Below are positions 1 to 45,022 of a DNA stretch of 45,022 bases, in pieces (positions within the stretch are counted from its first letter, which is position 1; each line of letters begins with the position of its first letter). The DNA is from Deltaproteobacteria bacterium. Its GTDB lineage: Bacteria > Desulfobacterota > Syntrophobacteria > Syntrophobacterales > Syntrophobacteraceae. Both the position numbers and the translations under genes were made by a program. The stretch is from NCBI GenBank assembly GCA_021777755.1, contig JAJYDE010000034.1, forward strand, positions 1 through 45,022, given 5' to 3'. The notes beneath the pieces are model-generated. The model searched no databases. It was not told the DNA's origin and worked only from the letters and a program-made list of their open reading frames with translations.

Positions 1-345
1 GAGGCGGCAACAACCGGGGGGGGAAACCTCAAGGCGAAGTATGTGATTCACGCCGTGGGCCCGGTTTACGGCGAGGGCGAAGAGGACGAAAAGCTGCGGC
101 GGGCAACTCTTAACAGCCTTGAGCGCGCAACGGAGAAAAAAATCAAATCCCTTGCTTTTCCCGCCATCAGCACGGGGATCTTCGGCTTTCCCAAGGACAG
201 GTGCGCCCGCATCATGCTCAAGACCGTTTCGGAATTTCTCGCCGGCCGGCACACAAGCCTTGAAACGGTGATCTTTTGCCTCTGGTCGGCGCAAGATCTG
301 GAGCTGTTCGAGAAAACCCTGCTCGATCAAAGGGCTGGGCAATGA
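1..345 (+). CDS. Macro-domain protein, C-terminal part (5' end outside window)
   Basis: The reading frame is open from the first base, so the gene starts upstream; the GTG at 43 is internal. The visible part reads TTGGGNLKAKYVIHAVGP, then PAISTGIFGFP, the ligand-binding loops of macro domains that bind or hydrolyse ADP-ribose and O-acetyl-ADP-ribose. The combination of a GGG loop with the STGIFGFP loop fits the MacroD/YmdB type of de-acylating and de-ADP-ribosylating enzymes. The protein ends about 50 residues after this loop, as usual for single-domain members, so it is likely a small cytoplasmic protein. It converges with the next gene, with about 45 bases between them. The family call is firm; the substrate is not known. 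Confidence 0.85.
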   Translation, partial: EAATTGGGNLKAKYVIHAVGPVYGEGEEDEKLRRATLNSLERATEKKIKSLAFPAISTGIFGFPKDRCARIMLKTVSEFLAGRHTSLETVIFCLWSAQDLELFEKTLLDQRAGQ

Positions 346-390
346 GGGGCGCGGGGCCGTTGGGTCCCCGCATCCAACCATGCTCCCCTT

Positions 391-1005
391 TCAGGGCAGT
401 TTCAGCAGTGTGGGCAAGATGGAAGCGTTATGAAGGCTTTGCACCACCTCCAGGGCGCCGTAGATCCACAAAAAGTAGCCGGCGTCGAGGATGGCTTTTC
501 TCAGTTGCCGGGTATTGACCTGACAGACCTCGGGTTCCGAGTAGAGCGACATCTTGGGGATGAACCTGGGAACCTTTGTGGCGTAAGCCTCGAAGGCCTC
601 CCCGTGGATTTTGCGCAGGCTTTCTTCTTCGCGCAGGATCACGAAGGGGTAGTAGAGGCCGAAGGAGATGGTCAGCAGGGCCAGAATGACTAGGCTTCCC
701 GAAGCGAGCCCGAGCCCGGCGGCCCCGATGAGGCTGAAAAGATAGAGAGGATTCCGGGTGGTGGAATAAGGTCCGGATGCCACCAGGGTGGAGGTCTTGC
801 GTCCGGCGATGTAGACCGAACTCCACACCCTGCCAAGGGCGGCGATAATGACGCAGGCAAGGCCGGCAAAGGCGCTCAGATCCCGCGCAAGACCCCGGCC
901 CAGCCTGTTTCCGCACACCAGGAGCAAGAAAAGTACAACCAGGGCCAGGAAACGGGAGTGAACGATGCGGATTTTGGGGTGTTTGCCGACAGTTAAAAAT
1001 TTCAT
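391..1005 (-). CDS. Isoprenylcysteine carboxyl methyltransferase-like membrane protein
   Basis: A 204-residue protein with several hydrophobic segments, including residues about 18-35, 45-60 and 88-122. The C-terminal half carries the motif string of the ICMT/PEMT family: GPYSTTRNPLYL (about 78-89), REEESLRKIHGEAFEAY (about 125-141) and VPRFIP. The Arg-Asn-Pro and Arg-Glu-Glu/His/Tyr residues form the S-adenosylmethionine pocket in this fold. Bacterial members are membrane methyltransferases of mostly unknown substrate; prenylated proteins are not expected here, so the acceptor could be a lipid or small molecule. The start is the ATG at 1005; an ATG seven bases upstream is in another frame. 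A perfect palindrome over a possible -10 element lies just upstream (1019-1037), which suggests repression by a dimeric regulator. Confidence 0.8.
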   Translation of the reverse strand: MKFLTVGKHPKIRIVHSRFLALVVLFLLLVCGNRLGRGLARDLSAFAGLACVIIAALGRVWSSVYIAGRKTSTLVASGPYSTTRNPLYLFSLIGAAGLGLASGSLVILALLTISFGLYYPFVILREEESLRKIHGEAFEAYATKVPRFIPKMSLYSEPEVCQVNTRQLRKAILDAGYFLWIYGALEVVQSLHNASILPTLLKLP

Positions 1006-1018
1006 GTGTCATCCCGGG

Positions 1019-1037
1019 ATAGTCAGAACCTGACTAT
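1019..1037. promoter_or_regulatory. Perfect palindrome, candidate operator of the ICMT-like gene
   Basis: Sequence ATAGTCAG-AAC-CTGACTAT: two perfect 8-base arms with a 3-base centre, 13 bases upstream of the methyltransferase-like start codon. On the minus strand it overlaps TATAGT (1033-1038), a good -10 hexamer; no good -35 was found at 16-18 bases. The symmetry is seen directly. The operator role, probably for a TetR- or MarR-type dimer, is inference. Confidence 0.5.
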
Positions 1038-1285
1038 ATCTTCTGTGCCCTGCGGGGCGATGTTGTCGGGTGATGATTTCCTTGTGACCGTTGGCTCCCC
1101 CGACCCCACCGGGTCGCCGGTTTGCGCGGGGCCCGCGGTCAAGCCATGAAAACCGCTGTGTATAGAAAACAGGATGTAAAAACAAGCAAATTCCGCAAAT
1201 TCCTCCCTCCGGGTTGCGATCCGTAAATCCGGGGGGGAGGACAATCTTCATCGTCCACCGTTCTACTTGGTTTGTAGGAAAATTG

Positions 1286-1314
1286 TTGACATTTTAATGT
1301 AATCCTTTTATGAA
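1286..1314 (+). promoter_or_regulatory. Sigma-70-like promoter upstream of the acs operon
   Basis: TTGACA at 1286-1291, a 17-base spacer and TATGAA at 1309-1314 (6/6 and 4/6 matches). Start of transcription would fall near 1321, leaving a leader of about 335 bases before acsD. The bases from 1038 to 1285, between the methyltransferase operator and this promoter, hold nothing I recognise. Confidence 0.5.
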
Positions 1315-1320
1315 GCGTTG

Positions 1321-1655
1321 GTTCCACTACCCGAGAAGGGGGACGGGGATGAAGGAAATTTCTCCCCTGGCTTTTGGCCTCTCGGACGCTTCGTCCCCCC
1401 CCGGTTTTATCGCCTCTCGGGCTCTCCTCATTTTAATCTGTATAAACTATCGGTGGAACCGAGCGTTTAACCCTGAGAGCTTTTCAGGCAACCCCGAAGG
1501 AAGACGCTTTCGGTCCGGCATGAAAGAATCCCAAGGTTTTAGCTCTAAGACGGCAATGGCCTTTCAAGACGTGTATTCCGCTGATTCAGGTAAGGCTCGA
1601 AGCCTGATCGGCTCGCGGACTAACATGGAATCGACTCTCAAGAAGGAGGCTGACC
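1321..1655 (+). promoter_or_regulatory. Long structured 5' leader of the acs operon (candidate riboswitch or attenuator)
   Basis: About 335 bases without a convincing gene between promoter and acsD. The best folded block has a long stem of 1455-1466 with 1504-1516 (ACCGA/TCGGT and GCGT/ACGC with small bulges), enclosing the hairpin CCTGA-GAGCTTT-TCAGG (1472-1488). Further downstream are GTTTT/AAGAC (1536-1551) and AGGCT-CGA-AGCCT (1593-1605). No uridine-run terminator was seen. I could not match it to the consensus of a known riboswitch; corrinoid, folate, glycine and SAM types were considered. The pairings are seen; function is inference. Confidence 0.35.
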
Positions 1656-2600
1656 TTGACATTTCAACCATCAAAGCAGGTGTATTCGGGAAAAATCAGA
1701 GAAGTAACCCTGGGTAGCGGAGACAAGGCGGTTACGATCGGCGGCAGAGGGGTGTTTGCTTTTCATTCATTCGAGGGGCCTGTGCCACACGCTCCGAGAA
1801 TCGCAATGGAGGTATGGGACAAGGACCCGAGTGCCGACTGGTCGGAGGCGGCGAAGGCGCCGTTTGCCGGCGTATTGAACGATCCGGCGGCGTGGGCGAA
1901 AAAGTGCGTTGGCGACTACGGGGCCGACATGATCGTGGTCCAGACCAAGAGTGCCGATCCCAATGGCGACAACCGGGCGGCCGGCGACGTGGCCGAAACG
2001 GTGAAAAAGGTTGTTGGGGCTGTTGATGTGCCGGTGATCGTGTGGGGAGTTGCCAACCACGATAAGGACACCGAGGTCATGAAGTTGGTGGCTGAAGGCT
2101 GCGCGGGGCGAAGGATCGCGCTTTCCCCGGTGGAAGAAGGCGACTACAAGCAGATCGGGGCGGCTTCCCTTGGATATCAGCAACTGGTTGTGGCCTCTTC
2201 GCCAATCGACGTCAATCTGGCCAAACAGCTCAATATTTTGCTTGGAAACCTGGGGGTAAACCCGGATAACCTGTTGATCGATCCCACCACGGGCGGACTC
2301 GGCTACGGTCTGGAGTACACCTACTCGGTCATGGAGCGTATCGAGCAGGCGGCTCTCACCCAGGAAGACGATAAACTCCAGCAGCCCATCATAGCCAATG
2401 TGGCCAATGAGACTTGGAAATGCAAAGAGTCCAACCTTAGCACCGAGGACGCTCCGGAACTCGGCGACGCGGCCCAGCGCGGGATTATGATGGAAGCGAT
2501 TACCGCCGTCGACCTTTTGATCGCCGGGGCGGACGTGGTGGTCATGCGCCATCCGGAAGCCGTAAAGCTGGTGAGGAACTATATCGCAAAGATGATGTAA
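1656..2600 (+). CDS. acsD: CODH/ACS corrinoid iron-sulfur protein small (delta) subunit
   Basis: A 314-residue TIM-barrel protein. It is the small subunit of the corrinoid iron-sulfur protein, which with AcsC carries the methyl group between methyl-tetrahydrofolate and acetyl-CoA synthase in the Wood-Ljungdahl pathway. Recognisable stretches are YSGKIREVTLGSGDKAV at the N-terminus, FHSFEGPVPHAPRIAMEVWD (about 41-60), GADMIVVQTKSADPNG and DPTTGGLGYGLEYTYSVMER, all typical of CdhD/AcsD. The start is a TTG at 1656: it has an AAGGAGG ribosome site at 1643-1649 with 6 bases spacing, gives the usual family length, and no better codon lies nearby. It is the first gene of the acs operon, 73 bases before cooS. 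Cytoplasmic. Confidence 0.95.
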   Translation: MTFQPSKQVYSGKIREVTLGSGDKAVTIGGRGVFAFHSFEGPVPHAPRIAMEVWDKDPSADWSEAAKAPFAGVLNDPAAWAKKCVGDYGADMIVVQTKSADPNGDNRAAGDVAETVKKVVGAVDVPVIVWGVANHDKDTEVMKLVAEGCAGRRIALSPVEEGDYKQIGAASLGYQQLVVASSPIDVNLAKQLNILLGNLGVNPDNLLIDPTTGGLGYGLEYTYSVMERIEQAALTQEDDKLQQPIIANVANETWKCKESNLSTEDAPELGDAAQRGIMMEAITAVDLLIAGADVVVMRHPEAVKLVRNYIAKMM

Positions 2601-2673
2601 TCCTTGCTGAGAATCCAAAAGCGAGTGTTTTCGGTAAAACGAACCTCCCCAGGAAGGGGAAAAGAGGTGCTAT

Positions 2674-4662
2674 ATGGCTGAAGAAAAGAAACCGGTTGCG
2701 ATTGTGGAAGAAAAGAAGGCGAAGAAAGTGGATTATCGTGACATGACGACTTGCGAGACCACTCTCCAGATGCTCAGAAAGATGGAGGCGGACGGACAAG
2801 ACAACTGTTTTACAAGGGCCGCGGAAATGAAGCCCTGCCCGATAGGCGCCGATTCGGCCTGCTGCAAGCATTGCTTCATGGGCCCGTGCCGGTTGAACGC
2901 AAAAGATCCCTACTCGAAGGTCGGGGTTTGCGGCGCGACCATCGACACCATAGCGGCCAGAAACTTCGCCCGCAACGTGGCGGCGGGTTGTGCCGCCCAT
3001 ACGGACCACGGCATGGGGATGCTTGATACGTTCCGGGAAGTGGTCAATGGCAAGATAGAGCATTTCAAGATCCAGGATGAAAAAAAGCTCAAAAGCGTGG
3101 CCGAAAGCATCGGCATCGCCACCGAGGACAGAGAGGTCATGGACATAGCCAAAGACCTCTATGCCGAACTCGAGCGCACATACACCCAGGTTGAGGGAGA
3201 AATTCCTTTCGCAAAGCGTGTTCCGCCCAAGACCCTGGAGACATGGCGAAAAGAGGGAATCGTTCCGCGCGGGTCGATGCGCGAGATCATGGAAATAATG
3301 CACCGCTCGCACATGGGCGTTGACCAGGACTATGAGAACATAGTCAAACAGTGCTCGCGCACGGCGCTGGCCGACGGCTGGGGCGGCTCGATGGTTGCCA
3401 CCGAGATCTCCGACATCCTGTTCGGCACCCCCTCGCCCAAGGTCGCGGGCGTCAATATGGGGTTTTTGAAGGAAGACCAGGTCAACATCATCATTCACGG
3501 CCACGAGCCGCTGATGTTCGAGGCCATGGTGGTTGCGGTAAACGATCCGGCAAACGTTGAGAAGGCCAAGGCCGTGGGCGCCAAGGGCATCAACCTGCTG
3601 GGCATGTGCTGTTCGGGCGCCGAGGTGCTGGGACGCCACGGGATTCCTCACGCCGGCAACTTCATGTCGGTCGAGCCGGTTATCGCCACCGGGGCGGTCG
3701 ATGCGATGGGCGTCGACGTCCAGTGCATCATGCAGTCCCTGGTGAGGGTGGCCGATTGCTACGGGACCAAGTTTTTCACGACCAACCCCAGGGCTCACAT
3801 CGAAGGCGCGGTGCACGTCGAATTTCACGAACACGCTCCTTTCGACGCCCCCAACCAGATCATCGCGATGGCCGTCGAGCGCTACTCGAAGCGGACCGCG
3901 AAAATCGTCATCCCCTCCCGCAAGGACTGGGGCGTACACGGTTTTTCGCACGAGTATGTCAACTACATGTTGGGAGGCGAGTACCGCGAGTCCTATACGC
4001 CGCTTAATGCCAACATCATAAACGGCAAGATCCGGGGTGTTGCGGCCGTGGTTGGCTGTACCAACCCGCGCGTAAAGCATGACTATCTGCACGTCGAACT
4101 GGTTAAGGAACTGATCAAGAACAACGTCCTGGTCGTCCAGACCGGATGTTCGCAGATATCGCTTGCCAAGGCCGGTTTGATGCGGCCGGATGCGGCGGTG
4201 CTTGCCGGCGAAGGGCTCCAGGAAGTATGTGAAACGGTCGGTATCCCGCCGGTTTTGAGCCTTGGGTCCTGCGTTGACAACAGCCGCATTCTCATGGCAG
4301 TTGCCGAGATGGTGAAAATCGGCGGTCTTGGCGACAAGATCTCCGATCTTCCGGTCGCGGGCGCCGCCCCCGAGTACATGAGCGAGAAGGCGATCTGCAT
4401 CGGCCAGTACGTTGTGGCTTCGGGCATCTATACCGTGTTCGGCGTCACCTTCCCGACGGTTGAGGGCACAAAGTTCCACGACCTGCTCTTTAACGGCCTG
4501 GAGGAAAAGGGCTTCGGAAAATGGGGCTTCTCCAATGATCCGATAGAGATGGCCTACATGATGATTGACCATATCGACAAGAAAAGGGCCGCCCTCGGCA
4601 TTTCCGAGAAACGCGAACGCAAACTCTTCAGCATGGACGACCGCAGAACGGCTGAAGGTTGA
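2674..4662 (+). CDS. cooS: Carbon monoxide dehydrogenase catalytic subunit of the CODH/ACS complex
   Basis: A 662-residue Ni-Fe-S enzyme (also called AcsA) that interconverts CO2 and CO for acetyl-CoA synthesis. The N-terminal cysteine cluster CPIGADSACCKHCFMGPCR followed by VGVCGAT provides the B and D Fe4S4 clusters. Candidate C-cluster ligands are all present in order: His in IIIHGHEP, then Cys in LLGMCCSGAE, DVQCIMQ, VVGCTNPR, VQTGCSQIS and LGSCVDNS. Length is normal for the family. The ATG at 2674 has AGAGG six bases upstream. It sits between acsD and acsB, which marks it as the complex-bound form rather than a stand-alone CooS. No cooC nickel-insertion gene is in the operon. Confidence 0.96.
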   Translation: MAEEKKPVAIVEEKKAKKVDYRDMTTCETTLQMLRKMEADGQDNCFTRAAEMKPCPIGADSACCKHCFMGPCRLNAKDPYSKVGVCGATIDTIAARNFARNVAAGCAAHTDHGMGMLDTFREVVNGKIEHFKIQDEKKLKSVAESIGIATEDREVMDIAKDLYAELERTYTQVEGEIPFAKRVPPKTLETWRKEGIVPRGSMREIMEIMHRSHMGVDQDYENIVKQCSRTALADGWGGSMVATEISDILFGTPSPKVAGVNMGFLKEDQVNIIIHGHEPLMFEAMVVAVNDPANVEKAKAVGAKGINLLGMCCSGAEVLGRHGIPHAGNFMSVEPVIATGAVDAMGVDVQCIMQSLVRVADCYGTKFFTTNPRAHIEGAVHVEFHEHAPFDAPNQIIAMAVERYSKRTAKIVIPSRKDWGVHGFSHEYVNYMLGGEYRESYTPLNANIINGKIRGVAAVVGCTNPRVKHDYLHVELVKELIKNNVLVVQTGCSQISLAKAGLMRPDAAVLAGEGLQEVCETVGIPPVLSLGSCVDNSRILMAVAEMVKIGGLGDKISDLPVAGAAPEYMSEKAICIGQYVVASGIYTVFGVTFPTVEGTKFHDLLFNGLEEKGFGKWGFSNDPIEMAYMMIDHIDKKRAALGISEKRERKLFSMDDRRTAEG

Positions 4663-4754
4663 GCCGACTGTTGGAGCTGTTAAGTTTGACCGTATCTTAA
4701 TTCCGGCTTGAAGCCGGTTCGCGTTGCAGGGATAAAGACAAAAGGAGTCAAGTT

Positions 4755-6974
4755 ATGTCCAGGTTAGTCGCTTTTGCAGCGATCCAGGGAGCTTACAATA
4801 TAGTTTCCAAGGCCGAAGGCAAGTTCAATCAGGCCATGGATAAATATGGGCCCAATCAGCCGCTGGCTTTCCCCAACACGGCCTATTACCTGCCGGTCAT
4901 CTATTCGATTCTTGGCGTAAAGGTCGAAAAGCTGGCCGACGCCGAAGCGGTATTGAAGAAGTGCCGCGAGCTTCTGCCCAAACACATCAAGCCCGAGCAC
5001 AACATCCACCTGCCCTATCTGGGCGGAACCCTTGATTCGGGTATGGCCGCGATAATGGCCGAAGAAGTCGTCGAAGCGATTCGCTATGTCGATGAGCCCG
5101 AGTTCTACACGCTCGGTGAAGACTGCGATCCGGCCAACGGAAAAGTCTGGCTGGGCGCGGCCGACGATGTCATCATGAGGAAGCGCGGCGTGGAGTTTGT
5201 CGACGGTTCGGCGCCCGGTTTTGCCGCCATCGTCGGCGCGGCTCCGAGCCCGGAGATCGCCAAGCTTATCGCTGAAGAATACCAGAAAAAGAACCTTTAT
5301 ATCTTCATGTGCGCCAACCAGAACGGCACCTCCTTTGCCGAGCAACTGGTCGAGGCGGGCGTCGAGATCGGCTGGGGCACGCGCCTTGTGCCCTTCGGTC
5401 CCGACATCTCCGGGGCGGTGTTCGCTCTCGGTTTTGCCAACCGCGCCGCCATGGCCTTCGGCGGTGTCAAGCCCGGCGATTACAAAACGATTTTGAAATA
5501 CAACAAGGAGCGCATCTTCGCCTTTGTCAACGCCTTGGGCGAAGTCAACGCGGAGTGGGCCGCAAACGCCGCCGGTTGTATCAACTGGGGTTTCCCGACC
5601 ATCGCCGATAGCGATATTCCCGAAATCCTTCCCTACGGCGTGTGCACCTACGAACACGTGGTTTCCAGCGTTCCTTACGACAAGATGACCTCAAGGTCGA
5701 TCGAAGTCCGCGGCCTCAAGGTCAACATCACCGAGATTGCCATTCCTCTTGCCTACGGCCCGGCTTTCGAAGGCGAGCGGGTTCGCAAGGACGACGTCTA
5801 CCTGGAGTGCGGCGGCGGCAAGACCCACTGCTGCGAGCTGGTCAGAATCGCCTCCATGGACGCGGTGGAAGACGGTAAAGTCGAAGTCATCGGCCCCGAC
5901 ATCAAGGATATCAAACAGGGCTCGAGGCTTCCGATGGCCGTGCTCGTCGAGGTTGCAGGCCGTAAGATGCAGGAAGACTATGAGCCGATTCTCGAGCGCC
6001 AGGTTCACCACCTTGTGAACTACGCCCAGGGGATCATGCACATAGGCCAGCGCGACATTGCCTGGTACCGGATCGGCAAGCAGGCCGTGGAAAAAGGGTT
6101 CACCCTGGGAGACATCGGCAAAATCCTGCACGCCAAGTACCACCAGGATTTCGGCGCTATTTTCGACAAGTGCCAGGTCAAGATTTACACCGACGAAGCC
6201 AAGGTCGCGGAGATGCTCGATGTTGCGCGCAAGGCCTACAAGGTTCGCGATGCGCGCGTCGAAAACATGACCGACGAGACCTGCGAGACCTACTACTCCT
6301 GTACGCTCTGCCAGTCTTTCGCGCCGACCCACGTCTGCGTGATAAGCCCGGAGCGCACCGGCCTTTGCGGCGCATACAACTGGCTCGACTGCAAGGCTTC
6401 AAACGAAATCAACCCCACAGGCCCCAACCAGCCGGTCCAGAAGGGCGAGACCCTGGATGCAAAGCTTGGCAACTGGCAGGGTGTTAATGATTTCGTCTTC
6501 AAGGCTTCTCGCCAGGCGGTGGAAAAGTACAACTTCTACAGCCTGGTCTACGACCCGATGACCACCTGCGGTTGCTGCGAGTGTATCGCGGCTGTCCTGC
6601 CGATGTGCAACGGGATCATGACGGTAAACCGCGACTACGCCGGCATGACGCCCAGCGGGATGAAGTTCACCACCCTTGCCGGAACCATCGGCGGCGGTCT
6701 GGTGACCCCCGGATTCGTGGGCCACAGCAAGTACAACATCACCCAGCGCAAGTTCATCGTCGGCGACGGCGGTTTGAAGCGCGTCGTATGGATGCCCAAG
6801 ATCTTGAAAGAGGAACTGCGCGATAGACTCCTCAAACGTGGTGAGGAAATCGGTATCCCGAACTTCATCGACCTTATCGCCACCGAGGAAAACGGCGTTA
6901 CGGAAGACGAAGTTTATGCCTTCCTTGAAAGTGTGGGACATCCGGCCCTCACGATGGAAAGCATTCTTGGCTGA
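4755..6974 (+). CDS. acsB: Acetyl-CoA synthase, CODH/ACS beta subunit
   Basis: A 739-residue enzyme that joins a methyl group, CO and CoA into acetyl-CoA at the nickel A-cluster. The A-cluster residues are visible: Cys516, Cys519, Cys528 and Cys538 in SCTLCQSFAPTHVC and GLCGAY, and the Cys605-Gly-Cys607 nickel-binding motif in MTTCGCCEC. Each is exactly ten residues later than the Moorella numbering I remember (506, 509, 518, 528, 595, 597). The full N-terminal domain is present, as in bacterial enzymes; archaeal CdhC lacks it. The ATG follows AAAGGAG by eight bases. A 92-base gap after cooS holds a small hairpin (CCGGCTT/AAGCCGG), which could tune expression or mRNA stability. Confidence 0.97.
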   Translation: MSRLVAFAAIQGAYNIVSKAEGKFNQAMDKYGPNQPLAFPNTAYYLPVIYSILGVKVEKLADAEAVLKKCRELLPKHIKPEHNIHLPYLGGTLDSGMAAIMAEEVVEAIRYVDEPEFYTLGEDCDPANGKVWLGAADDVIMRKRGVEFVDGSAPGFAAIVGAAPSPEIAKLIAEEYQKKNLYIFMCANQNGTSFAEQLVEAGVEIGWGTRLVPFGPDISGAVFALGFANRAAMAFGGVKPGDYKTILKYNKERIFAFVNALGEVNAEWAANAAGCINWGFPTIADSDIPEILPYGVCTYEHVVSSVPYDKMTSRSIEVRGLKVNITEIAIPLAYGPAFEGERVRKDDVYLECGGGKTHCCELVRIASMDAVEDGKVEVIGPDIKDIKQGSRLPMAVLVEVAGRKMQEDYEPILERQVHHLVNYAQGIMHIGQRDIAWYRIGKQAVEKGFTLGDIGKILHAKYHQDFGAIFDKCQVKIYTDEAKVAEMLDVARKAYKVRDARVENMTDETCETYYSCTLCQSFAPTHVCVISPERTGLCGAYNWLDCKASNEINPTGPNQPVQKGETLDAKLGNWQGVNDFVFKASRQAVEKYNFYSLVYDPMTTCGCCECIAAVLPMCNGIMTVNRDYAGMTPSGMKFTTLAGTIGGGLVTPGFVGHSKYNITQRKFIVGDGGLKRVVWMPKILKEELRDRLLKRGEEIGIPNFIDLIATEENGVTEDEVYAFLESVGHPALTMESILG

Positions 6975-7054
6975 TCGAACGTCCGGGCGCGGTCGATACC
7001 GTCCGCGCCCGGCCTCAATATGTGAAATCGAACCTTTAGCGGGAGAAAACGCAC

Positions 7055-8404
7055 ATGGGCCTTACCGGGATTCAAATATTCAAATTGCTGCCCAAAACAA
7101 ACTGTGGTGAGTGTGGGGTTCCTACCTGCCTGGCCTTCGCGATGAACCTTGCCGCCGGCAAGGCCGAGCTTGACAAGTGTCCGTACGTATCGGCCGAGGC
7201 GAAGGAAAAGCTGGCTTCCGAATCTGCGCCTCCCATCCGTCCTCTTACGATCGGAACGGGTGAATACGCGGTTAAAGTCGGTGGCGAGACGGTTCTTTTC
7301 AGACATGAGAAGACCTTTGTCAATCCTCCGGGGCTGGCCGTTATGGTGTCAACGGCTGAGGACGCCGCTACGGTTGACGGTAAGATCGGCCGGTTCCAAA
7401 AAGCTCAGTACGACCGTGTCGGTCTCAAGCTTCGCGCCGAGATGATCGCGGTAAAAGATGCGGGCGGCGGCGCCGATGCGTTTTGCGCGCTTGCGGGGAA
7501 GGTTGCCGCAACGGGTGCGGCCATGATTTTCATCTCCGAATCCGCCGATGTTCTGACGGCCGCGGCCGACAAGTTCAAGGACAAAAAGCCGCTCCTTTAT
7601 GCGGCGACCGCGGGCAACGTCGAAGCGATGGGAAATCTTGCCAAGGCTTCCGAGTGTCCGGTGGCCGTAAAGGGTGACGGAACGATCGAGAGTGTGATCG
7701 CTCTTAGCGAAAAACTGAGCGGGATGGGCGTCAAGGACATCGTTTTGGACAGCGGAACGCGCGATCTGAAGAAGGCTTTCAGCGAGCAGATCATGATTCG
7801 CCGCTCCGCGCTAAAAGACAGGTTCCGTCCCCTGGGTTTTCCCACCATCGTTATGGCCAATGAAATGGGCGACGGGCTCATGGAAGAAGCCCTGGTGGCC
7901 GCCACTTTCATCGCCAAATACGGCGCGCTGATCGTGATGAGCGATCTGCAGCCCCACGTGCTTTTCCCGCTTCTGCTGGAAAGGCTCAACATCTATACCG
8001 ATCCTCAGCGCCCGATGACCGCCGAGCAGGGAATCTATCCGATCAACAACCCGGATGAGAATTCCCCGGTAATGGTTACCTGCAACTTCTCGCTTACCTA
8101 CTTCATCGTTTCGGGCGAAGTGGAAGGCAGCAGGGTCCCCTCGTGGTTGCTGGTGCAGGACACCGAGGGCCTTTCGGTCATGACCGCCTGGGCGGCCGGG
8201 AAGTTCTCGGGCGAAACGGTGGGCACCTTCATCAACAAGTGCGGGATAAAGGACAAGGTCAAGCACAAGAACATCATCATCCCCGGATATGCGGCGGGCA
8301 TCAGCGGCGAGTTGGAAGAAGAACTCGGGGCCGGCTGGACTGTGTCGGTTGGTCCGAGGGAGGCAAGCCAGATTCCTAAATTTCTGAAGTCCTTTAAGGC
8401 GTAG
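7055..8404 (+). CDS. acsC: CODH/ACS corrinoid iron-sulfur protein large (gamma) subunit
   Basis: A 449-residue protein that binds the cobamide and an Fe4S4 cluster and shuttles the methyl group from AcsE to AcsB. The N-terminal Fe4S4 motif is complete: Cys17, Cys20, Cys25 and Cys42 in NCGECGVPTC and DKCPYV. This cluster is needed for reductive reactivation of Co(II). A TIM barrel follows, then a C-terminal cobamide-binding part with IIIPGYAAGISGELEEEL. The ATG has GGGAG about ten bases upstream. It lies 80 bases after acsB and 16 bases before acsE and pairs with AcsD as a heterodimer. Length is normal. Confidence 0.96.
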   Translation: MGLTGIQIFKLLPKTNCGECGVPTCLAFAMNLAAGKAELDKCPYVSAEAKEKLASESAPPIRPLTIGTGEYAVKVGGETVLFRHEKTFVNPPGLAVMVSTAEDAATVDGKIGRFQKAQYDRVGLKLRAEMIAVKDAGGGADAFCALAGKVAATGAAMIFISESADVLTAAADKFKDKKPLLYAATAGNVEAMGNLAKASECPVAVKGDGTIESVIALSEKLSGMGVKDIVLDSGTRDLKKAFSEQIMIRRSALKDRFRPLGFPTIVMANEMGDGLMEEALVAATFIAKYGALIVMSDLQPHVLFPLLLERLNIYTDPQRPMTAEQGIYPINNPDENSPVMVTCNFSLTYFIVSGEVEGSRVPSWLLVQDTEGLSVMTAWAAGKFSGETVGTFINKCGIKDKVKHKNIIIPGYAAGISGELEEELGAGWTVSVGPREASQIPKFLKSFKA

Positions 8405-8420
8405 ACGGGAGGCCAAATCA

Positions 8421-9305
8421 ATGAAACTTATCGGTGAAAACCTGAACATAATGAGCAAAAAATACGGTGCGGCTCTAAAGGCCAAGGAGGCCAAGCCGCT
8501 TCAGGAACTGGCCATAGAGCAGGCCAAGGCCGGGATGGATTATGTGGACCTCAACATCGGGCCCGCCGGAAAGACCGGCGTTGAGCTGATGACCTGGCTG
8601 GTCCCCGTGATCGAAGAAGTCGTCGATATTCCTCTCGCCCTCGACACTTCCAACGTCAAAGCCATCGAAGCCGGGTTGCAGGCCTGCAAGAAACATCGGC
8701 CTCTTATCAACTCGATCATGGTTCGCCCAGAGAGAATGGAAGCTCTGCTGCCGCTGGCCGCCAAGTTCGACGCCGAGTTCGTCGGACTTCTGTGGGGACC
8801 CGAAGGCATGCCCAGGGACGAAAACGAGCGCGGCGCGCTTTGCGCCGAGCTGGTGTTCAAGGCCACGGGCGAATTTGGCGTAAAGCCCGAGCGGATCTAT
8901 ATCGATCCCATCCAGACGCCGGTTAACGTTCAGCAGATGCAGATCATGAGCGTTATAGAGTTCATGAAAATGTTGGGCGACATAGCCCCCGGGTGCAGAA
9001 GCACCGTGGGTCTTTCCAACGTCTCCAATGGTCCTCCCGATCACCTGCGTCCGATTCTGAACCAGGTAATGCTTATCATTTATAAACGGCATGGAATGTA
9101 TTCGGCCATTGTGGACTGCTACGACACCAAGCTCCATGAGATCGCCCGGGGCAAGTACCCCAACCTCGAGGCGCTTGTCAACAGAGTCGAGGACGGAGAA
9201 TCGATCGATATGGGTCCCCTGTCCGATGAAGAGCGTAGCTTCGTAAAGACCGCCAAGGTTATCTTCGGCCAGGCGCTCTATTCAGACTCGTGGCTTGAAA
9301 TCTGA
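8421..9305 (+). CDS. acsE: Methyltetrahydrofolate:corrinoid iron-sulfur protein methyltransferase
   Basis: A 294-residue pterin-binding TIM barrel of the dihydropteroate-synthase/MetH type. It moves the methyl group of methyl-tetrahydrofolate to Co(I) of the AcsCD corrinoid protein. Visible family stretches are LIGENLNIMSKKYG at the N-terminus, DYVDLNIGPAG (about 40-50), PLALDTSNVKAIEAGL, YIDPIQTPVNV and STVGLSNVSNGPP. The Asp and Asn residues in these loops contact the pterin. GGGAGG lies eight bases before the ATG. This is the last gene of the operon, closed by a strong terminator 10 bases after the stop. No metF, fhs or folD gene is adjacent, so the rest of the methyl branch is elsewhere. 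Confidence 0.95.
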   Translation: MKLIGENLNIMSKKYGAALKAKEAKPLQELAIEQAKAGMDYVDLNIGPAGKTGVELMTWLVPVIEEVVDIPLALDTSNVKAIEAGLQACKKHRPLINSIMVRPERMEALLPLAAKFDAEFVGLLWGPEGMPRDENERGALCAELVFKATGEFGVKPERIYIDPIQTPVNVQQMQIMSVIEFMKMLGDIAPGCRSTVGLSNVSNGPPDHLRPILNQVMLIIYKRHGMYSAIVDCYDTKLHEIARGKYPNLEALVNRVEDGESIDMGPLSDEERSFVKTAKVIFGQALYSDSWLEI

Positions 9306-9314
9306 TTTGTCTAT

Positions 9315-9354
9315 GGCCCGCCAGTTCCCGGTCGAACGGGCGGGCCTTGTTTTT
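9315..9354 (+). terminator. Rho-independent terminator of the acs operon
   Basis: Perfect stem GGCCCGCC (9315-9322) with GGCGGGCC (9339-9346), a 16-base loop, then TTGTTTTT. It lies 10 bases after the acsE stop codon and separates the operon from the lyase gene. Confidence 0.9.
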
Positions 9355-9468
9355 CAATCGGAAACTCTCCCCCCTTCCCCGTTCCATCTCACGACCGTGC
9401 CCGCAGCCCCGATTCCTCTTTGCCGTCCTTGACTCGAATGGTGTGTAGCCGGACAACTGGAGGTTGTT

Positions 9469-10428
9469 GTGAAAGAAGCTTTTGGTCCCCGGTCCGATCG
9501 GAGTGGCAGGCTTTGTCGTTCCATAATTTCGGTTCCCTCCCATCGGGAGAAAATGGTCAATAAGGCTTTGAGCCTCGGAGCCGACGTGATTATGCTCGAC
9601 CTGGAGGATTCGGTTCCCGTGGAGCAAAAGGATGAGGCGCGGGAGCGCGCCCTATCGATTCTCAGGGCGCTCGAACCGGGAAGCAGGCTCCTCTCGTGTC
9701 GTATCAACGCGATGGACAGCCCCTTTGCCTACCGGGATATCGTTGAGATAGCCGAAAAGGCCGGCGAATTTGTCGATACGCTGGTTATTCCGAAGGTAAA
9801 CGATCCGGCCGAGGTTAAGGCCCTCGATTATTTCTTGACGCAAATAGAGCTGAGGATGGGCTTCAAGAGGCGCATCGGCCTCGAAGCCTCCATAGAGACC
9901 GCGGCCGGCATGATGCGGGTTTCTCAAATCGCCTTCAGCTCGCCGCGCTTGCAGGCCCTGGTATTCGGAATCGCCGACTACTCCGCCTCGCTCACCATGC
10001 CGGGGGGCGGAATCAGCGGCCACGGTGAGAGAATGGATCGCTACCCGGCCGAGAGGTTTTATTTTCCGCTAAGCCGGATGGCGATGGCCGCCAAGGCCGC
10101 CGGGATTGCGGCAATCGACGCCCCTTACGGCGATTACAAGGACCCCGAAGGACTCAGGGACTCGTGTCTGACGAGCGCCGGCCTCGGATATGACGGCAAA
10201 TGGGTTATCCATCCCGATCAGATATCCGTTGTCAACGAGACCTTTACACCCCTGGAGGAAGATTACCGGCGCTCCATGAGGATTTTGGAAGCCTACGAGC
10301 AGGGCAGGGCCGCCGGGGTGGGCGCGATCGCCCTTGACGGTAAGATGGTCGATGCGGCTTCCATTAGGGTGGCCCGGGTTGTGCGGCAAAGGTGGGAGGC
10401 AATCGAGAGGAAAGCCGAAAAGGGCTGA
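9469..10428 (+). CDS. CitE/HpcH-HpaI family CoA-ester lyase (malyl-CoA or citramalyl-CoA lyase type)
   Basis: A 319-residue TIM-barrel protein of the citrate lyase beta/malyl-CoA lyase family. Motifs: RSIISVPSHREKMVNKA near the N-terminus, DVIMLDLEDSVP (about 39-50) with the metal-binding acidic residues, IGLEASIETAAGMM (about 136-149) with the catalytic Glu, FGIADYSASL and KWVIHPDQI. Members cleave or form malyl-, citramalyl- or citryl-CoA, or act as thioesterases; the substrate cannot be read from sequence. The GTG start at 9469 follows TGGAGG by five bases. It follows the acs terminator and ends about 105 bases before a histidine kinase on the same strand. Cytoplasmic. Coupling to acetyl-CoA metabolism is plausible but only inferred. 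Confidence 0.85.
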   Translation: MKEAFGPRSDRSGRLCRSIISVPSHREKMVNKALSLGADVIMLDLEDSVPVEQKDEARERALSILRALEPGSRLLSCRINAMDSPFAYRDIVEIAEKAGEFVDTLVIPKVNDPAEVKALDYFLTQIELRMGFKRRIGLEASIETAAGMMRVSQIAFSSPRLQALVFGIADYSASLTMPGGGISGHGERMDRYPAERFYFPLSRMAMAAKAAGIAAIDAPYGDYKDPEGLRDSCLTSAGLGYDGKWVIHPDQISVVNETFTPLEEDYRRSMRILEAYEQGRAAGVGAIALDGKMVDAASIRVARVVRQRWEAIERKAEKG

Positions 10429-10533
10429 TGCGGCCGTCTCGAAAGATAGCGGGGAAGAATAGCCGAACCGCTTCCTGAAGGTTTTAATTTATTCGGATGT
10501 TCCGAGGTAATCGGAGGGGCCGGAAAGGAACAG

Positions 10534-12117
10534 ATGAACAACACCAAGTTGGCGGATATTAGTCAGGAAGGCCTGGCCGGGCATCTTGAACTCCAGATTC
10601 TCTACGATATTTTCTCCGTCCTCCACAGTTCGCCCTATCATCTTCAGGATGTGCTGGAACGCGCGCTCGCAAATATTCTCGGTACGCTCAGATGCAAGAT
10701 GGGGGCCTTGTACCTGGTAAGGGAGAGTTCCGGGGATAAATGGGTGCTCGAGCTTTCGGCCCACCATGGATTTTCGCGCAGGCTGAACACCGTTCAGTTT
10801 CTCCGGATACCTTCGGAAATGATGGAGAAATACTGGCAGAAAGACCCTATACTGTGGTTTCCGATATCCAAACTCCACTTTGCCGCTCTGCGCGAACGCA
10901 TGAAGGAAAAGGGGGTGGAGGAAATCATCTGCATCCCTCTCATGTCGCAGGCCAAGGTGGTGGGGTTGCTCTATGTGACAAACGACGGCGCCTATCGGGT
11001 GGGGCAGGGACAAATCGAACTCCTGAGGGCAATCGGCAACCAACTGGGGGTCTCGGTCGAAAACGCAAGGCTTTTCGATTCCGTGGAACGGGCCAAACGA
11101 GAGTTGGAAATCAGCTTCGACGCCATCGGCCACGCGATCTTTCTGGTTGACAGAAAAATGCGGGTCTACCGGGTGAATCGTAAAAGCGAAGTGGTCTACG
11201 GGGAAAACCTCGTCGGGCAAAAATACGCCCCTATAATTTACGGGACCAGGGAGCCTCATGACGAATGTCCCATCCGGGCGGGACTGGTGAGCGCGCAGCC
11301 CTTGCGAACAGAGGGGCCTCATCCACGCTGGGGCGGTTATTACCACTACTATGTTTTCCCGGTTTTTAACGTATCTTCGGGGGACCTGGAACGGGTTCTC
11401 TACTATGAAAAGGACGCCACGGAGGCGAGAAAACTCGAACAACGCCTGCAGCAGTCCGAGCGGCTCAAGGCCCTGGGTACCCTCGCCGCGGGGATAGCCC
11501 ACGAGATTCGTAATCCCCTGGCGACGATCAATTTCAACACCCAGATGCTGAAGCGTGAACTGGCTCTCGAGCCGGCCCAGGAGGAGATGTTCGAAGATGT
11601 TTTCGATCAGATCCGCCGGATGGACCGCATTATTCAGCAGGTGCTCCAGTTCGCCCGTCCCAGCGATCCGCAGTTTCTTCCCGCCGAACTCAACGACGCG
11701 GTGCGCCGTTGCCTGGACATGGCGAAGATGTACTTGAGAAAAGCCGGCGTGGAACCCTCTGTGGAACTGCAGCCCGATCTGCCCGCGATCGTGATGGATT
11801 TCAATCAGATCTGCCAGGTATTGATGAACCTTATCATCAATGCCATCGAATCTATGCCCTCGGGCGGGAAGTTGTGGATTGCCACTTTTTCCAAGGCCGA
11901 GCAGGGGCAGGTTTTCGAGATTCGCGACTCGGGAACAGGGGTTATGGAAGAAGACAAAGCCCGGATATTCGATCCCTTCTTTACAAGAAAACCCGAGGGT
12001 ACCGGAATGGGTCTGAGCATATCCCGGCAGATAGCAGAAAAGCACGGGGCGATGATGGAACTCGATTCCGCGCCCGGGGAAGGGACCACTTTCAGGCTAA
12101 TATTTCCCCCGAAGTAG
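10534..12117 (+). CDS. GAF/PAS sensor histidine kinase
   Basis: A 527-residue soluble kinase with no membrane segment. Residues about 20-185 form a GAF domain (CIPLMSQAKVVGLLYV near its end). Residues about 190-300 form a PAS domain (AIGHAIFLVDRKMRVYRVN). A short coiled coil leads into HisKA with the phosphoacceptor His323 in AGIAHEIRNPLATI. The HATPase has the N-box MNLIINAIESMP, G1 box IRDSGTGV, and PFFTRKPEGTGMGLSI. An AAAGGA site lies just before the ATG. No response regulator is adjacent. It converges with the next gene, whose stop is seven bases away; a 7-bp hairpin at 12127-12143 might terminate it weakly. The signal is unknown. Confidence 0.93.
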   Translation: MNNTKLADISQEGLAGHLELQILYDIFSVLHSSPYHLQDVLERALANILGTLRCKMGALYLVRESSGDKWVLELSAHHGFSRRLNTVQFLRIPSEMMEKYWQKDPILWFPISKLHFAALRERMKEKGVEEIICIPLMSQAKVVGLLYVTNDGAYRVGQGQIELLRAIGNQLGVSVENARLFDSVERAKRELEISFDAIGHAIFLVDRKMRVYRVNRKSEVVYGENLVGQKYAPIIYGTREPHDECPIRAGLVSAQPLRTEGPHPRWGGYYHYYVFPVFNVSSGDLERVLYYEKDATEARKLEQRLQQSERLKALGTLAAGIAHEIRNPLATINFNTQMLKRELALEPAQEEMFEDVFDQIRRMDRIIQQVLQFARPSDPQFLPAELNDAVRRCLDMAKMYLRKAGVEPSVELQPDLPAIVMDFNQICQVLMNLIINAIESMPSGGKLWIATFSKAEQGQVFEIRDSGTGVMEEDKARIFDPFFTRKPEGTGMGLSISRQIAEKHGAMMELDSAPGEGTTFRLIFPPK

Positions 12118-12124
12118 TGAGCGA

Positions 12125-14233
12125 TCACTTGCCCGTGGCAAGTTTGCGATAATCGATCCAGGCCGGATCGTCGGGGTCGTAGCTCTCCAGCATCAGCTTG
12201 ATCGGTGGGCTGTCGGCTTTGTGCTTTTCTATTGCGCTCAGGATTTGTCTGTAGAGTTCCCTGGTTTTGGAAGACCCCCCGGTCTCGCCGGCGGCCAGTT
12301 TGGCCAGATCTGTCAGCATCTCCATGGCATCACAGAGCCTGGTCTTGGGGGAGAGGTTTTTAATGTGAATTGCCTGGGCCATTTTGAGGGCCGTTTCCGG
12401 GAGGACTTTGTTTTTCTTGTCAATCCATGATGTTATATTGTTCTTGCCTTTTGCGCCCCAATCGCCGGTAAGAACAAGGATTTCGATTTCATCAATCAGG
12501 CGGGAGATCACGGTTTTATTCGTCTTCAGCCGTTCCCCCGCGTGGCAAATCTTTTTGAGTTCATCTACGTCGATGGGTCTGATACCTGCGATGTCCTTGT
12601 AGCGCTCGCTCAAAACATCCTGTTTGCCTTCGCTTTTCTTATGAGTCATTCTATATAACGATGCCTTTATTTCCGCAGTAATTGCCTCCTTTTCCTCGTA
12701 GCAATATACGCAAAAATCGGGGCTGGTTGCGGCTACCGACTGGAAGGTCTCTTTGTTCTGAAGGATGCGCGCGATGACCTTGTCCTGTACATCATGGAGT
12801 TCGGTGTGAGCCGCCCGGTTCCCGATGCCACGCACGACGTCATCGGAGGTGAAAATGATTTTCGCCATGATGGCGAATTTACCGAGTTCGAACAGGTCGT
12901 ATTTGTCCTTGATCTTCGAAAAAAAAGTAAGAAGCCTCCCGTCATAGAGTGGAAGAGCGCTCGGCTGGTATTCGTTCATACCCTTGATGTATTGTAAGTC
13001 GATCCGTCCCATCAGAAAATCGAATACGCCCCAGGTAATGAAATAGGGATCGATGTTGTAATGTCTTTTTTGAAATAGTCTTAAACAGGTTTTGCGATAG
13101 TTCCTTGTTTTGTCGTCTTTATCGTAGATTCGCGTGTCGATGTCGTACTCATCCTTGGGAGTGTCTTTGGACGGGGGGGGAAAGTACTTGATGGGGGCAA
13201 GCCCCAAAACCGGGTTCTTACTCTTGGCGATCCGCAGGGTATTGAGCGATTGGCCGTGATCGATCTTGACAAAATCCTGGTAGGTCGCCTCGGGCAATTT
13301 GCCCTTGTAGGAAAGACCGAAGTTGGCGTCGGAAAGATCGTTTTCCTCCATCAGGATCGAGGAAAAAAGAACGCGCATGAAGCCGTCGATATGTTGGTTG
13401 AAGGTCTGCACGATGGTGGGGCGCAGAGCCTTGATTTTTTCCTTGTTGAAAAAATCGCGAAGCGAGGTGAATGCGACCACCTCGGAAAGAATCGTCGTTT
13501 GATTGGCGGTGCGGATTTTGGGTTGCTCTCCTCCTATGAGATAGCGGTAGAGCTCGCCTGTGATGCATTCGACGATCACCTCCTGAGTGCTCGACAGAAG
13601 TTTTTGAACCCAGGGCTTCTCGGTTGTTTTGTCCCTGCGCAGCATCGTTCCCATCTTGGTCAGGTTGGCGGTCCGGGGTCTATCGGGATCGAGAGGCGCT
13701 TCTTGGAATAAACCTGCTTTGTTGCCCTTGAAGACCTGTTGAGACTGCAATTGTTGGGAACCTGTCACAATAGTCCGGCATCTTTGCCGCAGCGCCTTTC
13801 CGCCCAGGTGGTTCAAGTAGTATTTTATATGGGAGCGGCAATCCTCGAAAATTCTAACAGAGCAGAATTCCGTGCTGGCCATGTATTTTGACACCTTGGA
13901 ATCGGCATAGGCTTCGATCAGGTGCAGGCAAGGTTGCAAAAGGGAAGACTCTACAAAATATTCCTGGATTAAAGCATAGGAAAAAATGGTCCTGAATAAT
14001 CCATCTTTGCGGCTTGTACCTTTGAAGGAAACGACCTTGAGATCCCGATTAAGGCCATTGATAAAATTTTCCTTATCGCCATCCGAACGATAAAAAAAAT
14101 TTTGAATATATTGGGTCACTATATATGGCAGTATTTCCTTCTGAGGAATATTATTGTAGCTGAGAGTAAAATCCTCAATATATTCCCGGATTTGGGTGCT
14201 GATGATGTCGAGTAGCTCCTGCTCTGCGGACAT
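12125..14233 (-). CDS. Unknown 702-residue protein with atypical kinase-like motifs
   Basis: I do not recognise this protein as a whole. No signal peptide or membrane segment is visible. Residues 296-334 read EENDLSDANFGL, a spacer, then FVKIDHGQSL. That resembles the catalytic loop (Asp299, Asn304) and metal-binding Asp (Asp325 in place of DFG) of HipA/PI3-kinase-type atypical kinases and of kinase-like Legionella effectors. Upstream, ITGELYRYLIGGEQPKIR (224-241) followed by ILSEVVAF fits the N-lobe region of such proteins, but a nucleotide loop is not obvious. Residues 430-700 have no recognisable fold. The gene is clearly richer in A+T than its neighbours, most of all at its 5' end, which suggests transfer. 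The ATG has GGAAGGGA upstream. It stands alone on its strand. Kinase activity is only a hypothesis. Confidence 0.85.
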   Translation of the reverse strand: MSAEQELLDIISTQIREYIEDFTLSYNNIPQKEILPYIVTQYIQNFFYRSDGDKENFINGLNRDLKVVSFKGTSRKDGLFRTIFSYALIQEYFVESSLLQPCLHLIEAYADSKVSKYMASTEFCSVRIFEDCRSHIKYYLNHLGGKALRQRCRTIVTGSQQLQSQQVFKGNKAGLFQEAPLDPDRPRTANLTKMGTMLRRDKTTEKPWVQKLLSSTQEVIVECITGELYRYLIGGEQPKIRTANQTTILSEVVAFTSLRDFFNKEKIKALRPTIVQTFNQHIDGFMRVLFSSILMEENDLSDANFGLSYKGKLPEATYQDFVKIDHGQSLNTLRIAKSKNPVLGLAPIKYFPPPSKDTPKDEYDIDTRIYDKDDKTRNYRKTCLRLFQKRHYNIDPYFITWGVFDFLMGRIDLQYIKGMNEYQPSALPLYDGRLLTFFSKIKDKYDLFELGKFAIMAKIIFTSDDVVRGIGNRAAHTELHDVQDKVIARILQNKETFQSVAATSPDFCVYCYEEKEAITAEIKASLYRMTHKKSEGKQDVLSERYKDIAGIRPIDVDELKKICHAGERLKTNKTVISRLIDEIEILVLTGDWGAKGKNNITSWIDKKNKVLPETALKMAQAIHIKNLSPKTRLCDAMEMLTDLAKLAAGETGGSSKTRELYRQILSAIEKHKADSPPIKLMLESYDPDDPAWIDYRKLATGK

Positions 14234-14683
14234 AGCTCTTCCCTTCCTCGCTGGAATGAAGCGGCCAACGTCTTGATCGGGCGAGAATTTTTAGGAGATT
14301 CGCCCCGCTGCGGGTGTTCCGCACAATGAATGTCGAGAAACGATATGAGAATCGCCTCCCCCCATCTCGATGCCGGGAACAAAATGCCGGCAGTGGTTAC
14401 GATTCACCCAAACATAGAAGAATCTTCCTCCGGCGACTCCGATTCTACCAGAATTCTCCATTCTCTGCAAACTGCGACTCAACCCGGACCACGGTGAGCA
14501 AAATCAGGATCGGCAAGCCCTTGAAGGAATCCCGGCTTCGGCTGGCGCCATTAGATCAGGGCTCTGGCCGAAAAGCCGTTGTTTTGTTCGGATTTGTCCT
14601 TCCTGAGCGCCAACCGAGGTATTAGGTTTAAATTGTGAGTTTTAGTTGCATGCCTGATTTTTTCAGGAAGGAGGGACTGTTGG
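14234..14683. other. 450-base intergenic stretch, no gene recognised
   Basis: This stretch separates the divergent 702-residue gene and the 67-residue gene. It contains an imperfect hairpin at about 14279-14305 (GGGCGA/TCGCCC arms) and one open frame (14314-14625) that lacks a ribosome site and looks random. I found no tRNA and no convincing -35/-10 pair. Confidence 0.4.
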
Positions 14684-14887
14684 ATGAGTTTTGAAATGTT
14701 GGAGAAAATCGGCGACCATATCGCGGAAAAAGAAGGCTACGTCGGACTTCGTGGAATGCAGGCCGTCCAAAGATACCTGGTCGACAGGTATGGCTGGCAG
14801 CCCGAACATGTGCGCAAACTCGGCACTGAAGATCTGAGGCTCCTTTTGGCCGGCTATGAAGAAAAAGCCACAAACGACTGGAATTAA
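14684..14887 (+). CDS. Small unknown protein, 67 residues
   Basis: A short acidic, probably helical protein (MSFEMLEKIGDHIAEKEG at the N-terminus, ending KATNDWN). There is no cysteine, signal peptide or membrane segment. It is judged real because it has a very good ribosome site (AGGAAGGAGGG, 14665-14675) about eight bases before the ATG and a strong terminator 31 bases after its stop, so it is a complete single-gene unit. I do not recognise the family. The stretch GMQAVQRYLVDRYGWQPEHVRKL could be a helical DNA- or protein-binding element, but this is a guess. Confidence 0.7.
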   Translation: MSFEMLEKIGDHIAEKEGYVGLRGMQAVQRYLVDRYGWQPEHVRKLGTEDLRLLLAGYEEKATNDWN

Positions 14888-14918
14888 ACCATAAGCAAGA
14901 GGGAAAAGATTTCGCGGC

Positions 14919-14950
14919 GCCCGCACAAGCCCTGTGCGGGCGACTTTTTT
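14919..14950 (+). terminator. Rho-independent terminator after the 67-residue gene
   Basis: Perfect nine-base stem GCCCGCACA (14919-14927) with TGTGCGGGC (14933-14941), a five-base loop, then GAC and six T. Confidence 0.9.
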
Positions 14951-14972
14951 CGCTTGCGGAAGGGCGCATGCC

Positions 14973-15569
14973 TTACATCGTTGCGTGGCTCTTTATTTCA
15001 GCTCGCCTCCTGCCGACCGCTTCCTCGACCTCACCGGGATTGAATTCATAGTTGCAGAACCGGCATTTTAAAGCGGCCAATTTAATGATCTCCGCGCATT
15101 GAGGACATCTCTTGGTCTGGGTATCGACAGAAATATCCGATTCTTTGGACTTGGATATCCGAATCAGTTCGGCCATGCCAAAGCATCCCCGAACGCCTTG
15201 AAAATACATGAAAACAAAAAATACGACCAGAACCGATGGTGGCTTACCAAACTTTATCGCCATGGCAGCCTTTTCGAAAATGTAAAAAATCAGAGCTATT
15301 ACAGACCAGGGTTGTGAAAACTTGTAAACTCGCCAAGCTATCACGGCGAGCAAAATCATATCGAAATAGGCCAGCGGGGTGATGTTAAAAAAAGGCGATC
15401 TTCTAAGCAGCGCTATAGTGGCGTAGAGGCCGGTTATTGCAACTCCCGCCACTGCGACCCAAAAACCGTAGCGGGCCGCAAGTCTGGCACCTTCAAACGT
15501 TTTGACATCCGGCCAAAACCAATTGCTATTTTGCCCCTTTGCGCTTTGCAGAGCTTCATTGCCGGACAT
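14973..15569 (-). CDS. Membrane protein with C-terminal zinc ribbon
   Basis: A 198-residue protein starting at the ATG at 15569, which has GGAGG six bases upstream; the frame stays open further upstream to 15731 but that part has no ribosome site and looks non-coding. About four hydrophobic segments occupy the first 130 residues (for example AVAGVAITGLYATIALL and PPSVLVVFFVFMYFQG). The C-terminus has CPQC and CRFC twelve residues apart, a rubredoxin-type zinc ribbon (RCPQCAEIIKLAALKCRFCN) that would face the cytoplasm. Such membrane/zinc-ribbon proteins are common and mostly uncharacterised. It lies downstream of bioDA on the same strand, with 139 bases between them, and may be read through from that operon. 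Confidence 0.8.
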   Translation of the reverse strand: MSGNEALQSAKGQNSNWFWPDVKTFEGARLAARYGFWVAVAGVAITGLYATIALLRRSPFFNITPLAYFDMILLAVIAWRVYKFSQPWSVIALIFYIFEKAAMAIKFGKPPSVLVVFFVFMYFQGVRGCFGMAELIRISKSKESDISVDTQTKRCPQCAEIIKLAALKCRFCNYEFNPGEVEEAVGRRRAEIKSHATM

Positions 15570-15708
15570 AAACCGCCTCCGTTTCTTTGGAAGAACCCTG
15601 TTTTTGCAATCATCATGAGCCCGCGGGATTGAAAAAGTATATAGTTTTTCCTTTCCACGAGCAAGTTGGACATGGAAGTGATCGGTCTGTATCAGGCAAA
15701 AAGGGGCC

Positions 15709-17757
15709 TCAGTTCCGCGAAACGGAATCAAACAGGGTGTTGACCGTTTTCAACATAAGGGCTTCGTCGACTATGAGTGGAAGCATCAAATAAAGCGTCG
15801 GTCCAAGGGGACGAACGAGAATGCCTTTTTCAACCATATCGGAGCAGACGGCCCTTGCACGTTCGGCACCCGTACACCCCTCTTTTTCAGTCAACTCGAA
15901 TGCGCCGATCATTCCAAGGCTGCGGACGCAGGCGAGGCCCGAGATGCCCTTGAACTGTTCCAATGCCCCGGCCAGGGCCATCCCGGTGCGCTCGGCCTTC
16001 TCCACTATTTTGTCTTCCCTGTAGATATCGAGGCATTCGACGGCCACGGCGGCCGCGACGGGATTTCCGGCAAAAGTGTGGCCGTGGTAAAACGTGTTGT
16101 CGCGGGGTTGATCGCCGAAGGTTTCAAAGATCTCTTCCCTGACCACCGCCGCGCTTATGGGCAGATAGCCCCCGGAAAGCCCCTTGCCGATACAGACGAT
16201 ATCGGGATTTATGCCAGCGTGTTCGAAGGCGAACATCCTGCCGGTGCGGCCAAATCCCATGGCGATTTCATCGACGATGAGAAGAACGCGCTTTTCGCGG
16301 CACAGGTCGCCAAGTTTTCGGAAAACTTCGGCCGGATACATTTTCATGCCGGCCGCGCCCAGGCACATCGATTCGACGATGACGGCGGCAAGCTCGCCGG
16401 CGTGCCGCTCAAGAGTGGCCTCGATCGGTGCAAAGCACTCCAAGGCGCAGGCCGTGCGGGATTTCCCGGCGGGACAGTTGAAACAGTCGGGGGTTTTCAA
16501 CTTGTGGACCGGAAACAGAACCGGGCTGTAAGGAGCGTGGAAATCGGGAAGATAGCCAACCGACATCGCCCCGATGGTGTCGCCGTGATAGGCCTCTTCG
16601 AAGGCGGCAAACCGGGTTCGTCCGCGCTCGCCTCTATTGTGCCAGTATTGAAGGGCGATTCGAAGGGCCGCTTCGACGGCGCTGGCCCCGTCGCTTGCGA
16701 AAAGCGTTCTTCTGCCCTTGTCCGGGAAAAGCTCGGCCAGCCCCGAAGCAAGTTCGACGGCTCGCGGATGGGTGAGGTTGCCCAGAATGCTGTGCTGAAG
16801 CTCTCGCGCCTGGCTTGTGAGCGCCCGGATAAGTCTTGGATTTCCGTGACCCAGGTTGCATGCCCACCAGGAAGAGATGGCATCCAGGTACCGTTTGCCC
16901 TCCGAGTCGAAAAGATATGGCCCTTCGCCTTTGACGATCACGGGAAAGCCTTTTCGGGCCGCGGAGTGTTTGGTGTAAGGATGCCACAGGCTTGCCCGGT
17001 CCATCTCCCGATAGCCGGAAGGCGATTTCGGGATATCGAGCCTCCGAGCGTTGAAAAGCTCCGGGGGCAAGACCGAGCGGAGCAGGGCGGGGGGCGGACC
17101 TTGCGCGTCGAGATCGGTCATGTGGGGAATTCGCCCCAATACACGGGCCTTCGACATCCTGGAGATGGTTTGCACATTGTCCTGCTCTATTTCTCCCCAG
17201 CCCGCTTTGGTTTCACAAAAGATGATCCCGTGCGGGGCGAGTCCGGCTCGCTCCAACTCGCGCACGGATAGAAGGGTGTGATTTATCGTCCCGAGGCCTG
17301 GCCTTGCGACCAGGATCACGGGAAGACCCAGGGCGGCGATGAGATCGATCATCGTCACCGTTTGCGAAATCGGGGCCAGAAGCCCCCCGGCACCCTCCAC
17401 CACCACGCAATCATGTTTTTTCAGCAGGTTGGCGAAGGCTTCCACAATGCGATCAAGCGAGATTTCACGGTTTGAAACTTCGGCCGCCAAATGTGGTGAA
17501 CAGGCGGGATCGAAGATGTAGGGGGCCATATCCTGAAGTTCGTCGCCAGGGGGGGTGAGATCGGCCATGCGCAGGCAAAAGTCGAGATCCGGGCTGCGCC
17601 TTCCGCCTTCGGTCTTGACTCCTCCCGTCTGGACCGGTTTCATCGGGACCGCATCGAGGCCCGAGGCTCGAAGTGAGAGCAGAACCGCCGCGGCCGCAAT
17701 GGTTTTGCCCGCGTCGGTGTCCGTGCCAGTAATGAAAAACCCCCTCGTAGCGTTCAT
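15709..17757 (-). CDS. bioDA: Fused dethiobiotin synthetase / DAPA aminotransferase (BioD-BioA)
   Basis: A 682-residue fusion covering two consecutive biotin steps. Residues 1 to about 225 are BioD: P-loop TGTDTDAGKT (10-19), MKPVQTGG and VEGAGGLLAPI. Residues about 245-682 are BioA, a PLP aminotransferase that makes diaminopelargonate from KAPA: LWHPYTKH, SSWWACNLGHG, SDGASAVEAAL, the Schiff-base Lys525 in IGKGLSGGY, and FYHGHTFAGNP. An insert with four cysteines (CFNC and CALEC, residues about 420-440) is found in some bacterial BioA variants and may bind metal. The start chosen is the ATG at 17757, with GAGG eight bases upstream and two bases after the bioC stop; an ATG at 17763 is too close to that site. 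Last gene of the bio operon. Confidence 0.95.
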   Translation of the reverse strand: MNATRGFFITGTDTDAGKTIAAAAVLLSLRASGLDAVPMKPVQTGGVKTEGGRRSPDLDFCLRMADLTPPGDELQDMAPYIFDPACSPHLAAEVSNREISLDRIVEAFANLLKKHDCVVVEGAGGLLAPISQTVTMIDLIAALGLPVILVARPGLGTINHTLLSVRELERAGLAPHGIIFCETKAGWGEIEQDNVQTISRMSKARVLGRIPHMTDLDAQGPPPALLRSVLPPELFNARRLDIPKSPSGYREMDRASLWHPYTKHSAARKGFPVIVKGEGPYLFDSEGKRYLDAISSWWACNLGHGNPRLIRALTSQARELQHSILGNLTHPRAVELASGLAELFPDKGRRTLFASDGASAVEAALRIALQYWHNRGERGRTRFAAFEEAYHGDTIGAMSVGYLPDFHAPYSPVLFPVHKLKTPDCFNCPAGKSRTACALECFAPIEATLERHAGELAAVIVESMCLGAAGMKMYPAEVFRKLGDLCREKRVLLIVDEIAMGFGRTGRMFAFEHAGINPDIVCIGKGLSGGYLPISAAVVREEIFETFGDQPRDNTFYHGHTFAGNPVAAAVAVECLDIYREDKIVEKAERTGMALAGALEQFKGISGLACVRSLGMIGAFELTEKEGCTGAERARAVCSDMVEKGILVRPLGPTLYLMLPLIVDEALMLKTVNTLFDSVSRN

Positions 17758-17759
17758 GA

Positions 17760-18551
17760 TCATTTCCTCGCTGTAACGTAAAGAACTCGCCAGGTCACCG
17801 TCACTCCCCCTTGGGGAGCGCAAAACTGCCGGTCGTAGTAGTCGATGAGTTCATGAAGTTCGGTTCTGTTAAGAAGGGCGCAACGGGTATCGGACCTTCC
17901 GGTAACCCCTTGCCTGTTGAGGCTGCGCAGCAATTCGCGCGTTGAACCGCAGGTTTTTTGGAGCGTCTCGCACCGGGATTTCACGACATCCAGTCCGGCC
18001 GCTTCGACTGCTTTCAGGATTTCTCCTTCCGCGGGCAGGAGCACCGGCAGAGCTTTTTGAGGAAAAAGGCGCGTTCGCGCGGCGAAAAGCTCCCCGAGGG
18101 TCCCTTGGACCATCAGGGCCGCGGCCACGCTGCCGCAAGGTTCGAGCAGCGCCGCGATCCGTTTCATGATCACATCCGCGGGAGTGATCCAGTGGAGAGC
18201 CGAACTGCTGGCGATAAGCGAAAATTGCCTTCCAGGGCAAAACGTTCGCGCATCGGCCGTGTGCCAGCAAATATTTGCACTCTCTGCGATGCGCTTTCTT
18301 GCCGAATCTATCATGGGAGCCGATATGTCCAGGGCGTCAATGGTAGCCGGCGGGAAGCGTTTTGCCAGAATTTCTGTAAAATAGCCGGTTCCGCATCCGA
18401 TTTCGAGGACGCTTCCGATGGTCTCGGAAAGTGGCAGGAAAGCGGAGAGATTTTCGGCTACCGACATCTGCACGCCGGACTCCAGGTCATAGGTCCGGGC
18501 GGCGGCGGCAAAGCGAGCCGAAATCGAGGTGGCGGCCAAAGAGTTTTTCAC
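17760..18551 (-). CDS. bioC: Malonyl-ACP O-methyltransferase
   Basis: A 263-residue S-adenosylmethionine-dependent methyltransferase that caps malonyl-ACP to open the pimelate branch of biotin synthesis. The N-terminus (ARFAAAARTYD, then VQMSVAENL) is the typical BioC lead; the SAM motif I is VLEIGCGTGYFTEIL, followed by DALDISAPMIDSARKR and SLIASSSALHWI. The start is the GTG at 18551, inside the GTGA overlap with the bioH stop and with GGAGG just upstream. The frame is open far upstream (to 19103), but there it runs through bioH in another frame and has no family similarity. The C-terminal part is conserved enough (QGTLGELFAA) to place it as BioC and not a generic methyltransferase. Confidence 0.93.
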   Translation of the reverse strand: MKNSLAATSISARFAAAARTYDLESGVQMSVAENLSAFLPLSETIGSVLEIGCGTGYFTEILAKRFPPATIDALDISAPMIDSARKRIAESANICWHTADARTFCPGRQFSLIASSSALHWITPADVIMKRIAALLEPCGSVAAALMVQGTLGELFAARTRLFPQKALPVLLPAEGEILKAVEAAGLDVVKSRCETLQKTCGSTRELLRSLNRQGVTGRSDTRCALLNRTELHELIDYYDRQFCAPQGGVTVTWRVLYVTARK

Positions 18552-19285
18552 AGCTCCTCCCAAAATTGTGCGATCAGGCGGACAAGCCGAGCCCCCCCGC
18601 ATTGATCCATGAGGCAATGGCCGGTTGAAGGCAGCAGTTCGATCCGGGAGTGCGCAAGGTTGGATGCCAGGTAACGGCCGGCTTCCCACGGTACGATCAT
18701 GTCCTTCATGCCGTGAATTATCAGGCAGGGCAAAAAGATCGAAGAAAGGTCCGGGCGAAGATCCGCCGCGGCCAGATATTGGAGGCCGCGAAGAAGCGAG
18801 GCGGGTCCTTCTGAAAGCGCCTCTTGAGTTCTTCGGGCCAATACCTCGGGGCCGACCTCGAGAGGATGAAGCGCCCTGGAGATAAAATCCGAGATCACCG
18901 CCCCGGGGTTTTTCATGAGCCCCCTGATCATGGCCCGCAAAAGCCCCGGTTTTACTCCCGAAGGGTACCCGTCGGCAGAGCAAAATCTTGCGGTGGCGCT
19001 CAAAAGAACGAGACCGGCGACCTTTTCCGGGTAGCGGGCCGCGGTCTCCAGTGCCACAACCCCCCCGGTCGACCAGCCGATCAACCACCCCGGCTCGCCC
19101 CACCTGTCGAGATGATTCGAAACGGTTAGCGCATAGGTCGAGACCCCTTCAGCCTCCACCCCGACATCGCTGGAGGCGAGGGAAAGGCAGACGATCGGCC
19201 CCGGCGTCCCCAGTTCGGTCAGCGGGCCAAGGGCTTGCTCGCCGTGCGCCCAGCCGGAGAGAAGAACTATCGGAGCGCTTTTCAT
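18548..19285 (-). CDS. bioH: Pimeloyl-ACP methyl ester esterase, BioH-like alpha/beta hydrolase
   Basis: A 245-residue alpha/beta hydrolase. The catalytic triad is visible: the nucleophile Ser in GWSTGG (about 81-86), Asp in HGMKDMIVP and His in STGHCLM. By position between bioF and bioC it should release the methyl ester of pimeloyl-ACP made by the BioC route. It is similar to BioH in length and motif order, but several unrelated hydrolases (BioG, BioK, BioV, BioJ) do the same job, so the symbol is a working one. The start is the ATG at 19285, which overlaps the bioF stop as ATGA, and the stop overlaps bioC as GTGA. The cytoplasmic location fits the absence of a signal peptide. Confidence 0.85.
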   Translation of the reverse strand: MKSAPIVLLSGWAHGEQALGPLTELGTPGPIVCLSLASSDVGVEAEGVSTYALTVSNHLDRWGEPGWLIGWSTGGVVALETAARYPEKVAGLVLLSATARFCSADGYPSGVKPGLLRAMIRGLMKNPGAVISDFISRALHPLEVGPEVLARRTQEALSEGPASLLRGLQYLAAADLRPDLSSIFLPCLIIHGMKDMIVPWEAGRYLASNLAHSRIELLPSTGHCLMDQCGGARLVRLIAQFWEEL

Positions 19286-20442
19286 CGGCACGCTCCGGCA
19301 ATTTCCTCCGCGGCCCACTCCAGGTCATGGTCTGTGTGGTCGAGAGTTAGCGAAAGCCTCAGCCTCGCGGTTCCTTCGGGTACTGTCGGCGGGCGGATGG
19401 CAACCGCCAGTATGCCCCTGGTTTTAAGCCTTTGGGCAGCTGCAAGAGCCGCCACATTATCACCGATGAGCACGGGAACGATCTGGCTCTGCGAACCGAG
19501 AACATCGAGCCCGCGGTCCCGCAGCCGTTTTCTGAATACCGTGGCGCGCCCGAGAAGTTCGGCCCCCAGATCGCCCGCTTTCTCCACGACCCCAAGAGCG
19601 CCAAGAGCGCTTCCGATCACCGAGGGGGGAAGTGCCGTGGTGTAGATGAAGGCCCTTGCGCGATTTACGAGCAGGTCGCGCATGCGGCGAGAACATGCCA
19701 CGAAGCCCCCGTAGCCGCCCAGAGCCTTGCTTAGCGTACCCATGGAGAGGTTGATCGCACCCTCCAGGCCGCATTCGCGGATCAAACCCCTTCCGCGCGG
19801 GCCGAAAACTCCGGTCGCATGGGCTTCATCGACCAGGGTCATGGCGCCGTAACGGTTGGAAAGGGAGGCGATTTCCGCAAGGGGGGCGATATCTCCGTCC
19901 ATACTGAAGACCGACTCGGTCACAATGAGCCGGCGTCCCGACGCGGGACATCCTCTCAGAAGGGACTCGAGATGATCGGGGTCGTTGTGGCGAAACCGCT
20001 TGAGATTTGCGCGGCTTAGCGAAATGCCGTCGATTATGCTGGCATGAACCAGCTTGTCCGCGAAAATGTGATCATTTCGCCCCGCGAGTGAGGCTATGAT
20101 GCCCACGTTTGCAAGAAATCCGCTGCCAAAAACCAGCGCGGCCTCATAGCCCTTGATCGCCGCAAGCTTTTCTTCGAGTTCCACGTGCGGGTGAAGCGTC
20201 CCGCTGACAAGCCTTGAGGCCGTGGCTCCGCAGCCGTAAGATTCGAGGTGGCGGCGGCTTGCCCAAACGACCTCCGGGTGGCCCGAAAGCCCGAGGTAGT
20301 CGTTCGAGGAAAAGTTTAGAAAAATCCTGCCGTCGATGCTTATCTTGCCGCCCGCTTCGCCGTAGGCGGTAAGGCGCCGCTCGAGACTCTTTTGTCCCAA
20401 CCGGGTCAACTCCTCGTCAATCCACTTCTCAGAAAAGATCAT
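19282..20442 (-). CDS. bioF: 8-amino-7-oxononanoate synthase
   Basis: A 386-residue PLP enzyme that condenses pimeloyl-ACP (or CoA) with alanine to KAPA. Family stretches: NFSSNDYLGLSGHPEV, GCGATASRLVSGT, VDEAHATGVFGPRGRG, and the PLP Lys in SMGTLSKALGGYGG. The start is the ATG at 20442, with GAGG six bases upstream, so the gene overlaps bioB by 14 bases. An upstream extension to 20499 lacks similarity. Second gene of the operon. Confidence 0.96.
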   Translation of the reverse strand: MIFSEKWIDEELTRLGQKSLERRLTAYGEAGGKISIDGRIFLNFSSNDYLGLSGHPEVVWASRRHLESYGCGATASRLVSGTLHPHVELEEKLAAIKGYEAALVFGSGFLANVGIIASLAGRNDHIFADKLVHASIIDGISLSRANLKRFRHNDPDHLESLLRGCPASGRRLIVTESVFSMDGDIAPLAEIASLSNRYGAMTLVDEAHATGVFGPRGRGLIRECGLEGAINLSMGTLSKALGGYGGFVACSRRMRDLLVNRARAFIYTTALPPSVIGSALGALGVVEKAGDLGAELLGRATVFRKRLRDRGLDVLGSQSQIVPVLIGDNVAALAAAQRLKTRGILAVAIRPPTVPEGTARLRLSLTLDHTDHDLEWAAEEIAGACR

Positions 20443-21406
20443 ATTCGACCTCGAGGTCGGCGAGCATCTTGAGGTCCCGGTCCACCTCGCGGCCCGCAAC
20501 CGTCAGGAGCCGCCCGGTCATCATCGAGTTAGCCCCGGCAAGAAATATCATGGACTGAAGATCGCCAAGGTGAACGCGGCCCGCGCAAACCTTCACCTCC
20601 GCCCCCGGATTGGTAAGCCTGAACATGCTGATTATGCGCAAGATGTCCAGAGGTCGCAGCGGCTCCATCTTTTCGAGCTTTGTGCCCGCAATGGGAATCA
20701 GAAAATTGAGGGGGATGGATTGGACCTCTTCACGAGCCAGGACCGAGGCGAACTCGACCCGCTGTTCATCGGTTTCTCCAAGGCCCAGAATCCCGCCGCA
20801 ACAGACCTCGAGGCCCGCCGCTTTGGCATTTCTCACCGTTTCAAGACGGATATCGTAGCTGTGCGTGGTGCAGATTCGAGGGAAAAAGCCCGGGGCGGTC
20901 TCAAGGTTGTGATGATATCGTTTCATCCCGGAGGCCTTCAGGCGGCAGAGCTTTTCATAGTCGAGGCAGCCAAGAGAGCCGCACCAATCAATGCGCGAAT
21001 GGCGCTTGCCCTCCATTAGCGCGCAGAGCCTTTCGACCCCTTCCTCCGATAGCGCGCAACCGCTGGTGACAACTCCGAAATGAGTGATGGGGAGTTTGGC
21101 CGCCTCATCGAAGCCTCTCGCCAGTTCCTCCGCGGAGCAAAGCCGTTGGACCTCGACCCGCGTATCGTGGCAGGAAGCCTGGGCGCAAAAGGCGCAATCC
21201 TCCGAACAGGCCCCGCTTTGAGCGCTAAAGATGGAACAAAGCCCCACTTTGTTTTTGAAATGGCGGTGACGCACCTTGCTTGCGGCTGCGAATATATCGG
21301 GCAGCTCGGCGGAAGGGGAGCGCAACACATATAGGGCCGCCTCCCGCGAAATCGCCTCTCCCTGTTCGGCGGCCCGGCGAATGGCCTTCAATTCGGCATT
21401 TACCAT
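20429..21406 (-). CDS. bioB: Biotin synthase
   Basis: A 325-residue radical SAM enzyme that inserts sulfur into dethiobiotin. The radical SAM Fe4S4 motif CSEDCAFC is present with GLCSIFSAQSGA before it. Further family stretches are YHHNLETAPGFFP, CCGGILGLGET and SIPLNFLIPIAGT; the Arg and Cys residues that hold the Fe2S2 cluster are in the expected places (for example KVCAGRVHLGD). The start is the ATG at 21406 with AAAGGAA nine bases upstream. First gene of the operon, directly behind a BirA-type operator, so biotin-responsive repression is expected. Confidence 0.97.
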   Translation of the reverse strand: MVNAELKAIRRAAEQGEAISREAALYVLRSPSAELPDIFAAASKVRHRHFKNKVGLCSIFSAQSGACSEDCAFCAQASCHDTRVEVQRLCSAEELARGFDEAAKLPITHFGVVTSGCALSEEGVERLCALMEGKRHSRIDWCGSLGCLDYEKLCRLKASGMKRYHHNLETAPGFFPRICTTHSYDIRLETVRNAKAAGLEVCCGGILGLGETDEQRVEFASVLAREEVQSIPLNFLIPIAGTKLEKMEPLRPLDILRIISMFRLTNPGAEVKVCAGRVHLGDLQSMIFLAGANSMMTGRLLTVAGREVDRDLKMLADLEVEYDLF

Positions 21407-21436
21407 AAAATGAGTTCCTTTCACGGCATGGGTGGC

Positions 21437-21473
21437 GATGGTTAACCCGCGGCGCCGGGCGGGGTTAACCATC
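21437..21473. promoter_or_regulatory. BirA-type operator of the biotin operon
   Basis: A perfect inverted repeat with arms GATGGTTAACCC (21437-21448) and GGGTTAACCATC (21462-21473). Its core is GTTAACC-N15-GGTTAAC. The known BirA operator is TTGTAAACC-N14/15-GGTTTACAA, so half-sites and spacing fit. The site lies 31 bases before the bioB start. This implies a bifunctional BirA with a DNA-binding domain elsewhere in the genome. A weak minus-strand promoter may sit just upstream of the site, but no clear hexamers were found. Confidence 0.75.
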
Positions 21474-21569
21474 GGTTTGCACCTTTTATCACAGTCTGAA
21501 AACAAAGGTAACAAATTTCAGTGGAGAGTCGGCCTGAGGATGAACACTATTTATTTTCTCAGGATTTGT

Positions 21570-21575
21570 TATACT
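21570..21575 (+). promoter_or_regulatory. Possible -10 element before the nitrilase-fold gene
   Basis: TATACT lies 24 bases before the start codon at 21599; no matching -35 exists at 16-18 bases. CCTGAGGA occurs twice (21533-21540 and 21582-21589), with CTCAGG in the opposite direction at 21559-21564, so a regulator site is possible. Weak evidence. Confidence 0.25.
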
Positions 21576-21598
21576 CCGGCCCCTGAGGAAAAGAACCC

Positions 21599-22411
21599 AT
21601 GAAAGAAATGATACGAGTAGCCATTATTCAGCCTAAACCTTACCCGTCGCCTGAAGATCCGCGAAATATCGGACATGCGCTTCAACTGATGGAAAAATGC
21701 CGTGGCGAGCAACTCGATGTGGTCTGTTTGCCGGAGTATTTCCCCGCCATGGGGGAGCGCGAGATCGGTGCGGCGGCCCGCAGGCTGAATTGTTATGTGA
21801 TTGCGGGCGTTATCGAAGAAGATGAGGGAAAGCGCTATGACACGGCTGTGCTTTTCAACAGGTCCGGGCGGCCTGTGGGAACGCAGCGCAAGTTCAGCGT
21901 CGGGGCGCTTGAGCGCGAAAGGCTCGGAGTCTTGGCCGGAGACGGGGTCTTCCGGGGCTTTGAGACCGACTTCGGAAAGGTTGGCATTCCTGTTGGAATC
22001 GATTTCTGGGGACAGCCCGAAGCCGCGCGGCAGCTTTCCTACCAGGGGGTCGATATCGTTTTCAACCCGAGCGTTTTTACCTCTCTGCGCGGCCATTGGA
22101 AAACGGGGTCTCTGGTCAGGGCTTTCGACAATTTCATCCCTGTGGTGGGTATAAACACGGCCGATTACAACGCCATGTTCGGTGAAAAACGGATCCATCA
22201 GCATGGCGGGGGTAGCTTCGTTTTGCAGCCTCCCAAAATGCTCGACCGGGACGATTTCAATCGTTGGGCCAGATCGGTCGATAATATTCAAAGTTGGGCT
22301 GTTACGGAACTTGACGAACTCGAACAGGTCCATGTGGCCGATGTGAGCCTGGCAAGCGGAGCGCGTTTCAGAGGCGAGTTTTACAACCGGTTTGGCTTCA
22401 AGAGGCTATGA
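21599..22411 (+). CDS. Nitrilase-superfamily protein lacking the catalytic cysteine
   Basis: A 270-residue protein with the carbon-nitrogen hydrolase fold. Glu46 of the triad is in VCLPEYFP and Lys98 in GTQRKFSVG. The third motif, normally G-x-x-I-C-Y-D, reads VGIPVGIDFWGQPEA: the cysteine position is Gly133 (codon GGA), while the following Asp135 and the Pro-Glu pair are kept. The protein therefore cannot use the usual thioester chemistry and may be a binding or regulatory relative, or use another mechanism. The ATG at 21599 has GAGGAAAA upstream. The stop overlaps the next start as ATGA, so it is translated together with the radical SAM gene. The fold is confident; the role is unknown. Confidence 0.85.
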   Translation: MKEMIRVAIIQPKPYPSPEDPRNIGHALQLMEKCRGEQLDVVCLPEYFPAMGEREIGAAARRLNCYVIAGVIEEDEGKRYDTAVLFNRSGRPVGTQRKFSVGALERERLGVLAGDGVFRGFETDFGKVGIPVGIDFWGQPEAARQLSYQGVDIVFNPSVFTSLRGHWKTGSLVRAFDNFIPVVGINTADYNAMFGEKRIHQHGGGSFVLQPPKMLDRDDFNRWARSVDNIQSWAVTELDELEQVHVADVSLASGARFRGEFYNRFGFKRL

Positions 22412-23328
22412 GGGGCCGATCCCCTGGCTACCTTGAGCTTTTGGAAAGCGCAGAGCTTTTGCGCCGGGCGCAAGCTCTGGAAGCCAGGCTGGAAAAATGC
22501 GATCTGTGTCCGCGCAAGTGCGGAGTAGACCGGAGAAGCTCTCCCTCGGGCTATTGTGGTGGAGGCGCCCTGCCCAAGGTGGCCTCGATAAACCTTCATC
22601 ACTGGGAGGAGCCCCCTATCTCGGGCTCCGGGGGATCGGGCACGATTTTCTTTTCCGGCTGCACTCTGAGGTGCATTTTTTGCCAGAACTACCCCATCAG
22701 CCAAATGGGGGTCGGCCGGCAGATCGGCATCGAGGAACTGGCCTGCGGGATGCTCGAACTCCAAAACAAGGGCGCCCACAACATAAACCTTGTCAGTTCC
22801 ACTCACCAGTTGCCAGCGGTTGTTCGGGCTCTTCTTCGGGCGGCACAAAAGGGGCTGCGAATCCCGCTGGTCCATAATTGCGGCGGCTACGAGTCGGTGG
22901 AGACTCTCAGGCTGCTCGATCAGGTCATCGATATTTACCTTCCGGACATCAAATACTCGGACCCGCGGAGCGCGGGGAAATATTCGGGTGCTTCGGATTA
23001 TGTCGCACATAACCGGGAAGCACTCTGTGAAATGTGGAGGCAGACGGGGCCCCTTGAAATCGATGATGCGGGGATCGCCGTAAGAGGAATGATGGTGCGC
23101 CACCTGGTGCTGCCCGAAAATCTCGCCGGTTCGGCCGAAGCTTTTTCATTTCTTGCCCAGCGGCTGGGGCCCCGAGTCTGGGTAAGTCTTATGAACCAGT
23201 ATTTCCCGGCCCACAAGGGGCTGTCCACTCCGCCTCTCGACCGCAAAACGACCGAAGAAGAATATGAGGCCGCCTTCGCCGCCATGACGGAAGCGGGGAT
23301 AGTGAACGGCTACGTTCAAGAGTGCTGA
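22408..23328 (+). CDS. PflA/PflX-like radical SAM protein
   Basis: A 306-residue radical SAM enzyme. The Fe4S4 motif is CTLRCIFC in FFSGCTLRCIFCQNYPISQ. An N-terminal cysteine set (CDLCPRKCGVDR and YCGGG, residues about 31-52) is typical of the PflX branch (COG1313 type) of PFL-activase-like proteins. Later stretches are LVHNCGGYES, DIYLPDIKYSD and VRHLVLPENLAGS. The activated partner is unknown; no glycyl-radical enzyme is nearby. Its ATG overlaps the stop of the nitrilase-fold gene, so the two are one translational unit. Cytoplasmic. Confidence 0.9.
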   Translation: MRGRSPGYLELLESAELLRRAQALEARLEKCDLCPRKCGVDRRSSPSGYCGGGALPKVASINLHHWEEPPISGSGGSGTIFFSGCTLRCIFCQNYPISQMGVGRQIGIEELACGMLELQNKGAHNINLVSSTHQLPAVVRALLRAAQKGLRIPLVHNCGGYESVETLRLLDQVIDIYLPDIKYSDPRSAGKYSGASDYVAHNREALCEMWRQTGPLEIDDAGIAVRGMMVRHLVLPENLAGSAEAFSFLAQRLGPRVWVSLMNQYFPAHKGLSTPPLDRKTTEEEYEAAFAAMTEAGIVNGYVQEC

Positions 23329-23359
23329 CAGACCCCGAGACCCGGTTGTCCTGAAAGCC

Positions 23360-23387
23360 TAAAGTTATTGATCCGGCCTGCCGATAG
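23360..23387 (+). promoter_or_regulatory. Sigma-28 (FliA)-type promoter of the chemoreceptor gene
   Basis: TAAAGTT at 23360-23366 and GCCGATA at 23380-23386. The enterobacterial consensus is TAAAGTTT-N11-GCCGATAA; here TAAA to GCCGATA is N16, at the upper end of the accepted 14-16. It lies 80 bases upstream of a chemoreceptor, the usual target class of this sigma factor. Confidence 0.65.
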
Positions 23388-23466
23388 TGTTTCCAAACGC
23401 ATCACAGCATACGCATGACTTTTGGATGGCTGCAAGGTGTTCGCCTTGGCGGCGGGAGATTCTTTT

Positions 23467-24966
23467 ATGAAATTGATCGCCCTTGCGGATGAAAGGCTGT
23501 GGGTGAAGCTTACCTTGCCCCTTTTGATGATGGTTATGGCCATTATGGGGCTCACCATATGGGGAAGCATTCGGACTACCCAGACTCGGCTTACGCGCAT
23601 CCAGATCCGAAACGACGGGGAATTGCTCCTCCAGACGATTGAGGAGGGGATGTTTCAAAACCTGGCCAAAGGGGATAATCGCAGCGTTGAAGATCAACTC
23701 CGCCGACTCGGGAAGAAGGCGAATGGGCTTGAGGTCGCGGTTTTCGACTTTGCAGGCCATATCACCTTCGCCGGGCAGGCGGGCATGGCGGGCAAAAATC
23801 TCGATGCGGTGATTTCCAATAAAGGCGTTTTGGGTGATTTGCAAGCCATGCTCCAAAGCGGGAATCCCTCGGGAGGTATGGCTGAGGAGATAATCGGTGG
23901 AAAACCTGCGATCACGATGTATAAGCCCATCCTAAACGCTCCCGACTGCACCCATTGTCATGGAAGGTCGAGAAAAATCATCGGGGGCGTTCTGGTGCGC
24001 CAATCGATGGAGAAAGTCACCGAGGCCGCATCGCGAGCCCGCGACAGGAGTATCGCCTTTGGCATCCTCGGGGTCTTCGGTCTGGCGGTCATGATGTACC
24101 TTTTGGTGAGGAAGGTGGTCGATCGGCCGGTTCGAAGACTCCTCGAGGTCGGGGCGCGGATGAGACAGGGAGACCTCACGGTCGAAATCGAGGTGAAGGG
24201 CCGGGACGAAATCGCGCATATGTGCGCCAGGATGAATCTTGTCAATGAGGCTCTGCGCAAAATGATAAGCGAAACAATCTCGGCCGCCAGGGATCTGTCG
24301 CGGGTAACAGGCGATCAGGCCGCATCGATTGAAGAAACGAGCGCCTCTCTTGAAGAGATTGCCTCTATGACCAGGCAAAATGCCGAAAACACCGGGAACG
24401 CCAACTCCATTGCCGGGGCGGTGGAGCTCGCGGTAAAGCGGGCGCAGCAATCCATGAGCGGCCTTACCGCTTCGATGCGCGAAATTCTCAAGGCAAGCCA
24501 TGCGACTTCGAAGATAATCAAGAGCATCGATGCAATTGCCTTTCAGACCAACCTGCTGGCCCTGAACGCCGCCGTTGAGGCTGCAAGGGCGGGTGAGGTG
24601 GGCGCCGGATTTGCGGTCGTGGCCGAAGAGGTCCGCAACCTTGCCGGAAGGGCTGCCGAGGCGGCGAAAAACTCCACGGTGCTGCTGCAAAACACTCTGA
24701 AGGAAGTGGACAACGGGGTTTCGCTGGTGGATAAAACCGAGGCCGATTTTACCGAGGCGGCCAAAGGCATGGTCGAAATCGCGCGGTTGATCGAAAATAT
24801 CGCCACTGCTTCCAATGAGCAGGCAAACGGGATTGGACAGGTAAACAGCGCATTTTCCCAAATTGATCAAACCGTTCAGCATAACGCCTCCAGCGCGGAA
24901 GGACTTCTTAAGTCCGTAAGCCGTTTCAATGTGGGCGAGCCGGGCGATACCGGGTTAAGCGAGTAA
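23467..24966 (+). CDS. Methyl-accepting chemotaxis protein with a CxxCH heme-binding motif
   Basis: A 499-residue chemoreceptor. Residues about 13-33 are the first membrane segment, about 35-195 a periplasmic sensor, and about 196-217 the second membrane segment. A HAMP domain follows (about 218-270). The signalling domain has the conserved hairpin IAFQTNLLALNAAVEAARAG and AVVAEEVRNLAGRAAEAAK. In the sensor, residues 161-165 are CTHCH, a c-type heme attachment motif close to the second membrane segment, followed by GGVLVRQ. Related periplasmic heme sensors are known from Geobacter chemoreceptors, so redox or gas sensing is likely. The ATG at 23467 is preferred over an upstream one because it starts directly at the membrane anchor; GGGAG lies upstream. 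A sigma-28-like promoter precedes it. Confidence 0.92.
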   Translation: MKLIALADERLWVKLTLPLLMMVMAIMGLTIWGSIRTTQTRLTRIQIRNDGELLLQTIEEGMFQNLAKGDNRSVEDQLRRLGKKANGLEVAVFDFAGHITFAGQAGMAGKNLDAVISNKGVLGDLQAMLQSGNPSGGMAEEIIGGKPAITMYKPILNAPDCTHCHGRSRKIIGGVLVRQSMEKVTEAASRARDRSIAFGILGVFGLAVMMYLLVRKVVDRPVRRLLEVGARMRQGDLTVEIEVKGRDEIAHMCARMNLVNEALRKMISETISAARDLSRVTGDQAASIEETSASLEEIASMTRQNAENTGNANSIAGAVELAVKRAQQSMSGLTASMREILKASHATSKIIKSIDAIAFQTNLLALNAAVEAARAGEVGAGFAVVAEEVRNLAGRAAEAAKNSTVLLQNTLKEVDNGVSLVDKTEADFTEAAKGMVEIARLIENIATASNEQANGIGQVNSAFSQIDQTVQHNASSAEGLLKSVSRFNVGEPGDTGLSE

Positions 24967-24970
24967 TTCG

Positions 24971-26383
24971 CTAATCGGGGTGATCTTTTTTGAAGGTTTT
25001 CGAATCCAGCCTGGTCTCGCGCATGAGCCTGTGGAGGTATTGGCGCTTTAGTCCCGACTCGCGGGCGGCCTTGGAGACATTGCCCGCATTGCGGCTCAAG
25101 ACTCTCGAAATATATTCGGAATGGAAACGGTCTATCAGCGTGTCCTTTGCCTCCTTGAAGGGCATGGAAAAAAGTTCGGAGCTTTCGCCGATTTCCTGGC
25201 GGGAGGAATTGACGTCCAGTCCGGAGGACGTTACATCCTCTATTTCCAGGCACTCTCCCGAGGACATTATCACCCCTCTTTCTATCGAGTTCTCCAGTTC
25301 GCGCACGTTGCCGGGCCACTGTCTGCCGAGCAGGTTGCGCATGAGATCCTCGGAGATTTTCTTGACGCTTTTGCCGTAGAGTTTGTTGTACTTGGCGAGA
25401 AAATGGCCCGCAAGAAGCGGGATGTCCTCTCTTCTCTCGGCCAGGCCCGGAAGCCGGATATTGATCACGTTCAGTCGATAGAAAAGGTCCTGTCTGAATT
25501 CGCCGGTTTTGATCCTTTCGGGCAGGTTCCGATTGGTGGCCGCAATGAAGCGTATGTCGGCCCGGGAGATGGAATTGGAACCTACGGCCTTGTACTCGCC
25601 TTCCTGGAGGAGGCGCAGGAGTTTGACCTGCATTGAAGGATTGAGGTCGGCTATTTCGTCGAGGAAAAGGGTGCCGCGGTCGGCCTCCTCGACCAGCCCT
25701 TTTTTGTTGCGAATCGCGCCGGTGAAGGCCCCTTTCATGTGGCCGAAGAGTTCGCTTTCGATAATCGACTCGGGGATAGTGCTGCAGTCGATGGGGATGA
25801 ACTGCTGGGCGCTCCTTGTGCTTTGAGAATGAAGGGCTCGCGCCACCAGTTCCTTGCCGGTGCCGCTGTCGCCTGTAATGAGCACGGTGGCCGAGGTTTT
25901 CGCCACTTTTTGAATTTGTTCGAATAAAATCTGCATGACGTGCGTTACACCCACCAGGGTGGGCAGACTCGTTTTTTCTTCCAGCTTTTGGCGAAGGTAG
26001 ATATTTTCCTGCTGGAGTTGCTGCCAGTTGAGGGCCTGCTCGATGACCCGAAGAAGCCTCTCTTTTCGAAAGGGCTTGGTAATGTAGTCGAAGGCTCCCT
26101 TGCGTGTGGCTTCAAGGGCCGATTCGATCGTCCCGTAGGCGGTCATGATGATAACCGCCGTCCCGGGGCTTTTCTGCTTTATCTCCTCGAGCACCTGAAT
26201 GCCGTTTTTACCCGGCATTTTGAGATCGGTAAGCACCACGTCGAAGCTCTTTTGTTCCAGAAGCGAGGTCAACTGCCGGGGATCGCTCAACGTGGTCAAC
26301 TCGTTGGAACTTTTTTCCGAGATGATCCTGCTCATAAGAGCCAACATGTCGTGTTCATCGTCCAGTGCGAGAATGGAAGACAT
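24971..26383 (-). CDS. Sigma-54-dependent response regulator, NtrC family
   Basis: A 470-residue regulator in three parts. The receiver (1-120) has Asp8/Asp9, phosphoacceptor Asp53, Thr81 and Lys103. The AAA+ domain has Walker A GDSGTGKE (171-178), the sigma-54 contact loop GAFTGA (218-223) and Walker B LFLDEIA (239-245). A Fis-type helix-turn-helix ends the protein (VSKAARESGLKRQYLHRLMR). The start is the ATG at 26383, with AAAAGG upstream; an extension to 26458 has no similarity. It is divergent from the Cache/PAS kinase at 26536, its probable partner. Its stop is four bases from the chemoreceptor stop. Its target could be the sigma-54-like site at 28761. Confidence 0.95.
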   Translation of the reverse strand: MSSILALDDEHDMLALMSRIISEKSSNELTTLSDPRQLTSLLEQKSFDVVLTDLKMPGKNGIQVLEEIKQKSPGTAVIIMTAYGTIESALEATRKGAFDYITKPFRKERLLRVIEQALNWQQLQQENIYLRQKLEEKTSLPTLVGVTHVMQILFEQIQKVAKTSATVLITGDSGTGKELVARALHSQSTRSAQQFIPIDCSTIPESIIESELFGHMKGAFTGAIRNKKGLVEEADRGTLFLDEIADLNPSMQVKLLRLLQEGEYKAVGSNSISRADIRFIAATNRNLPERIKTGEFRQDLFYRLNVINIRLPGLAERREDIPLLAGHFLAKYNKLYGKSVKKISEDLMRNLLGRQWPGNVRELENSIERGVIMSSGECLEIEDVTSSGLDVNSSRQEIGESSELFSMPFKEAKDTLIDRFHSEYISRVLSRNAGNVSKAARESGLKRQYLHRLMRETRLDSKTFKKDHPD

Positions 26384-26535
26384 CTTTGCGACCTTTTCGT
26401 TTTGGGCAAGTGGAAACCAAGCCTGAAAGCGGCAATTTAAACTAAATTTTCGCTCCACTTCCGTAGCGGAGTCAAATAAAATGTCAATAAAAAGTTACAC
26501 CCGGGTTTTAATCGACTCCTTGCAGGGAAAATACG

Positions 26536-28749
26536 ATGAAACAAAAACTGCGTCCCCACCGTCTCAAATTTTTAAGAGTCCTTATCGTGGCGGCAACCCT
26601 GCTGGTGATCGCGGCTTCATGGCTGGCCATCTCGACGGCGGCCTACATGAAAGATACCGTAAGAAGCGAGTTCAACCAGCAGCAACTGGCCCTTGCCAGG
26701 TTTGCCGCCCAGCGCATCGAAGCGCACATGGACGCGGCCATAGGCGATTTGCAGCTTCTAAACTCTCTTCCCGCCATACAGTACTTCGATCCCGTGCGCT
26801 ACGAAGCCCTGCTTTTGTCCATTCTGCCGGTATTCAACGAAAGCTCGATTGTGACGATTTACCGCCTGGATTCGGCGGGAAAGCTGATTTTCAGCGCGAG
26901 CGAGCAGGGCATCGTGACGGGCAATCTCGGGCCGGCCTGGAAGGAGCCCGCGTCCTATCTCGCCTGGGCAAGGGACCCGGCGAACAGGGGTAAAGTCCTG
27001 GGGACCTCTCTAAGTCTTAAGGAGGGGGAAAAGGACAGGGGAGATCTCGTCCTGGAGCTGATTACTCCAACTTACGACAATGCCGCCGACGCCTCCCATC
27101 TGGCGCCCTCCGGAGCTTTTGCCGGTTATATGAGGCTAACCGTTGACGTCTCATACCTCATCGGCGAGATCATGCCCGAGATCCGTTCGGGAAAGACCGG
27201 CTACGCCTGGGCTATCGACTCCCGCGGCCGCTTCATCTGGCATCCGCACAAACCCTTTATCGGACAAAGCGCGTTTTTTGCCCGGCATAACAGAAACCCG
27301 CAGCTTGTGTTCGCCACTATCGACAAAATCCAGCGGGACAAAATGATGCAGGGCAAGGAAGGCTCGGGCGCCTACGTATCCGGTTGGCACAGAGGGATCT
27401 CGGGGCCCATGGAAAAACTGATCGCTTTTGCTCCGGTGCACATCGAAGGACCCTTCATGAATTACCTGTGGTCGGTTGCCGTCGCCGCGCCAGTAAATGA
27501 AGTCGAGTCCATGGTCTATTCGGTGTACATGAGGCAGTTTCTGCTCCAGGCGCTTATAGTATTCGTAATAGGCCTTGGCTGTCTTCTTTTCGTGCTGTAC
27601 GAACGAAGGTGGTCCGTCCTGCTCGAACATCAAGTCGAGGAAAAGACTCGCGACATAAGAAAATACGCCGAAGAGCTGAAAAGTTCCGAGGCCAAATACA
27701 GGTCATTGGTGGAAAATGCCGAGGACGTGATTTGCACCATAGACCGAAACGGACAAATCAGGACTGCCAATCAGCACCTCTCGCGTGTTTTCGGAATCGA
27801 GGTCGGGGATATTGCCGGCCAGAGTCTCTATCGATTTTTGCCCGCCGAGCAGGTGGATAAAATTTTGAACTCCATTCGGGAGGTTTTGGCTTCGGGAAAG
27901 GGAAAAGCGATCGAAGGGCGCCTGAACCTTCCCGCCGGTAATTTCTGGTTCGATTTCAAGTATATTCCGATAACCGCCGAGGAAAGCGACCAATATGTGC
28001 TGGCCATCGGCAGGGACATTACCGAAAGCAAGGAAATCGAACAGCAGCTCATCAACACCGAAAAGCTTGCTTCGCTGGGGACCATGGCCGCCGGTGTGGC
28101 TCACGAAATCAACAACCCGATCGGCATCATGCTCGGCTTCTGCGATCTGCTCCTGGAGAAGATGGACCCCGCTTCGGTGGAGTATGGCGATCTCAAGACA
28201 ATCGAAAGACATGGCCTGCATTGCAAAAGCATTGTTGAAAGGCTTTTGAGCTTCGCCAGAATGAGAGATCAACAGGAACAGTGCTGCGATCTCAACGAAA
28301 GTATCGAATCCATCGTTTCCATCGTCAAGCACAACCTGGAGATCAACAGGGTGGAACTCGAGCTTTGCCTCGCCGGCGATCTGCCCTATGTGAGGGCGGA
28401 TTCGACCGGCCTTCAGCAGGTCTTCCTAAACCTCATTAACAACGCCCTGCAGGCAATGGAAGGGCAGGGGGCGCTAAGGATCGAGACCCGCCCGGTTGGA
28501 AACGAACAAATGGTCCAGGCAACAATCACCGATACCGGTAACGGTATAGGCAAGGAAAACCTGGACAAGATTTTCGACCCCTTTTTCACAACCAAAAAAG
28601 TTGGCGAGGGGACCGGTTTGGGGCTTTCGGTGAGCTATGGAATCATTTCCCGGTGCGGGGGGCGGATCAAGTGCAAAAGCATTACAAAAGAAGAAGCCCC
28701 TGGAGCATCCGGGACGACCTTCGAAATACTTCTGCCCGTCTGTAACTGA
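26536..28749 (+). CDS. Membrane sensor histidine kinase with Cache and PAS domains
   Basis: A 737-residue kinase. Residues about 12-35 and 332-355 are membrane segments; the periplasmic part between them is a double-Cache sensor (GKTGYAWAIDSRGRFIWHP in its membrane-proximal half). A PAS domain covers about 385-505. HisKA has the phosphoacceptor His523 in AGVAHEINNPIGIM, and the HATPase has LNLINNALQAM, ITDTGNGIG and FFTTKKVGEGTGLGLS. Cache domains usually bind small ligands such as carboxylates or amino acids. The ATG has AGGG eight bases upstream. It is divergent from the NtrC-type regulator, and a receiver gene follows, so the three probably form one signalling pathway. Confidence 0.94.
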   Translation: MKQKLRPHRLKFLRVLIVAATLLVIAASWLAISTAAYMKDTVRSEFNQQQLALARFAAQRIEAHMDAAIGDLQLLNSLPAIQYFDPVRYEALLLSILPVFNESSIVTIYRLDSAGKLIFSASEQGIVTGNLGPAWKEPASYLAWARDPANRGKVLGTSLSLKEGEKDRGDLVLELITPTYDNAADASHLAPSGAFAGYMRLTVDVSYLIGEIMPEIRSGKTGYAWAIDSRGRFIWHPHKPFIGQSAFFARHNRNPQLVFATIDKIQRDKMMQGKEGSGAYVSGWHRGISGPMEKLIAFAPVHIEGPFMNYLWSVAVAAPVNEVESMVYSVYMRQFLLQALIVFVIGLGCLLFVLYERRWSVLLEHQVEEKTRDIRKYAEELKSSEAKYRSLVENAEDVICTIDRNGQIRTANQHLSRVFGIEVGDIAGQSLYRFLPAEQVDKILNSIREVLASGKGKAIEGRLNLPAGNFWFDFKYIPITAEESDQYVLAIGRDITESKEIEQQLINTEKLASLGTMAAGVAHEINNPIGIMLGFCDLLLEKMDPASVEYGDLKTIERHGLHCKSIVERLLSFARMRDQQEQCCDLNESIESIVSIVKHNLEINRVELELCLAGDLPYVRADSTGLQQVFLNLINNALQAMEGQGALRIETRPVGNEQMVQATITDTGNGIGKENLDKIFDPFFTTKKVGEGTGLGLSVSYGIISRCGGRIKCKSITKEEAPGASGTTFEILLPVCN

Positions 28750-28760
28750 GAACGAAATTC

Positions 28761-28776
28761 TGGCACGAAGGTTGTA
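28761..28776 (+). promoter_or_regulatory. Sigma-54-like promoter before the receiver gene
   Basis: TGGCACG-AAGG-TTGTA, compared with the consensus TGGCACG-N4-TTGCW. The -24 element is perfect; the -12 element has GT where GC is expected. It lies 11 bases after the kinase stop and 30 bases before the receiver start. A sigma-54 activator is encoded at 24971-26383. Confidence 0.45.
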
Positions 28777-28806
28777 TCCGCCCTGTGGAGGGATGGAGGC
28801 CAACTG

Positions 28807-29247
28807 TTGGCGCACCTCGCGCACTGGCTTCCACCAAAGAGCAATCTTCGTTTCGGGTATACACCGATGGCCGGAAAAGGTCGAAAGCACATCCTCATAC
28901 TGGACCCGGAAAAAGACACGGCGGCACTGTTTTCCAGGGCGCTCGAAAACTACCGCGGGGGCTTCAGATGCCATTGGGCCAACGATTGTCCCCAGGCCCG
29001 AAGCCTGCTTTGCGAGATCGTTTTCACCTTTGTTCTCGCCGATGTTTCCATTCTGCAAAGAGACCGCTTTTTCCTGCTCGATTCCATCAAGGGGCTGCCT
29101 TCCCCTGCAATCGTCTTTGCAACCGCCTACATCAACGAAAATAAGGCTATACGGACCGCCATGGCAAAGGGCGCGGCCGGATATCTCATAAAACCGGTCA
29201 TGGTTTGTACGCTGAGAAAACTGATAGACGATTTTTCGGGCCGGTGA
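28807..29247 (+). CDS. Single-domain response regulator (receiver)
   Basis: A 146-residue protein made almost only of a receiver domain. The key residues are present: Asp and Glu in ILDPEKD, candidate phosphoacceptor Asp79 in VLADVSI, Thr106 in FATAY and Lys129 in LIKPV. The usual MP after the acceptor is missing, so it is somewhat divergent. The start chosen is the TTG at 28807, which has GGAGG seven bases upstream; an ATG at 28867 would give a shorter protein that starts right at the domain but has no ribosome site. There is no output domain, so it may act by phosphotransfer or protein contact. Confidence 0.8.
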   Translation: MAHLAHWLPPKSNLRFGYTPMAGKGRKHILILDPEKDTAALFSRALENYRGGFRCHWANDCPQARSLLCEIVFTFVLADVSILQRDRFFLLDSIKGLPSPAIVFATAYINENKAIRTAMAKGAAGYLIKPVMVCTLRKLIDDFSGR

Positions 29248-29369
29248 GCAAATGAATGGTGTCAACCGATGGTTTCACATTGGTCTCACTTTAGTTTCAG
29301 CAAGAGGGGCGGCCGTGTAATCTAAACTGAATAATTTTGCGGCGGGGTCGAATGGTCGGCTTCGTAGCG

Positions 29370-29740
29370 CTACGCGGCCTGTTTTACGGCTTCTTTAACC
29401 TTCACGACATCCTCGGTTTCAAGAGCCATATCGCTGTTTTTCTCGATGCCCGGCTCGGTCAGCACGAGGTAGATCTTCATCGGCACATCGGCCTTCTCGA
29501 AACAGGCCCTGGCGCACCCTGTCCCGCAGCCGTCGATCACCACCACAACCGGTGTGGTCATTGCCGATGGATAAAGCCCATCAGTTCGCCGCCGATGCCC
29601 GCAAGGCAAGACCTCTTCCCGAAACCTTCCCGCGTGAGTTCGACGGCGGCCTGATTGGATAACTGGCCAACGTTGGAAGCGCCCGAACAAGCGAGGATCA
29701 TAACCTTCTCACCCCGATTGCCGCTTGCCATGGCCAGCAT
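29370..29740 (-). pseudogene. DGC-type putative zinc-binding protein, split by a frameshift
   Basis: Two frames together give one family protein. The first (from the ATG at 29740, GGAGG five bases upstream) reads ILACSGASNVGQLSNQA, then CLAGIGGELMGFI, and stops at 29558. The second continues in another frame with VVVVIDGCGTGCARACFEKA, a Thr-Glu-Pro-Gly segment and EAVKQAA, ending at 29370. The Asp-Gly-Cys motif and the order of cysteines are those of the DGC domain family, small proteins presumed to bind metal. One base appears to be missing near 29560-29566, just after the Gly-Phe-Ile; no slippery heptamer is seen. It may be a recent mutation or a sequence error. It lies downstream of the DEAD-box gene on the same strand. 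Confidence 0.75.
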
Positions 29741-29798
29741 GATTTCCTCCCGGCCGGGCCCCCGTGAAGGCAGGGTCCGGCCGATTGCCGAAGCAGTT

Positions 29799-31055
29799 TT
29801 AGTTGGTCGAATTCTCCGGACGTCTTGCCGGTTTGCGAGCCGCCGAACGGTTCCTGGAACCTCCGAATTTGGGCTTTGCGCTCTTTGGGGAAGCCGGTTT
29901 GATTCCCCTGCTTCCGATGGAACTGGAAGGCTCGAGGCCGGGGATGACGTGAATGTTCAAATTCTGCCCGATGTAGCGCTCGATTCGGTCCAGATAGCGA
30001 AAGTCGGCCCGCGAGACAAGAGAGATGGCAACACCCGATTGCGAGGCCCGCCCGGTGCGGCCTATCCGGTTGACGTAATCCTCGGCCGATCTGGGCAGGT
30101 CGAAATTGATGACATGACTGACGCCTGTAATGTCTATGCCGCGCGCGGCCACGTCGGTTGCCACCAAAATCCTGATCTTGCCCCGTCGCATGTTCTCCAT
30201 GGTGCGGTTGCGAATAGTCTGCGTCATGTCGCCGTGCAGAGCCGCCACGCCGAAGCCTTCGTTGCGCAATTCCCGCGCCAGGGTGTCGGCCTCCCTTTTT
30301 GTGGAGGAAAAGACGATCGCCCGGCTCAAATCCGTGCCCGCACACAGGTGTCGCAGAATCCGGCCCTTGTGCTGGATGTTGTCGGTCATATGCAAACGCT
30401 GTTCGATCTTATCGTGAGTGACTTTGCCGCTTGAGGCCAATTCCACGCGATCGGGGTTCTTCATGAATTTTTCGGCAAACTTTGTCGCCTCCTGGCTCAT
30501 CGTGGCCGCGAACAGGAGAGTCTGGCACTCTTCGGGCATCGCCTCGGCCACAAACTCCACATCGTCTATGAAACCCATATCCAACATGCGATCGGCTTCA
30601 TCCAAAATGAAGAGTTCAATATTGGACAAATTTATACGACCTCGCCAGATGTGGTCGATAAACCTGCCCGGAGTTGCGATTATCATTTCCGGCGATTGGG
30701 CCAGTGCCCTTATCTGGTCGCCGAAGGGCATCCCGCCATAGATGGCCACGTTGTGAATATTCATGTACCTTCCATATTTGGAAGTCGCCTTGGCGATTTG
30801 ATCGGCAAGTTCGCGGGTGGGTGTAAGGACCAGCACGCGCAAACCTTTTTTGGACGGATCGTCCAGGAGCCTCTGGAGGGCCGGCAACACGAAGGCCGCC
30901 GTCTTTCCCGTACCGGTTTTGGCCGAAGCGATCAGGTCCCTGCCCGAAAGCGCTTTGGGAATTGCCTCGCTTTGGATGGGAGTGGGCGCATCATAGCCGT
31001 ACTTGGTCAAACCTTTAAGAATCGCCGGTGCAAGCTTGAGTGCTTCGAATGACAT
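29799..31055 (-). CDS. DEAD-box ATP-dependent RNA helicase, RhlE-like
   Basis: A 418-residue helicase that unwinds RNA duplexes, with roles in ribosome assembly or mRNA turnover. Motifs in order: Q motif (YGYDAPTPIQSEAIP), I (ASAKTGTGKT), Ia (PTRELADQ), Ib (TPGRFID), II (DEAD in FILDEADRMLDMGF), III (AATMS for SAT), IV/V (ATDVAARGID) and VI (HRIGRTGR, here NRIGRTGR). A short basic tail (RNRSAARKPARRPE) could bind RNA. The start is the ATG at 31055 with GAGGAA upstream. A good promoter lies about 300 bases upstream, leaving a long leader as in cold-inducible helicases; cold induction itself is inference. Confidence 0.93.
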   Translation of the reverse strand: MSFEALKLAPAILKGLTKYGYDAPTPIQSEAIPKALSGRDLIASAKTGTGKTAAFVLPALQRLLDDPSKKGLRVLVLTPTRELADQIAKATSKYGRYMNIHNVAIYGGMPFGDQIRALAQSPEMIIATPGRFIDHIWRGRINLSNIELFILDEADRMLDMGFIDDVEFVAEAMPEECQTLLFAATMSQEATKFAEKFMKNPDRVELASSGKVTHDKIEQRLHMTDNIQHKGRILRHLCAGTDLSRAIVFSSTKREADTLARELRNEGFGVAALHGDMTQTIRNRTMENMRRGKIRILVATDVAARGIDITGVSHVINFDLPRSAEDYVNRIGRTGRASQSGVAISLVSRADFRYLDRIERYIGQNLNIHVIPGLEPSSSIGSRGIKPASPKSAKPKFGGSRNRSAARKPARRPENSTN

Positions 31056-31358
31056 AAATTTTTTATTCCTCGGGTAATTGTGCAGTGATCCGAACAATAT
31101 GGGCGTCCGGTCGAAAGGGCGGGCCTGAAGCTGCGGTTGTAGCCTGCAACCCTTTCAGAAATTTCCATGACCGTTTGGTGGCACAAAAATGAATTAGCAG
31201 CATAAACGCATTCGTGTGCGGTAGGCGCAAAAAACATCGTCGCCAACCGGTATGCGATGCAACATAAATTTGCGGGGTGCAAGGAGGTCAGTGATCGATG
31301 GAGTTCGACGGCGCTTATGTAACAAATCATCCGTCGAAATACCCAAACAGCTTGACCC
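31056..31358 (-). other. Long 5' leader of the helicase gene, no gene recognised
   Basis: About 300 bases between the promoter at 31359-31386 and the helicase start. It is richer in A+T than the surroundings and has a small hairpin (GGTTG/CAACC, about 31134-31150). An open frame crossing it (31007-31360) overlaps the helicase and has no coding character. Confidence 0.4.
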
Positions 31359-31386
31359 ATTATATAGCATAAATCAGGAATAGCAA
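31359..31386 (-). promoter_or_regulatory. Sigma-70 promoter of the DEAD-box helicase gene
   Basis: On the minus strand: TTGCTA (31381-31386), a 16-base spacer, and a perfect TATAAT (31359-31364). Transcription would start near 31352. Confidence 0.65.
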
Positions 31387-31404
31387 GCTTTTGATTATAA
31401 AGTC

Positions 31405-32616
31405 TTAAACCTGCTCGAGCGCCTTTGCGGGACTCGTTGATTTGAGTCTGCCGAATACAAGCAGCAGCATCAAATTAATAAAAATAAATCCACCGCAAAG
31501 ACTGAAAAGGAAGGCAAAAGAGCGGCCGCCGGCAATCAGGCGCCCCCCGAGCCACGGGCTCAAGAAAAACCCCGCGTCCATGGCGAAAAGGGCCAGGTTG
31601 ACGTTTACTCCCCGAAGTTCGGGCCTGGATACGTCGAAGAGCAGCGCGTTAAGCAGGGGCATGATAAAACCGATGCAAAGCCCGTAGTAGCAGGCCATGA
31701 GATAGAGCATGGAATTGCCGCTCGTGTGTCCAAGGAGCAGGAAGCACGGGACCAGCAAAAACATGGCCGACTCGATCAGCCGGGTCTTGTCGAACCGGTC
31801 GAAAAACAGTCCCCCGGCCAGCCGCAAAGCGATCATGACAAGGGTTGCGATCGTGAAAAACCAGCCCACTTCGGTAATCGAGTTCGCCGTCGCGTATCCC
31901 TTCATAAAGTAAAAGACCGTGGCGTAGCAGATATAGACGAAGAGGTTCACGCCCAGTAAAATGCAAATCCGGGGGTCTTTGAGATTGTTTCGGATTTCAT
32001 CCATTTGCGGGCGCCTGACAAGGACGCCTTCCACTTTGCCAAGCGCGGTTTTCAGCCTCTTTTGCAGCACCACCAGCAAAACCAGGGCGGGAATCGCCAG
32101 AATTGTTACCGCGCGATAGATCGTGGCTTCATTTTGGACGTATCCCTTCAGCCATTCGGTGGCCAGAGGCATGAGCGCATAGGGGACGAGCACCGAAACG
32201 GATATGAACCCGAAGCCTTGTCCGCTTTTTCCCTTGGGAATGAAATGGACCACCAGGGCCATGGCCGCGGAAACGAGCAACACGAAGGCGGCCCCGTGGA
32301 TGATCCGAAGCACGATGAGTCCCTCCACGCTCACCACCCGGCCGTAGGAGCAAAGAACGATCATGATTGCGCAAAGAGCCGCGATCATGGCCCCGACGGC
32401 GTTTTTGGCGTGAAGCAGTGGCACCGCGCCAAGGCGCAGAACAAAAGCGCTCATCGGCTCAAGCCCGACCAGAAAGCCCCTCCAGTGGGCCGCAATGCCG
32501 ATCCTTGCCAGATAGTCGAAAAAACTGTAGAACACCGCCATATTGCAAAACGAAAAGAATATCACGAGGTTCAGCAGTATGAATTCAATGGAAAAGAGCT
32601 TATCGCGCCCGTCCAT
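31405..32616 (-). CDS. Major facilitator superfamily transporter
   Basis: A 403-residue integral membrane protein with about twelve hydrophobic helices, for example FILLNLVIFFSFCNMAVFYS, GLIVLRIIHGAAFVLLVSAA and AFLFSLCGGFIFINLMLLL. The cytoplasmic loop in the middle (KRLKTALGKVEGVLVRRPQ) separates the two six-helix halves. Substrate is unknown. The start is the ATG at 32616, with GAGGAG upstream, and overlaps the aminotransferase stop by one base (TGATG). It is the last gene of a three-gene operon, so it probably moves the substrate or product of the aminotransferase-like enzyme. Confidence 0.9.
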   Translation of the reverse strand: MDGRDKLFSIEFILLNLVIFFSFCNMAVFYSFFDYLARIGIAAHWRGFLVGLEPMSAFVLRLGAVPLLHAKNAVGAMIAALCAIMIVLCSYGRVVSVEGLIVLRIIHGAAFVLLVSAAMALVVHFIPKGKSGQGFGFISVSVLVPYALMPLATEWLKGYVQNEATIYRAVTILAIPALVLLVVLQKRLKTALGKVEGVLVRRPQMDEIRNNLKDPRICILLGVNLFVYICYATVFYFMKGYATANSITEVGWFFTIATLVMIALRLAGGLFFDRFDKTRLIESAMFLLVPCFLLLGHTSGNSMLYLMACYYGLCIGFIMPLLNALLFDVSRPELRGVNVNLALFAMDAGFFLSPWLGGRLIAGGRSFAFLFSLCGGFIFINLMLLLVFGRLKSTSPAKALEQV

Positions 32617-33779
32617 CAAACGCTCCTCAACTGACACAGGGTTTTCGAAAGGGCCTGAAAATCCCTGCCTTCCCGCTGGATTTTCGACCAGGCATCAACG
32701 AAGGCTTCCAGGGCTTCCATGTGTGATACGGTAATCCTTATCCAGTTGGGGAAGCGAAAGCCGGTCATTGCGCGCACCATAACGCCGCGGGTCATCAGCT
32801 TTCTGTAGGCAAGACTGTCGCTTATCGGCAGCCGAACCATCACGAAATTGCCTTCCCCGTTGACGAAGGGAAGCCCCATCAGGTCGAGTTCCTTTAGCAG
32901 AAACCGCTTGCCCGTCTTGACGACCTCGCGCGTGCGCGCCACATGCCCGGTGTCGTCGAGGGCCGTGAGGGCCGCCGCCTGGGCCATGGTGTTTACCGAG
33001 TAGACGACGCAGGTGCGCCGGATGATATCGACGACCTCATTGCCCGCGGCCAGATAGCCGATGCGAAGTCCCGCAAGACCGTACATTTTGGAAAAGGTCC
33101 TGAAGACCACCAGGTTTGGATAGTCGGCGATTAATTTCATGGAATCGGGGAACTCGGGGTCTTCGACAAATTCCCGGTAGGCCTCATCGACCACCACGAT
33201 GCACCGGCCCTCTATCCGGTCGAGAAATGAGCGCAGGGCCGCCTGGTCCCACCAGGACCCGGTGGGATTGTTGGGGTTGCAGATAAAGACGATCCTGGTG
33301 CGCTCGTCGATTCTTTCGAGCATCCCGTCGGCGTCGAAGCCGTAGTTCACAAGGGGAATCAGTCGCGCCTCGAAGCCTGAGAAGCGCGCCACCCATTCGT
33401 AGACCGCGAAGGTCTTGTCCGCGGTGATGATATTGTCGCCCTGCTGGCAGAAAGCCTTGATGACAAAGGCGATGACCTCGTTTGCACCGTTTCCCGCAAG
33501 GAACTGGTCGGGGTGCATTCCGAAAATATCGGCCAGTTTGCTCCTTAGGTGGTAACAATCCCCGCTGGGATATAGAGAGGCACGGGCGGGCTCGAAGGCC
33601 TCAAGCACCCTGCGGGCCGTCTCCGGGGGGCCGAGCGGGTTTTCGTTATTGTTGAGTCGATAGAGCCTGGAGCAGCCGTAGAGTTTTTTCAGCTCGTCAT
33701 CGGGCTTGCTGGGGATGTAGGCTTCAAAATTCTTTATATAATCGGGAACGAGCCTTTCGAGCCCGGAGAAAGACTTCAC
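32616..33779 (-). CDS. HisC-like PLP-dependent aminotransferase
   Basis: A 387-residue fold-type I aminotransferase, closest to histidinol-phosphate aminotransferases: LNNNENPLGPP, YPSGDCYHLR, GNGANEVIAF, FICNPNNPTGS, VVDEAYREFV, the Schiff-base Lys in TFSKMYGLAGLRIGY, and the Arg in RFPNWIRITV. No other his gene is near. It is coupled to a regulator-like protein and a transporter, so it may act on another amino acid or phosphonate-like substrate rather than in histidine synthesis. The start is a GTG at 33779, overlapping the upstream stop as GTGA. Length is slightly above the family average. The exact substrate is open. Confidence 0.9.
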   Translation of the reverse strand: MKSFSGLERLVPDYIKNFEAYIPSKPDDELKKLYGCSRLYRLNNNENPLGPPETARRVLEAFEPARASLYPSGDCYHLRSKLADIFGMHPDQFLAGNGANEVIAFVIKAFCQQGDNIITADKTFAVYEWVARFSGFEARLIPLVNYGFDADGMLERIDERTRIVFICNPNNPTGSWWDQAALRSFLDRIEGRCIVVVDEAYREFVEDPEFPDSMKLIADYPNLVVFRTFSKMYGLAGLRIGYLAAGNEVVDIIRRTCVVYSVNTMAQAAALTALDDTGHVARTREVVKTGKRFLLKELDLMGLPFVNGEGNFVMVRLPISDSLAYRKLMTRGVMVRAMTGFRFPNWIRITVSHMEALEAFVDAWSKIQREGRDFQALSKTLCQLRSV

Positions 33780-35095
33780 TGTCTTTCCCCCCCGTACTGG
33801 AACATGACCACATCGCCTTTTCCCGCATAAGGAAGCACAATGCGCGGCTCGAAGCCCGCTTCGAGAAGTCCGGGGATGAAGATGCTCTGCCAGGCCTGGC
33901 CGAGGTCTACGGCGAAATGAATGTTGGCGATGTTTTCGTTTTTCATAAGCGTCAAATGGCGGGCGATGTTATCGGCCGCATCCGCGCCCGGCCACATGGG
34001 GCGAAGCGTTACACGCCCCCTGGGGCGATCGAATTCCGCGCAAAGAACCGAGTGGGGCGCCACTGTTTCCCCGGAGGGCTGGTCCACCCGGATCTCTCTT
34101 GGAAGAACAAGCTTTGCATATTGGCGGCAGATAAAGGCCTCCAGTTCCGGATAGACCCATACGGTCACGCCCATGTCCTCGGCAAGCATTCGGAACCAGG
34201 CCTCGATGAGCGTCGAAGACCCGTGCGGACCATGGGAGTCGAAAGTCCCCAGAAGTTCGAACTGATCCGCCGGAAACCCCGGAGGCGGACCGATGTTCAT
34301 AATCCCTACGGCGCCGCTTCTTGCAACCGCGCTGATGCAGCCTTCCAGAAGGTTTTCCGACATGGCGCACGATTCCGGCTGGTTGAAGATATAGGGGCCG
34401 AAGCATTCGACCATCTTTTCCCCCAGCCTGCGCCAGAAAATCGCACCGCCGATTTCCCCGGCCGCTCCCACCGCGGCCAGACACTCATATTCCCCCGCGG
34501 TCATCATGTCCGAGAGTTTGCCCGGATGCAGCAGGATATCCGAGAGTGCGCTCCTGTCATAGTAGGACATGGCCAGCCGGGAGATGAACTTGAGTTCTGC
34601 CGGCGATGGAGACCTCAGAGCCGTTTTTGAAAGCGTGCTCGCGGCAACGGGTTCAAGCGGGGGCAGCGGCGGATAGGCCTTTTCCTTTATGAGCGTTAGC
34701 CGCAACTGCCCGCCCTTTTCGCGCTCCAACACGAAACGGTCAACCGATCGGGACGCTATCACCAGCCCCATCGATTCGAGTTCGGCCTCATCGTCGAGCG
34801 ATATGGAGGCTGTCACGTTAAAGGCCTTCAAATCGAATGCATCGCAGGGAAGTGAAAAAACCACCCGTGCGAAGTAGCCCCCATTCGAGCAGGCGATCTC
34901 CAGAGGGCCGCCAGGGCGAGTGGCTTTGCGGCACAGGTGCATGAAGACTTCTTCGGCCGCAAGGGTCAGCATGAGTGCTTCCCCCTCTGCCAGTCCGAAG
35001 CAGGAGGCGGCCTTTTCCACAAAAGCGGTCACAACCGGCAGGAAAATTTCGTCGGCTTCGAAAGACAAAAGAAGATTCGCACTTTTTCGGTTCAT
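33776..35095 (-). CDS. Degenerate anti-sigma-type ATPase fused to GNAT-like domains
   Basis: A 439-residue protein. Residues about 8-140 resemble the RsbW/SpoIIAB HATPase: LTLAAEEVFMHLCRKA is the N-box region and ESMGLVIASRSVDRFVLERE the last helix and strands. The N-box Asn is replaced and the D-x-G-x-G box is not visible, so ATP binding is doubtful. Residues about 165-439 look like a tandem GNAT-type fold (AVGAAGEIGGAIFWRRLG, IANIHFAVDLGQAW, then GFEPRIVLP and GDVVMFQYG). Similar HATPase/GNAT fusions occur in deltaproteobacteria, with no known function to my knowledge. The ATG at 35095 has GAGGG six bases upstream. First gene of an operon with the aminotransferase and MFS transporter, joined by GTGA and TGATG overlaps. 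Confidence 0.75.
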   Translation of the reverse strand: MNRKSANLLLSFEADEIFLPVVTAFVEKAASCFGLAEGEALMLTLAAEEVFMHLCRKATRPGGPLEIACSNGGYFARVVFSLPCDAFDLKAFNVTASISLDDEAELESMGLVIASRSVDRFVLEREKGGQLRLTLIKEKAYPPLPPLEPVAASTLSKTALRSPSPAELKFISRLAMSYYDRSALSDILLHPGKLSDMMTAGEYECLAAVGAAGEIGGAIFWRRLGEKMVECFGPYIFNQPESCAMSENLLEGCISAVARSGAVGIMNIGPPPGFPADQFELLGTFDSHGPHGSSTLIEAWFRMLAEDMGVTVWVYPELEAFICRQYAKLVLPREIRVDQPSGETVAPHSVLCAEFDRPRGRVTLRPMWPGADAADNIARHLTLMKNENIANIHFAVDLGQAWQSIFIPGLLEAGFEPRIVLPYAGKGDVVMFQYGGERQ

Positions 35096-35214
35096 TTCAA
35101 ACCCTCGGGTCACAAAAAGAAGCGGAAAACAATCAGCGAAGACCGCGGAGCAACAAGAACCTGGTCCCGAAGCTTTTCATCGATTTCGTTGCGAGCCAAC
35201 CTGAAAGGCCTCGG

Positions 35215-38200
35215 TCAGAAAACTTCCGCGTCCTCTTGCTCCGTAACGGGCGCAAACCCGCGCCTCAGCGTGTTTTCAACGACATTGCGGCAAACCATGA
35301 AGTGCAAAAGATAATCGGGACCGCCCGCCTTGGTCCCGAGCCCCGACATCTTGAAACCGCCAAAGGGATGGCGACCGACAATCGCCCCGGTGCACCCCCG
35401 GTTTATGTAGAGATTACCGGTCCTGAAATCTTGACAGCCCTTCGCGATATTGGCCGGGCTTCTGGAAAAAAGCCCTCCGGTCAAGGCGTACCTTGTCCCG
35501 TTGGCCACCCCAAGCGCCTCCTCGAAATCCCGCACCTTGATGACGGCAAGCACGGGCCCGAAAATCTCCTCCTGCGCCAGAGGATCTTGTGGGCGAACGT
35601 CTCTAAAGATGCAAAGGGGTGCGAACCAGCCATCCTCCAAGGGGATTTGACGCTCCCAGACAGGGTATCCGGCCTCCTTGCCCATTTCAATATATCTTGA
35701 GATCTTCTCGCGCGCCGCCCGGTCTATCACCGCGCCCATGAAGTTTTCAGGACATTCCACCGGGCCAACGCCAAGGCTTTCCGCCGCCGCTTCCAGCCTT
35801 TCCAGGAACCGGTCGTAAACCTTTTCGCCAACTATCAGCCGGGAACAGGCGGAACACTTCTGCCCCTGGTAGCCGAATGCCGAGCGTAAGACATGGACCA
35901 CGGCTTCATCCAAATCGGCGTCCGAATCGATGATAATGGCGTTTTTGCCTCCCATTTCAACGACGACATTTTTTATACTCGTCGATTCGGCCCTCACCTG
36001 GCTGGCTCTTGAAATAATTCGAACCCCCACTTCCATGCTGCCCGTAAAGGCCACCAGGGCCACATCCGGATGTTCTGTGAGCAGGTCCCCGATCACCCCG
36101 CCCGCACCGGGAAGAAAATTGAACACCCCCGGCGGAAGCCCCGCTTCCTCGTAGATGCTGTTTAGCATATAACCGTTTACCGCTGAAAGCGACGCGGGCT
36201 TATATACAACCGTATTGCCCGCCACGATCGCCGCCGAACTCATCCCCGCCGATATGGCCAGGGGGAAATTCCATGGCGCTATAACAGCCACAACGCCCCG
36301 GGGTTCATAGAGCAACCGGCTGGTCTCACCCGGCGTGTGGGCGATTTCCCTCGGCCTGCCGTACCGCAGCATTTCCCGCCCGTAGTATTCGAAGTAATCG
36401 ATTGCCTCGCACACCTCGGCGTCCGATTCGCTCCACGCCTTGCCAACCTCCAGGACCTGCAGAGCCGCCAGTTCAAATCTTTTGCGCCGCGCACAGGCCG
36501 CAGCCTGGAACAGGTATTCGGCCCTCTTTTCGGCCGGGATGCCGCGCCAAAAGCCGAAAGCGGCTTTTGCCGCCGCAATCGCCGAATCGGCTTCCGCCGT
36601 TTCAGCCGAAGAAATAATCCCGACGGTCTCGGTGTTACGATTTGGATTGACAGTCTCGAAAGAAGTTCGGGTGCGAATTATCTTGCCCCCTATCTGCGGG
36701 GGTACTTTTATCGGAAGGCTTTGCCGCACTTTCTTAAGCTCGTCGTAAAACCGCTCGCGATTGTCGCGCAAAGACCAGTCCAAAACCGGCTCGTTTGTGA
36801 AAGGGTCGTAAGGGGCGCCCTTGCGGGCTGCGCCTGGTCTTGCCCGCCCATTGTGCGCGGCAAGCTTTTCCAAGGGGTTTTTGAGCAGTTCCGCCCTGGC
36901 CAGCCCCTCGGAAAATGTCTGCCTCAGAAACGATTCGTTGGCGGTATTTTCGAGCAGCCTTCTTACCAGATACGACATCCCCTGGAGCATCTCGCCCACC
37001 GGGCAATAGACGCGCACATGCAACCCGGCCTTCCTCAGGGCGTTTCGAACCGGCCTGCCCATGCCGTAGAGCACCTGAAATTCGACGTGCTCCGCTTCCA
37101 GCTCCTTTGCCGCTTCGGCAACCGCCGAAATCGACCTGATATTGTGGGATGCGCACCCAAGCTTGACGCGGTGTCCGCTTTCCAAAACGATTCTCGCAAG
37201 CCGCTCGAAATTGGCGTCAGTTTCCGCCTTGTCGGTAAATACCGGCACCGGCCAGTTGTTTTGCTTGGCGCCGATCACCTCCTGGTCCCAGTAAGCCCCT
37301 TTTACCAGCCGGACGGTAAAGCGGAAATCGCCCGACTCCGCCCACCTTATCATCTCCCGAAGATCGGCTTCGCTCTCCCGCAGATAAGCCTGGATAACAA
37401 TGCCCGTGTGAGGATAGCGGCGGAATTGCTCCTCTTCCATGAGGCTTCGATACAGGCACAGCGTCAGATCCTTTATCCCGCGATGTTCCATGTCAAAATG
37501 AACGAAGGCCTCGGCTTCCATGGCTCTGCGCAAAATGGGGCGCAAACGCTCCTTGGCCTTTTCGATGCAGTGGTTGAAGGCGCAACTGCTCATCTGGGAG
37601 TACATGGCCGAGATTTTGAGCGAAACGTTGATTCTCGGGCTGTGGCACCAGTCCCTGGAGCAGGCGACCGGCACCGGGGAGGCTAAATCTTTGGAACCAG
37701 GGCCAAGGGGACCCAGTCTTTCCCGCGCGCCGTCCAGAAAATCGAATAACTCCAGATACCTATGCAGGTATTCATCGGCCTCCCGCTCGGACACCACCGC
37801 CTCGCCCAGAAGATCGATGGAGAAGGCAAAACCCGAAGAGCGAAGCTCCATAAGAGTTGCAAGGGCATCTTTGGCCGAGATCCCGGCAATAAACTGGGTG
37901 GCCACTTTCCGTATGTTTCTGCCGATGGCCCTGGCAACTATCCGTGAAGTCATCCAGGAGGGCGCCACATATTTGATCCCCCAGTTGAGAGCCGAGGGGA
38001 AATTGAGTCCGGGGTCCGAAAAATACTGCTGAAGATGGCCTATGATCTCATTTGTGTCCTTGAGGCAGGGGAAAACGTCGATGAAGCGAAACATCTGGAG
38101 CTTGAAGGCTTCGTTTCTCATGCACCAGTCGAAAAGCTTGCCCGCCCAGTAATCCTTGCCCAAAATGGAACCGTCTTCGCTTCCCATCAAATCGTAGAGG

Positions 38201-38241
38201 CGATAACCCGTCTGGCGAATCCTGCCTTCGATCTCAGGCAT
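35215..38241 (-). CDS. putA: Bifunctional proline dehydrogenase / pyrroline-5-carboxylate dehydrogenase
   Basis: A 1008-residue enzyme that oxidises proline to glutamate. The FAD-dependent proline dehydrogenase barrel covers about 90-470 (NVSLKISAMYSQM, RLVKGAYWDQE, EFQVLYGMG and the QGMSYLVRRLLENTANESF tail). The NAD-dependent aldehyde dehydrogenase part covers about 530-990: VIAPWNFPLAISAGM, FTGSMEVG, the Glu in VVEMGGKNAI, the catalytic Cys in YQGQKCSACSR, and EEIFGPVLAV. There is no N-terminal ribbon-helix-helix, so it does not repress its own gene like E. coli PutA. No extra C-terminal domain. It overlaps the KptA-like gene by eight bases and is transcribed with it. Proline could serve as carbon source or osmolyte. 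Confidence 0.96.
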   Translation of the reverse strand: MPEIEGRIRQTGYRLYDLMGSEDGSILGKDYWAGKLFDWCMRNEAFKLQMFRFIDVFPCLKDTNEIIGHLQQYFSDPGLNFPSALNWGIKYVAPSWMTSRIVARAIGRNIRKVATQFIAGISAKDALATLMELRSSGFAFSIDLLGEAVVSEREADEYLHRYLELFDFLDGARERLGPLGPGSKDLASPVPVACSRDWCHSPRINVSLKISAMYSQMSSCAFNHCIEKAKERLRPILRRAMEAEAFVHFDMEHRGIKDLTLCLYRSLMEEEQFRRYPHTGIVIQAYLRESEADLREMIRWAESGDFRFTVRLVKGAYWDQEVIGAKQNNWPVPVFTDKAETDANFERLARIVLESGHRVKLGCASHNIRSISAVAEAAKELEAEHVEFQVLYGMGRPVRNALRKAGLHVRVYCPVGEMLQGMSYLVRRLLENTANESFLRQTFSEGLARAELLKNPLEKLAAHNGRARPGAARKGAPYDPFTNEPVLDWSLRDNRERFYDELKKVRQSLPIKVPPQIGGKIIRTRTSFETVNPNRNTETVGIISSAETAEADSAIAAAKAAFGFWRGIPAEKRAEYLFQAAACARRKRFELAALQVLEVGKAWSESDAEVCEAIDYFEYYGREMLRYGRPREIAHTPGETSRLLYEPRGVVAVIAPWNFPLAISAGMSSAAIVAGNTVVYKPASLSAVNGYMLNSIYEEAGLPPGVFNFLPGAGGVIGDLLTEHPDVALVAFTGSMEVGVRIISRASQVRAESTSIKNVVVEMGGKNAIIIDSDADLDEAVVHVLRSAFGYQGQKCSACSRLIVGEKVYDRFLERLEAAAESLGVGPVECPENFMGAVIDRAAREKISRYIEMGKEAGYPVWERQIPLEDGWFAPLCIFRDVRPQDPLAQEEIFGPVLAVIKVRDFEEALGVANGTRYALTGGLFSRSPANIAKGCQDFRTGNLYINRGCTGAIVGRHPFGGFKMSGLGTKAGGPDYLLHFMVCRNVVENTLRRGFAPVTEQEDAEVF

Positions 38242-38974
38242 CTCTTTTATGTCTTTCTTTGCGGCCCGACCTTTTCCATCCCGCTTTGCTCTCCTTGTTC
38301 GCCCCCCTGGCCCCGGGTATTCCGAGATGATGAGGCTCGAGGACGAAAGAACCGGGAGTTGCGGGCGAGGGCGGGGCGGCCTTGGGCTTGCGGACAGGTT
38401 GGGTGAGTCTTTCGGCCGAGTCCTGCCGGAGCATGGGAAAGATGATGAATTTGGCGGGAATCATTTCAGCCAGATACAGCTCCCCGCCGGCGGCAAGGAT
38501 GGAAAGGCCGCTGCCGGCGGCTTCCCTGGCTGAAATTTCAACCAGTATGGGCGACTGTTCGGTCCTTTTTGCGATTCGAAGGGCCAGTTCCTTATCGGCG
38601 CAAACAGGCACGAAGCGGCGGCGAGTGGGGCGAACCCCGTATTCCCGTGCCGAAGGCAACTGTTTGGGCTTGAGGCCAAAATAGAGCCTTCTCGGCACCT
38701 CCCCGGCGGGCGAGTAGACCACGGGGTCCGCTTCGGGCCGAAGGCGCAACAAATTGCCCTCAAAAAAAAAGGGAAGCTCCAGACCCAAAAGACCCAGTTC
38801 GCGAATGGTTGCTTCACGGACAAAGCGCAAGGAAGCATCCTCCAGAAGCGCCCGATGGAATTCCTTCCAGGGCATTGTGCCGTCAGGATCCCAAAAGAGC
38901 CCGTATTCACCGGGAGAATGCCTGCCAATGTAATCGAGGGTCTTGGCTAGTGTGGCTGGCTGATGTTTCAGCAT
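38234..38974 (-). CDS. KptA/Tpt1-like RNA 2'-phosphotransferase-related protein, active site altered
   Basis: A 246-residue protein. Its first 180 residues follow the KptA/Tpt1 layout: a winged-helix N-terminus (LAKTLDYIGRHSPGEYGL, DPDGTMPWKEFHRALLED), then an ADP-ribosyltransferase-like half (PRRLYFGLKPKQL, YGVRPTRRRFVPVCADKELA, GELYLAEMIPAKFI). The known enzyme uses NAD+ to remove a 2'-phosphate from spliced tRNA. Here Arg18 is kept, but the GHS-x-x-R part is missing and the LYHGT motif is LYFGL, so activity is doubtful. The last 65 residues are basic and low in complexity (KESKAGWKRSGRKERHKRDA). No strong ribosome site was found. It is cotranscribed with putA from the promoter at 39004-39031. 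Fold call is moderate. Confidence 0.7.
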   Translation of the reverse strand: MLKHQPATLAKTLDYIGRHSPGEYGLFWDPDGTMPWKEFHRALLEDASLRFVREATIRELGLLGLELPFFFEGNLLRLRPEADPVVYSPAGEVPRRLYFGLKPKQLPSAREYGVRPTRRRFVPVCADKELALRIAKRTEQSPILVEISAREAAGSGLSILAAGGELYLAEMIPAKFIIFPMLRQDSAERLTQPVRKPKAAPPSPATPGSFVLEPHHLGIPGARGANKESKAGWKRSGRKERHKRDA

Positions 38975-39003
38975 TTGCGGCTCTGGAATCGAAGATTTTT
39001 TTG

Positions 39004-39031
39004 ATTATAAGCCATCCTCCCGATAGTGCAA
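39004..39031 (-). promoter_or_regulatory. Promoter of the kptA-like/putA operon
   Basis: On the minus strand: TTGCAC (39026-39031), a 16-base spacer and a perfect TATAAT (39004-39009). Start of transcription near 38997 would leave a leader of about 23 bases before the start at 38974. Confidence 0.6.
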
Positions 39032-39076
39032 TCGGCAATTTGCCTCGGAGGCTTTATGGAAAACCGAACAGGTCGC

Positions 39077-39105
39077 AAAAAAAAACGGGGAGCGCGTGCT
39101 CCCCG
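39077..39105 (-). terminator. Rho-independent terminator of the secreted lipase gene
   Basis: Read on the minus strand: perfect eight-base stem CGGGGAGC/GCTCCCCG with a four-base loop (39086-39105), followed by nine T (39077-39085). It lies 39 bases after the stop codon. Confidence 0.92.
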
Positions 39106-39143
39106 CCTCAGTCAAGTATTCTCCCTCCGCAAACCGGGCCGGC

Positions 39144-39815
39144 CTACTTATTGGCCGAACAACTCTGGGAGGTTCCTCCGTTTGATCCGGCGCAAGCCCA
39201 ATTCCACGGTCCGCCGCCTGTAACCCTGGAAGCCTTGCCGCTGACGCACAGGTTTGTTTTGGGAGCCTTGGTAAGAGTCTGTCCGTTTGCCGACCCGCAT
39301 ACGCCGTTTACCTCCAGGTTGGCTGAACAGCGTGCCTTCATTCCCCCGTTTAATCCCGCGCAGCTCCACTTCCATGGACCTTTGCCCGTGACGGCCGAAG
39401 CGCTGCCGGCACTGCAAAGCAGGCTGGAACCGGGTTGGGTGAAGAAATTGCCCTTGTTGGCCGAACCGCAGCTGCCGTTTACCTTGAGTTTTGCCGTGCA
39501 ACTTGCGCTGGTTCCCCCGTTTGCCCCCGCGCAAGTCCAGTTCCATGGCCCGGTCCCGCTGAGAACGGAGGCCGTACCGGATTTACACAGGTTGGATGTG
39601 GGGGTTGAGAGAAAACTCTTCCCGTTCGAGGTGCCACAAAAGCCGTTTACCTGCAGGCTTGCCGAACAGTTAACCGTGACCCCACCCTTTGATCCCGCGC
39701 AGCTCCAGCTCCAGGGGCCTTTGCCTGAAAGCCTGGAGGCCTTGCCGGCGCTGCACAGCAAGGTCGTCTTGGGGACCTTCAGGAAACTCTGTCCGTTCGC
39801 CGAGCCGCACAATCC
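39144..39815 (-). repeat. Four tandem cysteine-rich repeats at the 3' end of the lipase gene
   Basis: Four units of 53-57 residues encode a pattern that begins CG-S-A-N-G, then P-x-x-x-LC, SGKGPWxWxCAGxxGG and C-x-A. Each unit has four cysteines, which would form two disulfides outside the cell. The units differ from each other, so the duplication is not recent. Similar repeats occur in surface proteins of other deltaproteobacteria, in my memory; their ligand is not known. Confidence 0.85.
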
Positions 39816-42800
39816 GCTGCCGGCGGGCGCAAAATTGGCATTTACGCTCATGTCTTGCCCCATCGTTACGGTGCATACGTTATTTGAGACCTGGGTACAG
39901 CCGCTCCAGCCCTCGAAGACGCCGCCCGAGGTCGCTTGTTCGGTCAACTGGACCGAAGAGCCTATGGTGAAAGGTGCGCTGCACGTGCTCCCGCAGTCTA
40001 TCCCCGTTGGCGTCGAGGAAACATCTCCACTGCCTTGTCCGGATTTGGTCACACTGAGAGTGAAGTTCGGATTTTTAACCGTGATCTGGTTTCCGGTACC
40101 CGCGACACTGCTGGCCGACCCGCCGGGCGTCGTCACGATGACGGTACGACCACCAGGGGTATCCGAGGCATCGACATTGAGAGTTGTCGTCAATGTTTGT
40201 CCCGCGGCGTCAACCTGGAGTGCCCCGGTTGTCATGAGGCTGTCCTGCTGACTTCCGTTCATGAAGACGATCCCGGTTGCGCCCCCAAGGTAAAGCCCCT
40301 GGATGGTGAGCGTCGCCCCGGTTGCCCCGGGTGCCACCGTTGCGGGACTTACTGCAAGCACCTGGGGCGTTTGAAGCGATACCTGCCCGACAATCTGGGT
40401 GTTGACCGACCCGTTGCTGACATGGAGCAGCGTATTTCCGGCCGACTGCGCCGTGGCGAGTCCGGTGTTGCTCACATTGACTATGGTGGAGTCGTCGGCT
40501 GAATAGTAGGTGTTCATGGCCGCGGCAGTAACGTCGCGCTGGACACCGTCGGAATAGCTGCCCATCACCTGGAGCTGCTGCGTCTGGCCGATGCTCGAAA
40601 ATACAACGGGCGAAGGAGAAACCGTGATCGACTGCAACGTCGCGGTGGTCTGCACCGTGGCCGTGCCGTTTGTCATGGACACATTGCCCGCGTTGTCACG
40701 AGCAACCGCGCTGAAGGTCAAAGTCCCCACGAAATTGTTGGCAATGGTGAACGTGGCGGTAAAAGGCGCCTGCTGAACCAGCACGGAATTGCCCGACCCA
40801 TCGCTGATTGTGAACAGCACGGCCTGCACATTGGCGCCGCTGACGGGAGTCGCGGTGATGGTGACTTGATCGCCGGAGTTGAAAGTGGAGTTGGCCGCGG
40901 GCGAGGTTATGGTGATCAACGGTGTGCTCGAAAGAGCGCGGAAATTGCTGCATTTTCCCTGTTCAAGACCGGCCGCGTGTCCGGCGCCCACCGGGGTGAT
41001 TGCCGGAAAACCGGCGGCAAAGGCGCTGACTGGTCCGCTCAGTAAAGTCGTCGCTTCCGTGCCCATGGCTGAAGAACCGGGCTCCTGAGTGTGAAAGACA
41101 CCCTCGAAAAGTTGGGTGTACTGGCTGCTCAAACCGCCGGCCTGGCTTGGCCCGGTTACAATCCCGTCGTTTGCCTGATTGTTCATGATCGAATTTATGA
41201 AAGCCACCGCCGAGGAAGTATCCACACCGACCGGCTGGTATCCCATAAAAACACATACCTGGTAGATGAAGTTGATGAGGGTTGTCGATGTAATGTTCGT
41301 TGGATCGATATCGCCTATGAGCGCAAAGCTTGAAGCGTTTGTCGCTCCCATGTTCAGCAGGGCCGTGCTGCCCTGCTGCAGATCCTCAACCGCCCCCTGG
41401 TCTATGGGATAGCCGACGGAACTGGCCAGATAATCCACCACGGGACCACCTTCGGGCAGATTGTGCAGCCCCCACAACAAGTTCGCCCACGGGCTTCCAT
41501 AATGCGGAGTGCCCAGGGTCACGAAACGGTGGATCAGACCCATGCCGAACGTATTGCTCATATAGGCGGGCTGCCGGGCCACCATGGTCCGGGTTATGTC
41601 TCCGCCCATGCTGTGGCACACGATGTCCGCCCGGGCCACGGCGGTCTGGGCGTTTCGCAGTGTCGAAAGGACCTGAACGATGTAGTTGGTCAACAGTTGC
41701 GCGTTGGTGCCGAAATGAGAGGCGTTGGTGTAAGAATAGTCGAAGGTATAAACATGAAAGCCTGCCGTGGTCAGCATCCCCATGGCGCCAGCCGCCGACC
41801 AGGTGTCGCCGCTGCTCCACAGTCCGTGCACCAGGATTACGGGCGGGCGCTGCAACTGAAGTGTCTGGGATTCGAGCGTATCGGGCTGACCGCCGCTGGG
41901 CGTAAAGCTTCCGCCGAAAGAGATGTCGTGGGTGGTCTCATTGACAAGGCCTTCGGGGACGGTATAAATCGCATCGGCATAATAGTTATTGCCAACCTGC
42001 TGGACGGTCATGTTGGTGAGATCGTTTCCGAAACCGGGCGCGGGAACGAAGGTCCCGGAGGGTGTCTGACTCGATACTCCGTTGTTCAAGGCGAGCGAAA
42101 CCACTCCCGGTCCACCGACCTGGCAACGCACGCGCACCTCCGTGGCCCCGTCGGCGGCGGCTGAAGACACGGTCGAGCCATACCTTGCGGGATTTTCGTC
42201 GAGCAAGGTGATACCTTCGTTTCTGAAATGGAAAACATAACGACCGGCTACTCCGCCGCTGTCCAGGCTGCCCGCCACCAAAGAGTCCGGGCCGCCGTCG
42301 AGCATCGCTCCGCTTATGCCCGAGCCGGCCAGTTCGAGCCACCCGTTGGCAGTGGTGGTCCCATCCGTATAACCGGCGCGCACCGGAGTCCCGCCGAACC
42401 CGTCCTGGCCTCCGCTCGCATCGCCCGTTTCCCAAAGGATCGTATTGTAATTGAACTCCGTGTCAAAATCGCCAGGCCCGATATCCGACCGGTCGATAAG
42501 AACCATCTGGAAACTGTTGAGCTTATCGACGTGTTGGTTATAGTAGCCCACGTTGATCCAGTTGACGCCGAAGGCGTTGTGGCCGTCGACCGTGTCGTTG
42601 CCGTAGGTCACCACATTGGAGCCGGTGCCGCGTGTGTCCACATCGGCAAAAAACGGGGCTATCATCGGAATGGTGGAAGAAGCCAGGCTGAAGGGAGTGT
42701 AGGTGGAAAGACCGTAATTGAAAGTGACGTTGCCGTTATTGTTTACGTAAAGATTCTGCCAGGTCTGCCCGGCGAAGTTTATCCCGAATCCTATGGGAAC

Positions 42801-43064
42801 CAAGCCTGTATAGCCGTCGTCGTTTGCAGGCAAAGTGTTTGTGTTGAATCCCGCATTGGTTCTGATGGCCGCGCCGGTGGACGCCGGCGCCGCGACTCGA
42901 TTGCGAACCCCGGGGTGCAGCAAGGGTTTGCCAGGGGGCTTCGCCTGGACTGTTGCGAACTGCATGGCAACAAAACACATGCACAGAGTCAGCATGTACA
43001 ATAGCCGCGAAGATCTCGGTCGGGAAAGCCGGGTCGTAGCCATACGAACTCGTTCGCTCAGCAT
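39144..43064 (-). CDS. Secreted multidomain lipase/esterase with NIDO and adhesion-type domains
   Basis: A 1306-residue exported protein. A signal peptide covers about 1-41 (LLYMLTLCMCFVAM core, cut near VQA). Then: a NIDO domain (about 80-285, IAPFFADVDTRGTG), a link region, an alpha/beta hydrolase (about 405-720) with PPVILVHGLWSSGDTW and the nucleophile Ser485 in VCHSMGGD, an Ig-like segment (PLITITSPAANSTF), a Big_2-like segment (SITVSPSPVVFSS), an IPT/TIG-like segment (LAVSPATVAPGATGATLTI), a segment ending FEGWSGC and NANFA, and four cysteine repeats. The start is the ATG at 43064 with AGGAG eight bases upstream. It is a single-gene unit with its own promoter and terminator. It probably attacks lipids or esters while bound to a surface or polymer. 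No sorting signal was recognised. Confidence 0.9.
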   Translation of the reverse strand: MLSERVRMATTRLSRPRSSRLLYMLTLCMCFVAMQFATVQAKPPGKPLLHPGVRNRVAAPASTGAAIRTNAGFNTNTLPANDDGYTGLVPIGFGINFAGQTWQNLYVNNNGNVTFNYGLSTYTPFSLASSTIPMIAPFFADVDTRGTGSNVVTYGNDTVDGHNAFGVNWINVGYYNQHVDKLNSFQMVLIDRSDIGPGDFDTEFNYNTILWETGDASGGQDGFGGTPVRAGYTDGTTTANGWLELAGSGISGAMLDGGPDSLVAGSLDSGGVAGRYVFHFRNEGITLLDENPARYGSTVSSAAADGATEVRVRCQVGGPGVVSLALNNGVSSQTPSGTFVPAPGFGNDLTNMTVQQVGNNYYADAIYTVPEGLVNETTHDISFGGSFTPSGGQPDTLESQTLQLQRPPVILVHGLWSSGDTWSAAGAMGMLTTAGFHVYTFDYSYTNASHFGTNAQLLTNYIVQVLSTLRNAQTAVARADIVCHSMGGDITRTMVARQPAYMSNTFGMGLIHRFVTLGTPHYGSPWANLLWGLHNLPEGGPVVDYLASSVGYPIDQGAVEDLQQGSTALLNMGATNASSFALIGDIDPTNITSTTLINFIYQVCVFMGYQPVGVDTSSAVAFINSIMNNQANDGIVTGPSQAGGLSSQYTQLFEGVFHTQEPGSSAMGTEATTLLSGPVSAFAAGFPAITPVGAGHAAGLEQGKCSNFRALSSTPLITITSPAANSTFNSGDQVTITATPVSGANVQAVLFTISDGSGNSVLVQQAPFTATFTIANNFVGTLTFSAVARDNAGNVSMTNGTATVQTTATLQSITVSPSPVVFSSIGQTQQLQVMGSYSDGVQRDVTAAAMNTYYSADDSTIVNVSNTGLATAQSAGNTLLHVSNGSVNTQIVGQVSLQTPQVLAVSPATVAPGATGATLTIQGLYLGGATGIVFMNGSQQDSLMTTGALQVDAAGQTLTTTLNVDASDTPGGRTVIVTTPGGSASSVAGTGNQITVKNPNFTLSVTKSGQGSGDVSSTPTGIDCGSTCSAPFTIGSSVQLTEQATSGGVFEGWSGCTQVSNNVCTVTMGQDMSVNANFAPAGSGLCGSANGQSFLKVPKTTLLCSAGKASRLSGKGPWSWSCAGSKGGVTVNCSASLQVNGFCGTSNGKSFLSTPTSNLCKSGTASVLSGTGPWNWTCAGANGGTSASCTAKLKVNGSCGSANKGNFFTQPGSSLLCSAGSASAVTGKGPWKWSCAGLNGGMKARCSANLEVNGVCGSANGQTLTKAPKTNLCVSGKASRVTGGGPWNWACAGSNGGTSQSCSANK

Positions 43065-43199
43065 AAGCTCATCTCCTGTTCGAAATTTGCACTGGTGAGG
43101 ATGGATAAGTGTACATTCACTTTCGCTGAATACTTTGGTCTTCTCAAACCTGAATAAATGCGGGAACATGCCAGGTCCGAGCCCAATCGAGGCCGTTGC

Positions 43200-43228
43200 A
43201 TCATACTTTACACGGGCACACCGTGCAA
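43200..43228 (-). promoter_or_regulatory. Candidate promoter of the secreted lipase gene
   Basis: On the minus strand: TTGCAC (43223-43228), a 17-base spacer, TATGAT (43200-43205). The same -35 hexamer is seen at the putA operon. The inverted repeat CACGG-GCACA-CCGTG (43211-43225) fills the spacer and overlaps the -35, a possible regulator site. The leader would be about 130 bases. Confidence 0.45.
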
Positions 43229-43444
43229 TAAAATTTTAAACAGGGCGAAAATAATCGGCAACGACGGAAGTGAACGCGAAATTTCCAGTGGCCCGAGGAT
43301 AAAGCGGGGTGAGCGCTAACAACCTCCAAACGAGCGGTGCTGATTTTCACCACATCCTCTGCCTTAGGCCAGGTTTTTGGCGGTTTGCGAATGACAACTG
43401 ATTGGCGACGGCCTTCGAGGCGGTTTCTCTTCTGAAAATAGAGA

Positions 43445-43472
43445 TTGACAGAAGACCGGGTTCCGGTAAAGG
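43445..43472 (+). promoter_or_regulatory. Weak candidate promoter of the sulfur-carrier/TtuA genes
   Basis: A perfect TTGACA at 43445-43450 is followed after 16 bases by TAAAGG, a poor -10 (3/6). The position, about 80 bases before the gene, is suitable. Confidence 0.3.
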
Positions 43473-43552
43473 TTAACGCTGGTGAGGCCGCGAAAAACGG
43501 CGCGGTCGGATGAACACTTTTCCCATTTCCATAATTGCGGATGATAATTTCT

Positions 43553-43744
43553 ATGGTCAAGGTACACTTTAGAGGTTCGGAAATTGAAACTCCGGGGAAA
43601 ATGACCGTTCGGGAATTGATGAAAAGCCTCGGGCTCAATCCTCAGAGCGTTCTGGCGGTAGTGGACGGAAATCTGGTAAGCAACGAAACCAGGCTTTCGG
43701 ATCAGGGCGAAATCAAGCTGATTTCGGTAATATCGGGCGGATGA
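43553..43744 (+). CDS. Ubiquitin-like sulfur carrier (MoaD/ThiS/TtuB type)
   Basis: A 63-residue beta-grasp protein ending in Gly-Gly, the site that becomes a thiocarboxylate. Visible stretches are VKVHFRGSEIE, MTVRELMKSLGLNPQSVLAVVDGNLV and IKLISVISGG. The start is uncertain: ATG at 43553 begins right at the first strand, while ATG at 43541 would add four residues; neither has a strong ribosome site. The next gene is a TtuA-like thiolase 37 bases downstream, which suggests a TtuB-like role as sulfur donor for tRNA and not molybdopterin or thiamine synthesis. An E1-like activating enzyme is not in the window. Confidence 0.9.
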   Translation: MVKVHFRGSEIETPGKMTVRELMKSLGLNPQSVLAVVDGNLVSNETRLSDQGEIKLISVISGG

Positions 43745-43781
43745 GGTCTTGCGGCCTTGAATTTCGAAGACGGAGTCATCT

Positions 43782-44738
43782 GTGGGAGTGCATCGTTGCC
43801 GCAAATGCGCGGCCCAAAGCGTCATCTACATGCCCCAGCACAGGCTGGCCCTGTGCGCGGAACACTTTCTGGCCTGGGTCGAAAAATCGACTCTTGATTT
43901 TATCGCCAAACATCATATGTTCGAGCCCCTAGACCGTGTGCTGGTGGCCGTATCGGGGGGCAAGGACAGCCTGTCTCTTTGGCGTATTCTGCTCAAATCG
44001 GGCTTTCAGGCCGACGGCTTGTACATAGACCTGGGAATAGACGCCGGTGGCGCTTACTCCAAGAGGTCGGGAGAATATGTGCGCAAATTTTGGCGGACCT
44101 TCGCGCCCGAATCGCAGCTGCACGTGCTGGATTTGGCCTCCCTCTACGGCAAGACCGTGCCCGAGATGGCAGGCAGAAGGGCGGGGGGGAGAAAAAAACT
44201 CTGCTCGATTTGCGGTCTGGTAAAACGCCACGAGATGAACCGGGTTGCCCGTGAACTCGGCTACCAGGTCATGGTGACCGGCCATAACCTTGACGACGAG
44301 GCCGCGGTGCTGTTTGGAAACACCCTGCGCTGGGACGTCGAATATCTGCTCAGGCAGGCGCCCGTGCTGCCCGCCGAAGAGTCCGGGCTGGCCGGAAAGG
44401 CAAAGCCTCTTGCCAGGTTCTATGAGCGGGAGACCGCGGCTTATGCGATTGTCTCAAATATTGATTATATTGAGGACGAATGCCCGTTTTCAAAGGGAGC
44501 GACAAGCCTTAGACATAAGGAAGTGCTTAATTCCATGGAGAATGGCTCCCCGGGGACCAAGCTGCAATTCTACCACAGTTTTTTGCGGGCGAGGAAGAAG
44601 GGTATTTTCCCCGGCTACGAGCGACCCGTGCTCCAGGCTTGTCCAAAGTGCGCTCAGGCGACAGGAATTCCAGGGCTGTGCGCTTTTTGCCGGCTGACAA
44701 CGGATGCCGAAAAAAGTATTGGAGAGGAAATCCTCTGA
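43782..44738 (+). CDS. TtuA/Ncs6-type tRNA 2-thiolation enzyme
   Basis: A 318-residue PP-loop ATPase. An N-terminal zinc finger has Cys6, Cys9, Cys25 and His28. The PP-loop SGGKDS is at 58-63. Three cysteines that hold an Fe4S4 cluster in TtuA are present: Cys141 and Cys144 in LCSICGLVKRH and Cys234 in EDECPFS. GHNLDDEA (167-174) completes the adenylation site. A C-terminal zinc finger has CPKC and CAFC. Such enzymes adenylate and thiolate uridine in tRNA (position 54 for TtuA, 34 for Ncs6), taking sulfur from a ubiquitin-like carrier. The start is a GTG at 43782 with GGAG six bases upstream. Its neighbours, a sulfur carrier and a cysteine desulfurase, fit this pathway. The target base is not certain. 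Confidence 0.9.
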   Translation: MGVHRCRKCAAQSVIYMPQHRLALCAEHFLAWVEKSTLDFIAKHHMFEPLDRVLVAVSGGKDSLSLWRILLKSGFQADGLYIDLGIDAGGAYSKRSGEYVRKFWRTFAPESQLHVLDLASLYGKTVPEMAGRRAGGRKKLCSICGLVKRHEMNRVARELGYQVMVTGHNLDDEAAVLFGNTLRWDVEYLLRQAPVLPAEESGLAGKAKPLARFYERETAAYAIVSNIDYIEDECPFSKGATSLRHKEVLNSMENGSPGTKLQFYHSFLRARKKGIFPGYERPVLQACPKCAQATGIPGLCAFCRLTTDAEKSIGEEIL

Positions 44739-44754
44739 GAGCGGAGGGGGCCTT

Positions 44755-45022
44755 GTGAAACCCGTCTATCTGGATTATAACGCCACCACCCCTGTTGACC
44801 CGGAAGCGGTCGAAGAATTGCTGCCCTATCTTGCCGGGCAGTTCGGCAATCCTTCGAGTGCCCACCCTTACGGTGTGAAGGCCAAAGAGGCGGTGGAGCT
44901 TGCGCGCTCAAGGGTGGCGGCGCTGCTCGGCTGCGACCCCTCGGAGGTGATTTTTACCGGCGGAGGCACCGAGTCCAACAACCAGGCGCTCATCGGCGCC
45001 GCCCTGGCCAATCGTGAGCGTG
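44755..45022 (+). CDS. Cysteine desulfurase, N-terminal part (3' end outside window)
   Basis: The first 89 codons of a NifS/IscS-type PLP enzyme: VYLDYNATTPVDPEAVEELL, then FGNPSSAHPYG and VIFTGGGTESNNQAL. It starts at the GTG at 44755, with GGAGGGGG four bases upstream, 16 bases after the TtuA-like stop. It should mobilise sulfur from cysteine, here presumably for the carrier and thiolase just upstream, though it might serve Fe-S assembly in general. The catalytic cysteine and PLP lysine lie beyond the window. Confidence 0.93.
   Translation, partial: MKPVYLDYNATTPVDPEAVEELLPYLAGQFGNPSSAHPYGVKAKEAVELARSRVAALLGCDPSEVIFTGGGTESNNQALIGAALANRER

Follow-up and report, generated by a model that had tools for sequence, protein, structure and literature searches.

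What is the role of an RsbW-like protein that has lost its kinase motifs, is joined to two GNAT-like halves and is encoded directly ahead of an aminotransferase? This question is raised by the window (the whole stretch of DNA that was analysed; 45,022 nt from a Deltaproteobacteria bacterium of the Syntrophobacteraceae, GCA_021777755.1, contig JAJYDE010000034.1, positions 1-45,022), in which the gene for this protein, here termed HG, is followed by an aminotransferase gene (AT) and a transporter gene. The features under discussion are these:

33776..35095, minus strand: HG, 439 aa, a pseudo-RsbW domain, a degenerate GNAT domain and a second GNAT-like domain; stop TGA at 33776-33778
34670..35086, minus strand: RsbW/HATPase_c_2-fold domain (HG residues 4-142), which retains Glu49 and has neither the N-box Asn nor the G1 Asp
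34937..34951, minus strand: degenerate N-box E49-V-F-M-H53 of HG, from the alignment
34163..34630, minus strand: GNAT-fold domain without the acetyl-CoA P-loop, HG residues 156-311, from the fold match and the alignment
33779..34162, minus strand: second GNAT-like half (HG residues 312-439), related by homology to the C-terminal half of c4, a free tandem GNAT protein
32616..33779, minus strand: AT, a HisC-like PLP aminotransferase, 387 aa; it begins with a GTG that shares bases with the stop of HG (GTGA)
31405..32616, minus strand: MFS transporter; its ATG overlaps the AT stop (TGATG), with an in-frame GTG upstream at 32637

HG starts with the ATG at 35095, and an in-frame GTG is also present upstream at 35113. 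The open reading frames, their strand, their ends and both overlaps are as an earlier sequence-only reading of this DNA had described them, with minus-strand bases 33779-33776 reading GTGA between HG and AT and bases 32618-32614 reading TGATG between AT and the MFS gene.

Sequence models say little about HG. Pfam gave a single match, HATPase_c_2 below its gathering score (20.6 vs 27.4 bits, E 5e-4), and this model matches 28 of 71 HG members at E 0.01 or less; the NCBIfam models gave no match in HG, and a search of solved structures by HG sequence returned nothing significant (best E 0.028). The AlphaFold2 model, built from the 71-sequence alignment, has a pLDDT of 88.4 and a pTM of 0.85. By structure comparison of this model, residues 6-140 match RsbW (6m37_C, Z 16.1, rmsd 1.8 over 113 residues), with SpoIIAB (Z about 16) and chains of RsbV/RsbW complexes also among the top fold matches, and residues 157-311 match the GNAT protein 1yvo_B (Z 15.4, rmsd 2.7 over 149 residues). 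In addition, residues 149-432 align with c4 (E 5.9e-6, probability 85, 17% identity). The fold matches to RsbW and GNAT, together with the c4 homology, indicate an RsbW-GNAT-GNAT-like layout, in which the second GNAT-like half is assigned by homology to c4 and not by fold. The RsbW-like domain and the tandem GNAT-like part that had been proposed from the letters are thus both present, the first GNAT half by fold and the second by homology.

To define what HG has lost, we aligned 71 sequences (the window and 70 of the 79 loci described below) and compared them with 15 intact RsbW sequences, namely 14 of the 17 RsbW ORFs of HG loci and one domain from locus L016. A profile-profile alignment relates HG to the intact RsbW genes of the same loci at E 3e-13. 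The N-box Asn, present in 15/15 of the comparison set, corresponds to HG residue 53, which is Y in 51 sequences, H in 19 and S in one, and never N. This count is biased because one of the two scan patterns used to collect the loci contained [HY] at that position; residue 53 is likewise never N in 13 sequences obtained without either pattern (the window and 12 others), several of which are contigs that recur among the 71. At residue 82, the position of the G1 Asp, D occurs in 0/71 HG sequences and in 14/15 of the comparison set, and residue 84 of the D-x-G box is G in only 4/71. HG therefore resembles the RsbW/SpoIIAB kinases (HATPase_c_2, PF13581) in its fold, in its HATPase_c_2 match and in the retained N-box Glu, but differs from them in the absence of both the Asn and the G1 Asp from all 71 sequences, in falling below the Pfam gathering score and in its fusion to a GNAT-like part. 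These counts agree with the proposal that the domain is without the N-box Asn and the D-x-G box, and they rule out that its HATPase residues are intact in a proper alignment.

The GNAT part is altered in a comparable way. The acetyl-CoA P-loop motif of GNAT acetyltransferases is Q/R-x-x-G-x-G/A. HG shares the GNAT fold at residues 157-311, but the motif is absent, and residues 238-248 are variable and partly gapped in the 71-sequence alignment. The label of pseudo-ATPase/acetyltransferase given to HG by the sequence-only reading is not supported, because the acetyl-CoA loop has been lost as well. Thirteen residues are nevertheless invariant across all 71 HG sequences despite the loss of the catalytic motifs, which argues that HG is maintained; judged from its alignment, it is a putative pseudoenzyme under conservation and not a decaying protein. 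A three-domain ORF at L016 has the same RsbW-GNAT-GNAT-like layout, with a HATPase_c_2 match followed by a weak Acetyltransf_1 match. Its N-box Asn is kept, and its P-loop region, like that of c4, is more intact by eye, so that in sequence it looks like an intact counterpart of HG.

The partner of HG is most evident from its gene neighbourhoods. The best 80 of 83 HG relatives in named genome contigs, collected with two sequence patterns, represent 79 distinct loci. AT lies downstream of HG in 72/79 loci, is fused to it in 3/79 and is missing in 4/79; the pair is present in 75/79, including the three fusions and one pair separated by two genes. As ORFs, the downstream ATs adjoin or overlap HG except in L102 (an 81-base gap) and L096 (two genes between). 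HG and AT form one natural ORF in L073, L082 and L089. No AT was seen at four loci: the flanks are full at L074 and L090, 2 kb of sequence follows HG at L083, and L066 reaches a contig end. Two side observations belong here: WY2.bin112 carries a fused HG-AT gene (L089) as well as an unfused pair (L107), and the genes between HG and AT in L096 (2500-4717) are of the ThiF family and the Condensation-domain type, which may hint at conjugation chemistry.

The same pairing is seen in 97 whole genomes (the window's own and 96 relatives), whose contigs, judging by their lengths, include those of 10 of the 79 loci. HG was found in 14/97 genomes from six families, after G069, with a single RsbW domain (E 7e-4), was left out of an initial 15. 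With matches limited to E 1e-80 or better, every HG genome (14/14) and none of the others (0/83) holds an AT homologue of 61-100% identity; the next best of the matches listed at that threshold has 41%. The Fisher p of 4e-17 for this co-occurrence is uncorrected for phylogeny and overstates independence, because nine of the 14 HG genomes belong to the window's own family and seven of these to its own genus. With AT following or fused to HG in 75/79 loci and present in 14/14 HG genomes, the possibility that the genes rarely co-occur is ruled out.

We favour HG as a non-catalytic partner of AT, combining a pseudo-kinase with a pseudo-GNAT in a conserved anaerobe pathway and most likely regulatory or scaffolding in function, and give this reading a probability of about 0.5. 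It is favoured by the near-exclusive pairing, the fusions and the loss of catalytic residues alongside retained invariant ones. At the level of sequence, the motif loss, the conservation, the pairing, the fusions and the recurrent neighbours can be regarded as established, and the steps that follow are conditional. HG and AT would form a physical complex. AlphaFold2 modelling of the natural fusion of L082, with AT as a monomer, gave no confident HG-AT interface, given a pTM of 0.62 (0.85 for HG alone) and a low-confidence linker (pLDDT 34-39).

The losses in HG may also be compatible with a new catalytic activity. HG would then be an active enzyme with a rebuilt site, its RsbW pocket, its GNAT cleft or both binding another ligand and modifying the substrate or product of AT. 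The invariant polar residues, which lie in both parts of the protein (N93, R302, E306, D307, R333, D372, D397 and D428), speak for such a site, as do E49 of the N-box and R116, each kept in 70/71 sequences. However, the N-box Asn, the G1 Asp and the acetyl-CoA loop are all lost, the segment where the P-loop would lie varies in sequence and is gapped in part, and a more intact-looking GNAT, c4, is already present at 44/79 loci. We therefore consider an active HG doubtful.

If HG is instead a non-catalytic partner of AT, the neighbours of the pair should be considered next. Neighbour labels derive from single-linkage clusters and from HMM matches of representatives only, and are counted both for the full set of 79 loci and for the 22 that have 8 kb or more on each side (full flanks):

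XdhL, xanthine-dehydrogenase-type Mo-hydroxylase: 45/79 loci; 18/22 with full flanks
MFS, on any strand: 50/79 loci; 18/22 with full flanks
c4, free tandem GNAT (three of the loci counted carry L016-type ORFs, and some cluster members are fragments): 44/79 loci; 17/22 with full flanks
STAS: 17/79 loci; 7/22 with full flanks
RsbW: 17/79 loci; 6/22 with full flanks
SpoIIE: 11/79 loci; 5/22 with full flanks
MocA-like: 10/79 loci; 4/22 with full flanks
XdhC: 9/79 loci; 4/22 with full flanks
Adenosine deaminase: 4/79 loci; 2/22 with full flanks

The tight coupling of three genes that had been proposed holds well for HG and AT, and in part for the transporter, with an MFS-type gene on HG's strand in 46/79 loci. 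A core of three genes is too narrow, since XdhLSM and c4 are also recurrent and partner-switch genes are found in a minority; the P-loop loss had likewise been missed. XdhL at 50% identity or more was found in 12/14 HG genomes, the exceptions being G007 and G090, and in 1/83 others (among matches at E 1e-110 or better; the next best has 39% identity). The single genome with XdhL and no HG, G059, is 79% complete and of the same genus as the HG genome G095. At E 1e-10, c4 was found in 13/14 HG genomes, the exception being G066, and in 3/83 others, or 2/83 in the Fisher test, which leaves out G012 (30% identity, a 528-aa frame). Arg108 of c4 is invariant in the 33 c4 sequences aligned. The distance matrix of HG correlates with those of AT (r 0.73, 69 loci), XdhL (0.65), MFS (0.63) and c4 (0.40). 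Shared ancestry confounds these correlations, as it does the co-occurrence. In the window's own genome, XdhLSM lies on a separate contig, C85, and c4, RsbW, STAS, SpoIIE and an NMT1-type binding protein lie on C62/C73, where c4 is cut by contig ends.

XdhL resembles the large subunit of xanthine and nicotinate dehydrogenases (L/S/M subunits) in its MoCoBD domains, in its nearest solved relative, nicotinate dehydrogenase 3hrd, and in its best NCBIfam model, pucD (588.6 vs a cut-off of 783.65). It differs from them in that the one representative compared, from L032, reaches none of the cut-offs of the 13 NCBIfam models compared, including the XDH equivalogs. XdhL does not define a substrate: its closest solved structure is that of a nicotinate dehydrogenase, and it passes no XDH cut-off. 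At L046, L078, L097 and L100 an adenosine deaminase gene is present and no XdhL was seen in the flanking DNA examined, which gives full flanks at L078 and L100. The two enzymes may substitute for one another on a purine-like ring, a hint drawn from counts that are too small.

Transporters vary among the five loci labelled Firmicutes (L069, L077, L087, L092 and L108). A MATE pump lies beside the cluster in L092 and L108 (by HMM) and in L087 (by similarity), where no MFS label was assigned; L069 has an MFS_3-type gene (by HMM), and L077 ends early. MATE and MFS-type families have export roles, and on these family roles the MATE and MFS_3 genes incline us towards export. In the favoured reading of HG as a non-catalytic partner of AT, the HG-AT pair would form the core of a pathway that usually also includes a Mo-hydroxylase of the xanthine/nicotinate-dehydrogenase type, the GNAT enzyme c4 and an efflux-type transporter. 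A single small molecule, which may be a nitrogen heterocycle, would be the target of AT, the hydroxylase and c4, and the product would be exported.

The RsbW fold of HG also raises the question of partner-switch control. Any of STAS, RsbW and SpoIIE was seen in 23/79 loci, and none in 56/79 within the flanking DNA examined; in the window's own genome these genes lie beside c4, on a contig other than that of HG. The STAS and RsbW proteins have kept what we take to be their functional motifs, with SSAGLR in 17/17 STAS ORFs and the N-box Asn and G1 Asp in all 14 RsbW ORFs aligned. In L072 and L081, HG read from its first possible start overlaps a STAS ORF, and in L098, L104 and L105 a STAS ORF comes after AT. 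The RsbW-like face of HG might bind the STAS protein of the locus, and the RsbW kinase and SpoIIE phosphatase might set the activity of AT rather than that of a sigma factor. A precedent is SiaABCD of Pseudomonas aeruginosa, a signalling network in which SiaC binds and activates the enzyme SiaD (PMC8457831). The SpoIIE phosphatase of the loci has as its top NCBIfam match prot_phos_SiaA of SiaABCD, far under the cut-off (63.4 vs 700 bits). The output SiaD is a diguanylate cyclase, whereas the HG loci hold an aminotransferase and a pseudo-RsbW-GNAT protein; for the HG loci, a link between switch and enzyme is hypothetical. The idea that a dead RsbW-GNAT protein reads STAS phosphorylation and gates an AT/Mo-hydroxylase pathway, with its product exported by syntrophs and sulfate reducers, is attractive because the RsbW fold is kept, STAS abuts HG or AT, and SiaC/SiaD offers a precedent. 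We nonetheless hold it to be unlikely, because only 23/79 loci show any such gene.

The same genes permit a different role, in which HG would serve as a STAS sponge or pseudo-anti-sigma factor, its RsbW fold titrating the STAS antagonist, and AT would be a mere co-transcribed passenger or a regulon target. The RsbV/RsbW complex chains among the best fold matches fit this role, as do L072, L098, L104 and L105, where STAS adjoins the HG-AT pair and no RsbW-cluster ORF is labelled in the flanks examined. Yet AT co-occurs with HG far more strictly than STAS does (75 vs 17 of 79 loci), and three fusions link HG to AT, which makes a sponge distinctly improbable.

AT itself belongs to the HisC-like aminotransferases, as had been proposed, scoring 301.5 bits against NCBIfam hisC (TIGR01141), above the cut-off of 276.55. 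It shares the fold family, and Lys231, Asp198 and Arg348, which we take to be its catalytic residues, are each kept in at least 98.5% of the rows of a 71-row AT alignment. It differs from HisC in forming a conserved group of its own (identity of at least 61%, against at most 41% for other homologues) and in the presence of a better-scoring HisC elsewhere in the genome. In the window's genome this further HisC, at C86:19027-20094, scores 352.9 vs 301.5 bits and lies beside ORFs that look cmk-like and rpsA-like, which rules out AT as the genome's sole HisC. That AT is an ordinary second HisC with HG as an inert hitchhiker is very unlikely even though AT passes the hisC cut-off, given that conservation is far higher for AT than for HG (a median of 68% identity against 37%, 38 loci), that 9/10 HG genomes tested (not G066) hold an additional, better-scoring HisC above the cut-off, and that the occurrence of HG and AT coincides exactly across the 97 genomes and the two are fused in three loci.

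Other genes of the window lie apart from the HG-AT pair. A gene at 35215-38241, which we take to be PutA-like, was considered as a member of the system and rejected; its cluster is limited to L031 and L032 of the 79 loci, close relatives, so it is probably a local neighbour. On the minus strand, the translation of 39144-43169 gives a putative secreted protein of 1341 aa that looks lipase-like and carries, in its C-terminal part, four repeats that contain Cys and are built around GPWxWxCxGxxGG. Judging from translations, the gene run at 1656-9305 (plus strand) resembles a CODH/acetyl-CoA synthase cluster, and the single ORF at 15709-17823 (minus strand), which has bioF-like and bioB-like ORFs close by, resembles a fusion of BioD and BioA.

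The overall interpretation of the sequence-only reading, an undescribed pathway or sensor, is supported in part: the conserved pair and the frequent MFS-type gene stand, as does the absence of a published description from what we searched, and a pathway or sensor is a candidate role; the acetyltransferase label and the limitation of the core to three genes do not stand. No description of the HG-AT system was found in the open-access literature searched. The parts are known folds; their combination, and its conservation, appears to be new. The pair is easily overlooked, because the models tested name AT as HisC and give HG no family. The system occurs in bacteria labelled Deltaproteobacteria and Firmicutes, for example Pelotomaculum and Desulfosporosinus, and HG-carrying records not labelled as MAGs include Syntrophomonas wolfei subsp. 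methylbutyratica and Desulfocarbo indianensis. The HG-AT locus represents an apparently undescribed gene system common to distantly related bacteria. It provides a concrete enzyme set for tracing a putative metabolite, and it may exemplify how pseudoenzymes connect metabolism to a signalling switch.
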